Origin: Bacteroidota bacterium | GTDB taxonomy: Bacteria > Bacteroidota > Bacteroidia > Chitinophagales > Saprospiraceae | Reading direction: 5' to 3' | Length of the DNA stretch: 64,000 bases | Assembly: GCA_029781865.1 (NCBI GenBank) | Contig: JAKOVW010000079.1 | Location: 310,001-374,000 of the forward strand | Shown: positions 1 to 64,000 of the stretch, piece after piece | Layout of the letters: each line of letters opens with the position of its first letter | How positions within the stretch are numbered: position 1 is the stretch's first letter | Made by a program: the position numbers and the translations under genes | Notes under the pieces: generated by a model | What the model saw: the letters and a program-made list of their open reading frames with translations, nothing else | Told to the model about the DNA's origin: nothing | Database searches by the model: none

Positions 1-124
1 CAGAATGGAAACAGATAAAATTTCTTGATTTATTACGAGGTTCAAATAGTACAGATGTTCATTGCATCTGGATTCAATCAAGTTGTGAATGATATTCAAT
101 CCAGTTGGTATATATGAGTAAAAT

Positions 125-682
125 TTATTCCGTATTTTCAGTATATTTTTTAAACAGTTTATCCCAACCCCGTAAACTGCCAATAATATAAATAAAGAAC
201 AAACCCAATTTAAAAAATGATGCCGGAATATTAGTAGGTCGCGTAATACATTTTGCATTCATTCTTTTTGTAAAATAGCCAAGTTTAGACATATTCATTT
301 GTCCTTTACTATCCAAATCATTGTCCAAAACCAATCCTCCCATACATTGATAAAATTTGAACATATCAAGGCCCGGTCGATATTCAACAATACATTTTAG
401 GATTTCATTTTTATTATTAAAAGCTATGTGTGCTTTTCCCCTATCCACAGTTATCGTTTCTCCTGCTCCGGCTATATGTTGCTTTCCTTCGATAAGAAAT
501 TTTACTTCTCCTGATACTACCTGAAATAACTCATCCTGATTTAAATGAATATGTTCAAAAGGAACAAATCCATTTGGCTCCACCTTCCATTCAATGATAA
601 ATGCTTCTGGTGTTGAAGAAAGGCACCGAAAAGATTCCCCGGTAATTTTGTTTGAAAATCCTTTAAACAAATCAGTTGCCAT
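125..682 (-). CDS. Cupin-domain protein
   Basis: A 186-residue protein with a single conserved beta-barrel cupin in its first 110 residues. The metal-binding style motif is visible as FEHIHLNQDELFQVVSGEV (two His, a Glu and a later His in GKAHIAF). The C-terminal 75 residues are not cupin-like and contain a hydrophobic stretch near FFKLGLFFIYIIGSL, so it may be peripherally membrane-attached. The chosen start is the ATG six codons inside the longest frame; the upstream codon is only TTG. It is a lone gene next to tmRNA, with no operon partner to hint at a substrate. Cupins of this kind range from sugar isomerases to small-molecule sensors, so the function is open. Confidence 0.75.
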   Translation of the reverse strand: MATDLFKGFSNKITGESFRCLSSTPEAFIIEWKVEPNGFVPFEHIHLNQDELFQVVSGEVKFLIEGKQHIAGAGETITVDRGKAHIAFNNKNEILKCIVEYRPGLDMFKFYQCMGGLVLDNDLDSKGQMNMSKLGYFTKRMNAKCITRPTNIPASFFKLGLFFIYIIGSLRGWDKLFKKYTENTE

Positions 683-812
683 AAGTTTAATGATCAATTA
701 AAAACTTTAGATATCATTCAAATTAACATTCAACAAAATTGCTAAAAAATTCTAATCCTTACCATTAACTCATTCTATTATTTTCCAACTGCAACGCGAG
801 ATTTGCCAAAAC

Positions 813-844
813 AATAAAAGCCATGTATTGACATGGCTTTTATT
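813..844. terminator. Bidirectional intrinsic terminator below tmRNA
   Basis: A perfect 14-bp inverted repeat with a 4-base loop, A/T-rich outer arms and a GCCATG core. On either strand it ends in a T-rich arm, so it can stop transcription both ways. It lies about 65 bases past the tmRNA 3' end and before the cupin gene, whose start is at 682, so it probably ends the tmRNA transcript. Confidence 0.7.
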
Positions 845-910
845 CATCGAGTGATATTTAAATAAACAACGAACTGATTCCTTGCTTATCAAATTAATCA
901 TTCATCATTG

Positions 911-1279
911 TGGAGCTGGCGGGAGTCGAACCCGCGTCCAGAGAAAGAATCGATAAGCTTTCTACATGTTTAGTTTCTTATTTGATTGTCAGGTTATGAG
1001 GAGCTTAAGAAACGAGCTTTCAAAACCTTATTCCCGTATTGTCTCGTCTGTCAAAAGGGACCATTGACAAACCAGCCTGATGTTTGTTTGATGCGCCGAC
1101 CGAAGTTTATCAGACATCCGCTCCGGGGCACAGAAGCAATCTAACTCAATGAATTAGGCTGCAACGGCAAAAGAAGTATTGCCATCTATGGTTTGATAAC
1201 CGTTTTTAACGTAGCGTGCTATCATCCTACGACATGCTTACCAACCCATTACATTTCCTGTCGATTCCAATACAACCCC
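911..1279 (-). ncRNA. ssrA: Transfer-messenger RNA (tmRNA)
   Basis: The RNA rescues stalled ribosomes and tags the nascent peptide. Read on the minus strand, the 5' end GGGGTTG pairs with CAGCTCC near the 3' end to form the acceptor stem. The family 5' motif ATTGGAATCGACAGG follows it, and the 3' end carries the T-arm GGTTCGACTCCCGCCAGC. The 3' CCA is not encoded. The tag frame ends in GCC GTT GCA GCC TAA. With a Gly resume codon it reads GNTSFAVAA, nine residues like the Bacteroidota GETNYALAA type, but with Phe-Ala-Val before the final Ala-Ala. The exact resume codon is inferred by analogy. A hairpin terminator lies downstream. The 65-codon frame that overlaps the 5' end is not credible as a gene. 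Confidence 0.95.
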
Positions 1280-1417
1280 AATTTGGCTATAGTGTGACTG
1301 TGCGTATGTGTTTGTGTTGATACAAATACAAAAAGTGAGTATTCGGATCTCACTCCTAAAACTGCTTTCAGCTTAAGAAAAACACTAACAAGACAGAATC
1401 GGATTTCGTTCCGTTTA

Positions 1418-2368
1418 TTATAGATATTTTGAAAGATTCCTGGCAATTCGCTCCGCTATCGGAATATCCGGGGAGGGTTTCTGGAACTTCAGTCCTGTTA
1501 TTTTTTCATATAATTCGATGTAGCGTTCAGAAACATGCCAAACAAATAAATCCGGCATTTCCGGCATGATTTGATCTTCTTTACCCTGAAAACCATGGGC
1601 CATCAACCATTCGCGTACAAACTCTTTGGATAATTGGGTTTGCGGTTGACCGCTTTTCATATTTGCCTCATAAGCTACCTGCTCAAAATACCTTGAACTA
1701 TCCGGAGTATGAATTTCATCCATTAGTACCAGGTCGTTTTCGTGCAACCCAAATTCATATTTTGTATCTACTAATATGAGACCTTGCTTTTCAGCCATCT
1801 GACTGCCCCTCTCAAATAATTGAAGAGCCTTTGCACACATGTGATCTAAAACTTCAGGTGGTACAATTTTTCTGAGTTTGATTTCATGAATGGATATATC
1901 TTCATCATGACCTTCACTGGCCTTGGTGGTTGGTGTAATAATGACCTGATCCAACTTCTGATTTTCTTTCATCCCATCTCTCAAATGAACTCCGCACAAT
2001 TCCCTTCCACCACTTGCATATACCCGCCATGCGTGTCCGGAGAGATAAGCCCTCACCACCATCTCAATGGGTATAGGTTTGCATTTTTGACCTACCGACA
2101 CATTCGCATCCGGACATTCACTCAACCAAACTTTACAAATATCTTTTACCGCATTTAAAAAATGGGCTGCTATCTGATTTAACACCTGTCCTTTATAAGG
2201 AATTGGTCTTGGCAAAATATGATCGAAAGCAGAAATGCGATCTGTAGTAATCATTAATAATTGCTCTCCTAAATCATAAACATCGCGAACCTTTCCTTGA
2301 TATTTACCCTGCTGATTTCTAAATTTAAAATCAGTTGATACTAATGAAATTTGCTCAGGTGAAGACAC
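1418..2368 (-). CDS. purC: Phosphoribosylaminoimidazole-succinocarboxamide synthase (SAICAR synthase)
   Basis: Joins aspartate to CAIR with ATP in the eighth step of IMP synthesis, in the cytoplasm. The N-terminal nucleotide-binding part is plain: GKYQGKVRDVYDLG, then TTDRISAFDHILPRPIPYKG, then the VVRAYLSGHAW motif, and later LVDTKYEFGL. At 316 residues it matches the longer eukaryote-like and Bacteroidota form. The only sensible start is GTG; no in-frame ATG lies near the conserved N terminus, and no convincing ribosome site is visible, as is common in this phylum. It stands alone, with no other pur gene nearby. Confidence 0.95.
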   Translation of the reverse strand: MSSPEQISLVSTDFKFRNQQGKYQGKVRDVYDLGEQLLMITTDRISAFDHILPRPIPYKGQVLNQIAAHFLNAVKDICKVWLSECPDANVSVGQKCKPIPIEMVVRAYLSGHAWRVYASGGRELCGVHLRDGMKENQKLDQVIITPTTKASEGHDEDISIHEIKLRKIVPPEVLDHMCAKALQLFERGSQMAEKQGLILVDTKYEFGLHENDLVLMDEIHTPDSSRYFEQVAYEANMKSGQPQTQLSKEFVREWLMAHGFQGKEDQIMPEMPDLFVWHVSERYIELYEKITGLKFQKPSPDIPIAERIARNLSKYL

Positions 2369-2499
2369 TGGGTAGGTCGTTAGAAGTTAAAAAAAAAGAT
2401 TCTATAAGTAAAATGAAGAATGCTGTCTATCTCAACAATGCTAAAAATTTATATTTATGCCATTTCAAATTGATTCAAGTCCTCTGAAAGTCATTAAAC

Positions 2500-2925
2500 C
2501 TAAATATTCTTGACTGTATTTCTATCCAACAAAATATCTTTTAACTCTTTTAAAAAAGCATACTCCTGTGGAAGCATTTTTTTAAATGCTTCTTTTACTG
2601 CAACATAAGCTGAATCTTCCATTTCGGGAAGTTTATGTTTTAATGTATCTTTTACAAAATGAAGATCCTTCATGAGCAACTCCCTAACTCTTGGCAATTC
2701 GTGCCAGTCTGCTTCAATGGCAATGGCTTTGACGTCTGTTCCTTCAGGACCATTTAATTCAATAAATGGACCATTCAATGATTTACCTGCCAATTGTTCG
2801 AGATTGTATTTTGCGTTCATTAGTATCCAATTGGCATCTGTTCCTTCTGTTTTAGTCAACAAAACTTCCAGTCCTTTCTCATGAATTCTATAAACGACAA
2901 GTCGGATTGTGTTACGTACGGTCAT
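2500..2925 (-). CDS. Nudix-like protein without the Nudix box
   Basis: A 141-residue protein with an ATG start. The first 25 residues (RLVVYRIHEKGLEVLLTK) resemble the opening beta strands of a Nudix fold, but the catalytic Gly-Glu-Arg-Glu-Glu Nudix box is absent; in its place is a Leu/Lys-rich region followed by PEMEDSAYVAVKEAFKK. If the fold is right, it is a non-catalytic or altered Nudix relative. No operon partner. Resemblance is by eye only, so treat it as a conserved hypothetical protein. Confidence 0.6.
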   Translation of the reverse strand: MTVRNTIRLVVYRIHEKGLEVLLTKTEGTDANWILMNAKYNLEQLAGKSLNGPFIELNGPEGTDVKAIAIEADWHELPRVRELLMKDLHFVKDTLKHKLPEMEDSAYVAVKEAFKKMLPQEYAFLKELKDILLDRNTVKNI

Positions 2926-3133
2926 GCTGCGAAGGTAAATAGAATGTTAGAAATGAGGAAGACAAAATGCGCTGCAGGCATCTGCTGAATGCGTTCAAGC
3001 TGATTTTAATACGTGTATTCAGAGGGTTTAAATAGCTTAAATATTCGGCCAATTAATCTGCGAACAGAGACTATATTCGTCTTCTGCAAACGGAATTAAA
3101 CTTATTGATGAATAAAATCAACAGAAACCGGTA

Positions 3134-4000
3134 TTATGAATTGAATGGCTTGATGTTATAGCGGTGAAAATACCTTCTCAATCGCCTGAAAGCATGTTCC
3201 TTGACCTGCCGGGTCCTTTCGGGAGAGATTCCGAATAGCGAAGCCACCTCATCTATGCTTTTTGGAATTTCGCCATCCAGTCCATATAAAACCTTGAGGA
3301 TATCACTTTCCCGGGGTGAAAGATGCACCATACCGAATTTTAATTCCTCCTTCATTGAGGCCTTCATCAGATCAAGATCAGGAGCTTCGATTGAGGTATC
3401 GCCAATCGTATCGATGATCTCAAATCCGCCTTCATTTCCATCCACAGGAGAATCTAAGGAAACGTGCCGGTTGGATGACTGCAGTATGGAATATACATCT
3501 TCAGGTTTCATTCCGAAGATATCCGAAATTTCTTCCGGACTGGGTTCTCTTTCAAATTGCTGAAGAAAAGATTGATAGGTATCGTTGATTTGCTTCTGAC
3601 TGTGAAACTTGTTATACGGGAGTCGGATCATCCTCGAGTTTTCAATGATTGCCGTAAGAATGGATTGTCTGATCCACCAAACTGCAAACGTGATGAATTT
3701 GAATCCCCTGGTTTCGTCGAAGCGTTTCGCCGCCTTTAAAAGTCCTACATTGCCTTCATTGATCAAATCATTCAGGGTAAGGCCATTATTTTGATATTGC
3801 TTGGCGACAGAAACGACAAACCTAAGATTAGCCTTCACCAATTGATCCAAAGCTACCTGATCCCCTTCCTTAATTTTTTTGGCCAAGGCTACTTCTTCTT
3901 CAGGGCTGATCTTATCAATACGAGCGATCTCAGTCAGATATCGCTCCAGGGCAACACTTTCCCTATTCGTAATTTTTTGCGAAATCTTTAATTGCCTCAT
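3134..4000 (-). CDS. rpoD: Primary RNA polymerase sigma factor (sigma-70 family)
   Basis: The housekeeping sigma factor, 288 residues, in the short form used by Bacteroidota, which lacks the long N-terminal region 1.1 and the non-conserved region of E. coli RpoD. Region 1.2 is at SVALERYLTEIARIDKISPEEE. Region 2 is at NLRFVVSVAKQYQNNGLTLNDLINEGN and the -10 reading segment at FKFITFAVWWIRQSI. Region 3 follows, and region 4.2 has the HTH SIDEVASLFGISPERTRQVKEHA. The ATG at 4000 was chosen because the longer frame begins with TTG. It faces a 280-base leader with no gene. It recognises TAnnTTTG -7 boxes in this phylum, several of which are listed here. Confidence 0.95.
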   Translation of the reverse strand: MRQLKISQKITNRESVALERYLTEIARIDKISPEEEVALAKKIKEGDQVALDQLVKANLRFVVSVAKQYQNNGLTLNDLINEGNVGLLKAAKRFDETRGFKFITFAVWWIRQSILTAIIENSRMIRLPYNKFHSQKQINDTYQSFLQQFEREPSPEEISDIFGMKPEDVYSILQSSNRHVSLDSPVDGNEGGFEIIDTIGDTSIEAPDLDLMKASMKEELKFGMVHLSPRESDILKVLYGLDGEIPKSIDEVASLFGISPERTRQVKEHAFRRLRRYFHRYNIKPFNS

Positions 4001-4280
4001 CAAACGGAATCAACTGCTTATAATAATAAGCAAAGTACGCAAAAAGTTTCAAAAAAAACGAATGATCTAGAGCTTACAAAGGAGCATACATAGAGGCTTA
4101 TATACAGCCACAAAAAATAGATTGACAATATTGAATGGCCATACGTAAACCTATTGCCAACCAAATGAAATAATAAAGAAATAGGGTAATTTGAAAGCAA
4201 TGCAGCAAACAATGCAGGGAAATTCTAAAATGATATTGAATTTAGAACTGTTGTCTGTATTTAGCTAAACAATAGCCTCC

Positions 4281-6428
4281 TTATTTTTCTTCAGATTTTC
4301 CCGTCGTTTTTGGCATTAATGCCTTTCTGGAAAGACGCAATTTTCCTGTTTTAGGATCTAATCCGATTAACTTTATCTTTACGGGATCGCCAACTTTAAA
4401 GACTTCTTCTACATTATCAATTCTGCTATGCGAGATTTCACTCACGTGAAGCAGACCTGATTTGTTTTTAAAATCCACAAACACACCAAATGGAAAAATG
4501 GAAGAAACTTTACCGTCATATACATCGCCAATCTGTGGTACAAAAGTAATAGCCTGAATCATAGCAAGAGCAGCGTCCATCCCTTCTTTATTGGTTCCGG
4601 CGATATTGATTACACCTTTATCTCCAACCTCTTCAATATTAATTTTTGTACCGGTTTTTGCCTGCATTTCCTGAATGATCTTTCCACCAGGCCCAATGAC
4701 CGCACCGATAAAACTTTTTTCAATGATAATTTCGATGATGCGGGGGGCATGAGGTTTAAGATCCGGATTCGGTACAGCAATGGTCTTCGCCATTTCATCC
4801 AAAATGTGAATTCTTCCTCTTTTAGCCTGTTCCAGAGCCTGCTCTAATAACTCATAGGACAAACCGTCAATCTTCATATCCATCTGAGTACCGCATATTC
4901 CTTTTCGCGTACCTGTGACTTTAAAATCCATATCTCCCAGAGCATCTTCATCTCCTAAAATATCAGACAAGATACTCGTTTTACCTCCTTCTGAGATCAG
5001 ACCCATTGCAATACCTGAAATGGCATTTTTAACCGGAACACCAGCATCCATCAAAGCCAATGAACCTGCGCAAACTGTAGCCATGGAAGATGATCCATTT
5101 GACTCCAGGATGTCTGAAACAATTCTGGTCGTATACGCAAAAGTATCCGGCATAATTTTACGCAAGGATCTTGCAGCTAAATTCGCATGCCCTACTTCCC
5201 TTCTTCCCGGAGCGCGCATCGGCTTCGCTTCACCAACTGAAAATGCGGGGAAATTATAATGCAGAATAAACTTTTCATTATAGAGTTTCAATGCATTATC
5301 GATGAGCATTTCATCATCCTTGGTTCCCAAAGTAACTGAAGTGAGGGATTGCGTTTCTCCCCGGTTAAAAATAGCTGAACCATGGGTCGCCGGCAAATAA
5401 TCGATTTCAGTCCATATCGGTCTTACTTCGTCAAATGCTCTTCCATCCAATCGCTTACCACTGTCCAACACCATATGCCTGACAATGTGTTTCTTTAATT
5501 TATCGTAATAGCTTCCGATTTCCTTTTTCTTTTCATCGATGTATTCCTCCCCTTTTTCGGTTTTCAATTTTTCTACACATTCTTTAAGTATTGCATCAAA
5601 TGAATCTTTACGGGCTTGTTTATCTAATGCAGACTCTGCAATTTTTTTAATCTGTGCGGCAGCGTTTTGTTCAATAAATGCTTTGAGTTCTTCATCTACT
5701 TTTTCTGCAGGTATTTCTCTTTTCTTGGCGACTTTATCCCCAAGCTGAGCGGCCAGCGCTAACTGCGCTTTACATTGAATTTTAATAGCTTCATGACCAA
5801 CTTTAATTGCCTCAATCAAATCGTGTTCGCTACATTCCTGAGCTTCACCTTCGACCATCATCAAATTCTTTTCAGTAGCCCCTATTATGATATCCAATTC
5901 AGCTTTATCGAGGCTGGAACGGTTTGGATTTACCAGAAACTGGCCATCAATTTTTGCGACGCGAACTTCAGAAATTGGTCCTTCCCAGGCTATATCCGAA
6001 CAGGACAAAGCTGTAGAAGCTGCCAAACCCACCAATGCATCGGGCATCGTTTCTTCATCACCTGAAATCAAATAGATGATAATTTGGGTTTCATTCATGT
6101 AGGTATCTGCAAACAAGGGACGAATGGTGCGATCGACCAATCTTGATATCAAAACTTCATAATCAGAAAGTTTGGTTTCTCTTCTGAAAAAGTTACCCGG
6201 GATTTTACCAGCTGCAGCAAATTTCTCCTGATAATCCACGGACAGTGGAAAAAAATCCTGTCCTTCTCTGGCTTCTTTATTGGATACCACACTAGCAAAA
6301 AGCATGGTCTTGCCTAGTTTAACTACGGCAGAGCCATGAGCTTGTGTGCCTAGTTTTCCGGTTTCAAGGATAACCTCACGCCCATCTGGAAGATGAAATG
6401 AGGTTGAAAAAGGCGTTTGTAAACCCAT
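4281..6428 (-). CDS. pnp: Polyribonucleotide nucleotidyltransferase (PNPase)
   Basis: A phosphorolytic 3'-5' exoribonuclease of 715 residues, full length for the family. It has two RNase PH-like domains: residues about 10-230, and about 320-555 with FNRGETQSLTSVTLGT, PGRREVGHANLAARSL and the DILGDEDALGDMDFKVTGT phosphate and metal site. A helical linker lies between them. A KH domain (VIGPGGKIIQEMQAKTG) and an S1 domain (GDVYDGKVSSIFPFGVFVDF) complete the C terminus. It is downstream of rpsO in the same direction, the conserved rpsO-pnp arrangement, with a 109-base spacer that in other bacteria carries processing or autoregulation sites. Confidence 0.97.
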   Translation of the reverse strand: MGLQTPFSTSFHLPDGREVILETGKLGTQAHGSAVVKLGKTMLFASVVSNKEAREGQDFFPLSVDYQEKFAAAGKIPGNFFRRETKLSDYEVLISRLVDRTIRPLFADTYMNETQIIIYLISGDEETMPDALVGLAASTALSCSDIAWEGPISEVRVAKIDGQFLVNPNRSSLDKAELDIIIGATEKNLMMVEGEAQECSEHDLIEAIKVGHEAIKIQCKAQLALAAQLGDKVAKKREIPAEKVDEELKAFIEQNAAAQIKKIAESALDKQARKDSFDAILKECVEKLKTEKGEEYIDEKKKEIGSYYDKLKKHIVRHMVLDSGKRLDGRAFDEVRPIWTEIDYLPATHGSAIFNRGETQSLTSVTLGTKDDEMLIDNALKLYNEKFILHYNFPAFSVGEAKPMRAPGRREVGHANLAARSLRKIMPDTFAYTTRIVSDILESNGSSSMATVCAGSLALMDAGVPVKNAISGIAMGLISEGGKTSILSDILGDEDALGDMDFKVTGTRKGICGTQMDMKIDGLSYELLEQALEQAKRGRIHILDEMAKTIAVPNPDLKPHAPRIIEIIIEKSFIGAVIGPGGKIIQEMQAKTGTKINIEEVGDKGVINIAGTNKEGMDAALAMIQAITFVPQIGDVYDGKVSSIFPFGVFVDFKNKSGLLHVSEISHSRIDNVEEVFKVGDPVKIKLIGLDPKTGKLRLSRKALMPKTTGKSEEK

Positions 6429-6537
6429 AATAAAAATTCTTAATATGTTTGATAATCAAAGAGAACACTTCCGCTCTCTTAAGTGAGTATTAATTTCAAG
6501 TTTAAACCCAATACAGGAAAAAAGTCAACTGACAAGT

Positions 6538-6813
6538 TTACTTTCTCAGGCCCAACTGATCCAGAATAGCCCTGTAACGGCCTAGATCCTTGTGGTGCAG
6601 GTAATTCAGCAATTGCTTGCGTTTACCTACTAAATGGAGAAGGGTACGACGGCAAGAATGGTCTTTCCGGTTTGTTTGCAAATGTTCTGAAAGCGCCTTA
6701 ATACGTGCTGTGAACAATGCAATCTGTGCCTCTGATAGGCCGGTGTTTTTTTCAGTTCCACCATACTGTTTGAATAATTCCGCTTTACTTTCTTTTGTTA
6801 AATATACGCTCAT
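6538..6813 (-). CDS. rpsO: 30S ribosomal protein S15
   Basis: A 91-residue small-subunit protein that binds 16S rRNA helices 20-22 early in assembly. The family core is intact: TGLSEAQIALFTARIKALSEHL followed by RKDHSCRRTLLHLVGKRKQLLNYLH. The start at MSVYLTKE was chosen because it gives the normal length; the eight extra codons upstream are not in the family. A good -7 box lies 55 bases upstream, and pnp follows. Confidence 0.96.
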   Translation of the reverse strand: MSVYLTKESKAELFKQYGGTEKNTGLSEAQIALFTARIKALSEHLQTNRKDHSCRRTLLHLVGKRKQLLNYLHHKDLGRYRAILDQLGLRK

Positions 6814-6867
6814 GTTAATAGAATAACTTGTTACCAAATGGGATCACGAAGATCTTTATTAGCGGCG

Positions 6868-6875
6868 CAAAGATA
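6868..6875 (-). promoter_or_regulatory. -7 promoter box for rpsO-pnp
   Basis: On the minus strand the bases read TATCTTTG, an exact match to the Bacteroidota -7 consensus TAnnTTTG. It is placed to start an mRNA with a leader of about 45-50 bases before rpsO. A clear -33 TTTG at ideal spacing is not obvious, though TTG-containing sequence is upstream. Confidence 0.55.
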
Positions 6876-7021
6876 ATGATTTCTAACAAATTAGAAATCA
6901 ATTTATTACTGCCAGATAAATCGACACAGATCTAAATAATTATTGATAATCAATATTTAACGAATTAATTATTTATATATGTATATAAAATTGCAAAAAT
7001 CAGAAGACTTGTAAAAATTTA

Positions 7022-7052
7022 TTGGCTATAAGATTACATATCCTTACATTTG
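7022..7052 (+). promoter_or_regulatory. Bacteroidota-type promoter for the small lipoprotein gene
   Basis: TTGG is followed after about 20 bases by TACATTTG, matching the -33 (TTG) and -7 (TAnnTTTG) elements and spacing known for this phylum. The predicted start is about 25-35 bases before the lipoprotein start codons. Confidence 0.6.
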
Positions 7053-7092
7053 AAAAAGAATCAAATACTCATTTTATTACCATATGTTCGTT

Positions 7093-7479
7093 ATGAAGTC
7101 TAACTTTTACCATACTATTGCTCTCGCAGTAATCTTTTCCATTTTTTTATCCTGTTCAAAAGATGACAATTGCACACCTAAAGTCTTTAAGGAAAATATA
7201 GTTGGAAGCTGGAATATTTCATTTAGTGTTTTCGGATTTAGTAATTCAGGTACAGGAACATTTAATACCGACGGTTCATTCACTACCAATCCAAATGATT
7301 TGCTCATAGGTTCTGACAATGACAAAAAGACCTACACGATTAATGATAGTCTCATTACTTTTAAATCATTAAGCAATGGCGTTTCCATCTCTATTGATGG
7401 AAATATGACTTCGAATTCCTGTAATAAAATCATTATTGCTGATCATTCATTGGGTGGTACATTGACATTCACAAAGTAA
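7093..7479 (+). CDS. Small lipocalin-like lipoprotein
   Basis: A 128-residue exported lipoprotein. The signal peptide ends at the lipobox FLSC, with Cys followed by SKDD, which resembles an outer-membrane or surface-export signal of Bacteroidota lipoproteins. The mature part begins FKENIVGSWNISF and has repeated short beta strands with GTGTFNTDGSFTTN. This is the usual pattern of the small lipocalin-like or DUF4923-type domains in the phylum. The second ATG (KSNFYH) was chosen; an in-frame ATG three codons earlier is equally possible. It converges on mazG and has its own promoter. No specific function can be given. Confidence 0.7.
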   Translation: MKSNFYHTIALAVIFSIFLSCSKDDNCTPKVFKENIVGSWNISFSVFGFSNSGTGTFNTDGSFTTNPNDLLIGSDNDKKTYTINDSLITFKSLSNGVSISIDGNMTSNSCNKIIIADHSLGGTLTFTK

Positions 7480-7499
7480 TCATTCAGACTAAGCATAAC

Positions 7500-8261
7500 T
7501 TATTCAAGCTTCTTTGCCAGATTCCAAAGTACATCCATTTCTTCCAATGTCATTTCCAACAATGGTTTTTGCGCATTTTCTTCTATGAATTGAAATCGCT
7601 TTCTGAATTTGTGATTGACCTTATCCAATGCAGTTTCCGGATCTATTTTTAAAAACCGGGCATAATTTATTAAAGCAAAAAAAACATCTCCCAGTTCACC
7701 TTCAATTTCCTCTTTTGATTTCTTACTGTCTATTGCTTCCTTTAATTCGGAGATTTCTTCATTTACTTTATCCCAAACCTGCTCCAGGTTTTCCCATTCA
7801 AATCCAACTTGTTTTGTTTTATCCTGCATTCTCAACGCTTTCACCATAGCCGGCATAGTATCAGGAACTCCTGCCAGTAAGCTTTTTTTACCTTCCTTTT
7901 GCTTGAGTTTTTCCCAATTCTGTTTGACCTGCTCTTCATTCTCCAGGACGAGGTCCCCGTAAATATGGGGATGCCGGTCGATTAGTTTTTTACTAATTGA
8001 ATCAATTACATCCTGCAACTCAAACCACTTTTCTTCTTTAGCTATGCGCGAGTAAAATAAAATGTGCAGTAACAAATCACCGAGTTCTTCTTTGATACCC
8101 TCGTAATCTTCTTTTAAAATAGCATCTGTCAATTCGTAGCTTTCTTCAATGGTCAATGACCGCAAAGTATGTATTGTCTGCTTCTTATCCCAGGGACAAG
8201 CCTCTCTCAATTCGTCCATGATTTTGACCAATTTCAGAAAAGAATCAGATAAGGAATTCAT
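7500..8261 (-). CDS. mazG: Nucleoside triphosphate pyrophosphohydrolase MazG
   Basis: Hydrolyses NTPs and dNTPs to NMP and PPi, housecleaning aberrant nucleotides. At 253 residues it has two MazG repeats. The N-terminal one has LREACPWDKKQTIHTL, then EESYELTDAI and EELGDLLLHILFYS, with the EExxE and ExxD metal ligands. The C-terminal one has KVNEEISELKEAI and EGELGDVFFALINYARFL. Both metal-binding helices look intact. It stands alone, converging on the small lipoprotein gene. Confidence 0.93.
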   Translation of the reverse strand: MNSLSDSFLKLVKIMDELREACPWDKKQTIHTLRSLTIEESYELTDAILKEDYEGIKEELGDLLLHILFYSRIAKEEKWFELQDVIDSISKKLIDRHPHIYGDLVLENEEQVKQNWEKLKQKEGKKSLLAGVPDTMPAMVKALRMQDKTKQVGFEWENLEQVWDKVNEEISELKEAIDSKKSKEEIEGELGDVFFALINYARFLKIDPETALDKVNHKFRKRFQFIEENAQKPLLEMTLEEMDVLWNLAKKLE

Positions 8262-8450
8262 AAAAGCGAATTGATTGATTGATAGTAATTTTAAAGTAGA
8301 ATATGGATAACAGAATTAATTTCAATCATAGGTTGCATTTTAAAATTCATTTTCAGGCATCTGCGGATTTATGCAGAAATGGATTTATTAATTGAATTTA
8401 ATGAATACTTTTTTTTGTTTGGAATGTAAAAATGAAAATTTGAATATTCC

Positions 8451-9035
8451 CTATTTAGGAAACAAATGACCGAGTTTTTCCCGCTTGGTGTTGAGATAAT
8501 TTTTATTGTAGTCATTAAACGGAGAAATCAATGGAATTCGCTCCACCACTTTGATTCCAGCATCTTCCAGTGCGGTCACTTTGCTTGGATTATTGGTCAG
8601 CAGTCGAATCGATTCCAAACCAAATAATTTCAGAATTCCAATGGCGATATCATAATTCCGCAAATCCGGTTCAAATCCAAGTGCTTCATTGGCCTGCACG
8701 GTATCCAGGCCGGAATCCTGCATGTGATAGGCTTCAATTTTATGATGCAAACCAATGCCTCTGCCTTCCTGTCGCATATAAATCAGCATACCTCCCTCCT
8801 GGGCAATTCGCTTCAGAGAACTCTGTAACTGAACCCCGCAATCACAACGCAATGAGCCAAATACATCTCCGGTCAGACATTCAGAATGCAGTCTGACCAT
8901 AGGATTTGGCATTCCCGCAAGATCCCCGGAAATCAACACCAAATCAGGTGCATAAGGGTTGTCCGCATTTGGGAAACTGTGAATATCAAAAGATCCGTAA
9001 ATGGTAGGTAAGAAAGCTTCAATCGAATGATTCAT
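8451..9035 (-). CDS. ribA: GTP cyclohydrolase II
   Basis: Catalyses the first committed step of riboflavin synthesis, opening GTP to the diaminopyrimidine phosphate. The 194-residue stand-alone form carries the zinc Cys triad in SECLTGDVFGSLRCDCGVQL. It also has the family motifs MRQEGRGIGL, YDIAIGILKLFG and LLTNNPSKVTAL. No DHBP synthase domain is fused, unlike many RibBA proteins, so ribB must be elsewhere. The ATG start follows a TTG codon in the longer frame. Confidence 0.95.
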   Translation of the reverse strand: MNHSIEAFLPTIYGSFDIHSFPNADNPYAPDLVLISGDLAGMPNPMVRLHSECLTGDVFGSLRCDCGVQLQSSLKRIAQEGGMLIYMRQEGRGIGLHHKIEAYHMQDSGLDTVQANEALGFEPDLRNYDIAIGILKLFGLESIRLLTNNPSKVTALEDAGIKVVERIPLISPFNDYNKNYLNTKREKLGHLFPK

Positions 9036-9514
9036 CAACGAAGGTCATTTATTTAACCCAGAACTCAAAACAACGGTCCTTGGGTGAATGTTGAGATGAG
9101 CTTTGGTTAAAAGGCAAAAACTAAATTCTTCGCATGGAAGAACCTTTTCTTTGCCATAGCGTGAGAACTGTACTAGCAAGTAATACAGCCGTTACAATAC
9201 AGACTATTATCATTGAAGTGGTTGGTTTTAACGTAAGCTTGATTCGTGCACAATATCCGAAATTAGCTCATGTTAAATCAAGTTTCCGCCAAACTTTCTT
9301 ACATATTTTTTCTTTAAATGCATTAGTTTGTCAGTTTAGAGGAGATACGAAAGATGCACATTCCGATTATGAGATTTGAATTAAACTCATACTAAAGGAT
9401 GTTCCAGGGACTGACAATACCCAATAAATGGTCAATTTCTTTTAAAAGCCATTCGCGTTTGTCTTGCAGTATACTTTTAAGTGGTTCAGACCGACCTCTT
9501 TAGTGCTTTTAAGT
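9036..9514. other. Gene-poor spacer between ribA and smc
   Basis: About 480 bases with no gene I can support. An 81-codon plus-strand frame (9134-9379) begins at an ATG, but its composition is not protein-like, it has no recognisable motif, and the minus strand is broken by stops. No tRNA or clear terminator is visible. Confidence 0.4.
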
Positions 9515-12500
9515 CTAATTGGCCATTTCCTCCAATACGACCTCATGATCATACTTTCGCAAATCGACAGCAGTTACAGAGGAAATTCCCTGATCTTCCA
9601 TATATACACCATATAGCACGTCGACATCAGCCATGGTCAATTTATTATGGGTGATTATGACAAACTGGGAATCCGATGAAAATTTGCGGATGATTTGATT
9701 GAATTTCTCAATATTCACATCATCTAAAGGTGCATCAACCTCATCAAATATACAGAATGGTGCCGGCTTCAGAAGGTACAGAGAAAACAACATCGCAATC
9801 GCAGTAAGTGTCTTTTCTCCACCGGACAACTGAGAAATCGATTTCGGCCTTTTTCCTTTTGGTTTTGCTATGATATCAATGTCGCATTCCAAAGGATCGT
9901 TTTCATCGACAAGAATCAGATCACAGTCATCGTCCTCAGTAAACAGGCTTCTGAATACAGACTGAAAATGAACCCTGACCTGATTAAACGCTTCTAAAAA
10001 TCCGGCTGTGGCCGTGTCTTCGATCTCTTTTATGGTTTCCAGCAAGCTATCCTGGGCTTTGAGAATATCATCGCGCTGTTCCTGAATCTTTTCAAGACGC
10101 GTTTTCATTTCTTCATAAGCCTCTAATGCCAATGGATTTACTTCTCCATAATTTTCAATCCGGGATTTATAATATCGCGATTTTTCTTCTAATGCTTCAA
10201 GCTCGAGTTCCATATCCTTTTCATCCGGGACATAGTGTTCCAGATCTGCAGCAAATTCAATTCTTGCAATCTCCTGTGCAGATTGAATTCTGAATTTAAA
10301 CTCCGCTTTTTGTTCTTTAATGCCATTGATCAAAGATTGCAAATCGTGTATATTTCTTTGATGCGATTTAACTTTTGCTTCGGTTTCACTGATCAGATTT
10401 CTCAACTCATAGTATTCCCTTTCAATAGCTGATAAATTGGAATCCATATTTTTTCTGAATTCTAATTTTTCCATCAATTCCGTTTGATGTGTTTCAACTG
10501 ATAAACCAAGTTGAACTATTGATGATTTTAATTCATCCTGCTTTTGTTGATCGGCCTGGTTCTGAGCCGTCAATTCCAAGAGCTGATTATTCTTATATTC
10601 AAGATCTTTCTGAACATTATCTAATTTGTTTTCCCATTTCAGTAATTCCAGCTTAGCCTGATGATATACATTGGACGCTTCAGACAATTCTGCAGAAATC
10701 CGGTTGTATTCTTCATCTGAATTAGTCAAGGAATTTACCAATTGCTGTTGCACTACCTGCAATTCAGATATGGATGATGAACACCGCTGCATTTTCAACT
10801 CAATTTCTGAAACGCGCTGTTGATTTTCTTGAATTCTGATTTCAAGCTCAGATTTTGAGTCATGTATATGTTGAATCTTAGCTTTTAACTGCGCACTTTG
10901 TTGCAATAATTCACTTTCCTTTTTGCGTAACTCTTCAATCTCTCTTATTCTTTCCTGCAACTCAATCGAACGCAATTCATTCTTTTGTTCCGAAAGTTGT
11001 TTTTCTAATTCAATAGTCTGAATTTCCAGCACTTTAATTTCGGCCTCCAGTTTCTCCAGATTCTTCTTCCTTCCCAATTTCTTTCCTTCAAACAAACCAA
11101 CAGATCCACCTGTAATTACTTTATTTGACTTTACAATAGAACCAGATAAAGAAATGATAGAAATATCATCCGGAAATTGAATGACATCTTCCAGATGTTG
11201 TTCATTATCCAAAATATAAACATCCTTAAGCAGTTCATTGAGCAATGGCTGATATAAATCCGAAACCTCAATAACGGAGAGTGCTGGAACACAACCCGGA
11301 ATTTGTTTAACTCCCGTTGATGCGTTCCTGAATTTATCCAGAATAAAGAAATTGGCCTTTCCTTTTGAATTATTGAATAAAAGACGAATTGCTTTAACGG
11401 CATCATCTTCATTATTTACAACATAATAATTCAAATAATTTTCCAAAAACAATTCTATACCGGAACGGTATTTCTCCTCGGTATAAATCAGGTCCAATAA
11501 TACAGGAACATCCTGTCGCCAGCTTTGATGCAGAAATTTGATGGACTCCGGAAATCCTTCCATCTTTTCCACCATGCTTTTCAATAAATCAAACTCATTC
11601 TTTTTAGCATCCCTCTGCCGGTAAATAGTTGAAACTTTTTCATTTAATTTCTCGACCTGAGTTTGAATATTTTTAAGTGAGGTTTGTCTGTTTTCTTCGT
11701 CTGTATATAATTGATTGATTTCTCTTGCCAGGGTTTCCAGCTGGGAAGTAATTTGAACATTTTGCTTTTCTAAATCCTGTTGCTCTGCTGATTTATTTTG
11801 AGATTCATCGGTACAACGGGCTGAATCCGCAGCAAGACTCTCCAACTGATTGCCGAATACGGCTATTTCCTTCTCGAGGTCGAAAATCTGCGATTCATTT
11901 TTCTGCTTATCTAATTGAAATTGATCTACACCTGTTTTTAATAAATTGTATGCCTCTTGTTTTTCATTGTAAATCGATTCAAAATCAATGACCTGTTGTC
12001 CTGCTTTATCCAGCTCCAGCCTGGTGTTTTCTAAATCCTTTTTGACATTCTCTATTTCTGAAATCAAGGATTGGATTTTTACTCCAACAGTTATTATTTT
12101 TTCATCAAGCAATTCCAACTGACTGTTTTGAAAATGTTTCTTTTGAATATCGATTTCAATTGAACTTTCAAGATTGCGGATTACGTCCAGTATTTCATTT
12201 ACTTTTTTCTGGAAATCGGAAAGATTCTTTTCCTGGTCGAGATTTTCCTTTTTATAAGATTCTATTTGAGCTTCCAGCGTATTTACACTTGCTTCTTCAG
12301 CAATCACTTTATCATTTTCTAATTCTATAGAATCCTGGATGCCATTTAATTTTTCGCTAAGCGATTTAACCAAAAGGTATTGAACCAGTAAACCGGCTGA
12401 CTTATATTTTTCTTTTAGATCATTGTATTTTTTAGTTCGCTTTGCCTGCTTTTCAAGTTCCAGTAAATTATTATTAATTTCAAAAAGCAAATCTTCAATG

Positions 12501-13069
12501 CGCGCTAGATCTTCCTTTGCAATTTTTAGTTTATTGAGTGTCTCCCGTTTTCTGGATTTGTACTTGGAAATACCAGCAGCCTGCTCAAACATTTTTCTTC
12601 TCGCACTTTCTTTATTTGAAAGTATTTCCTCGACCATGTTTAAAGCAATGATTGCATAGGAGTCAGAGCCAATTCCGGTATCGAGAAACAAACTGGTTAT
12701 ATCTTTTAACCGGCAACTCACACCATTGAGACGGTACTCACTGTCACCGCTGCGGTAGAGGTATCTGCCTATTTCAACATTTTGATATTCAGTCGGAAGA
12801 AGGTTTTTGGTATTTTCAAAATTGAGGCTCACCTGAGCCAGGGGTGCTTCTTTTCTCTTTTTGGTACCATTAAAAATGACATCTGACATTTGCTCCAGGC
12901 GGAGCTCTCTACCCTTTTGTTCACCTAGAACCCAACGAATGGCATCGACAATGTTTGACTTTCCAGATCCATTAGGTCCTACAATTCCCGTAACGGCTTC
13001 ATTGAAATGGATAACCGTTTCATCGGCAAAGCTTTTAAATCCTTTAATATGCAGGCTCTTCAATCTCAT
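9515..13069 (-). CDS. smc: Chromosome segregation protein SMC
   Basis: The ATPase core of the condensin-like complex, 1184 residues, typical bacterial length. The N-terminal head has Walker A GPNGSGKSNIVDAIRWVLGE. Long coiled coils of Glu/Lys/Gln-rich sequence flank a hinge at about residues 500-665. The C-terminal head has the signature LSGGEKTLTAIAMLFSLYLL and Walker B FCIFDEVDAPLDDVN, then a D-loop. Both ATPase halves look intact. ScpA and ScpB partners are not in the window. A -7 box ends only about 5 bases before the ATG, so the mRNA may be nearly leaderless. Confidence 0.97.
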   Translation of the reverse strand: MRLKSLHIKGFKSFADETVIHFNEAVTGIVGPNGSGKSNIVDAIRWVLGEQKGRELRLEQMSDVIFNGTKKRKEAPLAQVSLNFENTKNLLPTEYQNVEIGRYLYRSGDSEYRLNGVSCRLKDITSLFLDTGIGSDSYAIIALNMVEEILSNKESARRKMFEQAAGISKYKSRKRETLNKLKIAKEDLARIEDLLFEINNNLLELEKQAKRTKKYNDLKEKYKSAGLLVQYLLVKSLSEKLNGIQDSIELENDKVIAEEASVNTLEAQIESYKKENLDQEKNLSDFQKKVNEILDVIRNLESSIEIDIQKKHFQNSQLELLDEKIITVGVKIQSLISEIENVKKDLENTRLELDKAGQQVIDFESIYNEKQEAYNLLKTGVDQFQLDKQKNESQIFDLEKEIAVFGNQLESLAADSARCTDESQNKSAEQQDLEKQNVQITSQLETLAREINQLYTDEENRQTSLKNIQTQVEKLNEKVSTIYRQRDAKKNEFDLLKSMVEKMEGFPESIKFLHQSWRQDVPVLLDLIYTEEKYRSGIELFLENYLNYYVVNNEDDAVKAIRLLFNNSKGKANFFILDKFRNASTGVKQIPGCVPALSVIEVSDLYQPLLNELLKDVYILDNEQHLEDVIQFPDDISIISLSGSIVKSNKVITGGSVGLFEGKKLGRKKNLEKLEAEIKVLEIQTIELEKQLSEQKNELRSIELQERIREIEELRKKESELLQQSAQLKAKIQHIHDSKSELEIRIQENQQRVSEIELKMQRCSSSISELQVVQQQLVNSLTNSDEEYNRISAELSEASNVYHQAKLELLKWENKLDNVQKDLEYKNNQLLELTAQNQADQQKQDELKSSIVQLGLSVETHQTELMEKLEFRKNMDSNLSAIEREYYELRNLISETEAKVKSHQRNIHDLQSLINGIKEQKAEFKFRIQSAQEIARIEFAADLEHYVPDEKDMELELEALEEKSRYYKSRIENYGEVNPLALEAYEEMKTRLEKIQEQRDDILKAQDSLLETIKEIEDTATAGFLEAFNQVRVHFQSVFRSLFTEDDDCDLILVDENDPLECDIDIIAKPKGKRPKSISQLSGGEKTLTAIAMLFSLYLLKPAPFCIFDEVDAPLDDVNIEKFNQIIRKFSSDSQFVIITHNKLTMADVDVLYGVYMEDQGISSVTAVDLRKYDHEVVLEEMAN

Positions 13070-13073
13070 GGCG

Positions 13074-13081
13074 CAAAAATA
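13074..13081 (-). promoter_or_regulatory. -7 box immediately before smc
   Basis: TATTTTTG on the minus strand matches TAnnTTTG. With normal spacing to the start site, transcription would begin at or beside the smc ATG, giving a leaderless or very short-leader transcript. Confidence 0.4.
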
Positions 13082-13213
13082 TGGAATTCTTTAATATAAA
13101 TTATTTCTATATATTTTGTTGACACTCTATAAAAATTTGTATATCAACACCATATACATTAAAAATGAATTTTTATATAAAAGGCAATTGAAAGTTCCTC
13201 AGGGGAAGGCAAG

Positions 13214-14554
13214 TTATATTTTAAGAAAATTCCAATTCCCCGAATGCATTACTCTGTATGACAAGAATCCCTGAATGAGCCAATACACAATTTCGGAAGA
13301 CCAGGCTAATGCCAATCCATTCACTGGATCCTTTACTGCAAAGAAAGCCAGGGTTAAATATGTAGTACAGGCAATTGTTTGAATTTGAAGTGCCTTCATC
13401 GTTTCTCCGGTACCGGTAACCCCATTGCAATACATCGTGGTTATGGAATAAATCAATAAGATGCAAAGTAATATCCTGAAATACGGTACTGCTTCTTGTA
13501 TTAGCGTTGTATCGTGATTTCCAAGAACCGGCGCAAGAAATGTGAGCGGAAACAATAAGAATGGAATTGAAAAAATAGCTGTTGTCGCAAATGCGACCAT
13601 GGAAGAATGGTAAACTAATTTGAGCACCCGTTTATTTCGCTTTTTACCTATGGTGCTGCTTACCAAAGTATTGATACTTGTCGAATAACCCCAGCAGGGA
13701 ATCGCAAGAACGAGATAAGCGATGCGAAGCAGGTTGGAAATGGCCAATGCCCGCTCTCCCAGTTTTTCGATAAAAGAAAAGAATAAAAACCAGGATCCAA
13801 TGGCAAGCATGGATTGAAGCAATATGGTAAAACTAATGGAATTGATTGTTTTAATCCAGGCAAATTCGAAATGGGGAATCTTTAGCAAATCAAATTTCCG
13901 GATTTCTTTATCAAATATCATGTAGATCACAAAAATGACGAAAGCGGTTATTTCTGAAATGCCACTGGCCAATCCTGCTCCGGCTATTCCCATTTCAGGA
14001 AATCCCATTTTGCCAAATACCAACAGATAGCCCAAAATGATATTCACTGTACACAAGATCAGGGTGTCGATAAACATAAATGTTGGTCGTTTAATACCGA
14101 TATAAAGTGCGACTAAAGCCAAGCCGACATAAGCAAATATGAGACCGATGATCCTGTTGCCAAGAAACAACAGCGATTTTTCTAAAATAATAGGTGATTG
14201 AATGAAAAGCGATAAAATGGGACGTGCGGCAAAAAACAATATTAAAAAAACGGTTACGCCAATTATAAATTCGAAAATCAGAATGGCGTAAAAATACTTC
14301 TTGACATAATCAAAGGATCGTTCGCCAAATTTCCTGGCGATCAGAATTTGCCCGCCCTTGCTGAATCCAAAGGCAATGGCCGAAACTACAAGATAAAATA
14401 CGGAAACAAAGCCAGCTGCTGCAAAATCATGAACATTATAATAATACAGGTAAATACTATCTGTAAGCGCAATGATGTTTTGAGCTGCACTACCCAACAT
14501 CATGGGTAATGACAGACGCATTACATGTTTGACATTAAACCAAAACTCGTGCAA
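13214..14554 (-). CDS. MATE-family multidrug/sodium-coupled efflux transporter
   Basis: A cytoplasmic-membrane antiporter of about 446 residues with twelve hydrophobic segments in two homologous halves. The opening MRLSLPMMLGSAAQNIIALTDSIYLYY is the standard MATE TM1. The second half includes LRIAYLVLAIPCWGYSTSINTLVSSTIGKKR, which corresponds to the repeat of the first-half segment FSKGGQILIARKFGER. The longest frame begins with TTG. An ATG 11 codons inside would cut into the pre-TM1 helix, so the TTG start is kept with doubt. It is a single gene; the substrate cannot be inferred. Confidence 0.88.
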   Translation of the reverse strand: MHEFWFNVKHVMRLSLPMMLGSAAQNIIALTDSIYLYYYNVHDFAAAGFVSVFYLVVSAIAFGFSKGGQILIARKFGERSFDYVKKYFYAILIFEFIIGVTVFLILFFAARPILSLFIQSPIILEKSLLFLGNRIIGLIFAYVGLALVALYIGIKRPTFMFIDTLILCTVNIILGYLLVFGKMGFPEMGIAGAGLASGISEITAFVIFVIYMIFDKEIRKFDLLKIPHFEFAWIKTINSISFTILLQSMLAIGSWFLFFSFIEKLGERALAISNLLRIAYLVLAIPCWGYSTSINTLVSSTIGKKRNKRVLKLVYHSSMVAFATTAIFSIPFLLFPLTFLAPVLGNHDTTLIQEAVPYFRILLCILLIYSITTMYCNGVTGTGETMKALQIQTIACTTYLTLAFFAVKDPVNGLALAWSSEIVYWLIQGFLSYRVMHSGNWNFLKI

Positions 14555-14716
14555 ACTGAAATAGTATTTGGCTTAAAGATAGGAATGAGATTTGAAAGAA
14601 GAACTATGAGATTTTAGTTAGCTACGCTCAGTTAAAAGTATCCGGTATAATGGTACAGATACCCTAAATTAATGAATTTGAAGTACTGGTTAAATTAAAA
14701 TGAACGGTATGTCTTG

Positions 14717-15970
14717 CTAAGCTTCTCCTCTTCTCAATTCAATTTGGGTGATTTCAGGCCAGATTCCCACCCTGCCCCTGAACCCAAGAACTCCGAAACC
14801 ACGGTTTACATAAAGGTAACGGTTGTTTTCCTCATAGATTCCTGCCCATTTGGGATACCGATACTGAATCGGGCTCCATTTTATCCCAGGTATTTCAATT
14901 CCCATTTGCATTCCGTGTGTGTGGCCGCTAAAGGTCAAATGTATTTTTTTGTCATGATTTTTGACTTCGTACTCCCAATGACTTGGATCATGGGAAAGCA
15001 ATATTTTGAAGTCATCTGGTTTGGATTGCTGCAAGGCCTTGGCCAGGTTTCCTCTTTTTCCAAATCCAACACCCCAATTTTCAATACCAAGCAGTGAAAT
15101 GGACTGACCATTTTTTTCAATCTGAACCGCTTCATCAAGCATCAATTTGAAACCCATATTCCCATGATGTGCCTTAATCTCTTCAAAGTTTTTTTGTTTC
15201 GCTTCAAGACTGCTCCATTGGGTATATTCACCATAATCATGATTGCCCAGAACAGAGTATTTACCGTAAGGAGCATACAAGCTTTTAAAATCATCTATCC
15301 ATGGATCAAATTCATCTGCAAAAGTATTGACCAAATCTCCCGTAAAAACGACAAGGTCACTATTCAGCGATTTTGCCATTTCAATTCCTTTCAGAACACC
15401 TTCCCTGTTATCAAAACTTCCCGAATGAATGTCTGAAAGTTGGGTGATGGTAAAGCCCTCAAAAGCTTCAGGTAAATCTTTAAAAAACAAAGTTTGTTTG
15501 TGAATTTTGTATTGATACCTTCCTCTGATCATGCCATAAGACAAAGACAAAAAAGGAAGAGCAGCTAATATCAAAGCGCTTTGGCTTACAAACCGTCTGC
15601 GGGATGGAAGAAAGGTCGAATTAACAACAGCATCCGCTGAATTCTTATCAAATAGTTTATTAAACAAACCTGCAACCAATCGATAAATATCTTCACCGAA
15701 TAAGACGAATACAAAAACCAATTTTGAAAGCAACAAAATGAACCAGATATTACCCAATAAGACCACGATATAAGGTGTATGGTCATATTTTTTCATTTCA
15801 ATGATTCCAAATACAAAAAGGATTGGAATCACCATTGAAATAAACCAATAGCCAGAATAAATGATAATGCGGCTTATATCGGGTATGCCAGGAGTAAAAT
15901 ACGCCTTCACACCTTGAAATGTATAATAATCAATGGCAAATACAAATAATAGACCAATTAAATATCCCAT
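14717..15970 (-). CDS. Membrane-anchored metallophosphoesterase
   Basis: A 417-residue protein with three N-terminal transmembrane segments and then a fourth hydrophobic segment after residues SRRRFVSQSALILAALPF. The calcineurin-like domain follows: QLSDIHSG (metal ligands Asp and His), FTGDLVN, LGNHDYG, LLSHDPSHWE and SGHTHGMQ, the complete set of five family motifs. It resembles the YkuE/YaeI group, which can act on UDP-diacylglucosamine-type lipids or other phosphoesters. The Arg-rich motif before the fourth segment looks like an internal Tat-type signal. The ATG start follows four codons of a TTG frame. Confidence 0.88.
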   Translation of the reverse strand: MGYLIGLLFVFAIDYYTFQGVKAYFTPGIPDISRIIIYSGYWFISMVIPILFVFGIIEMKKYDHTPYIVVLLGNIWFILLLSKLVFVFVLFGEDIYRLVAGLFNKLFDKNSADAVVNSTFLPSRRRFVSQSALILAALPFLSLSYGMIRGRYQYKIHKQTLFFKDLPEAFEGFTITQLSDIHSGSFDNREGVLKGIEMAKSLNSDLVVFTGDLVNTFADEFDPWIDDFKSLYAPYGKYSVLGNHDYGEYTQWSSLEAKQKNFEEIKAHHGNMGFKLMLDEAVQIEKNGQSISLLGIENWGVGFGKRGNLAKALQQSKPDDFKILLSHDPSHWEYEVKNHDKKIHLTFSGHTHGMQMGIEIPGIKWSPIQYRYPKWAGIYEENNRYLYVNRGFGVLGFRGRVGIWPEITQIELRRGEA

Positions 15971-16098
15971 CTTCTTAATCAAGTGAATCGTTTAACTTTT
16001 AGTTACTCAATAAGTGTTCATTTAAAACTTCTACAGGGTATAGCACAGGCTATTGAACAAGGATTAATTTGAATTTGTTTCCCAAGTTTAAAATTTAT

Positions 16099-16569
16099 AT
16101 GAATAAAACTCCAGAATCCAGGCACCGGATCCGCTTTAAAGATTGTGATCCCATGGGACATCTCTACAACACAAGATTCATAGAATATATGTTGGAAGCC
16201 CGTGAAGATCAGCTCATTGAGCATTATGGCTTAAGCTTGATGGATTATGCCGACCAGCGCAAAATGGCCTGGGTTTTAATAAGGCATGAAATCAATTATC
16301 TCAAGGAGGCAAAAAGGAATGAGACCGTCATCATAAAAACCCAAATTATCCATACAGATGACAAAAGTCTAATTATGGAATACCAGATGTGGAATGAAGA
16401 CCGAAGCCATCTTAAAACCATTTTATGGTCGCGGTTTTTGCATATTGATTTAATGACAAAAAGAACGGCACCTCATCCGAAGGATGTGCAGGAGATGTTG
16501 GAATCATTGGTTATTCCGATTACTGAAGTTTCAATAGATGAAAGGGTGAAGAGTTTGTTGAGGAAGTGA
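16099..16569 (+). CDS. Hotdog-fold acyl-CoA thioesterase (YbgC/4HBT type)
   Basis: A 156-residue cytoplasmic thioesterase. The active-site region RFKDCDPMGHLYNTRFIEYMLEAR fits the 4HBT pattern, with Asp in DCDPMGHLYN as the likely nucleophile or base. The middle strand AKRNETVIIKTQI and the C-terminal MEYQMW and WSRFLHIDLMTKRTAPHP complete the fold. The ATG was chosen because the longer frame begins at TTG. Downstream lie a toxin-antitoxin pair and a truncated near-copy of this gene's 3' half, about 86% identical in DNA, which suggests a local duplication that was later disrupted. Confidence 0.88.
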   Translation: MNKTPESRHRIRFKDCDPMGHLYNTRFIEYMLEAREDQLIEHYGLSLMDYADQRKMAWVLIRHEINYLKEAKRNETVIIKTQIIHTDDKSLIMEYQMWNEDRSHLKTILWSRFLHIDLMTKRTAPHPKDVQEMLESLVIPITEVSIDERVKSLLRK

Positions 16570-16676
16570 ATTAAATTTTAAATCAAAATCAATTCTAATC
16601 CGCTGTCCTATATTTTACATTTGCGATGCACAACTGTATGGGAGTATACAGCAAATGGGATGTTATGCAGGTTGCT

Positions 16677-16976
16677 TTAATCTTTTATCCTATTTTCAAT
16701 ATCCATTCTCTTATGCAAGATCCTATCTATCAATATTTTTTTATCTTTTACTTGGTACACAATTATATGCGATTTTACTTGTAGCACTCTATGATTTTGT
16801 TTAATGCTTGAAATTGACTTCCCTGTTGCTGGATTTTTGCAGATTTCTTTAATTTTTAAAAAAATTAACTTGTAATAACTATTTGCTTGTCTAATTGACC
16901 ATTCATTTACTGTGTAAATCCAAATCTCTTCTAAATCCGTTTTAGCTAAATTACTTAACTCAAATAGTAATTTCAT
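16677..16976 (-). CDS. ParE/RelE-superfamily toxin
   Basis: A 99-residue toxin candidate. The pattern is typical of ParE: an N-terminal LSNLAKTDLEEIWIYTVNEWS helix pair, the central NPATGKSI loop, and HRVLQVKSHIIVYQVKDKKILIDRILHKRMD with the conserved strand and a late Arg/His segment. ParE members act on gyrase, others of the superfamily on ribosome-bound mRNA; ParE is the better fit because of the partner. The gene overlaps the upstream antitoxin by four bases (ATGA), so the two are translationally coupled. Confidence 0.85.
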   Translation of the reverse strand: MKLLFELSNLAKTDLEEIWIYTVNEWSIRQANSYYKLIFLKIKEICKNPATGKSISSIKQNHRVLQVKSHIIVYQVKDKKILIDRILHKRMDIENRIKD

Positions 16977-17218
16977 TTAGCGTGTTTCTTATTCAAACTA
17001 GCCAAGTGTTTTATTGGATCAAATTTTTTTACATATCCGCTTTCTTCACCTTTTTCAATGGCTTCTTTTAAAAGTTGAACTTTAGATTCTTCTTCTTCAA
17101 TAAGCCTTAATCCTGCCCGTATTACTTCGCTAGCTGAAGCAAATCTTCCAGATTTAATACCATTTTCGATTATCCCCTCAAAATGGTCACCAAGAGAGAT
17201 GGATGTATTTTTTGACAT
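16973..17218 (-). CDS. ParD-family antitoxin
   Basis: An 81-residue antitoxin. The N terminus (SISLGDHFEGIIENGIKSGRFASASEVIRAGLRLIEEEE) is the ribbon-helix-helix DNA-binding domain of ParD. The Lys/Glu-rich C terminus (KKFDPIKHLASLNKKHAK) would wrap the toxin. It is first in the operon. The upstream palindrome overlapping the promoter fits autoregulation by the antitoxin or the complex. Confidence 0.87.
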   Translation of the reverse strand: MSKNTSISLGDHFEGIIENGIKSGRFASASEVIRAGLRLIEEEESKVQLLKEAIEKGEESGYVKKFDPIKHLASLNKKHAK

Positions 17219-17232
17219 TCTAATTTTTTATA

Positions 17233-17253
17233 CAAAAATACCAATTATTGGTA
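17233..17253 (-). promoter_or_regulatory. parDE promoter with overlapping operator palindrome
   Basis: The minus strand reads TATTTTTG at 17233-17240, a -7 box. A perfect 7-1-7 palindrome, TACCAAT-T-ATTGGTA, covers 17239-17253. The palindrome overlaps the promoter edge and lies about 20 bases before the antitoxin ATG, as expected for an autorepressed toxin-antitoxin operon. The predicted leader is only about 10 bases. Confidence 0.6.
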
Positions 17254-17259
17254 AAATGA

Positions 17260-17727
17260 TCAATAAATAATTATATCTTTCTTGCCTTTTAAAATAGAAA
17301 AGGCTTCAGTGACGTAAGCTTGAATTTTTTCTTTTATCTGGCTTGCTGGCCTCCTCTTTCCCAACTCAATATTTATAAACTTCGAAGCCCCTATCCCAAT
17401 TATTTTCGCCGCCTCTCTTTGCGTCTCCCCCCGAATAAGCCTTGTAAAATATAGCTGTTTCCTTAGGGAAAACCGATTGGTGGTAATCGGTGGGAAGTAT
17501 CCCAAAAAGTCAATAATTCTATGGCTAGCTCTCAGACGAGGACTTTTCCGGTTCTCTTCCCAAGATCTAACAGTATCCGGACAAATTTTTAGCAACCTGG
17601 AAACACTAATAAGCGACATATCACGGTTAAGTCGCTCTTTTCGAAGATAATCTCCTAAAGTGTTTAAAATGAGAGGATAACAAGGCTTTTTAGCAGTAAA
17701 ACTGCAATTGACAAATATGACACACAA
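17260..17727 (-). CDS. Double helix-turn-helix protein, copy A
   Basis: About 155 residues with two XRE-like HTH units. The first is TLGDYLRKERLNRDMSLISVSRLLKICPDTVRSWEENRKSPRL, followed by the linker RIIDFLGYFPP. The second is LYFTRLIRGETQREAAKIIGIGASKFINIELGKRRP. This is a recurrent Bacteroidota orphan family; its role is unknown. There is no in-frame ATG upstream; the TTG of Ile-Arg-Leu-Cys was chosen as the last possible conserved start, and comparison with copy B shows mostly third-base changes from there on, so the frame is coding. The gene's 5' end abuts a truncated thioesterase fragment on the other strand. It is about 83% identical to copy B near 55.5 kb. Confidence 0.75.
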   Translation of the reverse strand: MCVIFVNCSFTAKKPCYPLILNTLGDYLRKERLNRDMSLISVSRLLKICPDTVRSWEENRKSPRLRASHRIIDFLGYFPPITTNRFSLRKQLYFTRLIRGETQREAAKIIGIGASKFINIELGKRRPASQIKEKIQAYVTEAFSILKGKKDIIIY

Positions 17728-17735
17728 CCTAATGA
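17711..17735 (+). repeat. 25-bp identical junction repeat, copy A
   Basis: A 25-base stretch identical to the one at 55745-55769. It begins ACAAATATGACACACAAC and ends CCTAATGA. It covers the HTH gene's 5' end and the first codons (AAT GA) of the thioesterase fragment, and divergence starts on both sides. It is the most conserved stretch of the two loci. Confidence 0.8.
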
Positions 17736-17982
17736 GAGGGTCATCATCAAAACCCAAATTATCCAAACCGATGAAAAAAGTTTAATTATGGAATACCAAA
17801 TGTGGAATGAAGATCGAAGTCATCTTAAAACCATTTTATGGTCCAGGTTTTTGCATATTGATTTATTGACAAAGAGAACAACTCCGCATCCGAATGATGT
17901 GCAGGAGATGTTGGAATCATTGGTGGTTCCGGTGGCAGAGGTATCAATAGATGAAAGGGTGAAAAACTTGTTAGGCAATTAA
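17731..17982 (+). pseudogene. 5'-truncated thioesterase copy next to HTH copy A
   Basis: Encodes 83 residues in frame (NERVIIKTQII to NLLGN), matching the second half of the intact thioesterase at 16099 with about 86% identity and starting exactly at the Asn-Glu codons. The catalytic Asp-Gly-His region is missing, so no activity is expected. An internal ATG (MEYQMW) could start a 64-residue product. The missing 5' half is not seen anywhere between 16.6 and 17.7 kb. Confidence 0.8.
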
Positions 17983-18053
17983 ATTCTAAATGATTGTAAT
18001 AAAGTATTTCAATTAATACTAACTTTGGCTTAATGGGACTTATTACAGGATTT

Positions 18054-18581
18054 CTATTTGTAATTAAAACTAAATATTCCATTTGTAATCTCCTTTTTTA
18101 AAGTTTTTAGCGGTTTATCATAGATACCTGTGAAATTAAAAATACCAGTCACGTATTTGTTTTCATAATCAATTGTTTTGATTTCAATAATCCCATTAGA
18201 TTGCGCATCAAATTCCTTATCGTTATTGGCCGTCAAATTATCATCTAAAAGATAAAATCCCCAAAAATCCTCGCCGTTAAACATAGTATCCACTCCTATT
18301 TCGCATGGAAATACAAAGTCGAGATTAATAATATGGAATATTGTATCCTTTATTCCTTTTCGAATGTATTGATTGCCTTGTATTGAATAGCCACCAGAGT
18401 CAATTGTGATGGTATAATCAGTTGGAGTCCAATTTAGAGAGTCGATTTTTGCACTCATTTTTAGATTGAAAATTTCATTGAAATTCAATTCGAAATTATC
18501 ATCTGGCACAACTGTTGTTTCTGTTAAGGTGCAAGTTATAAGGCAGCAACTAAAAAAGATTAAAATAGAAAACTTCTTCAT
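18054..18581 (-). CDS. Lipoprotein of the polysaccharide operon
   Basis: A 175-residue predicted lipoprotein with signal peptide MKKFSILIFFSCCLITC and the lipobox Cys near residue 17. The mature part has the pattern of the DUF6252-type domain: an N-terminal FNLKMSAKIDSLNWTP, a mid GYSIQGNQYI strand, and a C-terminal KYVTGIFNFTGIYDKPLKTLKKEITNGIFSFNYK. The function is unknown. It overlaps the stop of the GT2 fusion gene by four bases, so it is translationally coupled to it and probably belongs to the same export or synthesis process. Confidence 0.75.
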   Translation of the reverse strand: MKKFSILIFFSCCLITCTLTETTVVPDDNFELNFNEIFNLKMSAKIDSLNWTPTDYTITIDSGGYSIQGNQYIRKGIKDTIFHIINLDFVFPCEIGVDTMFNGEDFWGFYLLDDNLTANNDKEFDAQSNGIIEIKTIDYENKYVTGIFNFTGIYDKPLKTLKKEITNGIFSFNYK

Positions 18582-21500
18582 ATTATATTTTTACTAACAA
18601 TTTCGTCATTTACATTGCCGGTTCGCTTTAATACAACCCAATGAACAAATTCACCTTTAATTGCACGAAGAATAGATTTGATTAAAACAATAAATAGTAA
18701 CTGTCTGTATACGATACGCTGTGGAATTATAAGTAGAAGCGTCTTTACTGAAATGCGTTCTCCGTCATAAGAATAGGCTATAATTGCAATAAGCATTTCA
18801 ATAGCCATATAAACCAAATACAATACAAATGTTATCAGTGTTTTTCCGAATACTAATGAAAAGATTAACATCAAGTCGACAAATGGATTAAAGAGTGGTA
18901 ATAGAAACTGAAAAACCAACATATTCGGCAATAATATCCACGCCAAATTAATATTTTTAAACCTGAATAATAAACGTTTGTGTTTCCAAAAACTTTGCAT
19001 GATCCCGAAACACCATCTCAAGCGTTGTTTCATAAAAGCCCTGACAGTTTCGGGAGCTTCCGTAAAAGCTAGCGCTTCATTACAAGTTTTAACCTTAAAT
19101 CCAGCCTGCAATAATCGCATCGTCAAATCACAATCTTCTGCGAGGGTATCAACTGAAAATTTACCCACCTGATTCACCGCTGTTTTTCGAAACATTCCGA
19201 TGGCACCAGGTATCACCATTATTGCATTCAATTGATCGAAAGCCAGTCTCTCAAAATTTTGACTAATAATATATTCAATGCTTTGCCATTTGGTTAATAA
19301 ATTGATTTTGTTTCCCACTTTGACATTTCCGGATAAACCTGCAACCAAAGCATCATCAAAATAAGGGACCATTTTTTCAATGGCATCTGCGGCAATTAAT
19401 GTATCTGCATCGATACAAAACAACAAATCACCCTTAGAATGTTGGATTCCAAGATTTAAGGCAGAAGCCTTTCCTGCATTTTTTTTTGTATAAATTGTTA
19501 CTCTTGAATGATTAGAATATACTTCTTGCAAAAGAAGAAGTGTTCGGTCTTTCGATCCGTCATCAACAACTATAATTTCAAGGTTAAGATAATTGCTTTG
19601 TAGAAGTTGCTGAATGGTTTTCACAACATTCAATTCTTCATTATATGCAGGAACGATAATACTTACCAATGGACCATTTTTCGTTGTAGGTACAATTTGT
19701 TTGTTTTGATTTGCTTTTTTCTTTGTAGCCAACACAGCTATCACTATAGCTCTGAAAGCAGTAAGAACCAAGGCTAACAAAAATACATAAAATAAAAAAT
19801 GTTGACCATAGTATAAAATATTAAGCAATATCACATTTAAAATTGCCAAATACCTATCCTTATTACTGGTAATTTCTGGCATTAATTCGGCTTCAGATTT
19901 ATCAAGCAAATGCGCCAATGTGGTAAACGTATACCCATTATCTTGATAGTACTGAATGATAGCAGGCAATGCTTTAATAGTTTCATCGCGATTTCCTCCA
20001 GCATCGTGAAGTAAAATGATATTGCCTAAATGTTGTTGCGCAATGGTCCTTGCTATAATGGTATCAGCCGTGATTCCTTTCTCCCAATCACGCGGGTCGA
20101 TGGATGAACCAATGCTAATGTAATTATCTGTTCTACCTATGGCAATGGGAAGCAATTCTGAAAACGTAGTAGGTTCCGCATCAGTATTGTAAGGCGCTCT
20201 GAATAGAATGGTAGAGTGTCCCGTAATCGCTTCAATCATCCTTCGTGTTGTTCTCAATTCAAATAATATGCGCTCTTTGCTGGCAGTTTCCAGGTTTACA
20301 TGTGTATAGGTGTGGTTGCCAATTTCGTATCCTTCTTTAATAAGACTTTTCAATCCGGGAATATCATTTTGAATATTAATACCTGTTACAAAAAACGAAG
20401 CAGGGATGTTGAATTGTTTTAAGATATTAATTATTCGCGGAGTATAATCAGGATCCGGACCATCATCAAAAGACAATACAATCGTTTTTGCTTTTTCCCC
20501 GCTTTTGCGAATCACATAACCGGATGGCAAAACCAAATATCGTTCTTCCGAAATGAGTTGATCAGTAGTGTCATACTCAAATTCAATTACACCTTTTGAT
20601 GGAGCAGTAACAATATTCAAAATTTCACCTGCTCCAATATAATCTACATTGGTAGAGGGTGCAATTTCTTTTAATTTTTCTGTAATGACAATTTGCGATG
20701 CGATAGAATCGAATGCTAGTCTTTTATTATAAAAAGTCCAAATTCGATCATCTTCTGATCCTAAACGCCATAATGCAAATCCCGCAGTTCCAAAATCTTC
20801 TCCAGCCCGCATTGCATTGTATGCCGAAGCTGCATCCGTAAAATAAACTTCATGTTCTTTATCGAATTCATCCCAATAGGTATAGTTAAGGTTGTAGGTA
20901 TGGTTGTTAAAATATGGAATGGTATCGCTCTCCGACGCAATGGCAACAGCTTCCTGATAGGTGATATTGACTCCTTCAAACCCTTTTATCCAATCATATC
21001 CGTATGCTGAAATACACAATACTACTTTATCAGAAGGAATATTTTCCAAAGCCTGATCCAAGGCATTTTCAATCCAGGATTGTCCGGCAATAGGTCCGGG
21101 ATAACTTCCCTGGTTATGTTGGTCATAAGCCATTAAAAATAATAAATCATTATATTTTATTAATTCCTTGTAGTTGTAATCCTCGTTGAACGGAGATACA
21201 TCCTGGGTAACTATAAATCCATTTTGATGTAAAGCAGAATAAAGGTCTCTTTGAAACGCAATAATATATTTATCAGTAGATTCATTTAACTCTTCAAAAT
21301 CAATATTAACACCATTGAAATTATATTTATTCAAATTATCAATGATACTGTTTATAAATATTTGCTTTCGTTTTGGATCATGAATGATCCGCTTTACATT
21401 GTTTCCATTCCAATTTTTATTGAAGTAATTAGAAACCATTGGAATAATACGTATTTTTGAAGCACGCATCACATCTAATGCCTTTAGCGCGGCATCACTT

Positions 21501-21970
21501 AAATCAACACTTATTTCATCGCTGCTATCTGATACAAAAAACCATTCAGGAAGCACCATGTTTATTTCATTGATATGTTCTTTTAGTGATAAAAAAGATT
21601 GAATATCCCAATTAACAAAAAAAGCGGCTCGAATTGGAATCAACGAGTTAACTTGTTTATTGTGATTGCTTGAAGGAATGGAGCTTGAATGGGTATAAAA
21701 ATCAAGATGGTTTTTATCTCTGATTTTTCGAATATCTTTATCAAATTCATCATGAATAACATCACCAAGGGTATCGCTTTCGATAATTTTCTTTAACGTG
21801 CGCATTCCAAATTGTTTTGGAATATTCAGTTTCTCTGATTTATTTACTGAATACAAGCCAATAGTTATTAATAACAGCAATAAGCCAAATACGGCAACTA
21901 ATATTAACCGAAATCTTTTCCAACGCATTGAAGAAGAAGAATTAAATACTTGCTTATTTTCTTCGGCCAT
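18578..21970 (-). CDS. Trifunctional GH18 / polysaccharide deacetylase / GT2 membrane protein
   Basis: 1130 residues. TM1 is at about 20-42. A GH18-like domain at about 108-420 carries GVNIDFEEL at 220-228 (the acid Glu of the DxxDxDxE-type motif). A CE4 deacetylase at about 495-690 has FDDGPD (501-506), HTYTH (553-557) and LFRAPYN. One or two TM segments at 705-748 follow. A processive GT2 at about 765-1000 shows VDDGSKD, DAD (854-856), AEDCD and QRLRW (982-986), and C-terminal TM helices end the protein. Together these parts would polymerise, deacetylate and cut an amino-sugar polymer such as poly-N-acetylglucosamine or chitin. This parallels PgaB plus PgaC in one chain. It sits between an outer-membrane protein gene (17-base overlap) and a lipoprotein gene. 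Confidence 0.9.
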   Translation of the reverse strand: MAEENKQVFNSSSSMRWKRFRLILVAVFGLLLLLITIGLYSVNKSEKLNIPKQFGMRTLKKIIESDTLGDVIHDEFDKDIRKIRDKNHLDFYTHSSSIPSSNHNKQVNSLIPIRAAFFVNWDIQSFLSLKEHINEINMVLPEWFFVSDSSDEISVDLSDAALKALDVMRASKIRIIPMVSNYFNKNWNGNNVKRIIHDPKRKQIFINSIIDNLNKYNFNGVNIDFEELNESTDKYIIAFQRDLYSALHQNGFIVTQDVSPFNEDYNYKELIKYNDLLFLMAYDQHNQGSYPGPIAGQSWIENALDQALENIPSDKVVLCISAYGYDWIKGFEGVNITYQEAVAIASESDTIPYFNNHTYNLNYTYWDEFDKEHEVYFTDAASAYNAMRAGEDFGTAGFALWRLGSEDDRIWTFYNKRLAFDSIASQIVITEKLKEIAPSTNVDYIGAGEILNIVTAPSKGVIEFEYDTTDQLISEERYLVLPSGYVIRKSGEKAKTIVLSFDDGPDPDYTPRIINILKQFNIPASFFVTGINIQNDIPGLKSLIKEGYEIGNHTYTHVNLETASKERILFELRTTRRMIEAITGHSTILFRAPYNTDAEPTTFSELLPIAIGRTDNYISIGSSIDPRDWEKGITADTIIARTIAQQHLGNIILLHDAGGNRDETIKALPAIIQYYQDNGYTFTTLAHLLDKSEAELMPEITSNKDRYLAILNVILLNILYYGQHFLFYVFLLALVLTAFRAIVIAVLATKKKANQNKQIVPTTKNGPLVSIIVPAYNEELNVVKTIQQLLQSNYLNLEIIVVDDGSKDRTLLLLQEVYSNHSRVTIYTKKNAGKASALNLGIQHSKGDLLFCIDADTLIAADAIEKMVPYFDDALVAGLSGNVKVGNKINLLTKWQSIEYIISQNFERLAFDQLNAIMVIPGAIGMFRKTAVNQVGKFSVDTLAEDCDLTMRLLQAGFKVKTCNEALAFTEAPETVRAFMKQRLRWCFGIMQSFWKHKRLLFRFKNINLAWILLPNMLVFQFLLPLFNPFVDLMLIFSLVFGKTLITFVLYLVYMAIEMLIAIIAYSYDGERISVKTLLLIIPQRIVYRQLLFIVLIKSILRAIKGEFVHWVVLKRTGNVNDEIVSKNII

Positions 21971-22883
21971 TTTGGTTTAAAAAGTATAAATTATACAAAA
22001 CATTTAATGAAAAATATCCAAATCCACTTTTTAAATATTGGCTTAAAGGAGGATCTTCATAACTTACTGAAATTGGGTAATTGTAATGATAAGCGGGAGT
22101 AATGACAAGGTTTCTATATTCAATATTCAATTTTAAGAGGGCTTCATAGTTTACTAAGCTGGGACTCTGCAAAGTATATTTTGATTTGATTGAAAGGAAT
22201 GGAGCATTGTTTGAGAAAAACCGAGTTGTATCATTTTTTACTTTGTCACTGGCATAAAATGATAGATTAAATGTAAGATTTAAATTCCAATGAAAATCCC
22301 TGGTAGTAGAAGGTAATTCCACTTTATATTCAGTGGTTCCTTCAATTAAATATGCATTTTCTTTACCCCATAAATAATAAATACCCAATTCGCCATTTAG
22401 TCTTTCAAAATTGGTGCTTAAAGCGGATAGAATCATATTATTGTAATTCATTCCCAGAAAGAATGTATCATTAGCCAAAAACCATCTTTCATAGGAACAA
22501 TTAATATTGAAGTATTCAGATATATCTTTATCAAGTCCAATACCCAGATCAGTTTTTGCAATTGGAGAATGGATACCACTCCAATTATAATTATTCAAAT
22601 TAAAATAAAGTCCACTTGGAATCTTATAGGTTAAGACAGAATTAAATCCATGCTGGATTAAACCAAAATCGCGTCCCCTGTAAATTACCTTACTAGAATA
22701 GCCAGCTTCCATCGAAAGGAGGCCGCTATTTTCGCGTACCAGATCTATACTGTCTTCTTTGAACTGGGCAAGGCTGTCCTGAATCACTTGGACTTGCCCG
22801 TCTATCTTAATAGACTTTTCAATTTGAGCGAAAAGAGAAATAGATAAAAGTACAAAAAAAATCAATTGACAAAGCAACCTCAT
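21954..22883 (-). CDS. Predicted outer-membrane beta-barrel protein
   Basis: 309 residues with a signal peptide ending in SLFAQ. The rest alternates hydrophobic and polar residues with many Tyr, Asn and aromatic strand ends (GLYFNLNNYNWSGI, YFSLNVLYNLYFLN), the pattern of a Bacteroidota outer-membrane barrel. It overlaps the start of the GH18/CE4/GT2 gene by 17 bases and so opens this operon. By position it could be the outer-membrane part of polymer export, as PgaA is elsewhere, but there are no TPR repeats and no sequence evidence for that role. Confidence 0.65.
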   Translation of the reverse strand: MRLLCQLIFFVLLSISLFAQIEKSIKIDGQVQVIQDSLAQFKEDSIDLVRENSGLLSMEAGYSSKVIYRGRDFGLIQHGFNSVLTYKIPSGLYFNLNNYNWSGIHSPIAKTDLGIGLDKDISEYFNINCSYERWFLANDTFFLGMNYNNMILSALSTNFERLNGELGIYYLWGKENAYLIEGTTEYKVELPSTTRDFHWNLNLTFNLSFYASDKVKNDTTRFFSNNAPFLSIKSKYTLQSPSLVNYEALLKLNIEYRNLVITPAYHYNYPISVSYEDPPLSQYLKSGFGYFSLNVLYNLYFLNQNGRRK

Positions 22884-23116
22884 TAAGACTAGATTGAAAT
22901 TAATGAACTTAGTTTAAAATGATAAGTAAAAAAATACAAATCGAGATCAAGTTGATAAAACCTATTCACTAGTTTAGATGGCTATAGTCTTGCGATAATT
23001 TTCCATCCCACAAAGTGATTCAACTTAAGTCTTCGTCTAAAAGGAGAGTGATTTTCCTCCAGATGGAGACCTCAATCATACAATTCTCCTAACGGTTATA
23101 AGCTATTGCTAAATCC

Positions 23117-23548
23117 CTATCCGATGAGATAAGCAACTCCTTGATTAAACGGTTTACATAAATCAATGATCAGGTTCTCTCTGCAAAGCGTTTCAAATGA
23201 ATCTCTGATCACTTTATAATTATTATGAATTGGACATGGATGCGCAGTCGAACACTTACTCAACCCCAAACCACATTCCTTAAATACGCCTTTACCATCA
23301 ATCGCTTCAATTATTTTTATTATAGGTTGACGTTTTTGTTTGGCCGTCATGTAGAATCCACCGTTAGGCCCTTTTGCGCTATATATTAATTCCTTTTTTA
23401 CCAATGATTGCAGTATTTTACCTACCGTATGCTCACTGGCATCAATATACTCAGCTACTTTTTTGATTCCCGTTTTTTCTTCAGTATCATTTTTAGAAGC
23501 CAGAAAGACTATTGCTTTGATAGCTGTTTTGCTGGTAAGACTCAACAT
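23117..23548 (-). CDS. Rrf2-family transcriptional regulator with three cysteines
   Basis: 143 residues. The winged HTH is TKAIKAIVFLASKN to KGPNGGFYMTAKQ (LYSAKGPNGGF is the wing). The Cys residues at 92, 99 and 105 in ECGLGLSKCSTAHPCP match the Fe-S ligand set of the Rrf2 group (IscR, NsrR, RsrR). It is the last gene of the operon of NO-related proteins, two bases after the MIP18 gene. This suggests a repressor or activator that senses NO or Fe-S status and controls the operon. Target sites are unproven, but a palindrome precedes ric. Confidence 0.9.
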   Translation of the reverse strand: MLSLTSKTAIKAIVFLASKNDTEEKTGIKKVAEYIDASEHTVGKILQSLVKKELIYSAKGPNGGFYMTAKQKRQPIIKIIEAIDGKGVFKECGLGLSKCSTAHPCPIHNNYKVIRDSFETLCRENLIIDLCKPFNQGVAYLIG

Positions 23549-23550
23549 GA

Positions 23551-23877
23551 CTATTGATTTAAAAAATAATTTCCCTCTTTTGAAATGAATTCAGAGCTCC
23601 ATGGAGGATCGAACGTAAGTTCAACAATGACAGTACTGTTTGTAAATGTATTTTCCAAAACGCTTTTAATGTCACTTGTTATGGATTCGCTCATTGGACA
23701 ATATGGTACGGTTAGCGTCATAAGGATATAGATTTTATTACCATTAGTTTCATCAAAATTAATATGATAGATCAAACCCAGATCTATAACATTCAAACCG
23801 ATTTCCGGATCCAGCACATATTTTAATACTGATATGGCCTTGTCGCATTTAATCCGGTCATTGGTAATTATACTCAT
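23551..23877 (-). CDS. MIP18/DUF59-family Fe-S assembly factor
   Basis: 108 residues. The family signature DPEIGLNVIDLGLIYHI and LTLTVPYCPMSESITSDIKSVLENTF (with the conserved Cys-Pro) are present, as is VELTFDPPWSSEFI near the end. Such SufT/PaaD-like proteins help place or repair Fe-S clusters. It overlaps the preceding membrane gene by four bases and is two bases from the Rrf2 gene. That fits repair of clusters damaged by NO. Confidence 0.88.
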   Translation of the reverse strand: MSIITNDRIKCDKAISVLKYVLDPEIGLNVIDLGLIYHINFDETNGNKIYILMTLTVPYCPMSESITSDIKSVLENTFTNSTVIVELTFDPPWSSEFISKEGNYFLNQ

Positions 23878-25163
23878 GAGAGGACGGGTTTATGCAACAA
23901 AACCTTAATTACATTCCAATTATACAATAAAGCCGCAACTATTAAAAAAAGAGAACCCGGCTTTAAAAAATAAATACTCTTCATAAATAAACCTATGATA
24001 AATAAAGCAAAACCTGTCAGATAAAATATGCCCATTACATTATAAACGTTACCGTTAAATAATACTCTTGGGCTAGGTGGCCTGACCCTGCCAACCAACA
24101 TATGATATACTTTAAGCCAAACAATAAACGGAAGTGTTTTAAAAGTCATCCCAAATATGATTGCAGTTATCCATCCAAAAAAAATAATAAAGCCATACGC
24201 TAAAAATAATTGCGAATCAAAGGTATCCAATATCATCATCCATATCAATGCAAGGAGCAGAATAAGTGGCAACAGCATCATGATTACAGATAATAAAGAA
24301 ACTTTCATTTGTTCATCCAACTGTTTGCGCACGCGCTGCTTAAAGCTGCAGTAACAATAATAAGCAAATAGAATCAAAGAACTCAATATGGACAAAACAG
24401 GTATGATATAGAATACAATTTCAATAGAATACCAAAAAAAAATGATAAATGTCAAAAGGCTACCATTTATCATGGCATAAATAATCCATAATAACGTCGT
24501 ATTTGTATATTTTGAAATAAGAAACATAGGTATTAACCGGGATCCTACTCCAATTATTAATAATAAAAACCAACCAATAATGCCTGTATGGGCATGGAGG
24601 GGTATATATTCCAATGATTTTAATGATAAAATCGAAATCGAATGATTATACACCAAAACCAATCCGAATGTTATGGTAATAAATAACCAACATGCAGCTG
24701 TAAGAATAAAACAAGCATGTACATTCACCTTCCTGCTTTTGATAAAACTCACGCTGAGATTTACTAAATAAGAAAAAATGGCTAAAAAGATAATACGCCC
24801 TCCCCATTTCGCCGGCCATCCCATATTATAAGAATAGAATCCATACACGAGCAAAGGGATACCAACAGCTGCTAATACAAATGAGAAATACGCTAATTTG
24901 ATACTATACAACTTTCCTTCAATGAAGACAGGCACCAACTGGTGACTGGCACCTAAAATAATCATGGTGCCCCAACCCAAAGCCATGATGTGTGTAATGG
25001 CCAAAATATGCGGATGAAAATAATGTTGGACAAATGAGGAAGAAAAAAAAAATAAAAATATTGTGGCAGTCAGGAAAGATAATGCCGCATACATATAAAA
25101 GGGAAGGACTACTTTGTAAGTCGTCTTCTTAACCAGAAAATTTGTATTCCCTTCAATCAACAT
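23874..25163 (-). CDS. Twelve-helix heme-copper-oxidase-like or NnrS-like membrane protein
   Basis: 429 residues with twelve hydrophobic helices. Conserved His clusters stand in helix 2 (HPHILAITHIMALGW and SHQLVPV) and helix 6 (LHAHTGIIGWF), as in subunit I of heme-copper oxidases or the heme-copper protein NnrS. It is too short for a full oxidase, and the Tyr-His crosslink motif is not evident. The position, between a DUF2249 gene and a MIP18 gene in an NO-response operon, suggests binding or handling of NO with heme. An ATG at 25163 was chosen over the GTG one codon upstream. The exact family needs a profile search. Confidence 0.65.
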   Translation of the reverse strand: MLIEGNTNFLVKKTTYKVVLPFYMYAALSFLTATIFLFFFSSSFVQHYFHPHILAITHIMALGWGTMIILGASHQLVPVFIEGKLYSIKLAYFSFVLAAVGIPLLVYGFYSYNMGWPAKWGGRIIFLAIFSYLVNLSVSFIKSRKVNVHACFILTAACWLFITITFGLVLVYNHSISILSLKSLEYIPLHAHTGIIGWFLLLIIGVGSRLIPMFLISKYTNTTLLWIIYAMINGSLLTFIIFFWYSIEIVFYIIPVLSILSSLILFAYYCYCSFKQRVRKQLDEQMKVSLLSVIMMLLPLILLLALIWMMILDTFDSQLFLAYGFIIFFGWITAIIFGMTFKTLPFIVWLKVYHMLVGRVRPPSPRVLFNGNVYNVMGIFYLTGFALFIIGLFMKSIYFLKPGSLFLIVAALLYNWNVIKVLLHKPVLS

Positions 25164-25971
25164 CACGTGATTTAAAAATTAAGAGTTGTACATCCCCATC
25201 ACTGATTTCGTTGATGCGGTAGTCAAATTTCCGTTCGGTTAATTCAGGCAGTAAAAACACAGGGATCCGCTTATGGTAAACAAATAAAGCTTGATCCTCA
25301 GGTAGATTTTCTAATGCCTCGAGGATTGTAAGCATTGGCAAAGGCATTTCAAGATTTTTCACGTCAATGACTTGCAGCTTGTTTTGAAATTTATTTAAAG
25401 CTCCACCCCATTCAGAAGCAGTATGTTTTTCCTCCGTTGATTGATAGGATTCCACTTTACTTTGTTTACAAAAATACGTTTCTACCAGATTATCATCAAT
25501 AAGATCAGCGTAAACCGCGAAGCCTTGTTTTTCTAAAAGCAACATCAAAGGAACAGGCTCAAAACTATTGATGATTTTTAAAACCTGACCTATCTGAATC
25601 CCTTTTACTTTTTCAGTAATGATATTCAAAGGATCTTTTCCCGAACCAATGATCGGCCTGACATCTAATACAACCAGCTGTTCTTTTTGGAGATCCCTCA
25701 TAAAATCTGGAATTTTCTTTTTTTCTTCGGTCGCAATCATTGTGGATTCATCAATGTCAAATCCCAGAGGTTTTAATTTTTCAAAAAATGCACTCACGTT
25801 ACATCCAGCAATTTTTGAGGCCATTGCAATACTGGCCCGTCCTGCCATTAACTTACGCAACATCGGGTTCCTGAGTTTTTCAAATTTAGGACTAATTGCG
25901 ACAATTGCTTCCAAAGCATCCGGGTGTCCTTTCAGGATTGCTGCAATTTTGGTGTTGGCATTAATGGTCAT
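25153..25971 (-). CDS. DUF1858 plus DUF2249 tandem protein
   Basis: 272 residues. Residues 1-70 match DUF1858 (ISPKFEKLRNPMLRKLMAGRASIAMASKIAGC, a ScdA_N-like helical unit with a Cys). Then come two DUF2249-type alpha/beta units, LVVLDVRPI and LQVIDVKNLEMPLPMLTILEALENLPEDQALFVYHKRIPVFLLPEL, which resemble TusA-like sulfur-carrier folds without the catalytic Cys. DUF2249 and ScdA_N also occur in the neighbouring Ric protein. It is the second gene of the operon, two bases after the lipoprotein gene. The biochemical role is unknown. Confidence 0.8.
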   Translation of the reverse strand: MTINANTKIAAILKGHPDALEAIVAISPKFEKLRNPMLRKLMAGRASIAMASKIAGCNVSAFFEKLKPLGFDIDESTMIATEEKKKIPDFMRDLQKEQLVVLDVRPIIGSGKDPLNIITEKVKGIQIGQVLKIINSFEPVPLMLLLEKQGFAVYADLIDDNLVETYFCKQSKVESYQSTEEKHTASEWGGALNKFQNKLQVIDVKNLEMPLPMLTILEALENLPEDQALFVYHKRIPVFLLPELTERKFDYRINEISDGDVQLLIFKSRDVD

Positions 25972-25973
25972 TA

Positions 25974-26441
25974 TTACTTAAAATATTGATTATAGAGATT
26001 TGCTTGATTTTGAATAGCTGCATACAATTGAGCTGCATCCGCAACTGTGGCTGCATTTTTTAGTTTTGACACCTGCTCTATTAATGGTTCCAGCCATCTG
26101 TGCAATGCTTCATGGTCTGCTCCCTGCATTTTACATTCGCTTATCATTTTATTCAATCCTCCCTGCAATCCCATTGCTATATTTTTATAAGCCAACAATG
26201 ATTTGTCCGCGCCATCATTGAAGCTCTGAATACTAATCAGTAAACTCTTTACATTTTTATTTGTAGTACTGTCAGCTTTCCACTTGGCTCCGTTGTTTAA
26301 TGTCAGGTCGATAGATTTAGATTCATGTTGATCAGAATCTTTTTCTGAAGTATTCAAGTTTGCATTGTGATCAGAATGCTTCTCATGGTTACAAGCCCAA
26401 AGAATACTAGAAAACAATATAATAATAACTATCTTTTTCAT
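25974..26441 (-). CDS. His-rich small lipoprotein opening the NO operon
   Basis: 155 residues with signal MKKIVIIILFSSILWAC and a lipobox Cys at residue 17. A short His-rich stretch (NHEKHSDHNANLN) follows, which could bind metal. The C-terminal part is helical with LHRWLEPLIEQVSKLK. Such a domain is seen in Bacteroidota next to NO-response genes. It is the first gene of the operon, and a repeat-bearing spacer separates it from ric. Confidence 0.65.
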   Translation of the reverse strand: MKKIVIIILFSSILWACNHEKHSDHNANLNTSEKDSDQHESKSIDLTLNNGAKWKADSTTNKNVKSLLISIQSFNDGADKSLLAYKNIAMGLQGGLNKMISECKMQGADHEALHRWLEPLIEQVSKLKNAATVADAAQLYAAIQNQANLYNQYFK

Positions 26442-26490
26442 CTTAGATTTTATTAAGTTTGATTCTATTCCATTTTAAAAAACTGTAGAA

Positions 26491-26523
26491 TACAGGCTAT
26501 AGGTTGTAAGCTGTAGGTTGTAG
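26491..26523. repeat. GTAGGTTGTA-type short repeat in the ric spacer
   Basis: A run of related heptamer-like units (TACAGGCTATAGGTTGTAAGC followed by TGTAGGTTGTAG). It is similar in style to the array at 62804-62873, but with a different unit. It lies in the spacer before the His-rich lipoprotein gene. Confidence 0.5.
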
Positions 26524-26597
26524 AAATTTAAATATATTAATCCTTACATACCTTTTTCTTATAACCCTTGCCTCTTGCCCTTAGCCTTTTGCCATTT

Positions 26598-26618
26598 GCT
26601 TATTGCTTATTGCTTATT
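26598..26618. repeat. GCTTATT heptamer repeated three times
   Basis: Three exact copies of GCTTATT. The ric stop codon (TAA on the minus strand) lies inside the array, and further degenerate units (TTGCCATTT, TTGCCCTTAGCC) extend away from the gene end. It forms the last codons of ric (SNKQ), so an expansion changed the protein's tail. Confidence 0.6.
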
Positions 26619-27568
26619 GTCACTTTCTCCAATTCCAATACTTTCGGGAAAAGGATATTATTTTCAAGATGAATATGCAAATGTAAATCCTCCTCAAATT
26701 CATCCAGCATTCTATATAGCAAACTGTAACTTGCACACGCATCGTCCGGCAATGTATAGTTATTGGAAAGCTCTCTGATTTCGGCAAGATTTTTCCCAAC
26801 AATTTCATGTTCCACTTCCATCATGTTGATCGGATTTTGAACCGTTCCGAAAGGAGAATTATGCATTGCCAATGAATTATTTTTTATTCCAGCCAGTTCT
26901 TTAATATATGGGAACAGCACTCTTTCCTCTTTTGCCAAATGTGCTGTTAGCTCATTACTCAATTCTTCCACCAATTGCCAGATTTGCAATAATTCAGGAT
27001 GACGACTACCATGTACTTTCATGACTTTTGATGCATAGGATCTGATATCGGGTAGATTTTTTCTGATATAACTATGATGTGTATTTACAATATAATCTGC
27101 TAGAAAATCCAAACTCCAATCACCATATGGAAGTGGGCGGGATGATGGCACTTTATCAGCCTGCTGAAGTTCTTGCTCAATTCTGGTTACGTCCAATCCC
27201 TTTTCCGAACAGGCTTCTTTTACCGTTTTTTTTCCACCGCAACAAAAGTCCAATCCATATTTCTTAAATATTTTAGCTTTACGTAAATCTTTGGCTGCTA
27301 TTTGCCCTAAGGTTTCTTCCTTCTCACCAGTAATGCGTTTAGTGATCCTGACTTTCCACCATTCCGGACCTTGTTCCAGGTATTCCCAGTTAAATACATT
27401 TCCTCTTTCTCCAAGTAGTTGATAATATAATGGCTTCGGATCATGATCATTATGAATGGTTACACTCTCCCCTTCCATCAAGGCATCAAAACGTTTAAAG
27501 ATGGTCGGATGCTTTTCCTTGGGTTCAAGAATAGTTACATCTAGGAAATTTTCTGTTTCTGCTTGCAT
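26600..27568 (-). CDS. Iron-sulfur cluster repair di-iron protein (Ric/ScdA type)
   Basis: 322 residues. An N-terminal DUF2249 unit (LDVTILEPKEKHPTIFKRFDAL) is followed by ScdA_N (LRKAKIFKKYGLDFCCGGKKTVKEAC). The C-terminal hemerythrin-like bundle has HHSYIRKN, HLAKEERVLFPYI, EVEHEIVGKNL and HIHLENNILFPKVLEL, giving the di-iron ligands. Ric proteins repair clusters damaged by NO or peroxide. It stands as its own transcription unit just upstream of the NO operon, and has a promoter with a palindrome near -40. The DUF2249 fusion at the N terminus is typical for Bacteroidota. Confidence 0.93.
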   Translation of the reverse strand: MQAETENFLDVTILEPKEKHPTIFKRFDALMEGESVTIHNDHDPKPLYYQLLGERGNVFNWEYLEQGPEWWKVRITKRITGEKEETLGQIAAKDLRKAKIFKKYGLDFCCGGKKTVKEACSEKGLDVTRIEQELQQADKVPSSRPLPYGDWSLDFLADYIVNTHHSYIRKNLPDIRSYASKVMKVHGSRHPELLQIWQLVEELSNELTAHLAKEERVLFPYIKELAGIKNNSLAMHNSPFGTVQNPINMMEVEHEIVGKNLAEIRELSNNYTLPDDACASYSLLYRMLDEFEEDLHLHIHLENNILFPKVLELEKVTISNKQ

Positions 27569-27599
27569 GGTAATAAATTTAAATTTTAAACAGCTTTAG

Positions 27600-27644
27600 C
27601 AAAGATACTACAAACCAGTTATATAAAAGTATTTATTTACTTTT
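27600..27644 (-). promoter_or_regulatory. ric promoter with a 20-bp palindrome near -40
   Basis: On the minus strand a TATCTTTG -7 box lies at 27600-27607. Upstream lies a perfect palindrome, AAAAGTA-N6-TACTTTT, at 27625-27644. The palindrome centre is about 40 bases before the predicted start site, the class II position used by CRP/FNR-type activators. An Rrf2 repressor would also be possible, because the site covers the -33 region. Confidence 0.6.
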
Positions 27645-27838
27645 ATTATTAAAATAATTTTTGTTCTGCAACAAAAAAGCACTGATTTTGAAACAAGAGC
27701 CCCTACTATTGAATATAGAAAGTAAGAAAGAAGCAATTTTTAAGCATAGTCAAATAATGTTATCCAAATTATTGTTTTTCAATACTTTACAATACATAAA
27801 CTCAAAATAAAAACATCATTACGCTATAACAAAACGAG

Positions 27839-28261
27839 TCATTTTCTGACCCAGATCATTTTTTTACCGAACAACATACTACTATCCGTCATTTTAATAC
27901 TATGTAACTGAACGGTATATATGCTCCCTTGCCTGACCAGTGCCATTGGAAATTTATCATGATATTTTTTAAATGCACCATTTTTCCATTGATCTGTTTT
28001 GTCTATCACCATTCCGGTAAATTGGACTCCTTTTACCTTGATTTTATTTAATTTATCCGGCAGAATAGTACCTGCCACATTAGGATTCTTCTCTATTAAT
28101 AAAGAATGGTATGATTCCAATGAAGACTTGTAATACAATAAGGCCGTCTCCATATCAAATATATAATAACAGCTAAAACAATATGGCAATCTTAAATCAT
28201 CAATAACGCAAATAGTGGCACAGGTTTGAGTTTTCAAAAATGCAATAAGCAATTCGTTCAT
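27839..28261 (-). CDS. Pyridoxamine-phosphate-oxidase-like flavin barrel protein (YhbP type)
   Basis: 140 residues. The split-barrel opening TCATICVIDDLRLPYCFSCYYIFD, then ALLYYKSSLESYHSLLIEKNPNVAGTI, is typical of the UPF0306/YhbP group of FMN-binding split barrels. The C-terminal SIYTVQLHSIKMTDSSMLFGKKMIW closes the barrel. The start overlaps the stop of the ferredoxin gene by four bases, so the two are coupled. Its redox substrate is unknown; the partners are a ferredoxin and a U32 protein. Confidence 0.8.
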   Translation of the reverse strand: MNELLIAFLKTQTCATICVIDDLRLPYCFSCYYIFDMETALLYYKSSLESYHSLLIEKNPNVAGTILPDKLNKIKVKGVQFTGMVIDKTDQWKNGAFKKYHDKFPMALVRQGSIYTVQLHSIKMTDSSMLFGKKMIWVRK

Positions 28262-28479
28262 TGGATTTTAATTATATTAACCGGACATGAATGGACAACG
28301 TCTTTCATTTGAGGCAAAACTGATATACCAACAGAACGAATAAATACACACCGCTTTTTACAAGCGTTTACTAAGGAAGCCTTTCCGTCTCTATTGGACA
28401 TCCTCCAAAATTCAGGCTGCAACTCATAACAAGTACCACAACCTATACAATTATTTCTATGAAAGATAATTTTAAACAT
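28258..28479 (-). CDS. Small ferredoxin
   Basis: 73 residues, starting MFKIIFHRNNCIGCGTC. The Cys motif C-I-G-C-G-T-C at 11-17 and a late CPVN (Cys-Pro) give the four ligands of one [4Fe-4S] or [3Fe-4S] cluster. Two further Cys residues (NACKKRC) lie in between. The start at 28479 was chosen over a longer frame, because residues before MFKII are encoded inside the U32 gene and do not fit. It overlaps the U32 gene by 8 bases and the YhbP-like gene by 4, so the three are probably translated together. Confidence 0.88.
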   Translation of the reverse strand: MFKIIFHRNNCIGCGTCYELQPEFWRMSNRDGKASLVNACKKRCVFIRSVGISVLPQMKDVVHSCPVNIIKIQ

Positions 28480-29719
28480 CCCTATTTTTAAAGATCTTAT
28501 AAAGTTTATCGTTGGCTGAAATTTTAGTAGCAAAAGGAAATGTAACCTTGTCTCCTTTAGTTGCTTCACTTGCTTCAACTCCATTCACAACCAATTTCAA
28601 CATCTGCAGTCTTTGCACACCGCATATCGGTCCAATTACCATTATTGTATCAAACACATTAATCTTACCTGCCTCCACTATAAATTCACCTACCTTCATT
28701 TTAGAAAAATAATTACTCCCTTTTCCAATATAAATCTTCTTCTCAGTTGCAATTGAGCCATAATGGCTAGTCCATTGTCCCGTCATTTGCCCTAAATAAT
28801 GACCCTCCCAGAAGCCTCTGTTATAAACTTTAGCTAATTCTGTTTTCCAATTCTCTATTTTATCATAGGAAAAAGTCCCTTCATCAATTGATTGCAGTGC
28901 TTCCTTGTAGCACTTGGTAACGGAATAAATATAATCCGCTCCTTTGGTTCGTCCTTCAATTTTAAGAATATCCACACCACTGTGTGCAATCTGATCCAAT
29001 ATATCTATTGTACACAAATCTTTTGATGACATGATGTATTTATTATCGATCGAAAGCTCCTCATTGGTTTCACAATTGATGACTTTATAAAGATGCCTGC
29101 AATTTTGAAAGCATGCTCCCCGATTTGCTGAGGCGTTATGTGTGTGCAGGCTCAAATAACATTTCCCTGAAATAGCCATACATAATGAACCATGAACAAA
29201 AACTTCAACTTTCATTAATTCACCTGAGACTCCCAAAATACTTTGCCTTTTAATTTCTGATGTTATCTGTTTAATTTGCGACAAGGTTAATTCTCTGGCC
29301 AAAACTACCACATCTGCATATTTAGAGTATAAACGGACAGATTCCAAATTACAGACATTGGCTTGTGTAGAGATATGAAGAGGTATGTTCAAATCTGAGC
29401 AATATGAAATCACAGCGAAGTCCGATGCTATTACTGCATCTATATTATTTTTTAATACTTCTTTTAAAATGCCACGCATTAACTGCATATCATGATCGTA
29501 TATCTCAGTATTTAAAGTTAAGTATGTTTTGATTCCATTGGCTTTGCAAAGAGTGCTCACCTCTTTCATATCGTTGATCTTAAATGAATGCGTTGAGCGT
29601 GCACGCATATTCAATTGTTCTACCCCAAAATAAACAGCATCGGCACCTGCCTGGACGGCAGCCTGGATACAATCTAAAGAGCCAGCTGGCGACAAAATCT
29701 CAATTTTCTTTTTAATCAT
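28472..29719 (-). CDS. U32-family protein (collagenase-like, RlhA/TrhP type)
   Basis: 415 residues. The TIM-barrel start KKIEILSPAGSLDCIQAAVQAGADAVYFGVEQLNMRARS is the U32 signature. The conserved Cys-containing core is at CYLSLHTHNASANRGACFQNCRHLYKV, with four Cys that may bind an Fe-S cluster. The U32 family hydroxylates rRNA or tRNA (RlhA, TrhP) or helps O2-independent ubiquinone synthesis (UbiU/UbiV). A ferredoxin and a flavin protein follow and overlap, which fits an electron-fed hydroxylase. The specific substrate is unknown. The ATG was chosen at the start of the conserved barrel. Confidence 0.87.
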   Translation of the reverse strand: MIKKKIEILSPAGSLDCIQAAVQAGADAVYFGVEQLNMRARSTHSFKINDMKEVSTLCKANGIKTYLTLNTEIYDHDMQLMRGILKEVLKNNIDAVIASDFAVISYCSDLNIPLHISTQANVCNLESVRLYSKYADVVVLARELTLSQIKQITSEIKRQSILGVSGELMKVEVFVHGSLCMAISGKCYLSLHTHNASANRGACFQNCRHLYKVINCETNEELSIDNKYIMSSKDLCTIDILDQIAHSGVDILKIEGRTKGADYIYSVTKCYKEALQSIDEGTFSYDKIENWKTELAKVYNRGFWEGHYLGQMTGQWTSHYGSIATEKKIYIGKGSNYFSKMKVGEFIVEAGKINVFDTIMVIGPICGVQRLQMLKLVVNGVEASEATKGDKVTFPFATKISANDKLYKIFKNRDV

Positions 29720-29798
29720 GTTACTTGCGATTGATTTTAGTTTTACAATAAATGCAACAAACTCCAAATTGGTATTCTATAGAAAACCAAATTTCATT

Positions 29799-30710
29799 TC
29801 AATCATGTCTCTTCCCATTTGTTGTTTTAAATACGTGAAGGATATAAGGAAACAATGCATCCATACTTTCACTGGCCCCTCTTGTCGAACCAGGTAATGC
29901 AAGAATAAGCATCTCCCCTTTTAATCCAGCAATACTCCTGGAGAGCATTGAGTATGGCATTTGTTCCTGACCATAATTCCTGACAGTCTCTCCGATACCA
30001 GGAATTTCACGATCCAGCATAGGCCTTACAGCTTCAGGTGTAACATCACGGGGAGACAAACCTGTACCACCAGTAAGGACTACTAAATCCATTTTATTCT
30101 CATAAAAAAATTGGATTTTATCCTGTATCACCTCAAATTCATCAGGAATAATGCAATAATGTTCAATAACAACTCCCATACTTTCAAGTTTGCTTACAAT
30201 TGCTTTACCAGATAAATCGGGTTTAGTTCCAGCTGATATACTATCTGAGCACACAATCACAGCTGCTTTAATGGGATAAATAAACAAATCTATATATTGA
30301 GATTTCCCTCCCTTTTTACTCAATAATTTTATACTTGTTATTTCAATACTTTTATCAATTGGCTTGAGCATATCATAAATCGTTAAAGCCACTATAGATG
30401 CTCCGTGCATTGCTTCTACTTCCACCCCTGTTCTGTAGATTGTATGAACTTCAGTTTCAATAATTATTTCCAATCCCTTTAACTTGTGGGTTACAGAGGC
30501 AAATTCAACCGGAAGGGGATGGCAATCGGGGATTACATCGCTTGTTTTTTTAATTCCAAATAATCCAGCTATTCTGCTCGCCTCAATGACATCACCTTTT
30601 GGAACCGTTTTGTTAATAATTGCTTCCATTGTTTCAGGCATACTGACCCTTACTATAGCCTGGGCAATTGCCGAACGATGTGTTTTAATTTTATTAGTTA
30701 TATTTATCAT
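29799..30710 (-). CDS. moaCB: Fused MoaC-MoaB molybdenum cofactor protein
   Basis: 303 residues. The N-terminal half is MoaC (cyclic pyranopterin monophosphate synthase): KGDVIEASRIAGLFGIKKTSDVIPDCHPLP and RTGVEVEAMHGASIVALTIYDM. The C-terminal half is MoaB/MogA: VIVCSDSISAGTKPDLSGKAIVSKL, VVLTGGTGLSPRDVTPEAVRPML and PGIGETVRNYGQEQ. It joins the second step of the pathway and the adenylyl transfer step in one chain, a known fusion in Bacteroidota. It lies after moaE and ends the Moco cluster. Confidence 0.93.
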   Translation of the reverse strand: MINITNKIKTHRSAIAQAIVRVSMPETMEAIINKTVPKGDVIEASRIAGLFGIKKTSDVIPDCHPLPVEFASVTHKLKGLEIIIETEVHTIYRTGVEVEAMHGASIVALTIYDMLKPIDKSIEITSIKLLSKKGGKSQYIDLFIYPIKAAVIVCSDSISAGTKPDLSGKAIVSKLESMGVVIEHYCIIPDEFEVIQDKIQFFYENKMDLVVLTGGTGLSPRDVTPEAVRPMLDREIPGIGETVRNYGQEQMPYSMLSRSIAGLKGEMLILALPGSTRGASESMDALFPYILHVFKTTNGKRHD

Positions 30711-30760
30711 ATCAATTGCTTTAAATAATTATTACGTGTTAAGATGCTTAAGTGGCCAGA

Positions 30761-31204
30761 TCAGGCTGGGTTTTTCCACACAAAACTTTCATCTTCAAAT
30801 AATTCCTTTCCCCAAATAGCAACTTCATTTTTAATTCTTTCAACAATTTCAGTACATGCATCTATGGAATCTTTACGATGGATAGAAGAAGTAAAAACGA
30901 ATAAGCAAATCCCCCCCGCTTCTACTCTTCCGAGACTATGATAAATATGCATGCATATCAAATTATATTTTTTGAAAATACTTTCCCGAATTTCATGCAA
31001 CCTTTCTTCGGCCATTTCCATATATGCACTATAATGAATTGCAACTACCGAATTGTTTTCAATTAAATCGCAACGAACCTGACCAAGAAAAATACTATGG
31101 GCGCCAATATTTTTCTTGTTTGTATGTTTTGCAATAGCTTCACCTACGAATATTGGCGAAATAGCTCCATTAACAAATACGTTTTTAATCTTATTTTGCT
31201 CCAT
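30761..31204 (-). CDS. moaE: Molybdopterin synthase catalytic subunit
   Basis: 147 residues. It moves sulfur from MoaD to precursor Z to make molybdopterin. The motifs GAHSIFLGQVR, HYSAYMEMAEERLHEI, HSLGRVEAGGICLFVFTSS and RKDSIDACTEIVERIKNEVAIWGKELFEDESFVWKN are the family core. The residue at the E. coli Lys119 position (in FWKRE) aligns by eye to Gly in IWGKE, with Lys next to it; I believe this also occurs in other Bacteroidota MoaE, so activity is probably retained. It lies between the moeB remnant and moaCB. Confidence 0.9.
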   Translation of the reverse strand: MEQNKIKNVFVNGAISPIFVGEAIAKHTNKKNIGAHSIFLGQVRCDLIENNSVVAIHYSAYMEMAEERLHEIRESIFKKYNLICMHIYHSLGRVEAGGICLFVFTSSIHRKDSIDACTEIVERIKNEVAIWGKELFEDESFVWKNPA

Positions 31205-31231
31205 GCAATAATTATTTTTTTAATTTACATT

Positions 31232-31588
31232 TTAACCATGAATAGATTCTTTCTTTAAACTAACATACTCCACTTTAGGCAAATTAGTTAATCCTCCAAT
31301 TACCAGATAGTATTCAGAAATTAAAGAGAAAGTATGATTCAAACCTAACAGCTCAGCGAAAGCATGAATTATCAGACCAGGATTATTTGCTTTCAATTTT
31401 CTTAAAACTGAATGCACTATTAATTTTCCTATAAAGGCGGGAACCAAGTATTGAATAACTTTAAGGCCCAGGCTATCTTCTTTTATAAATGTTTCTTTAG
31501 CCATTAAAATCAATCCCAGGCCAGCGACTCCTGATGCTGCAAATAGTATTTGACGATGATATAGTCTTAAATGAGATGCAAAAATCAT
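31232..31588 (-). pseudogene. Shrunken moeB (MPT-synthase sulfurylase E1-like) remnant
   Basis: 118 residues with an uninterrupted frame, against about 240-390 in the family. The opening LRLYHRQILFAASGVAGLG matches the MoeB/ThiF start. The nucleotide site normally GAGGLGCPVLQYLAAAGVG is here KEDSLGLKVIQYLVPAFIG, so the Gly-rich loop is lost. The DxxxVDLSNLQRQ segment is deleted. The later KLKANNPGLIIHAFAELLG and SEYYLVIGGLTNLPKVEYV match the LRALNP and DGTDNFPTRYL parts, but without the key residues. It cannot adenylate MoaD. It sits exactly where moeB is expected, between moaD and moaE, so it is a decayed gene, possibly with a residual scaffold role. Confidence 0.75.
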
Positions 31589-31599
31589 TGATCTAAATA

Positions 31600-31833
31600 T
31601 TAACCTCCGGAAAAAGGAGGCAGTAATGCTACTGTATCTCCATCATTAAGCAAAGTATTCATCAGAATCAATTTCTTATTAATTGCCAAAACGTATTTGA
31701 CTTTATGTAATTCAGGAAATTCACCATGCAGCGTTTGCAACAAATCCTTCGTATTATTACCGCAGGTAATTTTCCATGAAGACTTTCCAGTCAAGTCAGC
31801 TATATTACCAAAAGCAAGGATAGTAATTTTCAT
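31600..31833 (-). CDS. moaD: Molybdopterin synthase sulfur carrier subunit
   Basis: 77 residues, ubiquitin-like, ending in PPFSGG, the C-terminal Gly-Gly that becomes thiocarboxylate. The hydrophobic core LAFGNIADLTGKSSWKI and LNDGDTVALLPPFSGG fits MoaD. It is first of the group moaD, moeB remnant, moaE, moaCB. Its activator would normally be MoeB, whose copy here is degenerate. Confidence 0.92.
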   Translation of the reverse strand: MKITILAFGNIADLTGKSSWKITCGNNTKDLLQTLHGEFPELHKVKYVLAINKKLILMNTLLNDGDTVALLPPFSGG

Positions 31834-32053
31834 TTTATAACTTCATCAAGTTGTTTAAATATCCATTTAATAGAAATCATCTTTAAATAGATGATCTATT
31901 TTTTTACTAATTCACACTAGCTAACCAAATCTTTTCGTATCCAAAATTATTTGATTAAAACTCAATTCATTAATGCCTTTATATAGTTTTAATGATCCTA
32001 AATTAATGGCATTATTTAATTTTATTAATTTGAGGATTTGCTTCCAGCTAATG

Positions 32054-33247
32054 TCAAACAATCATGGATACATTAACTAAATCTCCCTTTTTATATAATT
32101 CTTTATCCTCTTCCAATTCCAAAATACAATCGGCCATAGCAAATGAATTCATCATATAACTTTCCTGGTTATTTAAAATAATAACCTCATGATATTTAGT
32201 TTTACCCTTTAGAAAAAAAGTCAATCCTGGTTTCTTCCTAAAATCGCTTGCCAATGGCATTTGTAGTCTTCTAAAGTATTGTTTTTGAGTGAATCTACTG
32301 ATGGCAGGTAATACATATTCATAAAAACAAGTTAGTACTGCTGCAGGATTTCCAGGCAAAGCAAACACTAGTGTCTGATTAATTTTTCCAAAATAAAGGG
32401 GTTTTCCTGGTTTTTGTTTGACTTTATGAAAAATTTGTACAACACCGCATTGTTTTAGACTTGATGGCACTAAATCATAATTACCCACAGATACACCACC
32501 CGTTAAAATGAGTATATCGGTTGACAAACGACTTGTTATTGTCTTTATAATTTCCGCTTCTTCATCATTCACAATGTCAATTGAAACGGGCGAAATATTT
32601 ATTTGGTTTAATGCCGCTGTAAGTCCGAAAGAATTGGATTCATAAATTTGCCCGTTGGAAAGAATCCTTCCTGGCGGCATGAGCTCATCACCGGTAACAA
32701 TGATACTAACAGATGGCTTGGAATAAACATTTAATTTGTCAACCCCAATACTTGCAAGAAAAGAAATTGCGGCTGGTGTGAGCAATTGACCTTTTTGCAT
32801 CACCAATTCTCCTTTTATGGTTTGTGAACCCTCCCTTCTGACATTGCTTCCTTTAACAAGCAGATTATCCTGAATACATATAGTTTTCCCAACTACTATT
32901 ATTTTTTCCTGCATAACCACAGTATCAGTTCCAGTTGGCAAGGGTGCTCCTGTAAAGATTCTTACAGTTTCAAATGACTTAACAGTTGCGGAAGAAAAAT
33001 TCCCTGCCTGAACTTCACCAGAAACAGTCAAAACTGATTTTCTGTCCCAACTATCAAAATCAAAAGCATACCCGTCCATGGCAGCTTGATCAAATGGAGG
33101 AGTATTGACTACAGAATTGATCTTCTCAGCCAAAACAGATCCTGTGGCTTCCAGTAATGATACGTTCTCGATTTTTGCAGTGATGCAACTCTCGAGAATT
33201 AATTTTTTTGCTTCCGATACATTTATTATTCCCAATGTAATCTGCAT
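32054..33247 (-). CDS. moeA: Molybdopterin molybdenumtransferase
   Basis: 397 residues. It inserts molybdate into adenylyl-molybdopterin to make Mo-MPT. The motifs PFDQAAMDGYAFD, RIFTGAPLPTGTDTVVMQE, VRREGSQTIKGELVMQKGQLLTPAAISFLASIG, LTGGVSVGNYD and KPGKPLYFG with FALPGNPAAVLTCFYEYVLP are all present. It would complete the cofactor for NarG. It has the normal length. Confidence 0.94.
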   Translation of the reverse strand: MQITLGIINVSEAKKLILESCITAKIENVSLLEATGSVLAEKINSVVNTPPFDQAAMDGYAFDFDSWDRKSVLTVSGEVQAGNFSSATVKSFETVRIFTGAPLPTGTDTVVMQEKIIVVGKTICIQDNLLVKGSNVRREGSQTIKGELVMQKGQLLTPAAISFLASIGVDKLNVYSKPSVSIIVTGDELMPPGRILSNGQIYESNSFGLTAALNQINISPVSIDIVNDEEAEIIKTITSRLSTDILILTGGVSVGNYDLVPSSLKQCGVVQIFHKVKQKPGKPLYFGKINQTLVFALPGNPAAVLTCFYEYVLPAISRFTQKQYFRRLQMPLASDFRKKPGLTFFLKGKTKYHEVIILNNQESYMMNSFAMADCILELEEDKELYKKGDLVNVSMIV

Positions 33248-33262
33248 AATTTTATTAAAACT

Positions 33263-34711
33263 CTATTTTATACCTGCTATACGCTTTAACATGTTTCGAA
33301 AAATGAAATAATGAAACGGCAACATGGTATACCAATAATTTCGACCAGCAATACCTTTGGGTCTAAACGTTGCTGTTTGTTTCAAAATACAGCGATTATC
33401 GTTTTTTGAGATCGCAAATTCGAGCCATGCTTCACCAGGCAACTTCATTTCAGCAAACAAAAGCAGCCTGTGATTTTTTTTATCCACTAAAAGCACTCTC
33501 CAGAAATCAAGCGCGTCGCCTGGCTGAATATCGACATCACTTCTCCTACCTCTTCCGATACCGACTCCACCAAATAATTTGTCAATAATTCCACGCATTC
33601 TCCATAATACATCTGCATAATACCAACCTTGATTTCCACCTATTCCAAAAAATCGATTAGCCACTTCTTGAATCTTGTCTTTATCTATTTCTATCCATCT
33701 CCTGTCCTTGTAACATCCATTAACAGGTACTTCAATGTATTGATTAATATCCAACCTGCTTAGACTGCTTGAAGCTGCATCTGTCCAACTTGAAACTACC
33801 ATATTTTGTTCAATTTTGAGAAATGCAAGACTAATTGCTTCCTTATAGGGAATTAAATATTGTGGGATGATTTCCAGGATTGAAAAATTCTTGCAAATTA
33901 CATCATTTTTCATGCTATGTACTAACTGTCTTGCAATAATAAAATTTGCTGACGTTGTTAAATAAAGCCAATAAGCTGACAGTCCAGGAAATAAAACGGG
34001 TAAGGAAATAATGAATCGCTTATAACAACGAACCTCTGCAAATTCCTTAAGCATTTTCTTATAACTTAATATATTCGGGCCTCCGATTTCAAACATTTTA
34101 TTAAATGTTTTCTCGTTGTTCAAACAACCAAATAAATAATTAATTACATTTCGAATAGCAATAGGCTGACATTTCGAATTTAGCCATTTCGGAACGATCA
34201 TCAATGGTAATTTCTCTGTTAAATCCCTTATTATTTCAAAGGAAATACTTCCAGAACCTACAATAATACCAGCATCCAAAATAGTATAGGGAATTCCGGA
34301 ATTAATCAATACTTCTTTGACACCTTTCCGTGCAAGCAAATGTTTAGAAAGTGATTTGTCATTGCTAATGCCACCTAAGTAGATAATTTGTTTAATTTGT
34401 ACAATCGCTGCCACTAAAACAAAACAACCAGCTGACCTGGATTCATACTCCTTTAAAGTTGTTTTAGTATCCCCCAATGAATGGATTAAATAATAAGCAA
34501 CATCAAATTTTTTGTTATTAAATTTTTGTATTGCATTTTCCGGGTGAAGAAAATCAAATTCAATTATGCTAATCTTATTTAAGAGATCAGGAGAAGGTTG
34601 AAATCTTTTTCGATCCCGAACCACACAAGTAACTTCATGCCCAGCTTCAACGAGTACAGGCAATAACCTCATACCAATATAACCATTTGCACCCGTTAAT
34701 AAAATATTCAT
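33263..34711 (-). CDS. SDR-type NAD(P)-dependent epimerase/DUF2867 protein
   Basis: 482 residues. The N terminus has the Rossmann loop LLTGANGYIGMRLLPVLVEAGHEVTCVVRD, and a UDP-sugar epimerase-like NmrA domain runs to about residue 290. The C-terminal DUF2867 domain has VNGCYKDRRWIEIDKDKIQEV and WRVLLVDKKNHRLLLFAEMKLPGEAWLEF. This two-domain family is common in bacteria and has no firm substrate. It lies between moeA (15-base gap) and moaA, so it is transcribed with the Moco genes, perhaps for convenience and not for Moco chemistry. Confidence 0.85.
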   Translation of the reverse strand: MNILLTGANGYIGMRLLPVLVEAGHEVTCVVRDRKRFQPSPDLLNKISIIEFDFLHPENAIQKFNNKKFDVAYYLIHSLGDTKTTLKEYESRSAGCFVLVAAIVQIKQIIYLGGISNDKSLSKHLLARKGVKEVLINSGIPYTILDAGIIVGSGSISFEIIRDLTEKLPLMIVPKWLNSKCQPIAIRNVINYLFGCLNNEKTFNKMFEIGGPNILSYKKMLKEFAEVRCYKRFIISLPVLFPGLSAYWLYLTTSANFIIARQLVHSMKNDVICKNFSILEIIPQYLIPYKEAISLAFLKIEQNMVVSSWTDAASSSLSRLDINQYIEVPVNGCYKDRRWIEIDKDKIQEVANRFFGIGGNQGWYYADVLWRMRGIIDKLFGGVGIGRGRRSDVDIQPGDALDFWRVLLVDKKNHRLLLFAEMKLPGEAWLEFAISKNDNRCILKQTATFRPKGIAGRNYWYTMLPFHYFIFRNMLKRIAGIK

Positions 34712-34779
34712 AAACTAATCGCCGGTTTAAAATTTTCAATATTGTTATTTTATTATAATCCTTTGTTTATGTACTTAAT

Positions 34780-35763
34780 TCAACCTCCAATATTAATCAT
34801 ACTGCGATTCTGAATTTTTGAAGCATCGGTACCTTCAAGGCGACTTGTAAACTGTCCTCCTAAAAATTCTTCCTTAGTAGCAACACAATTTTTTATAAGA
34901 GATACAATATCATGTCCGTTACGAAGTGCCCCCAAAATATCCACTTCGCTTTTTGAAAATAGACAATTCTTTAATTTACCATCAGTAGTAAGCCTCATTC
35001 TATTACAACCGCTGCAAAATGGTTCGCTCATTGTGCTTATTACTGCGAAAGTACCCAGGTGCCCAGGAACAAAATATCTTTTTGCAGTATCATTTTTTAT
35101 TTCAGGCAATATGATAAAATCATATTTTGACGAAATCAACTCCATCATCTCCTTGTGTGAAAAAACTTTATGGCTGCTCCAATGATTTCCTGAAAATGGC
35201 ATGAACTCAATAAACCGCACATGCACCGGTTGATGCTTTGTCCATTCCACAAATTCCAAAATTTCGTCTTCATTTACTTTTTTCATGACCACCATATTAA
35301 CTTTAACATAAAATTTATTTTCTAATAAGAGATTTATGTTACGAATAACCCTGTCAAATTCATCTCGTTGAGTAATGGAATTATTTTTTTCTTTCATTAA
35401 AGAATCCAGGCTTACATTCACAGACTGTATTCCCGTTTGTTTAAATATGTCAATAAACTCATGGATAAAAACTCCATTTGTCGTAACACCCAGTCGCACA
35501 GGATATTTTGACAAGCGTTGCAAAATTTCTTTCGCATCTTTTCTAATCAATGGTTCTCCACCTGTGAGTCGGATTTTTTTTACACCTGAATTGACAAAAA
35601 TAGAAACAATCTTATCTATTTCATCAGCTGTCATCCTCTTAGTACCTGCAAAATACCCCCTGGGCAACTCCACTGGATTACAATAGGTGCAACGGAGGTT
35701 ACACCTATCCGTAAGTGAAATTCTTAAATAATCATGTATGCGCCCGTAAGAATCTTTTAACAT
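34780..35763 (-). CDS. moaA: GTP 3',8-cyclase (radical SAM)
   Basis: 327 residues, first step of Moco synthesis. The N-terminal radical SAM Cys motif is CNLRCTYCNP (21-28). KKIRLTGGEPLIRKD follows. The C-terminal second cluster is CSGCNRMRLTTDGKLKNC, and the C-terminal Gly-Gly tail (INIGG) is intact. The length and both clusters are normal. It heads the Moco gene series after the outer-membrane porin gene. Confidence 0.95.
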   Translation of the reverse strand: MLKDSYGRIHDYLRISLTDRCNLRCTYCNPVELPRGYFAGTKRMTADEIDKIVSIFVNSGVKKIRLTGGEPLIRKDAKEILQRLSKYPVRLGVTTNGVFIHEFIDIFKQTGIQSVNVSLDSLMKEKNNSITQRDEFDRVIRNINLLLENKFYVKVNMVVMKKVNEDEILEFVEWTKHQPVHVRFIEFMPFSGNHWSSHKVFSHKEMMELISSKYDFIILPEIKNDTAKRYFVPGHLGTFAVISTMSEPFCSGCNRMRLTTDGKLKNCLFSKSEVDILGALRNGHDIVSLIKNCVATKEEFLGGQFTSRLEGTDASKIQNRSMINIGG

Positions 35764-35813
35764 TTTAAATATTTATTAATATATGTAAACCGTATCTTAT
35801 TCAAGTTATAATA

Positions 35814-37103
35814 TTAGTTTGGAATTAATTGCGGTTTAAAAGTAAGCATAAAATATCCCCAATTATTTGTTTCAGCTTTAGATACAACTCTTAATACTCT
35901 CAAAGTTTCTGTGTCAAACATATGCGAATATCCGGCTTGCATGGAAACTCCTTTTGTCAAGTTAAACACAAAGGTTAAATCCAATTCAGTCCCCAAAGAT
36001 GAATTCATTGCGACATATTTACCCTGCTGCGATAGTACTTTGGGATTGACAACATCGGCGGCAGCCATGAACTTATGAACATCCAGTCCAATCCACCATT
36101 CTCTTTGCTTGTATAATGCTTTTGAATAAATGTCAATCAGACCTACTGAGTTGATGTGGTTGCTTCCCAAATAAAAATAATCCATATATCCATTAAATTT
36201 ATGAACCGTACCATAAAGGGGATTAAACGAATGATTTTTATCCTGATATGTTATTGTGGTATCAGTTTGACTCTGACCAGATAACAGCTCAGCACCTATT
36301 CCAAGTTTAAGATTGAAAGGTAATGAGTAGAACACATCTGTACCACATAAATAGGCTTTGATGTTTTTATTGCTACCCCCATCTGTTCCTTCTTGATAGT
36401 ATGCACGAAAGTTAGTCTTCCATTGATTTTTTTTGAATTCAATATAAGGTCCAATTGTTTGGCTAAACCGCGTACCATTTATTGAAGTTGGAGATTGTAG
36501 ACCATTGTTTAATATAAGAATGCTGATATCAAATTCTCTTATTTTTTTATTCAACCAAAGGAACTGCAATTCCTTGTAATTGTTTGTTACAGTGTACGGG
36601 GTTCCAACAGCTATATCTGCATTCTGATTATATGCCAATCCACCATGTATTGTAAATGTACTATCAGAATATTTAAGAAGAACCAAATCATGGCTTCTTC
36701 CTTGTTGTGTCCAGTTTCCAGCTCCCAGTATTCTCTCATCATTATAATTCAATTCTTGCCTTCCCAATTGAGCAGAAAACGTAGATGTAAAATGATACTC
36801 CGCCCATGCAGTATGAAACGAAGTGAGTCCATCCGTTTTGTTTAATTGTGGCTGGCTTCCCCAAGTTCGAATATCCTGAATAGACATACTTATTTTATAG
36901 TTTTCAGCAACATAATTAAAATTCAGGCGAGCCCTTTGCTCTGTAAAAAGAGCACCAGTCTGACCGGTGTCAATCAAAGTTTTGTAGCCATGCCGGTATT
37001 CAGTGCGTGGTCGGATTTCACCTGTAACCTGAAGTTGGGAGTAAGAGGCATTTAAAAATACGATCAAGAAAGCAGTCAAGAAAAGACTGATAAATTTTTT
37101 CAT
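35814..37103 (-). CDS. Alginate-export-like outer-membrane protein
   Basis: 429 residues with signal peptide MKKFISLFLTAFLIVFLNASYS. The mature part starts LQVTGEIRPRTEYRHGY and has many amphipathic strands ending in Tyr/Phe, with SAQLGRQELNYNDERILGAGNW, typical of AlgE-like porins of Bacteroidota. Their substrate is rarely known; next to nar genes such proteins may let nitrate or small anions across the outer membrane. The start was chosen at the second ATG because an AAGG lies at suitable spacing. Confidence 0.75.
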   Translation of the reverse strand: MKKFISLFLTAFLIVFLNASYSQLQVTGEIRPRTEYRHGYKTLIDTGQTGALFTEQRARLNFNYVAENYKISMSIQDIRTWGSQPQLNKTDGLTSFHTAWAEYHFTSTFSAQLGRQELNYNDERILGAGNWTQQGRSHDLVLLKYSDSTFTIHGGLAYNQNADIAVGTPYTVTNNYKELQFLWLNKKIREFDISILILNNGLQSPTSINGTRFSQTIGPYIEFKKNQWKTNFRAYYQEGTDGGSNKNIKAYLCGTDVFYSLPFNLKLGIGAELLSGQSQTDTTITYQDKNHSFNPLYGTVHKFNGYMDYFYLGSNHINSVGLIDIYSKALYKQREWWIGLDVHKFMAAADVVNPKVLSQQGKYVAMNSSLGTELDLTFVFNLTKGVSMQAGYSHMFDTETLRVLRVVSKAETNNWGYFMLTFKPQLIPN

Positions 37104-37128
37104 ATGAACCATCCTTAAATGATAATTA

Positions 37129-37803
37129 TTAAAGAATAATTGAAAAATATTTTTTCATCTTCAATTCCATTTCGGTAAACTCTTCCTTTGAAAGATATTT
37201 ATGCGCCAGTCCAAATACCACATTGTCTTCTCTGAAAATATGAAGCCGCAATAATTCAACAAGTGAATTTCCTTGTCCAACAGCCATATCAGATAGTACT
37301 GCACGAGAGGTAGGATCTGTTAGTCTTGAGGCAATACCCAATAAAGTAAAAGCAAGTGTTGCAAGCTGCATAATCTTGATATGATCATTTTCGAGCATAT
37401 CGATTGCAGTTTCAGGAATAGCAGTGTTGCTTTTTTCACCTCTATCAAGCAACCGGTCATGTAACAGTGGAAATAAAATACGTTCTTCCTTTAGGTTATG
37501 AAGCACAATGACCTCATCAAGAAATCGAAAAAAATCAGAGAGATTTTTGTTTCTCACTTTATTAATTCCTTCTTTTCTAATTTCGAGAAGAGTGGACTCA
37601 AATTTATGTATTTCTAATAAAATAATTTTATGTTCATCTATGAGATGTTTCAAAAACGGGTAATACTCTTCGTAGGGAACTTGTAAAAGACTTGGTGGCT
37701 TATATGCATCTGGCGGATCCATTGGTGAAAACTCAGGCTGCCCATTCGTTTCTTTATCTGCATTTCGCTTAATATAATCCGAGTTACTAAAAACAGTATT
37801 CAT
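37129..37803 (-). CDS. Hemerythrin-domain protein
   Basis: 224 residues. The four-helix bundle shows His/Glu di-iron patterns: FLKHLIDEHKIILLEIHKFE, VLHNLKEERILFPLLH, ENDHIKIMQLA and LRLHIFREDNVVFGLAHKYL. It binds O2 or NO on a di-iron site, like other stress hemerythrins in anaerobic clusters. The N-terminal 50 residues are unstructured. It precedes the porin gene and probably shares its transcript. Confidence 0.87.
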   Translation of the reverse strand: MNTVFSNSDYIKRNADKETNGQPEFSPMDPPDAYKPPSLLQVPYEEYYPFLKHLIDEHKIILLEIHKFESTLLEIRKEGINKVRNKNLSDFFRFLDEVIVLHNLKEERILFPLLHDRLLDRGEKSNTAIPETAIDMLENDHIKIMQLATLAFTLLGIASRLTDPTSRAVLSDMAVGQGNSLVELLRLHIFREDNVVFGLAHKYLSKEEFTEMELKMKKYFSIIL

Positions 37804-37963
37804 AATTAATTAATTTGGCTTAAATAATAATTTTGTAAAGATGAAAATTAAGACTACTTGAAGGCATGAAAAGGACATATTTGTTCATGATAAAAATGAA
37901 GTTGTTTAATAAATTGGATAAAATATAAATTGCTCATCTCAAACGCATTACTTTGTTTGCGAA

Positions 37964-38737
37964 TTAATTATCCTGCATTGAGTAACTATTTTGCATTGGA
38001 ATTGATAATGGACCACATATGATATGATATGCCTGACTTTGAAGTTTACCCACACTTTCCTTATTCACCCCCTTTGTCTGAATAGGCTTGTGAATAATTA
38101 CTTCAGCAATTCCCGGCCCAGCTTTTCCATGCCAAAGTCCACTTCTCTGGAGCCTCTTCCAATTAGTAACAAACGTCACTGGAAGAATCGGTATTTGTTT
38201 TTGAATCGCTAAGGCAAAAGCACCAGACTTAAATGGTGCAAGTTTTGGAACGTTCTTGGATATAGTGCCTTCAGGAAATATCATTAGAGGATTCCCCTTA
38301 TCAATTTCCTTCGACATCCGCTTTAACGCTTTAATCGCACTGTTTTTATTGTGACGATCCACCAAAATATTCATACCGGAAGTATAATAAATATGAAATA
38401 AAGGCCAATTTTCAATTTCTTGTTTTCCGATAAAAACAAAGTATCTCCGGAATATGGAGTAAAGACAAAAAATATCCACATACGAAGTATGATTCGGGCA
38501 AATAATAAATGCTCCTTTCTGGGGAATATTTTCAATACCCTTCACCTTTAAATGAATCCCTGTAATAACTAGAATTAAATAAGCATGCCATTCCATTAAT
38601 ACAAATGCTTTTGGAAAGCGTTTCGGCTCTGCTAGATAATAAATTAAAAATGGATATACTATAATAAGAGTAATTACAAAAATACTTAAAAAGTAAATTT
38701 TATACAACACCCGAAGTGGCAATAAGAAATAATCCAT
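37964..38737 (-). CDS. plsC: 1-acyl-sn-glycerol-3-phosphate acyltransferase
   Basis: 257 residues with one or two N-terminal hydrophobic segments (IYFLSIFVITLIIVYPFLIY). The acyltransferase motifs are IICPNHTSYVDIFCLYSIF (HxxxxD) and LMIFPEGTISKN (PEGT). It acylates lysophosphatidate in membrane lipid synthesis. The gene lies between the TDT transporter and the hemerythrin gene and may be transcribed with the nar genes, though it has no evident link to nitrate. The plsC assignment is by family; related lipid acyltransferases are possible. Confidence 0.85.
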   Translation of the reverse strand: MDYFLLPLRVLYKIYFLSIFVITLIIVYPFLIYYLAEPKRFPKAFVLMEWHAYLILVITGIHLKVKGIENIPQKGAFIICPNHTSYVDIFCLYSIFRRYFVFIGKQEIENWPLFHIYYTSGMNILVDRHNKNSAIKALKRMSKEIDKGNPLMIFPEGTISKNVPKLAPFKSGAFALAIQKQIPILPVTFVTNWKRLQRSGLWHGKAGPGIAEVIIHKPIQTKGVNKESVGKLQSQAYHIICGPLSIPMQNSYSMQDN

Positions 38738-38795
38738 AAATTTTAAATCAACCTCTATTCAATTTTAAATACTATTTTTAATTTTCCTAAATATT

Positions 38796-39905
38796 TCAAC
38801 CTCCTATTAATTGGATTTGACACTTAATTTTTAACACCTTTGAATAATAAGAGCGTATTAAACCTCCAAAAGTTACAATCCATGCGATCAATGCAATATA
38901 AATAAAGACATCATAGATCCAATGCAGAAAAGATACTTTCAAGGCTTGTGCTAATCGATATGTACAAACAGTATACATACCTTGGGGGAAAACCGCACCC
39001 CAATATAAAGGGTCATACTTCAACGGGTATCGTTTGTAAATATGTCGCCAAATGGCTAAAATAATGAGCATTGGAATCCACCACGTTCCGGTTGCCCAAT
39101 AGAAAACTGTAAAGCCTTTCATAAACGGGAGTAGTGATTGAAGAAAAGGAGCATCGGGAGAATTGATTATTAATACAGAACCCGCAAGTGTAGAAATAGC
39201 CATTGCCCCCATATTAATCCAGTAAGGAGGCGCGAGATCGTCTGGAGAAAATTTGAAAAAAGTGTATCGGTAGAAAATCAGTGATATCATCCATATATAA
39301 AACATACCACCCCAAAGCCACATGGATAGTGCAAAAAAATTTACTTCAATGCGGTGTGGCTGTGCTAGGTGAGATGCTATTAAAGCACTTAATATAGCCA
39401 CAGATTGTGTGGCAACAATTGCTGTTAGCCATGCTCCAGTGATTCCTTCACCAAGAGTTGGTTTATCGTGTTTAATTGTAAGAGCTGTGAAAATGGCATA
39501 AGTTAAAATAATCCATAGCAGTATTCCAAACAATAACAAAATTATAGCTAGATTAAAATTCTCAAATAAGATGATATACTGCCCACCAAGAACGCATGTT
39601 CCTGCAACTGCAGTAAAAAAACCAGGACCCTTCATGTGATTTGTCATATCACTTAAAACTTCTTTTGGAAACCAGACTAATCGTAAAATGGACAATATCC
39701 ATAAGATTAAAAAAAATACATTATTAAGCATGAACAAAGTGGTAGCAATAATATTCATTTCCATTAAATGAGCTGCAATGGAAATAATCCCAGTTGCCAT
39801 GATGAGAGCAAAATATGCAGGAGAAAGATTTTGTATTCCGTTTTTTAGCTCAGTCCAAATTAATTTGTATGATGTAGTGGTAAAAATATTATTGAATTGT
39901 TTCAC
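38796..39905 (-). CDS. TDT/SLAC1-family anion transporter
   Basis: 369 residues with about ten transmembrane helices. The motif [25 protein letters not shown] and later [24 protein letters not shown] match the tellurite-resistance/dicarboxylate/SLAC1 family. It starts with GTG and overlaps the stop of narK by 17 bases, so it is coupled to NarK. A channel for nitrite or another anion would suit the context, but that is inference. Confidence 0.78.
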
Positions 39906-41421
39906 GATTAGTAATTTTAAACTGTGTGTTTAACTTATTTTTACCATTTGCAATAATTGCCTTAATCGCGATTCGTTGTAAGACAATGCAGATCGCAGCA
40001 ATCAGAGCTAAAAACATCCAACAAGTAGTCCAAACTCCCGATACTCTAAGTAAGTAACCAAAAAATATCGGTCCGAAAAAACCGCCAAGTCCACCTAAAA
40101 CCCCCACAATTCCTCCTACTGCTCCAATGTTAGTTGGGTAATAATCTGAGATATGCTTGTAAACGGCTGCTCCCCCAATTCCCATCATGATTCCAATGAG
40201 AAAAATTAAGCTCGAGAAAATCCATCTATTGGCTTGAAAATAGACATGAGTAACTCCACTCGCCAGTAATTGCCCTTTACTTACAGTATCTCCTAATTTA
40301 ACTTTTGGTTCTTGACTGATTGAAGCAGTAGGGAGAAATAAAAAACCCTCATTATCATTATGAATTCCAAATCTAATCATAACTTGGTGAGAATCATTTT
40401 CTTTATTCTGAAGAAAATATTTATCCTCACTAACCACAATTTCATTATTAGAAACTGAAGTTACCGTGCCAGGCCTAACAGCCATAATTCCTTGCCCAGG
40501 TGCAAGAATTTCCATTCGCGGAATAAATAGAAAAAACAAGCATACGATACACACTCCAAAGACCCATAAAAGCACCATTCGGGCACCTACTTTATCGGCA
40601 AGCCATCCACCCCCTGCTCTAAATAATCCTGCAGGTAAACTAAATGCAGTTGCCATAAAACCTGCAGTCACTATAGATAAAGAATATACATTTACATAAT
40701 AAGGAATTAGCCATTGAGACAAAGCAACAAAACTTCCAAATACAAAAAAATAATAAAGACCGAACCTCCAAACTCTGATTTCTTTTAACGGTGATAATCG
40801 CTGACCCATCGATTTGGATTCATGAGGGATTTTGTTTTTAGTTCCAAAAAGAAAAATAATTCCAACAATTATAAGCATAATGGCATATAATTTTGGCAAA
40901 GTCCGCCATGCATCGAGATTAGCACCATGGCTTGTAAGCTTATCCAGAACAGAAGGCGCAATTAAAGTAGTCAGTGAAGCTCCAATGTTTCCAGCTCCAA
41001 ATATCCCTAATACCGTACCTTGTTTTTCCTTTGGGTACCAAAGGGAAGTATAAGCCACACCGGCGGCAAAAGATGTTCCAGCTAATCCAAAACCCAAACC
41101 TAATAAAAGAAATGAAATAAAGGTATTAGCCTGCGATAAAAAATACATTGGAATGGCACTAAAAAATAAAATTGATGACATCACCAATTTGCCGCCGTAT
41201 TTGTCTGTAATTATTCCAATAGGCAAACGAAAGACTGAACCTACTAGAATTGGTACACCCAAAAGCCAGCCAATTTCGACCGGACTCCAAATGAAAACTC
41301 TGTTATTAACTAAGAAGGTAACCAATACTCCGTTAATTACCCACGAAGCAAAACATACTATGAATGAAATTGTGGTAAGAAAAAGAATTCTATGAGAAAT
41401 TAAATTTAAGTTTTGCTCCAT
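39889..41421 (-). CDS. narK: NarK-type nitrate/nitrite MFS transporter with inserted domain
   Basis: 510 residues, against about 430-460 in common NarK. The MFS core has [28 protein letters not shown] and [27 protein letters not shown], the nitrate signature, and a first-half [21 protein letters not shown]. An extra domain of about 96 residues occupies 302-398 between two helices. It starts [20 protein letters not shown] and ends [17 protein letters not shown], a biotinyl/lipoyl-like beta-sandwich pattern without the modified Lys. It probably takes nitrate in and nitrite out. The two-base-rule neighbour is the small membrane protein. Confidence 0.9.
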
Positions 41422-41445
41422 ACATTCAAAAGCTTTTGCTTGTAT

Positions 41446-41895
41446 TCATTCTGCTTTCATTTCAAAATTCATTCTGCCAAGGCTGGGAAATTCAGGTGAA
41501 TATCTCACCATGTATTTCCCAGCTGGCACCTTGATACTGTCTTTAGAAACCGGATGAAAAGTATTGCAACCATAGAATTTCTTACCTGATATTTCATATT
41601 CAAACTCAATTCCTTCACCTCTTGCGAAAGCACTGCAAAACCCAATAGTCGTCCCAGGAATATATTTCGGGTATTTAAGAAGAGCTTCTTCCAAAGCGTA
41701 TTCTTTAAAAACAATGACGAAAATTACAAGTAGAATGAAAAGAGTTGCGATTTTAATAGCGCGCTTACCATTTGTTTTTTTGTGATAAAGACTGAATAAT
41801 TTATAAACAATACCTACACTTAAAACTATTAAGAGAATTGCTTTAATAATCTGGCTTGTTAATAATTCTTCATCGGTAACTATTACAAGAAACAT
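41446..41895 (-). CDS. Small membrane protein between narI and narK
   Basis: 149 residues with two N-terminal transmembrane helices (SQIIKAILLIVLSVGIVYKLF and IATLFILLVIFVIVF) and a C-terminal, probably periplasmic, domain with Cys at GFCSAFAR and GCNTFHP. I do not recognise the family. It is four bases from narI and 24 from narK, so it is part of the nar operon and may act on the periplasmic side. Confidence 0.7.
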   Translation of the reverse strand: MFLVIVTDEELLTSQIIKAILLIVLSVGIVYKLFSLYHKKTNGKRAIKIATLFILLVIFVIVFKEYALEEALLKYPKYIPGTTIGFCSAFARGEGIEFEYEISGKKFYGCNTFHPVSKDSIKVPAGKYMVRYSPEFPSLGRMNFEMKAE

Positions 41896-41899
41896 GGAT

Positions 41900-42628
41900 T
41901 TAATTGTTTTTAGGCCGATGTAAGGACCATAAAGTATTGGGATTTCTGACTTTTCGTTTATTCCAGTACCATGTTACTTGCTGGAAAGGCCTCCAGATAT
42001 AATTAATAGGAGGGACCAAAAAATGGATCATCCGGGAAAAAGGAATCAAACCAATAATGGTAAATGCTCCAATGATATGCAGTTTAACCGTCCAGGGAAG
42101 AGGAACGATTGCAGCCGTGTCAGGCTGAAATACAAAGATAGAATTAAGATAAGGAGCTAATAATGATGAAAACCAGGAGGAACCCCAACGAAAATTATAT
42201 GCAATCCAAAGTCCCAAAAATGTTTGCGTAATAAGCAACAGATAAACAACAAGATCCATCTTATTGGTAACAAATTTCAGACGTGGTGTAGTATAGCGTC
42301 TTATAAGTAGATTTATCAATCCTATAAACATACTAATGCCGAAAACAAAAGCCGTAATTTCCAAAATCATCAACCTCACCGGCTGACTATTCCATGCTAG
42401 AATACTTTTGGGAAACAAAAATGCAATGAGGTGTCCAACAAATAGAAATAATACACCCCAATGAAATGGTACAGAACCATAAAACAATTTTCTGCCTTCC
42501 AGAAACTGAGATGAAAGGGACGATAACTGAAATCCCTTATACGTATAGCGATAAATAGATCCAACCAGGAAAACCGCTATTGCAATATATGGTAAAGCGA
42601 TCAAAAAAAAATTGTCAAGCATATTCAT
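41900..42628 (-). CDS. narI: Respiratory nitrate reductase gamma subunit (cytochrome b)
   Basis: 242 residues with five transmembrane helices. The four heme b ligands correspond to His56 and His66 (SVPFHWGVLFLFVGHLIAF) and His184 and His202 (KLHIIGAFTIIGLIPFSRMIHF). It oxidises quinol and passes electrons to NarH. It ends the narGHJI series. The alternative start two codons later is also possible. Confidence 0.95.
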   Translation of the reverse strand: MNMLDNFFLIALPYIAIAVFLVGSIYRYTYKGFQLSSLSSQFLEGRKLFYGSVPFHWGVLFLFVGHLIAFLFPKSILAWNSQPVRLMILEITAFVFGISMFIGLINLLIRRYTTPRLKFVTNKMDLVVYLLLITQTFLGLWIAYNFRWGSSWFSSLLAPYLNSIFVFQPDTAAIVPLPWTVKLHIIGAFTIIGLIPFSRMIHFLVPPINYIWRPFQQVTWYWNKRKVRNPNTLWSLHRPKNN

Positions 42629-42651
42629 GATATGGATATTTTAAATAATTA

Positions 42652-43428
42652 CTAATCTTTTTCAATAAGCATTTCTGTTTCTATGATTTGACCATAATCC
42701 TTTATAGAGGAACTGCATGAACAGGTTGAATTGATTTGGCATGCACCTATTTCAGGAACGTCCTTTTCCATTTGCAATTCATCTTGCTGCGCTTCGCAAC
42801 CAAAATCTTTCTTAAGTACAATTAATAATGCTTCAAGTAAGGCTTGATAAACAGTTCTGTAATCTTGTGAATAATCCAAAATCGATTTATAATTTTTTTT
42901 GTAGACTACGTCTTTCTTTTCTATTTTTTCATTTGAAAATTCTTCTATCATTTTTACGACAGCAGGAATAACCAAACGGCTTGCAATCTCAGCACGCATA
43001 ACTTCATCCTTCATTTTTTGAATCAGTTTCAGCACATTTGGAAGATGATCCGATAATTCTGTCTGACAATCGTTTCCTGCGTCCCTATGTTCCTTATTAA
43101 GATGGACTAATAATTGTCCTCGCTTATAGTCTTCTCCAAACAGCGTAAATCCAATGTCCAGTGTTGTTATGGCCTGCACATCAAATGATCTTAGAAATAA
43201 TTCCTGCATAGCTGTGAATGATGATCTGGACAAAAAAGCCATGAAAGGATTCATCGCTTCAGCAGCTTCAGGGATTGTTTCTAAAAGACTATTGTAAATA
43301 TCGTTCACATTATTCTTAAATGATTCATCTATTGGATATAAAAATAGTTCGGCCAATTTCACATAGTTTCCAGTTAGTTGAATTGCTGAAATTCGATTCT
43401 CCTTGTTTGTTTTATTTGTTGTATTCAT
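42652..43428 (-). CDS. narJ: Nitrate reductase assembly chaperone
   Basis: 258 residues. The helical TorD/DmsD-type bundle has the NarJ core: MQELFLRSFDVQAITTLDIGFTLFGEDYKRGQLLVHLNKEH. It binds NarG before Mo insertion and membrane attachment. The C-terminal part with CSCSSSIKD and QINSTC is longer than in E. coli and Cys-rich, which is unusual. It lies in order between narH and narI. Confidence 0.92.
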   Translation of the reverse strand: MNTTNKTNKENRISAIQLTGNYVKLAELFLYPIDESFKNNVNDIYNSLLETIPEAAEAMNPFMAFLSRSSFTAMQELFLRSFDVQAITTLDIGFTLFGEDYKRGQLLVHLNKEHRDAGNDCQTELSDHLPNVLKLIQKMKDEVMRAEIASRLVIPAVVKMIEEFSNEKIEKKDVVYKKNYKSILDYSQDYRTVYQALLEALLIVLKKDFGCEAQQDELQMEKDVPEIGACQINSTCSCSSSIKDYGQIIETEMLIEKD

Positions 43429-43475
43429 TTAAATTTAATTTTATAATATTTTTTAAAATTTAAAATTTATTTTGT

Positions 43476-45026
43476 TTACAATCCTCTTCTCAATTTGCTC
43501 TTAATTCCAAAGCCAACTTCTCCTTTAGTATCTCCGGTGAAGTCCATCATTTCAATAGCTTGTTCTCTGTGAGCAGGTGGAATTACAAAGCGATCTTCAA
43601 ATTTTGCCAATGCCGTCAGATAAAAAATTCCATCTGCCATTTCAGCGGTTATCCCAGCTTCTTGTAAAACTTCATCTGCTTTTTCATTACTGATATCGCC
43701 TACGGTCACTCTTCTTCGGTGTATGCGCACAGCCATCAATTTTTTCCACTTGTCTTTGATCAACTCTTCATCTCCGGCACTTAATAAACTTGCGAGATAT
43801 TTTAGAGGGAACCTTACCTGATCAAGCGTTCCCCATAAATCTTTTGTACTGGTGTCGTAAAGCCAATTATCATCCCAGTACTTAGCAATTGGATTCATTT
43901 TTTCAGATTGTGCGCTATTATCAACTTGTTTTACAGTAGCCATTACAGGTAATAATGGTGGTACATAAAAAAGCATCGGCAGCGTCCGGAATTCCGCATG
44001 GAGTGGCAGAGCGAGTTTCCATTGTTTTACATACTTATAAACTGGTGAGAACTGAGCAGCATGAATTGTCGAATCAGCAACCCCATTCATTTTAGCAGCA
44101 CGAATCACTTTTGGATCAAATGGATCTAGAATAATATCGAGATGTCGATCAATCAGGCTATCTGTATCATCATTTATAGCTGCTTCTATTTTAGAGGCAT
44201 CATAAAGCAACACACCGAGATACCGTATTCTTCCCACGCATGAGTGCATGCATGCAGGAGCTAAACCTGCTTCAATACGCGGAAAGCAAAGTATGCATTT
44301 TTCAGATTTACCTGTGTGCCAGTTGTAATAAGATTTTTTATATGGACATGCGGTAACACACATTCTCCAAGCCCGGCATACTTCCTGATTTATGAGTACT
44401 ACACCATCTTCTCCTCTTTTGTAAATGGCTCCTGAAGGACATGAAGCAACACAGGCAGGATTCAGACAATGGTTACAAATTCGCGGCAAATAAAAAAAGG
44501 CCATTCTTTCCAATTGAAACATGACTTCTTGTTCGGCAGCAGAAAGATTTTTTAAATTCGGATCGTTTCGTGCATAATCCGGAGTGCCACTTAAATCATC
44601 ATCCCAATTTGGTCCCATCTTGATATCAATGGGCTCACCGGTAATCAATGAAACAGGTCTTGCAGTAGGTTGGTCATTTCCTTCAGGGGCTTCAATCAGA
44701 TCCAAATATTTAAAAGTGAAAGGTTCATAATAATCATCAATCACAGGAAGATTCGGATTGTAAAAAATATTGGTGAGACCACGTCTTTTTCCGGCTCCTT
44801 TCAAAGTAACCTTTCCATTGTCTTTTTGCCAACCACCTTTATAAATACTTTGATCTTCCCATTTTGTTGGATAACCTGTTCCAGGTTTTGTTTCCACATT
44901 ATTCCACCACATGTATTCCGCACCTTTCCGGTCGGTCCATATGTTTTTACAAGCAATAGAACAGGTATGGCAACCTATACATTTATCCAGGTGAAACACC
45001 ATTGATATTTGTGAACGAACATCCAT
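43476..45026 (-). CDS. narH: Respiratory nitrate reductase beta subunit
   Basis: 516 residues with four Fe-S clusters. Cys motifs are CIGCHTCSIACKNIW (residues 16-26), CNHCLNPACVASCP, CRAWRMCVTACPYKKSYYNWHTGKSEKC and CFPRIEAGLAPACMHSCVGRIRYLG; the Trp in CRAWRMC belongs to the [3Fe-4S] site, as in E. coli. The subunit links NarI hemes with NarG. It is of normal length and lies directly after narG. Confidence 0.96.
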   Translation of the reverse strand: MDVRSQISMVFHLDKCIGCHTCSIACKNIWTDRKGAEYMWWNNVETKPGTGYPTKWEDQSIYKGGWQKDNGKVTLKGAGKRRGLTNIFYNPNLPVIDDYYEPFTFKYLDLIEAPEGNDQPTARPVSLITGEPIDIKMGPNWDDDLSGTPDYARNDPNLKNLSAAEQEVMFQLERMAFFYLPRICNHCLNPACVASCPSGAIYKRGEDGVVLINQEVCRAWRMCVTACPYKKSYYNWHTGKSEKCILCFPRIEAGLAPACMHSCVGRIRYLGVLLYDASKIEAAINDDTDSLIDRHLDIILDPFDPKVIRAAKMNGVADSTIHAAQFSPVYKYVKQWKLALPLHAEFRTLPMLFYVPPLLPVMATVKQVDNSAQSEKMNPIAKYWDDNWLYDTSTKDLWGTLDQVRFPLKYLASLLSAGDEELIKDKWKKLMAVRIHRRRVTVGDISNEKADEVLQEAGITAEMADGIFYLTALAKFEDRFVIPPAHREQAIEMMDFTGDTKGEVGFGIKSKLRRGL

Positions 45027-45135
45027 AATTAATTAAAATTTAAAATTCTTAGCCCAAATAATTTTATTTATATATTTCACACTTAATTGCATCAATAAAT
45101 TGTTGAACTGATTTAACAAACAATCATATTCATTA

Positions 45136-48100
45136 TTACCAAACAAGTTTTTCCATTTTTTTCACAATGACATGCGTATCACGCTGTGGTGCGATAGGTC
45201 CCCAATAATTAAAATGATAAGAGAATTGTCCATATCCACCACATAGATAATTTGGTTTAAGATGCGTTCGCGTCACACTATTATGTCCTCCGCCTCTCCT
45301 ATTGCCTCTTAACTGTGATTTTGGAATTCCAACAGTTCGTTCCGGAACGTGATATACAATGCAACTACCAGGTGCAACCCTCGAACTTACACATGCACGC
45401 GTCACATATACTCCATGATCATTATGAACTTCTACCCAATCATTATCTTTTATTCCAAGCGTTTCAGCATCTTTTTCATTTAGCCAACAAGGCTCACATC
45501 CACGGGACAAGGTGAGCATTCTTAAATTTTCCATGTAGGTGGAATGAATATGCCATTTGCCATGAGGAGTCAGGTAGTTTAGTGCAAGTGCCTTTCCACT
45601 TTTCCAGGTTTCGCGCAGGTCACCATACACCTCTGGTCTTGGTGCCGGTTTGTAAGTAGGCAAATGTTCACCATGCGCAATGTACAATTCATGATCGAGA
45701 TAAAAATGCTGCCTTCCTGTCAAAGTTCTCCATGGTACAAGTCGTTCTACATTATAGGTATAGGCCGAGTAAGCCCTTCCATCATTCATCAAACCAGACC
45801 ATAATGGAGATGTGTTATATCGTCTTGGTTGTGCCGCCAAATCCTGATAACGAAGTTTTAAATCTTTGCTTCCTTCCCCTAAATCTGCAAGTTTGAGTCC
45901 TGTTTTTTTCTCCATGTTTTTGTATGCTTCTACATTCAATTTGCCATTGGTAAGTGTGGAGAGATTAAGTATTGCATTTGCTACCCATTCATCTTCCTGA
46001 ATAGACGGCAATGTTTTTCCGTCAAATTTTCTTTTCGGAAAATGATTAGAAATACACATCTCATCATATTCTTCTTTGCAGAAATAATGATTACCATGAG
46101 CACCCAATCCTTTTTCTCGTATTCCTTCACCTAGTGTGATGAATTTTTCATAAATCTGAGTGTAGTCTCGTGTAACAATAGAAAGTTTTGGCATTGACTT
46201 TCCGGGTATAGGTTCACATTCTCCTTTAAACCAATCTTTGATACTGGGCTGTGTGATTTCATCCGGGGAATCATGTGAAAGCGGAGTCATGACAACATCC
46301 CTTTGCGGCTCATCAAAAAACCGCTTAGCAATTTCACTGGTTGCTTTTGCAAGATGTTTAAATATATCCCAATCTGTTTTGGATTCCCACACAGGGGCAA
46401 CTGCTTGTCCCAAAGGATGAATGAATGAATGTAAATCCGTGCTGTTGAGATCTGTTTTTTCATACCACGATGCTGCAGGAAGAACAATGTCAGAATATAG
46501 TGCTGAAGAATCCATCCGGAAATTCAGATCTACAACCAAATCCAATTTTCCTTCAGGAGCAATTTCATGCCATACTACTTCTTCTGTCTTCTCTTCCGCA
46601 TCATTTGCGATTACATTGTTTTGAGTTCCGAGATAATGTTTCAATGCATATTCAGTTCCTTTCATACTTCCATGAATAGCATTTCCACGCCAGATATACC
46701 ATACACGAGGAAAATTTTCTTCAGCATCCGGATCATTAATAGAAAATTGAAGTTGTTTTGATTTTAACTGTTCAACGGTATATTTAATAATCTCATCATC
46801 TGATTTTGCTCCATGCATTGCTGCTTCTTTTACGATATCCAACGGGTTCTTATTGAACTGTGGATAATAAGGCATCCATCCATTTCTCACGGAAGTAAAA
46901 ATACTTTCAGCGGTATGTTTTTGTGTCAATTCATTATCTGGTACAGTGTTGTAATTTGAATGCTTGCCATCATATCTCCACTGACAGGTATTTATGTAAT
47001 GCCATAAAGGTGCCTGTTGAAGGCGTGAAACGGGAACCCAATCCTTTGCAAATGTGATTGCTCCCCAGGAATCTACAGGTGCAAGTTTTTCCTGTCCTAC
47101 ATAGTGATTCAAACCGCCACCATTAATACCGAAGCATCCTGTAAGAGCAATCGTCATTGCTGCTGAACGATAAATGAGATTGGCGTGATACCAGTGATTG
47201 ATACCGGCACCAACGATAACCATGCATTTTCCTTTAGTGGCTTCTGCAGTGTTTCCCCATTCATGAGCAAATTGAATTACTGTTTTTGAATCGATACCCG
47301 TAAAAATCTCCTGCCAGGCAGGGGTATAAGATGCATTTTTATCAGTATAATCTTTGGGATATTGTCCTTCCAATCCACGATCCACTCCATATTGGCCCAT
47401 TAACAAATCATAAATTGTGGCAACTGGAATTCTACCATTAACTGTATCGAGATATTTCACAGGTACACCACGAAGGAATTTATTATCCAGACCATATTCA
47501 ATAAATTCGGTTAGTAACACATCGTCATTATTATTTAAAGTAGTTAATACCGGATCATAATTTTTTTCAGTTTCTCCACATTCAAATTTCATATTCCATT
47601 TACCTCCATTTTTATCCCAGCGATAACCCATAGTTCCTTTTGGCACAATGAGATCGCCTGTTTTTTCATCTATGTTGAGGAATTTCCAATCACCATTCTC
47701 GATATCTTTCCATTTGTAAATTTCGTTTGCACGAATTAATCTTCCTGGTTTAAAATGATCTCCATTTTTTTCAAGTTTTACAAGAAATGGAGAATCCGTG
47801 TATTTTTTTGTGTATTCAATGAAATAAGGAGTTTGTTTTTGGTGATGATATTCTTTTAATATGATATGGGTAACAGCCATCCAAAAAGCATTATCCGTAC
47901 CAGGATGAACGGGTACCCATTGATCAGCATATTTACACACCTGACTAAAATCAGGAGAGAACACAACTGCTTTTGTTCCATTGTGTCGGGATTCTGCAAA
48001 AAAATGACAATCGGGAGTGCGGGTCATATTCAAACAAGCCCCCATATCAGCAATCAATTTGGAATTATACCAATCTGCACTTTCACAAACATCTGTTTGT

Positions 48101-48753
48101 TCTCCCCACATTTCCGGGAAATGGGTTGGTAAATCACAATACCAATCGTAAAAGCTTAAATTAAATCCACCAAAAAGTTGAAGAAATCTAGCTCCAGCTG
48201 CATAACTAATCATAGACATTGCAGGAATAGGAGAAAACCCAGCAACTCGATCAGGACCATATTTTTTTGCAGTATAAATATTGGCAACTGCCATTATTTC
48301 CAAAACAACATCCCAGGAGGCTCTACGAAAACCACCTTTCCCTCTTGCTTTTTGATACCTTTGGCGTTTAACGGGATCGCTCTGAAGATTTTCCCAGGCT
48401 ATCATTGGGTTCCCTCCCGCCTTTTCCTTTTCTTTTGTGAATAAATCAAGAAGTGCTCCTCGTATAAGTGGATACTTAATCCTCAACGGGCTATACAAAT
48501 ACCAAGAATAAGAAATTCCCCGTTGGCAACCTCTTGGTTCATATGGAGGAAGCGAATCTTCTAACAGAGGATAATCCAACTGTTGCGTTTCCCAAACCAC
48601 AATTCCATCTTTAACATGAATTTGCCAGGAACAACCACCAGTACAGTTAACTCCGTGAGTACTGCGGACTATCCGGTCATGTTGAAACCGATTGCGGTAA
48701 AACTCCTCCCATTGGCGGGTTTTAGGAGAAATGATGTCTTCAATCCAACTCAT
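45136..48753 (-). CDS. narG: Respiratory nitrate reductase alpha subunit
   Basis: 1205 residues, with Mo-bisPGD and one [4Fe-4S] cluster FS0. The FS0 ligands are His33, Cys37 and Cys41 in [14 protein letters not shown] and Cys76 in RGCQRG, matching E. coli His49/Cys53/Cys57/Cys92 by offset. The Mo ligand Asp lies in [15 protein letters not shown] (about 221). There is no N-terminal signal or twin-Arg motif, so the site faces the cytoplasm and nitrate must be imported, in agreement with narK. The start follows a run of genes with two c-type cytochromes just upstream. Confidence 0.97.
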
Positions 48754-48813
48754 ATATTCATTGTTTTTATAAAATCAAATTATTCTATATTCTTGATTAA
48801 GACTTTAAACTGT

Positions 48814-49662
48814 TTAATGAAAGGACTTAATTTGTCGTTCATATATGTCATAATTGACTGTTCTCTGTTTCCGGTTAATCCAAAAGATTGAAAAAAGAAT
48901 GAGCAGAATTATAATACCCAAAGCTCCACCGATGATCATACTATTGCCAACATTACTTGATAATTGTGAAGCCGCGCTTGTATCAACATCTTTTAAAAAT
49001 GCTGCGATATCATCTATTTCCTGAGGTGTCAAAGGCCCTTTTGCATAAGATTGCTTCATTTGAGGGAATGGTAAACCAGAAATTACACCTTTTACTCCAT
49101 CAACAGTCAATCTTGAAACAGCTTTCGTAAGATCTTTTGCTAAAGCACCTCCTGTTATCATTCCCTGATGATTCACATTATGACAGGAATTACAAGTAGG
49201 CCCTCCATTCGCAAAGCGTATATTCCCGATAAATAAATCTTTTCCTTTTTGACTATCACCAACGATAGCTGAATCTGTTTTTAAATTAGCGGTAACCGGT
49301 CCAGTCGTTCCAGGCCCGCCTATTTTAATATAAGCTATGATATCCCTGATTTGATTATCCGTTAAAGAAGCCTGATCAGGCATAAGAACCTGGTTATATG
49401 CTTTAAAAAGTGAATCTGCATAAGCATCTCCTTTTTTGATTACCGTCTGGGATGAATGCACAAATTTGATAATCCATTCTTCAGTATGGCGTTGATCCAC
49501 TTTTGCAAGATCAGGCCCGATTAATCTGCCTTTTCCAATGCTATGACAAACCGAACAAATTTGCTTGAAATCAGCCTCTCCTTTTTGTTGCGATGAAATA
49601 GTTGAAAACGCCAACTGAACAAGAACAATAAAACTGAAGAAGGATGGATAACGAATTTTCAT
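48814..49662 (-). CDS. Membrane-anchored diheme c-type cytochrome
   Basis: 282 residues with a signal peptide ending in SSQQK. Two CxxCH heme sites are present, QICSVCHSIG near residue 37 and TCNSCHNVN near residue 157, each in a cytochrome c domain. A C-terminal TM anchor (MIIGGALGIIILLILFSIFWIN) holds the domains in the periplasm. It lies 60 bases before narG and could pass electrons to or from the nitrate reductase or a quinol enzyme, or serve another oxidase. Confidence 0.9.
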   Translation of the reverse strand: MKIRYPSFFSFIVLVQLAFSTISSQQKGEADFKQICSVCHSIGKGRLIGPDLAKVDQRHTEEWIIKFVHSSQTVIKKGDAYADSLFKAYNQVLMPDQASLTDNQIRDIIAYIKIGGPGTTGPVTANLKTDSAIVGDSQKGKDLFIGNIRFANGGPTCNSCHNVNHQGMITGGALAKDLTKAVSRLTVDGVKGVISGLPFPQMKQSYAKGPLTPQEIDDIAAFLKDVDTSAASQLSSNVGNSMIIGGALGIIILLILFSIFWINRKQRTVNYDIYERQIKSFH

Positions 49663-49760
49663 TACATGTATTTTTAATTCATTTTAGAAAAACATCTTTG
49701 GCATATTTATCAAAATTTATCAGAGGCATTAGAATTCAATAATTCCAATATTATCCTATT

Positions 49761-50330
49761 TCAGAAAAATGACCGGTCATTACTATAAAAATCTGAAAGC
49801 TGTTCTGACAGCCTTTTTATAGTTTGAGCTAAAAAGTATATTACCAAAAGCAAAAGACCAATAAGACCTAATAATAAATTGAAAGGAGCAGAAAACAACG
49901 AAGGTCCTTGATTTGGACTTGCTTCATTCGTTTGTGGAAGCGTAGCATTTGAAGCTAATCCAATGGAAGGATTACTTTCATCCTTTATATATTCTAATAT
50001 CGCTTTAATTTGTGGATCTGCCAGGTTAGGAAATTCATTCATTGGGACTTTGTTGAATTCTGTAAACAACGCTACTGCATCAGGATCATTGGAATTGATC
50101 ATAGACCTGGAAGACTTTATCCATTTAAACAGCCAGGCTTCGTTTCGTTTTTTATCAATATCTTTTAAGTCAGGCCCTACCAATTTTCCATTGCCCACAG
50201 TATGACATGCCTTACAATTATCTTTAAACAAGGCTTTACCCTCCATGTTACCAACCGCCAAAACCATTTGTGATGATGAAAATAAGGCAATTAAGAGCAC
50301 CGAATTAATGACATATTTTAATTGACACAT
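49761..50330 (-). CDS. Membrane-anchored monoheme c-type cytochrome
   Basis: 189 residues with a signal peptide (VLLIALFSSSQMVLA). One CxxCH site (DNCKACHTVGNG) lies in a small cytochrome c fold whose Met ligand may be in FNKVPMNEFP. A C-terminal TM helix (LLLGLIGLLLLVIYFLAQTI) anchors it. It resembles the N-terminal domain of the next gene's product (KAC/GKLVGPDL and SVC/GRLIGPDL), so the two may come from a duplication. It begins the nar gene series. Confidence 0.88.
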   Translation of the reverse strand: MCQLKYVINSVLLIALFSSSQMVLAVGNMEGKALFKDNCKACHTVGNGKLVGPDLKDIDKKRNEAWLFKWIKSSRSMINSNDPDAVALFTEFNKVPMNEFPNLADPQIKAILEYIKDESNPSIGLASNATLPQTNEASPNQGPSLFSAPFNLLLGLIGLLLLVIYFLAQTIKRLSEQLSDFYSNDRSFF

Positions 50331-50861
50331 ACTTTAATTTACATTTTTAGATATGATTATTTAAGAATATACCTTTATCATCAACCCTCAAATTGTATTT
50401 ACCTCTAAATACTGAAATACAAGGACATATTGATAAGTGCTTTTATTTACTTTATTATTCTTTTAAGACCTTTTTATCTTATTTAAAAGCGAATATAGAC
50501 AACACCGTTAATATGGCAAAATACATTTAACATTTCTTTAGATAATAAATATAATGCAACCGCTATTAACCATTAATTCAAAGCTATATAAAACTGTTTC
50601 ATTCGTTTGGTTTGTTATCATCACACGTCAGTAATTAATCAAAATATGGAAACGCCACAAATTCAACTGTTTCCTCTCTTCAAAATCATTTACTGGAATT
50701 CATTGCATGATGTAAATTTTTATTCTTAATAAAATCACACACCCCACTCAATTATCAAAAACCACAAAACAATAATCCAACCATTTTATATTCTTCAATT
50801 ACCCCATTTCATAAAAAAAAACTTAAAATCCAATTCCCATATGAAGTCCAGCCAATTGGGT
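50331..50861. other. Leader of the cytochrome-nar operon, AT-rich
   Basis: About 530 bases with no gene. It holds the AAGT-N10-ACTT motif (listed separately) and a possible -7-like TACAATTTG (one base too long) near 50389-50397 on the minus strand. The rest is very AT-rich, with no stem loop or tRNA I can support. Confidence 0.5.
50435..50452 (-). promoter_or_regulatory. Candidate regulator site upstream of the cytochrome-nar operon
   Basis: AAGT, then GCTTTTATTT, then ACTT, with TTTATTATT after it. The core TTTATTTACTTT and the flank match the ric palindrome, but the half-sites are two bases further apart. It lies about 105 bases before the first cytochrome ATG. The same regulator could bind both, though this copy is imperfect. 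Confidence 0.35.
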
Positions 50862-51356
50862 TTATCCGGAAGCCTTGTAAGTACCAAATCTTGCAGGAGC
50901 TACCAATTCAATAAAAAAAGAAGTGCTGTTACTACACTTGAAACCTTTATTGAGCAAAGGCGTAAATCCAATTTGGCCCTCTCCTGTTTTAAATGCCAAT
51001 CGAAAACCGAATGTCCATACTTCCCATAAAGCATATAAATTGCTAGGATAAATTAATAAAAGAACACTATAAGGATTGCCTGAATTTATAAAAGGTTTTA
51101 AAACTGGTACAAACTCTAGGTCAAATTTTATTTTTCCGGGTGTTTTCAAGGTAATTCCAACCGGAAATCCCAATGAATAAAAATCCAATTTATCCAAAAA
51201 GGTAATATTGCCTCTCTTTACCCCTAACGCAATTTGTACAATACCAACATGATAGCGTAATACGATGGAGGATTCTGGTATATTAGTATCCCAAATACCT
51301 TTTGCTACTGGACTATTTTGAACCAGAAATAAGAAACTAAGAATAATATATTGCAT
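50862..51356 (-). CDS. Hypothetical exported protein
   Basis: 164 residues with a likely signal peptide (MQYIILSFLFLVQNSPVAKG). Short beta-like strands (IVLRYHVGIVQIALGVK, KFDLEFVPVLKPF, LWEVWTFGFRLAF) and a C-terminal FFIELVAPARFG suggest a small outer-membrane or periplasmic barrel. I do not recognise the family. The gene is next to the decayed region, and has a TAAATTTG box about 65 bases upstream of its ATG (minus strand). Confidence 0.5.
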   Translation of the reverse strand: MQYIILSFLFLVQNSPVAKGIWDTNIPESSIVLRYHVGIVQIALGVKRGNITFLDKLDFYSLGFPVGITLKTPGKIKFDLEFVPVLKPFINSGNPYSVLLLIYPSNLYALWEVWTFGFRLAFKTGEGQIGFTPLLNKGFKCSNSTSFFIELVAPARFGTYKASG

Positions 51357-51680
51357 TTTAAATATATGATTCCATTTTATTTCGTAACTAATTTTTCTTT
51401 TGCTTTATCTATATTTAAGACAAATTTATCTTCTTTATTTCAAATTATCAGAATTTTTCTCTTTTTTTTTAAAAAAATATTTTCCAGCTGACTGAATAAA
51501 AAGATTAAATCCATACTTTTGATGGTTTAAATCTGATTAATGTAGTTGACAAACCTTAGACTATTCAGAAATAAATATAACTTCTATAGGTAATAAATAT
51601 CATTTTTTAAGCTTTCAGGTTTGGTATTTTTGCTAATTCTGATTTGCTTTTTAATGATAAACAGGCATAAAATCATTTTG
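51357..51680. other. AT-rich spacer before the tryptophanase pseudogene
   Basis: About 320 bases with no gene. A TAAATTTG -7-like box on the minus strand at 51421-51428 could serve the hypothetical exported protein gene at 50862-51356. The rest shows nothing more. Confidence 0.4.
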
Positions 51681-52866
51681 CGAAAACAATCATTGAACCG
51701 TTCAGGATAAAATCAGTTGAGCCGATTTACTTCAATACAAAAGAGGCTCACACAGAAATTTTAAAAGAAGCTTATTACAATCTATTTTTAATCTATTACA
51801 AAGATGTATTGATAGTTTTATTGACTAACAATGGCACCAGTGCAATGAGTAGCCAGCAGTAGGCCGGCATTATGCAAGGAGATGAATCGTATGCAGGCAA
51901 TCCCAGCTTCTACCTTTTGAAGATACTAAACAAAGAATTACAGGAATGCCATTAGTAATCCTCACTCACCAGGGACGAGCCGTAGAGAAAATTTTATCCA
52001 GCTTAACCGGTGGTAAAGAAAAATATTTTTTAAGCAATACTTTGTTTGATACCACAAGAGCAAACATCGAATATACCGGCGCTGAAGGTATTGATTTGAT
52101 ATGTGCAGAAGGAAAACATACGACTATTCCAGCACCATTTAAGGAAAATATGGATACTGTTGCATTGGAAAAAATGATTGCTTAAAAAGGAGCCGCTAAT
52201 ATTCCACTTTGTATCTTCACTATTACTAATAATTTCAGAAGTGGACAATCGGTGAGTATGAATAATATTATGGGAACGAAAAATATTTGCAAAAATAATA
52301 TTTCGCTTTTCATTGATGCCTGCCGTTTTGCCGAGAATTCGTATTTTATCAAATTGGGTGAAGAAGGATATGCTGAAGTGCCCGTTTCAGAAATTGCCAA
52401 AGAATTGTTTCATATGCGGACGGATGCACTATGAGCGCAAAGAAAGATGCATTCTTCAATATCGGAGGCTTTCTTGCAATGCACGATGAAAAACTACCAC
52501 AACAATGTAGAAATCTACTGATTATAAACAACCCTGTTTTAATTGTTCGTGCTACGCACGCAACGAAAACTTAGTTGGTATCCGCAGTGTGGAGAAAGGT
52601 TCGTTGATGTTTGGGAAGTATAATATCAATGGCTAACTAATTCCTGCACAGTTGTAATTGGTACGTCTTGCAATTCCACGCAGAGTCTATACACAAAGCC
52701 ATATAGATTATGTATCTGAAGTCATCATAGAAGTATTTCAAATAGAAATGAAATAAAAGGACTCAGGATTATTGAAGAATCACCGATTTTGAGACATTTT
52801 ACAGTTAAACTGGCACCTGTAAGGAAGCAAACAGTTGCTCCCAACAGAATTGTTAGGTGCCGTTGA
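51681..52866 (+). pseudogene. Tryptophanase / tyrosine phenol-lyase pseudogene
   Basis: The three frames hold pieces in order: TIIEPFRIKSVEPI, LLTNNGTSAMSSQQ then a stop, LTHQGRAVEKI, FDTTRANIEYTGAEGI, DACRFAENSYFIKLGEEGY, and MSAKKDAFFNIGGFLAMHDEK with the PLP lysine. Later come IPRRVYTQSHIDY and SPILRHFTVKLAPV at the C terminus. These match E. coli TnaA segments (VIEPVKRTT, THQGRGAEQI, DSARFAENAYFIK, MSAKKDAMVPMGG, IPRATYTQTHMDF, LRHFTAKL). There are several in-frame stops and frame changes, and a stretch of about 130 codons between PLP-lysine and C-terminal pieces is missing. It is a decayed beta-eliminating lyase that once split tryptophan or tyrosine. Confidence 0.85.
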
Positions 52867-53325
52867 CAGTAAAAAAATATTTTTCTTTAAATGCAAATGA
52901 TTCATAAATTAAAAATAAATTTTCAGATTATGGACTATAACAATTGAAATTAATTTCTCTGTTCTTAATCATTAAATCCATCTGACACTTTAAAAACTAC
53001 TAACAGCTCCTTTTCTCCAAAACAAACTCTAAAAATTACCCATTGAAAATGTCTCCTAATATTAGAAATTCAAATGATTCCCTCACTTTAGCAGAAACAA
53101 GGTGTAAATCTATCATAATTGCTCCTTATTCAGACTATTTTGTCTTTATATATTTTGGACATTGAGAATACTCCAAATGACCGGCTCATATTGTCTCTAT
53201 ACCAGTATTGATATGCATTCATCAAAAAGAATCAGGAAAACCCAAATCTGAATATCTGTACATGTGAATACAAAAAACACAACAAACTCAAAGAAATATC
53301 CAGAATCCAGGTGATTAAATTATCT
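52867..53325. other. Spacer without recognisable genes
   Basis: About 460 bases, AT-rich, with stops in all frames. It follows the tryptophanase pseudogene and precedes the 3' end of the 606-residue gene. Nothing else is visible; it may be more decayed sequence. Confidence 0.35.
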
Positions 53326-55146
53326 TCAGACCTTTTCTAAGATTGAGTAATCTTTAGCTAGCTCTTTAAGCATTTTTTCTGCGAAATTCAAAGAAGTTAG
53401 AAATTCTGATTTTTTTAATTGATCTGTGGAAATGAATGCTGTCAACTCCTTATAATAATTAATACCATTTACAAGATTTTGATAATAATCTGTAAAATAT
53501 TTTTTCTTTTTCAGAAAGTGTTCTGTCCCAAAAGTTTCTTCCAATTGCTCCTTCAGGAAATCGACATACAAGCGAAGCTCTGCAATAAACATATGTGGCC
53601 TGTCTACAGAAGAAATAATATTTCTTTTCCCATAAATATGGTTAACCATAGTTTGTAATGAAACTATTTGAGAGAAGTGAGCTATGTTAGGTCCGGGACA
53701 AATTGTAACTGCATTGAGTTTTTTAACAAAAGTCTGATGATACTTGATTGCAGCAGAATTACTAAGACCAATACATAAACATTCTTTGTCCAAAACTGCA
53801 CTCATTTGTTTTTCATATTCATGCTTTGGCAAATCAGATGATTTTAACTGCGCTATTTTTAGCTTTTGATATTTCTGAGAGGCCGTGCATATAGGATCTT
53901 GTGAAAACTCGGTATTAAAAGCAAGATGTTTTTCAGTACAAGGGCTTCCAGACCTACCAATTCTAATCCGTTGTAATTTTTCTTTTTCAGCACTTGTTCC
54001 TTTTAAGTAATAAAACCGGATACCCAAGGGTGAATTATGACTTAAAACAACATCCTTTTCTTTTGCTTCACGCAACAATTTCAAAGTTTCTTCTTCCACA
54101 GTTGTTGCTTCTGGAACTAATAAAAACGGAGTCCCCCAACCAGTACTTTCAATATTATAATGTGTGTGCAAAAACCAATCCTCTTCGTGCGTACCAATCC
54201 CACCTTGCACCGAAAAAATCAGATCAGGCACATGCTTTATAATCCGGTTTCTTTTTTCGAAAACCGCCTTACTATATAATTCGAAAAGCGACAGAATCAG
54301 ATCTTTTTTATTCGTTTTAAATTCTTCCAGTATAGGGCCCATTAAATATCCATCAGTTGCAAAAGCATGACCTCCGCAATTTAAACCAGATTCAATTCTG
54401 AACTCACTAACCCAAATTCCTTTTTTGGCCAAATATTTTCCTTGAATAAGAGCAGACCTGTAATCGCTCACTTTTACAATAACCTTTTTTGTAAATTTTT
54501 CATCTTCATCTAAGTCAAATGCCCTTATATCTTCAAGATAATTGTACAACCTTGGATTCATGCCTGCAGAAAAAACTACTGAAGAATCTCTTAGATCGCT
54601 ATTGACAAATCCCCTTAATGCGGATATTGCGTCTGAACCGTTCACCAATAATTCACCCTTCTTATTAAAATTATTCCGGTCTACCTTTGTCATAATATTT
54701 ACGTCAATATTACCAGGCCTGATATTTGCCCGTAGAAAAGTCTCTATTCTTTCTTTTTCATTTCTGCTACCTGTCTGCAACATTTGATAATACGATTGTT
54801 TCAACATACTGTCATCCGGCAACATCTCAAAATATTTTACAATCTCAGAACCTGCTTCAAAAGCTGCAATTTTGAGTTTCTCTATCTGCGCCTGAACAAT
54901 TGTATTTACCAGGTTTAGGTAATCCGTAATCCTTTTGGCACGGTAATCTTCTTCATGTGTAGAGATAGGTTCATACTCCATGCCTATTATCGGATAATAA
55001 TACTTTCGCATCATTTCTACCAATCTGTCTTCAACAATTGAAATAACAGATGAGATGCCAAACCTGGCTACCTTAATAGGAGTATCAATGGTATAAGCTA
55101 AACCCATTACGGGAATATGAAACTTGTGAACTGGAATTGAATTCAT
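53326..55146 (-). CDS. Conserved 606-residue protein of unknown function
   Basis: The N terminus MNSIPVHKFHIPVMGLAYTIDTPIKVARFGISSVISIVEDRL is compact. Later parts have Gly-rich, TIM-barrel-like loops: RIESGLNCGGHAFATDGYLMGP and LIFSVQGGIGTHEED, faintly like nitronate monooxygenase FMN sites. A Cys set (SGSPCTEKH, DPICTASQKY, ECLCIG, ICPGPN) may bind a metal or cluster. The C terminus is helical. I do not know its reaction and the FMN idea is inference. It is a single gene with a TATCTTTG box upstream, beside the tryptophanase pseudogene. The ATG follows a TTG frame. Confidence 0.7.
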   Translation of the reverse strand: MNSIPVHKFHIPVMGLAYTIDTPIKVARFGISSVISIVEDRLVEMMRKYYYPIIGMEYEPISTHEEDYRAKRITDYLNLVNTIVQAQIEKLKIAAFEAGSEIVKYFEMLPDDSMLKQSYYQMLQTGSRNEKERIETFLRANIRPGNIDVNIMTKVDRNNFNKKGELLVNGSDAISALRGFVNSDLRDSSVVFSAGMNPRLYNYLEDIRAFDLDEDEKFTKKVIVKVSDYRSALIQGKYLAKKGIWVSEFRIESGLNCGGHAFATDGYLMGPILEEFKTNKKDLILSLFELYSKAVFEKRNRIIKHVPDLIFSVQGGIGTHEEDWFLHTHYNIESTGWGTPFLLVPEATTVEEETLKLLREAKEKDVVLSHNSPLGIRFYYLKGTSAEKEKLQRIRIGRSGSPCTEKHLAFNTEFSQDPICTASQKYQKLKIAQLKSSDLPKHEYEKQMSAVLDKECLCIGLSNSAAIKYHQTFVKKLNAVTICPGPNIAHFSQIVSLQTMVNHIYGKRNIISSVDRPHMFIAELRLYVDFLKEQLEETFGTEHFLKKKKYFTDYYQNLVNGINYYKELTAFISTDQLKKSEFLTSLNFAEKMLKELAKDYSILEKV

Positions 55147-55249
55147 TTGATGAGATAACAATAGAAACCTGGTAATTTATTTTTACTAAATAACTTTTTA
55201 AAATAAATACTAGCCAGATATAGAAATAATACCATAACCAACCAAAAGA

Positions 55250-55257
55250 CAAAGATA
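55250..55257 (-). promoter_or_regulatory. -7 box for the 606-residue gene
   Basis: TATCTTTG on the minus strand, about 105 bases before the ATG. A second exact TATCTTTG lies at 55287-55294, so either may be used. Confidence 0.4.
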
Positions 55258-55302
55258 CGCACATTTAAGACATTTTTATCCTAAATCAAAGATACGAATT
55301 AA

Positions 55303-55761
55303 TCAAAACATGCTTCGATTTGATAAAGAAGAGAAAGCCTCGCTAACATAATAATGAATCTTTTCTCTTATCTCACCAGTTACCCTCCACTTCCCCAACT
55401 CAATATTTATAAACTTCGATGCCCCTACCCCAATTATTTTAGCCGCCTCTCTTTGTGTCTCCCCCCGGATAAGTCTTGCAAAATAGAGTCTTTTTCTGAT
55501 GGGAAACCGGTTAGTCGCAATTGGAGGAAAATAACCCAAAAAGTCAATAATCCTTTTGCTGGTTCTTAAACGAGGACTTTTCCGGTTCTCTTCCCAGGCC
55601 CTGACAGTATCCGGACATATTTTAAGAAGCTTAGAAACTCTAATAAGTGACAAACCACGGTTAAGTCGCTCTTTTCGAAGATAATCACCTAAAGTGCTTA
55701 AAATGAGCGGATAACATGGTTTTTTAGCCTTAAAGCTACACTTAACAAATATGACACACAA
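55303..55761 (-). CDS. Double helix-turn-helix protein, copy B
   Basis: About 152 residues. The same two HTH units as copy A: TLGDYLRKERLNRGLSLIRVSKLLKICPDTVRAWEENRKSPRL, then RIIDFLGYFPP, then LYFARLIRGETQREAAKIIGVGASKFINIELGKWR. Identity is about 83% over 146 residues. The frame runs on upstream with no stop to 55890, but identity with copy A ends at the 25-base junction; the TTG start used for copy A is used here too. A thioesterase 3' fragment faces it, starting at the same codon as in copy A. Confidence 0.75.
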   Translation of the reverse strand: MCVIFVKCSFKAKKPCYPLILSTLGDYLRKERLNRGLSLIRVSKLLKICPDTVRAWEENRKSPRLRTSKRIIDFLGYFPPIATNRFPIRKRLYFARLIRGETQREAAKIIGVGASKFINIELGKWRVTGEIREKIHYYVSEAFSSLSNRSMF

Positions 55762-55769
55762 CCTAATGA
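55745..55769 (+). repeat. 25-bp identical junction repeat, copy B
   Basis: Same 25 bases as at 17711-17735. The HTH 5' end and the first thioesterase codons (AAT GA) meet here; outside it the two loci differ. Confidence 0.8.
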
Positions 55770-56016
55770 ATATGTATATATCCGTACTCAACTCATTCAG
55801 TCCAGGGATAAAAGTCTTACGATGGAATATCAAATGTGGAGCGATAATAAAGCTGATCTCAAAGCCATTATGTGGTCGAGATTTCTTCATCTGGACGCCT
55901 TAAGCAAAAGGACAACACCGCACCCAAGCGATATCCAGGAAATGCTGGATGCCTTGTGTATTCCTATTACAGAAACTACAATGGATGAGAGGGTGAAGAG
56001 TTTACTTGGAAAGTGA
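55765..56016 (+). pseudogene. 5'-truncated thioesterase fragment next to HTH copy B
   Basis: Encodes NEYVYIRTQLIQ to KSLLGK (83 residues), about 60% identical to the tails of the intact gene at 16099 and of fragment A, so it comes from a different thioesterase paralogue. It starts at the Asn-Glu codon, as in fragment A. No 5' half is found upstream (55162-55302). It lacks the DxDPMGH catalytic region. An internal ATG (MEYQMW, 55822) could start a 64-residue peptide. Confidence 0.78.
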
Positions 56017-56237
56017 TATGGTTTGCTATCACTTTAATTAATTATTTGCCTGCAATTATCTGCACTATATTGAATGCAATCAAAATAAGTCCGCAACATC
56101 AGCGGACATATTGATCATTGAAAAAGATCAAGTACCAAAATAATTAATTGTGTCTACAATTTTTAACTAGTAGTTGTCCTGATGATTAACCGCATTGATC
56201 TCAATAATTGGCATGGTAAGCCTTCTTTATAATTTCA

Positions 56238-56245
56238 TACTTTTG
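56238..56245 (+). promoter_or_regulatory. -7 box for leuS
   Basis: TACTTTTG, an exact TAnnTTTG match, 15 bases before the leuS ATG. A TTG at 56208-56210 is a possible -33, but its spacing (27) is longer than normal. A very short leader would result. Confidence 0.4.
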
Positions 56246-56260
56246 CATTAAATTAAAGAC

Positions 56261-59098
56261 ATGGAATTCAGGCATCAGGAAATCGAAGAAAAATGGAAAC
56301 GCAAGTGGAAGGAAGATCAAACCTATAAGGTGAAAAATGAGTATTCCAAACCCAAATATTATGTTTTAGACATGTTTCCGTATCCTTCCGGTGCAGGCTT
56401 ACACGTCGGACATCCACTGGGTTATATCGCTTCCGATATTATCGCGCGTCAGAAAAAAATGAAGGGATTTAATGTCCTCCATCCAATGGGTTTTGATGCT
56501 TTTGGTTTGCCGGCAGAACAATATGCGATTCAAACAGGAATCCATCCTGCTGTTTCGACCCGGGAAAACATTGAACGATACAGACAACAACTTATAAACA
56601 TCGGTTTGAATTTTGATTGGAGCCGAGAAGTCATCACCTGTGATCCGAAATATTACAAATGGACGCAATGGATTTTTTTGAAGTTATTCTCCCATTATTA
56701 TAATACCAAAGAAAACAAAGCAAAGCCAATTGCCGAACTCGTCGAATTGTTTCAGACTTCCGGAAATCAAATGGCGAATGCAGCAAACAACCAGGACTTT
56801 GTTTTTACCGCAGCAGAATGGAATTCAAAGACTCAAAAAGAGCAGGACGAAATTCTGATGAATTACAGGTTGGCTTATCGCAAAACCAGTTATGTGAATT
56901 GGTGTGAAGCCTTAGGTACCGTCCTGGCGAATGATGAAATCAAAGACGGTGTTTCGGAACGCGGTGGACATCCGGTTGAAAAGAGGCCGATGCTTCAATG
57001 GGCATTGCGCATTACCGCATATGCAGAACGCTTATTAATGGATCTGGATAAGCTGGAGTGGTCTGAAGCTTTAAAAAACATGCAGAAAAACTGGATTGGA
57101 AAATCCAAAGGGGCCAGATTGTTTTTTTCAATTGAAAACCAAACTGAACCATTAGAGATATTTACAACAAGACCGGATACTTTATTTGGTGCGACGTTTA
57201 TGGTACTCGCCCCCGAACATCCAATGGTCTTTAAAATCACCACACACGAACATAAAAAGGAAATTGATTCTTACCTTGAATATACCGGCACACGAAGTGA
57301 GCGTGACCGACAAGCTGATATCAAAACTGTAACCGGTGCATTTACCGGCGCTTATGCTATTCATCCATTGAACGGAAATAAAATACCGATATGGATTTCT
57401 GAATATGTTTTGATTGAATACGGTAGCGGCGCTATTATGGGTGTGCCCTGCAATGACAAAAGAGATCAACTGTTTGCAAAACATTTTAAGTTGCCTATCA
57501 TTCCGGTAGTAGATCAAAGAGAATTTCCTGATGCAGATTTGGAAGATCAATTGGGCAAAATGATTAATTCTGACTTTTTAAATGGATTGGAGGTAAAAGA
57601 TGCCATTGAATTAATCATCAAAACCGTTGAAGAAAAAGGCATTGGACAGGAATTGATTCAATACAAAATGAGGGATGCGAATTTCAGCAGGCAGCGATAC
57701 TGGGGTGAACCGTTTCCGATCTATTATGATGAGGATGGTGTGTCGCATGCAATGAGTGAAAAAGAATTGCCGCTCGAACTTCCTCACCTCGATCAAATAG
57801 AACCCGGAAAAGGAGGTCGATCTCCATTGGCTGCTGCGTCTGAATGGATGAACTGGAATGGGAAGACAAGAGAGACGGATACGATGCCGGGTTATGCCGG
57901 CTCATCCTGGTATTTCCTGCGATACATGGATGTATTAAATGATTCCGAGTTTGCCGGAAAACCGGCATTAAATTATTGGCAGGATGTGGACTTATACATA
58001 GGCGGCACCGAACATGCAGTAGGGCACCTGATGTATTCCCGTTTTTGGCATAAGTTTTTAAATGACTTAGGATATGTACCAACTTCTGAACCTTTTAAAA
58101 AACTAGTAAACCAGGGAATGATCCAGGGAGTGATCGAATCTCTGTTTCTCATTAAAGAAAGCAGTCCATCTCATTTTATCGATTCGAAATTGGCCGCTAA
58201 TTACAGTGATGAACAACTTGCCAGGATTCCGGTACACATCAACCTAATAACAGATTACAATACACCTAATTCACATATGACCGGAAACGGTTTGATCGAA
58301 TTTATTAAATGGAGACCAGATTTTAAAGACGCTTATTTTGAAAACGAAACAGAAAAAATTTCAGCGAATCAGTTAAAGGATACTTTTATCATTTATACTC
58401 ACTCCGAAGTTGGCAAAATGTCTAAACGGTATCACAATGTTGTTAATCCGGATGATGTGATAAGTCAATATGGCGCTGATTGTTTCAGAATGTATGAAAT
58501 GTTTCTCGGCCCTATCGAACAATCCAAACCCTGGGATACAAAAGGCATTGATGGTGTTGCCAAATTTTTAAGAAAGTTCTATAGTTTGTTTTATAACGAA
58601 GAAGATACATTCCAACTAAGCAGCGAAGACAGCACATCTGAAGAATTAAAAATTCTTCATACCTGCATAAAGAAAGTAAATCAGGATATCGAACAATTGT
58701 CATTTAACACTTCAGTCAGTGCTTTTATGATTTGTGTCAATGAGTTAAAAAGGCTATCGTGTAACAAGAGATCCATTCTTATCCCACTTACTCAATTGCT
58801 TGCTCCATTTGCACCATTTATTACGGAGGAAATCTGGCACAGGTCAGGCGAAAAAACAAGCATACACCATAGTGCTTATCCCCAGCATTCAGAAGAATAC
58901 CTGGTCAGCGATTCGGTCAATTACCCGGTGAGTATCAATGGCAAAAAAAGATATGAGTGGATTGTACCGAAATCCATGAGCCAGGCTGAATTAGAAAAAC
59001 AGGTATTAAATCTGGAAGAAATTAGCAAATGGATTGAAAATCAACAAATCAAGAAAATTATTATTGTGCCCAACCGCATGATTAATATTGTACTTTAA
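56261..59098 (+). CDS. leuS: Leucine-tRNA ligase
   Basis: 945 residues. It charges tRNA-Leu in the cytoplasm. Class I motifs are PYPSGAGLHVGHPLGY (HIGH-like HVGH at about 47-50) and VGKMSKRYHNVVNPD (KMSKS-like). The CP1 editing domain (EIFTTRPDTLFGATFMVLAPEH, the Thr-rich site) is complete. The C-terminal anticodon and Leu-specific parts are present. The length is normal for Bacteroidota. It starts at an ATG with a short leader and is followed by a small membrane protein gene. Confidence 0.97.
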   Translation: MEFRHQEIEEKWKRKWKEDQTYKVKNEYSKPKYYVLDMFPYPSGAGLHVGHPLGYIASDIIARQKKMKGFNVLHPMGFDAFGLPAEQYAIQTGIHPAVSTRENIERYRQQLINIGLNFDWSREVITCDPKYYKWTQWIFLKLFSHYYNTKENKAKPIAELVELFQTSGNQMANAANNQDFVFTAAEWNSKTQKEQDEILMNYRLAYRKTSYVNWCEALGTVLANDEIKDGVSERGGHPVEKRPMLQWALRITAYAERLLMDLDKLEWSEALKNMQKNWIGKSKGARLFFSIENQTEPLEIFTTRPDTLFGATFMVLAPEHPMVFKITTHEHKKEIDSYLEYTGTRSERDRQADIKTVTGAFTGAYAIHPLNGNKIPIWISEYVLIEYGSGAIMGVPCNDKRDQLFAKHFKLPIIPVVDQREFPDADLEDQLGKMINSDFLNGLEVKDAIELIIKTVEEKGIGQELIQYKMRDANFSRQRYWGEPFPIYYDEDGVSHAMSEKELPLELPHLDQIEPGKGGRSPLAAASEWMNWNGKTRETDTMPGYAGSSWYFLRYMDVLNDSEFAGKPALNYWQDVDLYIGGTEHAVGHLMYSRFWHKFLNDLGYVPTSEPFKKLVNQGMIQGVIESLFLIKESSPSHFIDSKLAANYSDEQLARIPVHINLITDYNTPNSHMTGNGLIEFIKWRPDFKDAYFENETEKISANQLKDTFIIYTHSEVGKMSKRYHNVVNPDDVISQYGADCFRMYEMFLGPIEQSKPWDTKGIDGVAKFLRKFYSLFYNEEDTFQLSSEDSTSEELKILHTCIKKVNQDIEQLSFNTSVSAFMICVNELKRLSCNKRSILIPLTQLLAPFAPFITEEIWHRSGEKTSIHHSAYPQHSEEYLVSDSVNYPVSINGKKRYEWIVPKSMSQAELEKQVLNLEEISKWIENQQIKKIIIVPNRMINIVL

Positions 59099-59108
59099 AT
59101 TCATTCGT

Positions 59109-59456
59109 ATGTTTGAAAACAAATCGCAGCCTCTTGCACATCCAACTCTATTTTATAAAAGATTGCTAACCTATGCTGCCGGTGGCGGTGGATTGATATT
59201 CTTATCTCTGGCAATAGGAACATTTGGCTACAAATACTTTGGTCATTATGACAATTATACGGATGGCTTTTACAATGCAAGTATGATACTTACAGGAATG
59301 GGTCCGGCTGATCAAAATCCAAATCAGGCACTGAAGTTGTTTGCTTCTTTTTATGCGCTGTACAGCGGTGTAATTTTTTTATCAAGTATTACCATTGTGT
59401 TTGCCCCGATAGTACATCGATTCTTTCACATATTGCATCTGGACGACAACGATTGA
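59109..59456 (+). CDS. Small two-helix membrane protein, ion-channel-like
   Basis: 115 residues, starting MFENKSQPLAHPTLF. Two TM helices (YAAGGGGLIFLSLAIGTFGYKYF and FASFYALYSGVIFLSSITIVFAPIV) flank a loop FYNASMILTGMGPADQNPNQ that resembles a pore region with a TGMGP element. This is not a true TVGYG K+ filter, so function as a channel is unproven. It begins ten bases after the leuS stop, in the same direction, and may share its transcript. Confidence 0.65.
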   Translation: MFENKSQPLAHPTLFYKRLLTYAAGGGGLIFLSLAIGTFGYKYFGHYDNYTDGFYNASMILTGMGPADQNPNQALKLFASFYALYSGVIFLSSITIVFAPIVHRFFHILHLDDND

Positions 59457-59530
59457 CAAAACAACAAGTATGGGATAGAGAATAGTATTATCAAGTCAAA
59501 ATAATATTTCAATTATACAAATTTTGTCAA

Positions 59531-60076
59531 TTACTTATTAAATTGTATCAGATCTATTATTTTTAAAATAATATTAGCTTGCTTTATCCATTTCTTATTA
59601 TCAATATTAAGCTGAACCCTTTTGTTTTTAGATTGTAACCAAATTATTGGAAGATCATTATCTTTAAAAAATGTCTTTATGTCATTTAAACTTATTCTTG
59701 ACGTATACCTATGGTGCCATTGTTTTTTAGTTGCATCTACAAATATTTTCTCTAAATAAACAACAGTTTTAAAATGACTGCCTGTTAATTCTAAACTATC
59801 AAGCTTTAGAAGACTACTATCAAAATATGAAAAGTTAAAAGTTACCGAATCTACAGAATTTAGACATGTTATATCATAAATAAATTTAGTATTGTCTTGA
59901 TAATTAATAAAACCTTCCATTGGCAAAACATAATAAAGGGTGCCTTTTTCCTGCAAATTAGACCTATAGTATTTAGAAATATTTTGAGCCTGACTGTCAT
60001 GATTAATAACAAAAATCAAAAAATAAAAAAGGAGTGTGCTTTTGCACACTCCTTTTTTATCATGACTACTCGCCAT
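59531..60076 (-). CDS. Hypothetical exported protein with ambiguous start
   Basis: A protein of about 180 residues. The hydrophobic run LLFYFLIFVINHDSQAQ fits a signal peptide, and the mature part (NISKYYRSNLQEKGTLYYV onward) has short alternating strands and a C-terminal KKWIKQANIILKIIDLI helix. In-frame starts are ATG at 60076 or 60082, or GTG/TTG codons inside the hairpin. The stretch DKKGVCKST is encoded by the perfect terminator hairpin that ends the TRL gene, so the signal peptide overlaps a terminator. No family is recognised. Confidence 0.5.
   Translation of the reverse strand: MASSHDKKGVCKSTLLFYFLIFVINHDSQAQNISKYYRSNLQEKGTLYYVLPMEGFINYQDNTKFIYDITCLNSVDSVTFNFSYFDSSLLKLDSLELTGSHFKTVVYLEKIFVDATKKQWHHRYTSRISLNDIKTFFKDNDLPIIWLQSKNKRVQLNIDNKKWIKQANIILKIIDLIQFNK
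60025..60058. terminator. Strong bidirectional terminator after the TRL lipoprotein gene
   Basis: A perfect 15-bp stem (AAAAAAGGAGTGTGC and its complement) with a TTTT loop and T6 run, 8 bases below the TRL gene stop. It can work on both strands. It also lies inside the open frame of the next minus-strand gene. Confidence 0.85.
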
Positions 60077-60374
60077 AAACATAAACTTTGTATTTGGCAA
60101 CAATACCTAAAAGGCTAGAAGCCTCATAATCCACATGATGAATTTTAGAAATACCAGCAGATTTAGCAGCAGCTGAAATACTTGCATCTCCAGATGCGAA
60201 CCAACCAAGAATTGAGTTCATCTCAGCATAACCTACTTTGGAAGAACCCGAATTACTCGTAACAGCAAAAGGCCCTTTAACATTTGTGTACACGAAACCA
60301 CTTACCGGAGTGTACACCATAGCACAACTAGAAAGGAAAAGAGAAATCAGAACAAAAAAGAATAATTTTTTCAT
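60066..60374 (-). CDS. TRL-family lipoprotein
   Basis: 102 residues with signal peptide MKKLFFFVLISLFLSSC, lipobox Cys at 17. The mature domain is clearly TRL: VYTPVSGFVYTNVKGPFAVTSNSGSSKVGYAEMNSILGWFASGDASISAAAKSAGISKIHHVDYEAS, a family named for tRNA-associated loci and of unknown function. It has its own terminator right after the stop. Confidence 0.9.
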   Translation of the reverse strand: MKKLFFFVLISLFLSSCAMVYTPVSGFVYTNVKGPFAVTSNSGSSKVGYAEMNSILGWFASGDASISAAAKSAGISKIHHVDYEASSLLGIVAKYKVYVYGE

Positions 60375-60917
60375 TTGTGTAAATTTTAAGTTTGTAACAA
60401 GATAACAATAATTTTATTTTTTGCCTTTATAAATCGTCAGGTTGATATAAAGTTTAATTTTAAGCGTTCATGAATACAAAATATTCACAAATATTGTTTT
60501 TTGAATATAAAATCTTTTTTAAATTATATTCATTTGTTATATAAAACCAAGCGCCTTTTACCGTCTTCTACCCAAAAATAAGGTAAATTTTATAAAATAA
60601 TAATAATTCAAAGAATATTTTAAAAATAATTATTTTAAAAGGAATTAGGTATTCAGTCGAATACCAATAATGCGGCCTTTTATCTTGTATTCACGCTTGT
60701 GAATGTTTATAAATATTAGAAACTTGAATAATTTAGAAATTTACACCCGCAATTCAATTTTGTTAACGGATTAATTTGTAATTACAAATCTATAAATTCA
60801 AAGACTAACATTAATAATCGAAATATGAAGAACCTTACAAATATGCTCCAAAACAAATTACAAAAAATAAATAGGATTTAATTCCTATTCGTTTTGTAAA
60901 AATTATTATTGCCCCCC
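60375..60917. other. AT-rich spacer with small hairpins
   Basis: About 540 bases without a gene. Perfect small inverted repeats are GGTATTC-AGTC-GAATACC at 60648-60665 and ATTCAC-GCTT-GTGAAT at 60689-60704. They could be operators or RNA stems. The upstream promoter for the TRL gene must lie at the left end of the spacer, but no -7 match is plain. Confidence 0.4.
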
Positions 60918-61844
60918 TTAAGACAAATTACTCAAATTGCTTAATGTTTCAGTAAACCTGCTAAATTTAGGAGCAACAACCAATTCTTTGGATCCCGGGG
61001 TATATTTGTAAAATCCCTCTCCGGTTTTCACTCCATGTTTACCGGCAGTTACCATTTTTACCAATAGAGGACATGGTGCATATTTTGGATTTCCAAATCC
61101 ATCCTCAAGTACCCGCAATATGGCCAAAACCACATCTAAACCAATAAAATCGGCTAATTGCAGTGGCCCCATGGGATGGGCCATTCCAAGTTTCATAACG
61201 GTATCGATTTCCTCAACACCTGCAACGCCTTCATAAAGACAACAAATGGATTCATTGATCAATGGCATTAAAACCCGGTTAGAAATAAATCCAGGAAAAT
61301 CGTTTACTTCGACCGGAACTTTCTCCATTGCCTTGCACAGATCCATGATTGTTTCACAGACGATATCGGAAGTATTATACCCCCTGATAATTTCAACCAA
61401 TTTCATGATAGGTGCAGGATTCATAAAGTGCATGCCTATCACTTTCTCCGGCCTTTTGGTAACAGATGCGATCTTGGTAATTGAAATGGAAGACGTATTG
61501 GAAGCCAAGATGGTATAAGGTGGGCAGATCTGATCTATATCCGTGAATATTTTCAACTTCAATGCCTCGTTTTCAGTTGCAGCTTCTACTACGAGATCTG
61601 CCTGACTAACCGCTTCTTTAAGATCTGTATCAATTTTAATATTTTGCAATGTCTTTTCCTTGGCTTCTGCAGTAATTCTTGATTTTTCAACCATCCGGTC
61701 CAGATTCTTCGAAATAGAATTTAACGCTTTGTCCAAAGCTGTTTTGGAAATATCATTGAGGACCACTTTAAATCCATACTGTGCAAAAACATGAGCAATC
61801 CCGCTACCCATAGTTCCGGCACCAATAACTGTGATGTTTTTCAT
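60918..61844 (-). CDS. 3-hydroxybutyryl-CoA dehydrogenase
   Basis: 308 residues. It reduces acetoacetyl-CoA to 3-hydroxybutyryl-CoA, or runs the reverse, with NAD(P). The dinucleotide loop VIGAGTMGSGIAHVFAQYG and the family motifs VVEAATENEALKLKIF, ASNTSSISITKIA, GMHFMNPAPIMKLVEII and NDFPGFISNRVLMPLINESI are complete, including His in GMHFMNP. The C-terminal domain has LGMAHPMGPLQLADFIGLD. The start is the ATG eight codons inside a TTG frame. It is a single gene. Confidence 0.95.
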   Translation of the reverse strand: MKNITVIGAGTMGSGIAHVFAQYGFKVVLNDISKTALDKALNSISKNLDRMVEKSRITAEAKEKTLQNIKIDTDLKEAVSQADLVVEAATENEALKLKIFTDIDQICPPYTILASNTSSISITKIASVTKRPEKVIGMHFMNPAPIMKLVEIIRGYNTSDIVCETIMDLCKAMEKVPVEVNDFPGFISNRVLMPLINESICCLYEGVAGVEEIDTVMKLGMAHPMGPLQLADFIGLDVVLAILRVLEDGFGNPKYAPCPLLVKMVTAGKHGVKTGEGFYKYTPGSKELVVAPKFSRFTETLSNLSNLS

Positions 61845-61865
61845 ACTTTTTTTCGATTTCGCCGC

Positions 61866-61873
61866 CAAAGGTA
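61866..61873 (-). promoter_or_regulatory. -7 box for the 3-hydroxybutyryl-CoA dehydrogenase gene
   Basis: TACCTTTG on the minus strand, matching TAnnTTTG, about 22 bases before the ATG. A -33 TTTG at ideal spacing is not evident. Confidence 0.4.
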
Positions 61874-61945
61874 ATTGCTTTAAGAATTATTTAAAGAATT
61901 GTAAATAAAAAACTCAAAATTACATACATTGCATGAAATTTTTAT

Positions 61946-62803
61946 GTGTATTTACTTGTAGATTCAGGTTCTACCAAAGCAGATTGGGTTTTGTTTGACA
62001 AACAAATTTCTCACTTTTTTACCACAAATGGTATAAATCCGAGCACTCAACAGGAAGAAATAGTTCTGGATCAAATTGCTTCGATAGCACGACAAATCGA
62101 CCATGAACCATTAAAAACGCTTTTTTATGGTGCCGGAACTGCATCCGAATCTGCTAAAAAGCACCTTGAAAACGCTTTTAAAACGTATTTTCCTAATGCC
62201 GAATTATCCATTTTTTCTGACTTATTAGCCGCAGGCCGGGCACTTTGCAAAGGAAGAAAAGCCATAATTTGCATCTTAGGCACTGGAAGCCATGCAGCCT
62301 TATGCGATGGACATAACATCATTTATCAACTGCCCGCCCTCGGATATTTGTTAGGTGACGAAGGCAGTGGCAATCATTTGGGCAAGGAAATTCTCAAATT
62401 ATACTACTACGAAAAGCTGGACGCTGAGTTAAAAAACAAGTTTAAAAAAAAATATCCGGAATTGCGATCCGATTTTATTTATCAATTGTATCACAATTCC
62501 AATCCTTCTCCCCTATTGGCAAAATTTGCTGAATTTATCATTGCTCATAAAAAACATCCCCAATGCTCCGGAATCATTGCAAACTGTTTCGATCAATTTA
62601 TTCGCAACAAGCTGGATACTTACCAAAATCATTCAGAACTCCCAGTGCACCTGTGTGGTTCAATTGCCTTTTATTTGCACGATGAATTTAATTCCTGCCT
62701 TAAAAAAGCCGGATTCAGAACAGGCGATTTTGTACAAAAACCTATACATCAATTACTGGAATACCATAGAAGGGAATTGTATGGATTGAGAGATGAACTA
62801 TAG
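61946..62803 (+). CDS. BadF/BadG-type ATPase, N-acetylglucosamine-kinase-like
   Basis: 285 residues of the ASKHA fold. Motifs are VDSGSTKADWVLFD (phosphate 1), LGTGSHAAL (phosphate 2) and LGDEGSGNHLGKEIL. The BadF/BadG/BcrA/BcrD group includes N-acetylglucosamine kinases and CoA-reductase activators; with no reductase nearby and this length, an amino-sugar kinase is likelier. The start is GTG. A heptamer array begins just after its stop codon. Confidence 0.82.
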   Translation: MYLLVDSGSTKADWVLFDKQISHFFTTNGINPSTQQEEIVLDQIASIARQIDHEPLKTLFYGAGTASESAKKHLENAFKTYFPNAELSIFSDLLAAGRALCKGRKAIICILGTGSHAALCDGHNIIYQLPALGYLLGDEGSGNHLGKEILKLYYYEKLDAELKNKFKKKYPELRSDFIYQLYHNSNPSPLLAKFAEFIIAHKKHPQCSGIIANCFDQFIRNKLDTYQNHSELPVHLCGSIAFYLHDEFNSCLKKAGFRTGDFVQKPIHQLLEYHRRELYGLRDEL

Positions 62804-62873
62804 GTTATGAGTTATGAGTGATGAGTTATAAGTTATAAGTGATGAGTGATGAGTGATGAGTGATGAGTGATTA
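62804..62873. repeat. Ten-unit heptamer array (GTKATRA)
   Basis: Ten seven-base units in a row. Four are exact GTGATGA, two GTTATGA, two GTTATAA, and the rest near variants (GTGATTA, GTGATGA). It begins at the stop of the nagK-like gene and ends 34 bases before pfkA. No function is evident; it may vary in length by slippage. Confidence 0.85.
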
Positions 62874-62907
62874 GGTGAATTTTAATATTGTGTTTAAATT
62901 TGATGCA

Positions 62908-63891
62908 ATGAACGAAAAAATAAAAAGGATTGGAATTTTTACTTCAGGAGGAGATGCACCTGGTATGAATGCAGCAATTCGCGCTGTGACTCGTGCTGCT
63001 AATTTTTACGACTTACATGTTTATGGCATTTATGGCGGATATGAAGGCCTGATCGATGGCGATATCAGACGGCTTGAAACTTCAGATGTCGCAAACATTA
63101 TACAAAGGGGCGGCACCATTTTAAAAACATCCCGAAGTGAACGATTTCTTACCGTTGAAGGCAGAAGGACTGCTTATGAAAATTTATTGGCACAGGATAT
63201 TGACGCAATGGTTGCTATTGGTGGCGATGGAACTTTTCGCGGAGCCCTCCAATTTTATAAAGAAACCCAATTCCCTGTTGTCGGCCTTCCCGGAACCATT
63301 GATAATGACTTATATGGTACCGATTTTACCATTGGATTTTATACTGCCGTAGATACCGCAGTTGAAGCAGTTGATAAAATCAGAGATACGGCGGATTCAC
63401 ATAATCGTTTATTCTTTATAGAAGTCATGGGCCGGCATTCAGGTTATATTGCATTATACACTGCAGTTGCATCAGGTGCCAGTGCCGTTTTAATTCCGGA
63501 ATACGATACTTCATTCGATGAATTAGTAGAAAATATAAACAGATCCTTAAAAAGGAAAAAGTTGTTTGGGTTGGTAATCGTCGCTGAAGGCAACAAATTG
63601 GGTAGTACTGTTGAAATTGCAGAAAAACTGCAAGAGAAAATTAAAGATTATGACATCAGAGTAAGCATTTTTGGTCATATTCAACGTGGCGGTTCACCCT
63701 GCGCTTACGACCGAATGCTTGCAAGCCGTCTTGGGTATGCCACCATCAATGCGCTACTCGAAGGAAAATTCAATTGCATGGCCGGAATCATAAATGATGT
63801 TGTCGTCTATACTCCTTTTGAACAAACCGTACAACTCAAAAAGAATCCGGAACAGGAATTGATTAAAATGGCAGAGATTTTAGGACTATAG
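62908..63891 (+). CDS. pfkA: ATP-dependent 6-phosphofructokinase
   Basis: 327 residues. It phosphorylates fructose 6-phosphate, the committed step of glycolysis. Motifs are FTSGGDAPGMNAAIRA, GGDGTFRGA (ATP site), PGTIDNDLYGTDFTIGFYTAVDTA (TIDND with the catalytic Asp), MGRHSGYIAL and FGHIQRGGSP, all typical of the allosteric bacterial PfkA. It starts at an ATG 11 codons inside a longer frame. The repeat array separates it from the upstream kinase gene. Confidence 0.96.
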   Translation: MNEKIKRIGIFTSGGDAPGMNAAIRAVTRAANFYDLHVYGIYGGYEGLIDGDIRRLETSDVANIIQRGGTILKTSRSERFLTVEGRRTAYENLLAQDIDAMVAIGGDGTFRGALQFYKETQFPVVGLPGTIDNDLYGTDFTIGFYTAVDTAVEAVDKIRDTADSHNRLFFIEVMGRHSGYIALYTAVASGASAVLIPEYDTSFDELVENINRSLKRKKLFGLVIVAEGNKLGSTVEIAEKLQEKIKDYDIRVSIFGHIQRGGSPCAYDRMLASRLGYATINALLEGKFNCMAGIINDVVVYTPFEQTVQLKKNPEQELIKMAEILGL

Positions 63892-63914
63892 AAACAACAT
63901 ACGCGGTTCGGAAA

Positions 63915-64000
63915 TCAATCACATTCGTACTTAATTGCCCTTAAAGTAAATTCAGCAATTCTTCCTGCATTGCTATTTCGAATTGAATTCAGTTTTGGCT
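63915..64000 (-). CDS. Possible 3' end of a gene running off the right edge
   Basis: A minus-strand frame opens at the window edge and ends in TGA, encoding about 27 residues (PKLNSIRNSNAGRIAEF to IKYECD). The sequence looks protein-like, but is too short to identify. Confidence 0.3.
   Translation of the reverse strand, partial: PKLNSIRNSNAGRIAEFTLRAIKYECD

Follow-up and report, generated by a model that had tools for sequence, protein, structure and literature searches.

Among the closest described parallels to the locus reported here are systems from archaea and from a mycobacteriophage. According to the accessible text of a 2021 review (PMC8371274), the suicidal integrases of SSV1, pTN3 and pT26-2 have attP inside the integrase gene, such that integration leaves two parts, int(N) and int(C); these are tyrosine recombinases in which int(C) carries the catalytic domain, and they are said there to be exclusive to archaea. 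In the integration-dependent immunity of mycobacteriophage BPs, attP likewise lies within an ORF, and integration truncates the product and alters its activity; however, the gene that is split is the repressor and not the integrase (PMC4557955). Serine recombinases, for their part, have been linked to a magnesium chelatase gene. According to Durrant et al. 2022 (PMC10083194), 12.4% of the site-specific integrases predicted there target homologues of this gene, which on our own reading is comM/YifB, and the large serine integrases of that study resemble those described below in being PF07508 recombinases that insert in this gene; unlike the present case, its accessible text describes neither an attP inside the integrase gene nor a severed HTH nor a thioesterase target, and its workflow filters on the distance between recombinase and site. 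The phage WO variant sr1WO is another serine-recombinase element that splits a magnesium chelatase gene, that of Wolbachia, with an empty site in a relative, but it is a prophage, and the accessible text does not describe a split integrase (PMC9203015). The targeting of this gene by serine recombinases is thus already in print (PMC10083194, PMC9203015), while the open-access literature, so far as its text is available, yielded no description of an attP inside a serine integrase gene. What we describe here looks like a serine counterpart of the self-splitting archaeal tyrosine integrases, and differs from them in that the recombinase would keep its catalytic part and lose a double HTH, and in that the loci are mostly labelled bacterial.

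The window, by which we mean the whole stretch of 64,000 nucleotides analysed, is part of contig C79 of a 4.5 Mb genome (G000). Its genes run in the order metallophosphoesterase-like gene, thioesterase (TE), 39.4 kb of other sequence, thioesterase 3' half and leuS (Table 1); the phosphoesterase and leuS were identified by eye, and the TE by the Pfam domain 4HBT_2. Two minus-strand ORFs with a double HTH, in full 17260-17766 and 55303-55890, each abut, at their 5' side, a thioesterase 3' half on the plus strand beginning AATGA. An earlier note on this DNA had placed both junctions at these Asn-Glu codons, and this is precisely where they fall, with tail A beginning at 17731 and tail B at 55765. 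Its description of an HTH gene joined to a thioesterase needs correcting, since the genes are on different strands, both directed away from the junction, and are therefore not a gene fusion. Tail A and the TE at 16099-16569 are 86% identical in DNA (228 of 266 positions, in agreement with the note) and 85.5% in protein, against 71% over 211 alignable DNA positions and 63.9% in protein for tail B. HTH A and HTH B are 78% identical as proteins, the two loci align without a gap for 674 bp across the junction (76% DNA identity), and a genome search returned these two as the only HTH copies. Both HTH frames are stop-free up to the junction and through the proposed core, and the stretch between core and HTH contains neither ATG nor GTG, and a single TTG beside the core; the 5' end of the HTH is consequently not an obvious gene start.

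Table 1. Features of the window at and around the interrupted thioesterase gene (positions are those of the window)
Feature	Position	Strand	Remarks
Native TE 5' half, left flank of island	16099..16317	+	4HBT_2; open 156-aa frame with tail B
Incoming TE 3' half completing today's TE, left part of unit A	16318..16569	+	
Proposed core AA left of unit A	16318-16319		
ParE toxin, unit A cargo	16677..16976	-	PF05016
ParD antitoxin, unit A cargo	16973..17218	-	PF03693
Probable Int(C) A, double-HTH C-terminal serine integrase fragment	17260..17730	-	Open through core
Proposed attR A	17718..17732		Arm TGACACACA 17718-17726, N4 ACCT, core AA 17731-17732; placed by analogy with comM islands
Displaced thioesterase tail A	17731..17982	+	
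Unit B cargo	18054..55161		Rrf2, MoaC, MoaE, hemerythrins, narG, narH, narI, narK-like MFS, cytochromes c, others
Probable Int(C) B, second double-HTH integrase fragment	55303..55764	-	
Proposed attR B	55752..55766		Arm TGACACACA, N4 ACCT, core AA 55765-55766; placed by analogy
Tail B, the native thioesterase 3' end, adjoins leuS	55765..56016	+	
leuS, right flank	56261..59098	+	

Comparison with relatives indicates what is native at this locus. Neighbours within about 1.5 kb were examined in twelve relatives with better TE matches; phosphoesterase, TE and leuS are adjacent in three of them (G004, G005, G007), and the TE stands alone in the other nine. In G005 and G007 the genes have the orientation seen in the window with a TE-leuS gap of 45-48 bp, which is the empty site with an intact thioesterase that the earlier note had suggested looking for. 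The TE of G004 (L013) is inverted between phosphoesterase and leuS, about 700 bp from the latter. The TE 5' half (16099-16317) and tail B (55765-56016) together form an open frame of 156 amino acids. The empty site and this restored frame indicate that 16318-55764 was inserted in the TE at Asn-Glu, that tail B is native, and that the present TE has been completed by an incoming 3' half; tail A is incoming also. Where the note envisaged two standing paralogues struck at one codon, we see a single TE locus invaded twice, the extra 3' halves having arrived with the insertions or after them. No HTH match was found in eight congeners at E 0.001; NarG is 88-89% identical in three of the eight, where it occupies other loci and its neighbours are shuffled, and joint movement of the nar genes with the element is therefore not proven.

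Pfam was run on 30 window ORFs and found no transposase among them, Tn7-like comM islands (AbaR) being marked by TnsABC-type transposase genes; narG, narH and narI were assigned in this way, and the narJ-like and narK-like genes by position and an MFS match. Neither a tyrosine nor a serine recombinase was found in the window island by Pfam and domain searches, and no remnant of a large serine recombinase (LSR) was found in the window at E 1e-4. Integron gene cassettes go with a tyrosine IntI and attC sites. The Phage_integrase domain occurs ten times elsewhere in the genome and not once in the island, and a tyrosine integrase was rejected as the island enzyme for this reason. A short ORF at 51946-52185 has a weak beta-eliminating lyase match below the Pfam cut-off and is possibly a remnant.

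The HTH ORF recurs elsewhere, most often against a different gene. Searches with HTH A covered 60 relatives and 248 family genomes, and an HTH profile was run against 396 order genomes; matches came from 7, 7 and 23 genomes respectively, own genome included. The window's own loci and a pair in G030, also against comM tails, were left out when 31 HTH loci were scored for comM; it lies at the core in 20 of them, as the 3' half in 18 and as an inverted 5' half in two. The comM/YifB codons at the junction are Asn-Pro / Cys-Pro-Cys-Gly, and the island usually ends at the HTH ORF behind a conserved arm, GGCAACGCA-N4-core. The earlier note had suggested testing whether the HTH 5' ends in related genomes fall at the same thioesterase codon; the target there is mostly comM. 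The recurrence of this kind of junction in other genomes and at comM makes it more than chance. By tblastn the remaining 11 loci have no comM at the junction. Seven of these (L058, L062, L070, L074, L075, L076, L079) end, by eye, in a GGCAACGCAACC-like arm, behind which L070 and L075 have a short inverted comM-like piece; also by eye, L078 has a weak version of the arm and L046, L084 and L085 have none. HTH A gave no match in genome_contigs or viral_contigs.

Left ends of the comM islands read AACCC-[C/A]-TG-TGGTTGCGT or similar (CCC-TG-TGGTTGCGT-like), and right ends ACGCAACC or similar followed by TG-YCC, so that inverted, imperfectly mirrored arms accompany a short core, the two bases TG, on both sides. 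The right arms of the window, TGACACACA-ACCT-AA, match this spacing (arm-N4-core) with AA replacing TG; only right arms are present there, and the core AA is placed by geometry. Given this fit, we read the window HTH ORFs as candidate Int(C) ends at attR, belonging to two stacked islands. Site-specific insertion at an exact point, as the note proposed, is supported by the empty sites in congeners and by the recurrence of arm and 2-bp core at comM and elsewhere. G431, G024, G393 and G333 (inverted) have a split comM with no second full tail, as does G059, next to an older unit that is LSR-free; short extra comM-tail pieces are present in G024 and G393. The complete island of G431, the type strain Sediminibacterium ginsengisoli DSM 22335, shares a contig with L167. 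The idea that a tail forms part of every element was rejected on the evidence of G431, G024, G393 and G333.

Three comM loci have features of separate interest. In G390 (L093:12653-12894) a 237-bp segment of comM is inverted, with CA/TG dinucleotides at both ends when read by hand; one of these ends is the att site of comM, as would be expected had the recombinase acted on another site near His-His-Thr (residue ~296). The cargo of the LSR-free comM unit of G059 (L047:7083-17933) includes a multicopper oxidase/cytochrome c protein (Pfam), nitrite reductase-like in look, and genes resembling norCBQD by eye, which with the nar genes of the window makes a second denitrification-type cargo. In G024 (L049:9577-13090) an OLD-like TOPRIM ATPase and a UvrD helicase (Pfam) adjoin the presumed Int(C), a pair which we take to resemble the Gabija defence pair.

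At the left end of complete islands, opposite the HTH ORF, there is a protein of about 500 amino acids; four were tested and all have Resolvase and Recombinase domains, which are found at the ends of related comM islands and are missing from the island in the window. The small HTH-coding element of the earlier note therefore gives way to long islands of which the HTH ORF is one end, and a small HTH transposon was rejected as a candidate on the same grounds. A profile built from five of these proteins gave 20 matches in 18 of the 396 order genomes at a cut-off of E 1e-100. Of these 20 matches, nine adjoin comM and another two form the facing ends of a pair of islands in G322; those remaining are at other places, some near tRNA genes. 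Thirteen of the 18 are also among the 23 HTH genomes, where about one would be expected, the HTH and LSR draws being taken as the same genomes because they share handles. LSR relatives are encoded by 226 stretches of genome_contigs, from which 80 were kept, labelled Bacteroidota, Ignavibacteria, Proteobacteria, Acidobacteria, Patescibacteria and others, and mostly bacterial. In 51 of these, comM lies within 400 nt of the LSR end (49 with the 5' half, two with the 3' half), and in 29 no comM was found within that distance. CA stands immediately before comM in 48 of 49 LSR rows. The LSR of G024 had no match among plasmids (E 1e-60) or phages (E 1e-40). In the window's own genome the single Resolvase-domain match (C51:102044-102481) belongs to an LSR of the same family at 101042-102499, 47-53% identical to the comM LSRs; it is on a contig other than the window's and at a site other than comM, with two tyrosine recombinases at a distance of 9-16 kb, and no HTH partner was found for it.

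Two LSR loci have unusual structures. Between the halves of one comM, G322 (C11:86485-162995; L096, L117, L097) has two islands head to head with their LSR ends facing. L206:2412-6527, labelled Armatimonadetes, has, besides the interrupted comM, a complete copy of this gene next to the LSR, as though an element may bring a replacement target gene.

The two ends of these islands are in frame with one another in the pairs compared. All 49 LSRs with a comM 5' half at their end, a set that was not dereplicated, are stop-free through the core into comM. Of the two alternative frames, one lacks stops in 10 and the other in 5 of these 49 over the final 120 nt; over 60 nt the counts are 21 and 17. The HTH frame, too, crosses the core without a stop in all 20 comM loci, compared with 7 and 1 for the other frames in the 19 loci long enough to score. 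When LSR end, core CA and HTH end are joined, one frame results in 8 of 8 pairs. Five pairs had both ends on one contig (G024, G431, G393, G059, G330), and in three LSR and HTH were used from different contigs (G297, G433, G403), the HTH of G297 being taken from another contig although one also occurs on that of the LSR; the inverted islands of G333 and G322 were left out. Seven of the eight pairs have the same phase, which means that in-frame joining is largely shared ancestry, and swapped partners are also in frame in 42 of 56 cases; in G024 the phase differs on both sides, and the differences compensate.

Further evidence comes from genes in which the two parts are not separated. Five of the 80 kept LSR ORFs (L169, L199, L209, L228, L238) run on into an HTH domain by Pfam, and we scored the best CA-centred palindrome in each linker, out of 22, against 500 codon shuffles. 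That of L209 scores 18 with no shuffle as good, L238 16 with one, and L228 14 with two; L199 (12, with 45 as good) and L169 (11, with 173) are no better than the shuffles by this test, and by eye the L199 linker has arms GGCAACG and CGTTGCC. There is one intact copy of comM in the genomes of L199, L228 and L238 (the empty comM sites G541, G543 and G544); comM is incomplete at a contig end in the L209 genome and broken in that of L169. HTH A of the window is 32% identical to the C-terminal part of L228 over 140 residues. An AlphaFold model of L228 is poor (mean pLDDT 58.7) and serves as illustration only; the linker, approximately residues 460-529, belongs to the regions of lowest confidence, and two helical bundles come after it. 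The contigs that carry the fused genes reach 330 kb, and a free circle was not observed. In G540 (C24:37942-105997), comM is broken near residue 300 and at 370 with the fused L169 between the pieces, a possible second att site in this gene.

The in-frame joints, the open LSR frames and the natural fusions together point to an attP within the integrase gene. We consider it probable that the HTH ORFs are Int(C) fragments of a large serine integrase that has attP inside its own gene and is split on integration; relatives provide the evidence for a divided integrase ORF, and the window itself holds only the Int(C) part at attR. In the free element, a single ORF would read LSR, attP and double HTH. 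Once attP recombined with a target within a host gene (TE in the window, comM in most of the islands seen), the integrase gene would be cut, with Int(N) and all of the LSR domains left at one island end and Int(C) at the opposite end, next to the severed host gene. In the window, two right ends, A and B, would lie in tandem inside one TE gene, unit B carrying nitrate-respiration genes and unit A a ParDE module; these units would once have had an LSR half, which is now missing, the TE having presumably been rebuilt with an incoming 3' half. The HTH might instead be an independent small gene, a regulator or directionality factor, beside attP in an operon of LSR, attP and HTH, with the frames merely open. 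The XRE-type double HTH does resemble repressors, and 17 of 19 HTH ORFs elsewhere have an ATG, GTG or TTG between core and HTH, which would make separate translation possible. An independent gene does not, however, account for the constancy of the open frame in 20 of 20 loci when its alternatives are so seldom open, nor for five natural in-frame fusions, nor for window copies with neither ATG nor GTG ahead of the HTH, and we think it unlikely.

How the interrupted genes came by additional tails is a separate matter, on which the divergence of the tails is informative. Intact TE tail and tail A differ by dS 0.62 and dN 0.07 (dN/dS ~0.11), and tails A and B by a saturated dS and dN 0.30; among comM tail pairs dN/dS is ~0.02 in G038, G137 and G059, 0.05 in G390 and 0.08 in G030, and the tails of G522 are nearly identical. 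Tail A and the intact tail thus diverged as working genes and not as a converted dead fragment, and, G522 apart, the low values indicate that both tails of a locus evolved in separate lineages as working genes and came together recently. Duplication of a tail in situ followed by decay was rejected on these values (~0.02-0.11, with G522 and the saturated tail B pairs as exceptions). The earlier note's alternative, a duplicated HTH-thioesterase chimera whose tail A was gene-converted by the intact TE, draws on the chimera common to A and B and on the resemblance of tail A to the intact gene; a dS of 0.62 between those two tails speaks against conversion, B sits at the native site by leuS, and the same end occurs at comM, all of which makes it very improbable. 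Two other accounts seem to us quite plausible, each falling somewhat short of probable. Units without an LSR may be cassettes of target 3' half, cargo and HTH arm, moved in trans by an LSR elsewhere, with the newest stacked at the 5' side. Six LSR-free units are seen (two in the window and one each in G038, G137, G522 and G059), their tail pairs have diverged under purifying selection, and the distance between intact tail and tail A is close to that between HTH A and HTH B (dS 0.79, dN 0.15), tail B being saturated; this near-equal divergence favours a mobile unit, but the concordance rests on one locus, G030 and G059 being uninformative. The other account has TE and comM rebuilt by uptake of an empty-site copy, through a homologous exchange on the left and an illegitimate one on the right, which would delete the LSR half and leave cargo, Int(C) and the old tail. 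No LSR was found in the rebuilt loci examined, and behind the rebuilt tail of G522 comes a piece with 78% identity to the native gene downstream, which favours uptake and, as a mark of repair by foreign DNA, tells against cassettes; yet the window would require two such events, and no leuS fragment lies beside the intact tail or tail A. A comparison of the native tail of G038 with congeners had one partial sequence, lacking the 3' half, to draw on.

If the integrase is indeed split in this way, the catalytic half would remain whole in a serine version found in bacterial islands, and integration could determine its own direction in a simple manner, with no separate factor needed. Loss of the HTH domain may change what the enzyme does, and we suggest, tentatively, that integration switches an integrating LSR-HTH form to a different or locked form consisting of the LSR alone, and that LSR-free tail units stack as arrays in housekeeping genes and move in trans. 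LSR proteins of this family annotated from integrated islands would then lack their C-terminal domain, which matters for the mining of LSRs as integration tools. For readers of genomes, a double-HTH ORF standing alone next to a gene fragment can be taken as a candidate island end; in the window, such an ORF forms the boundary of a 38-kb region, with genes for nitrate respiration, that lies in a thioesterase gene.
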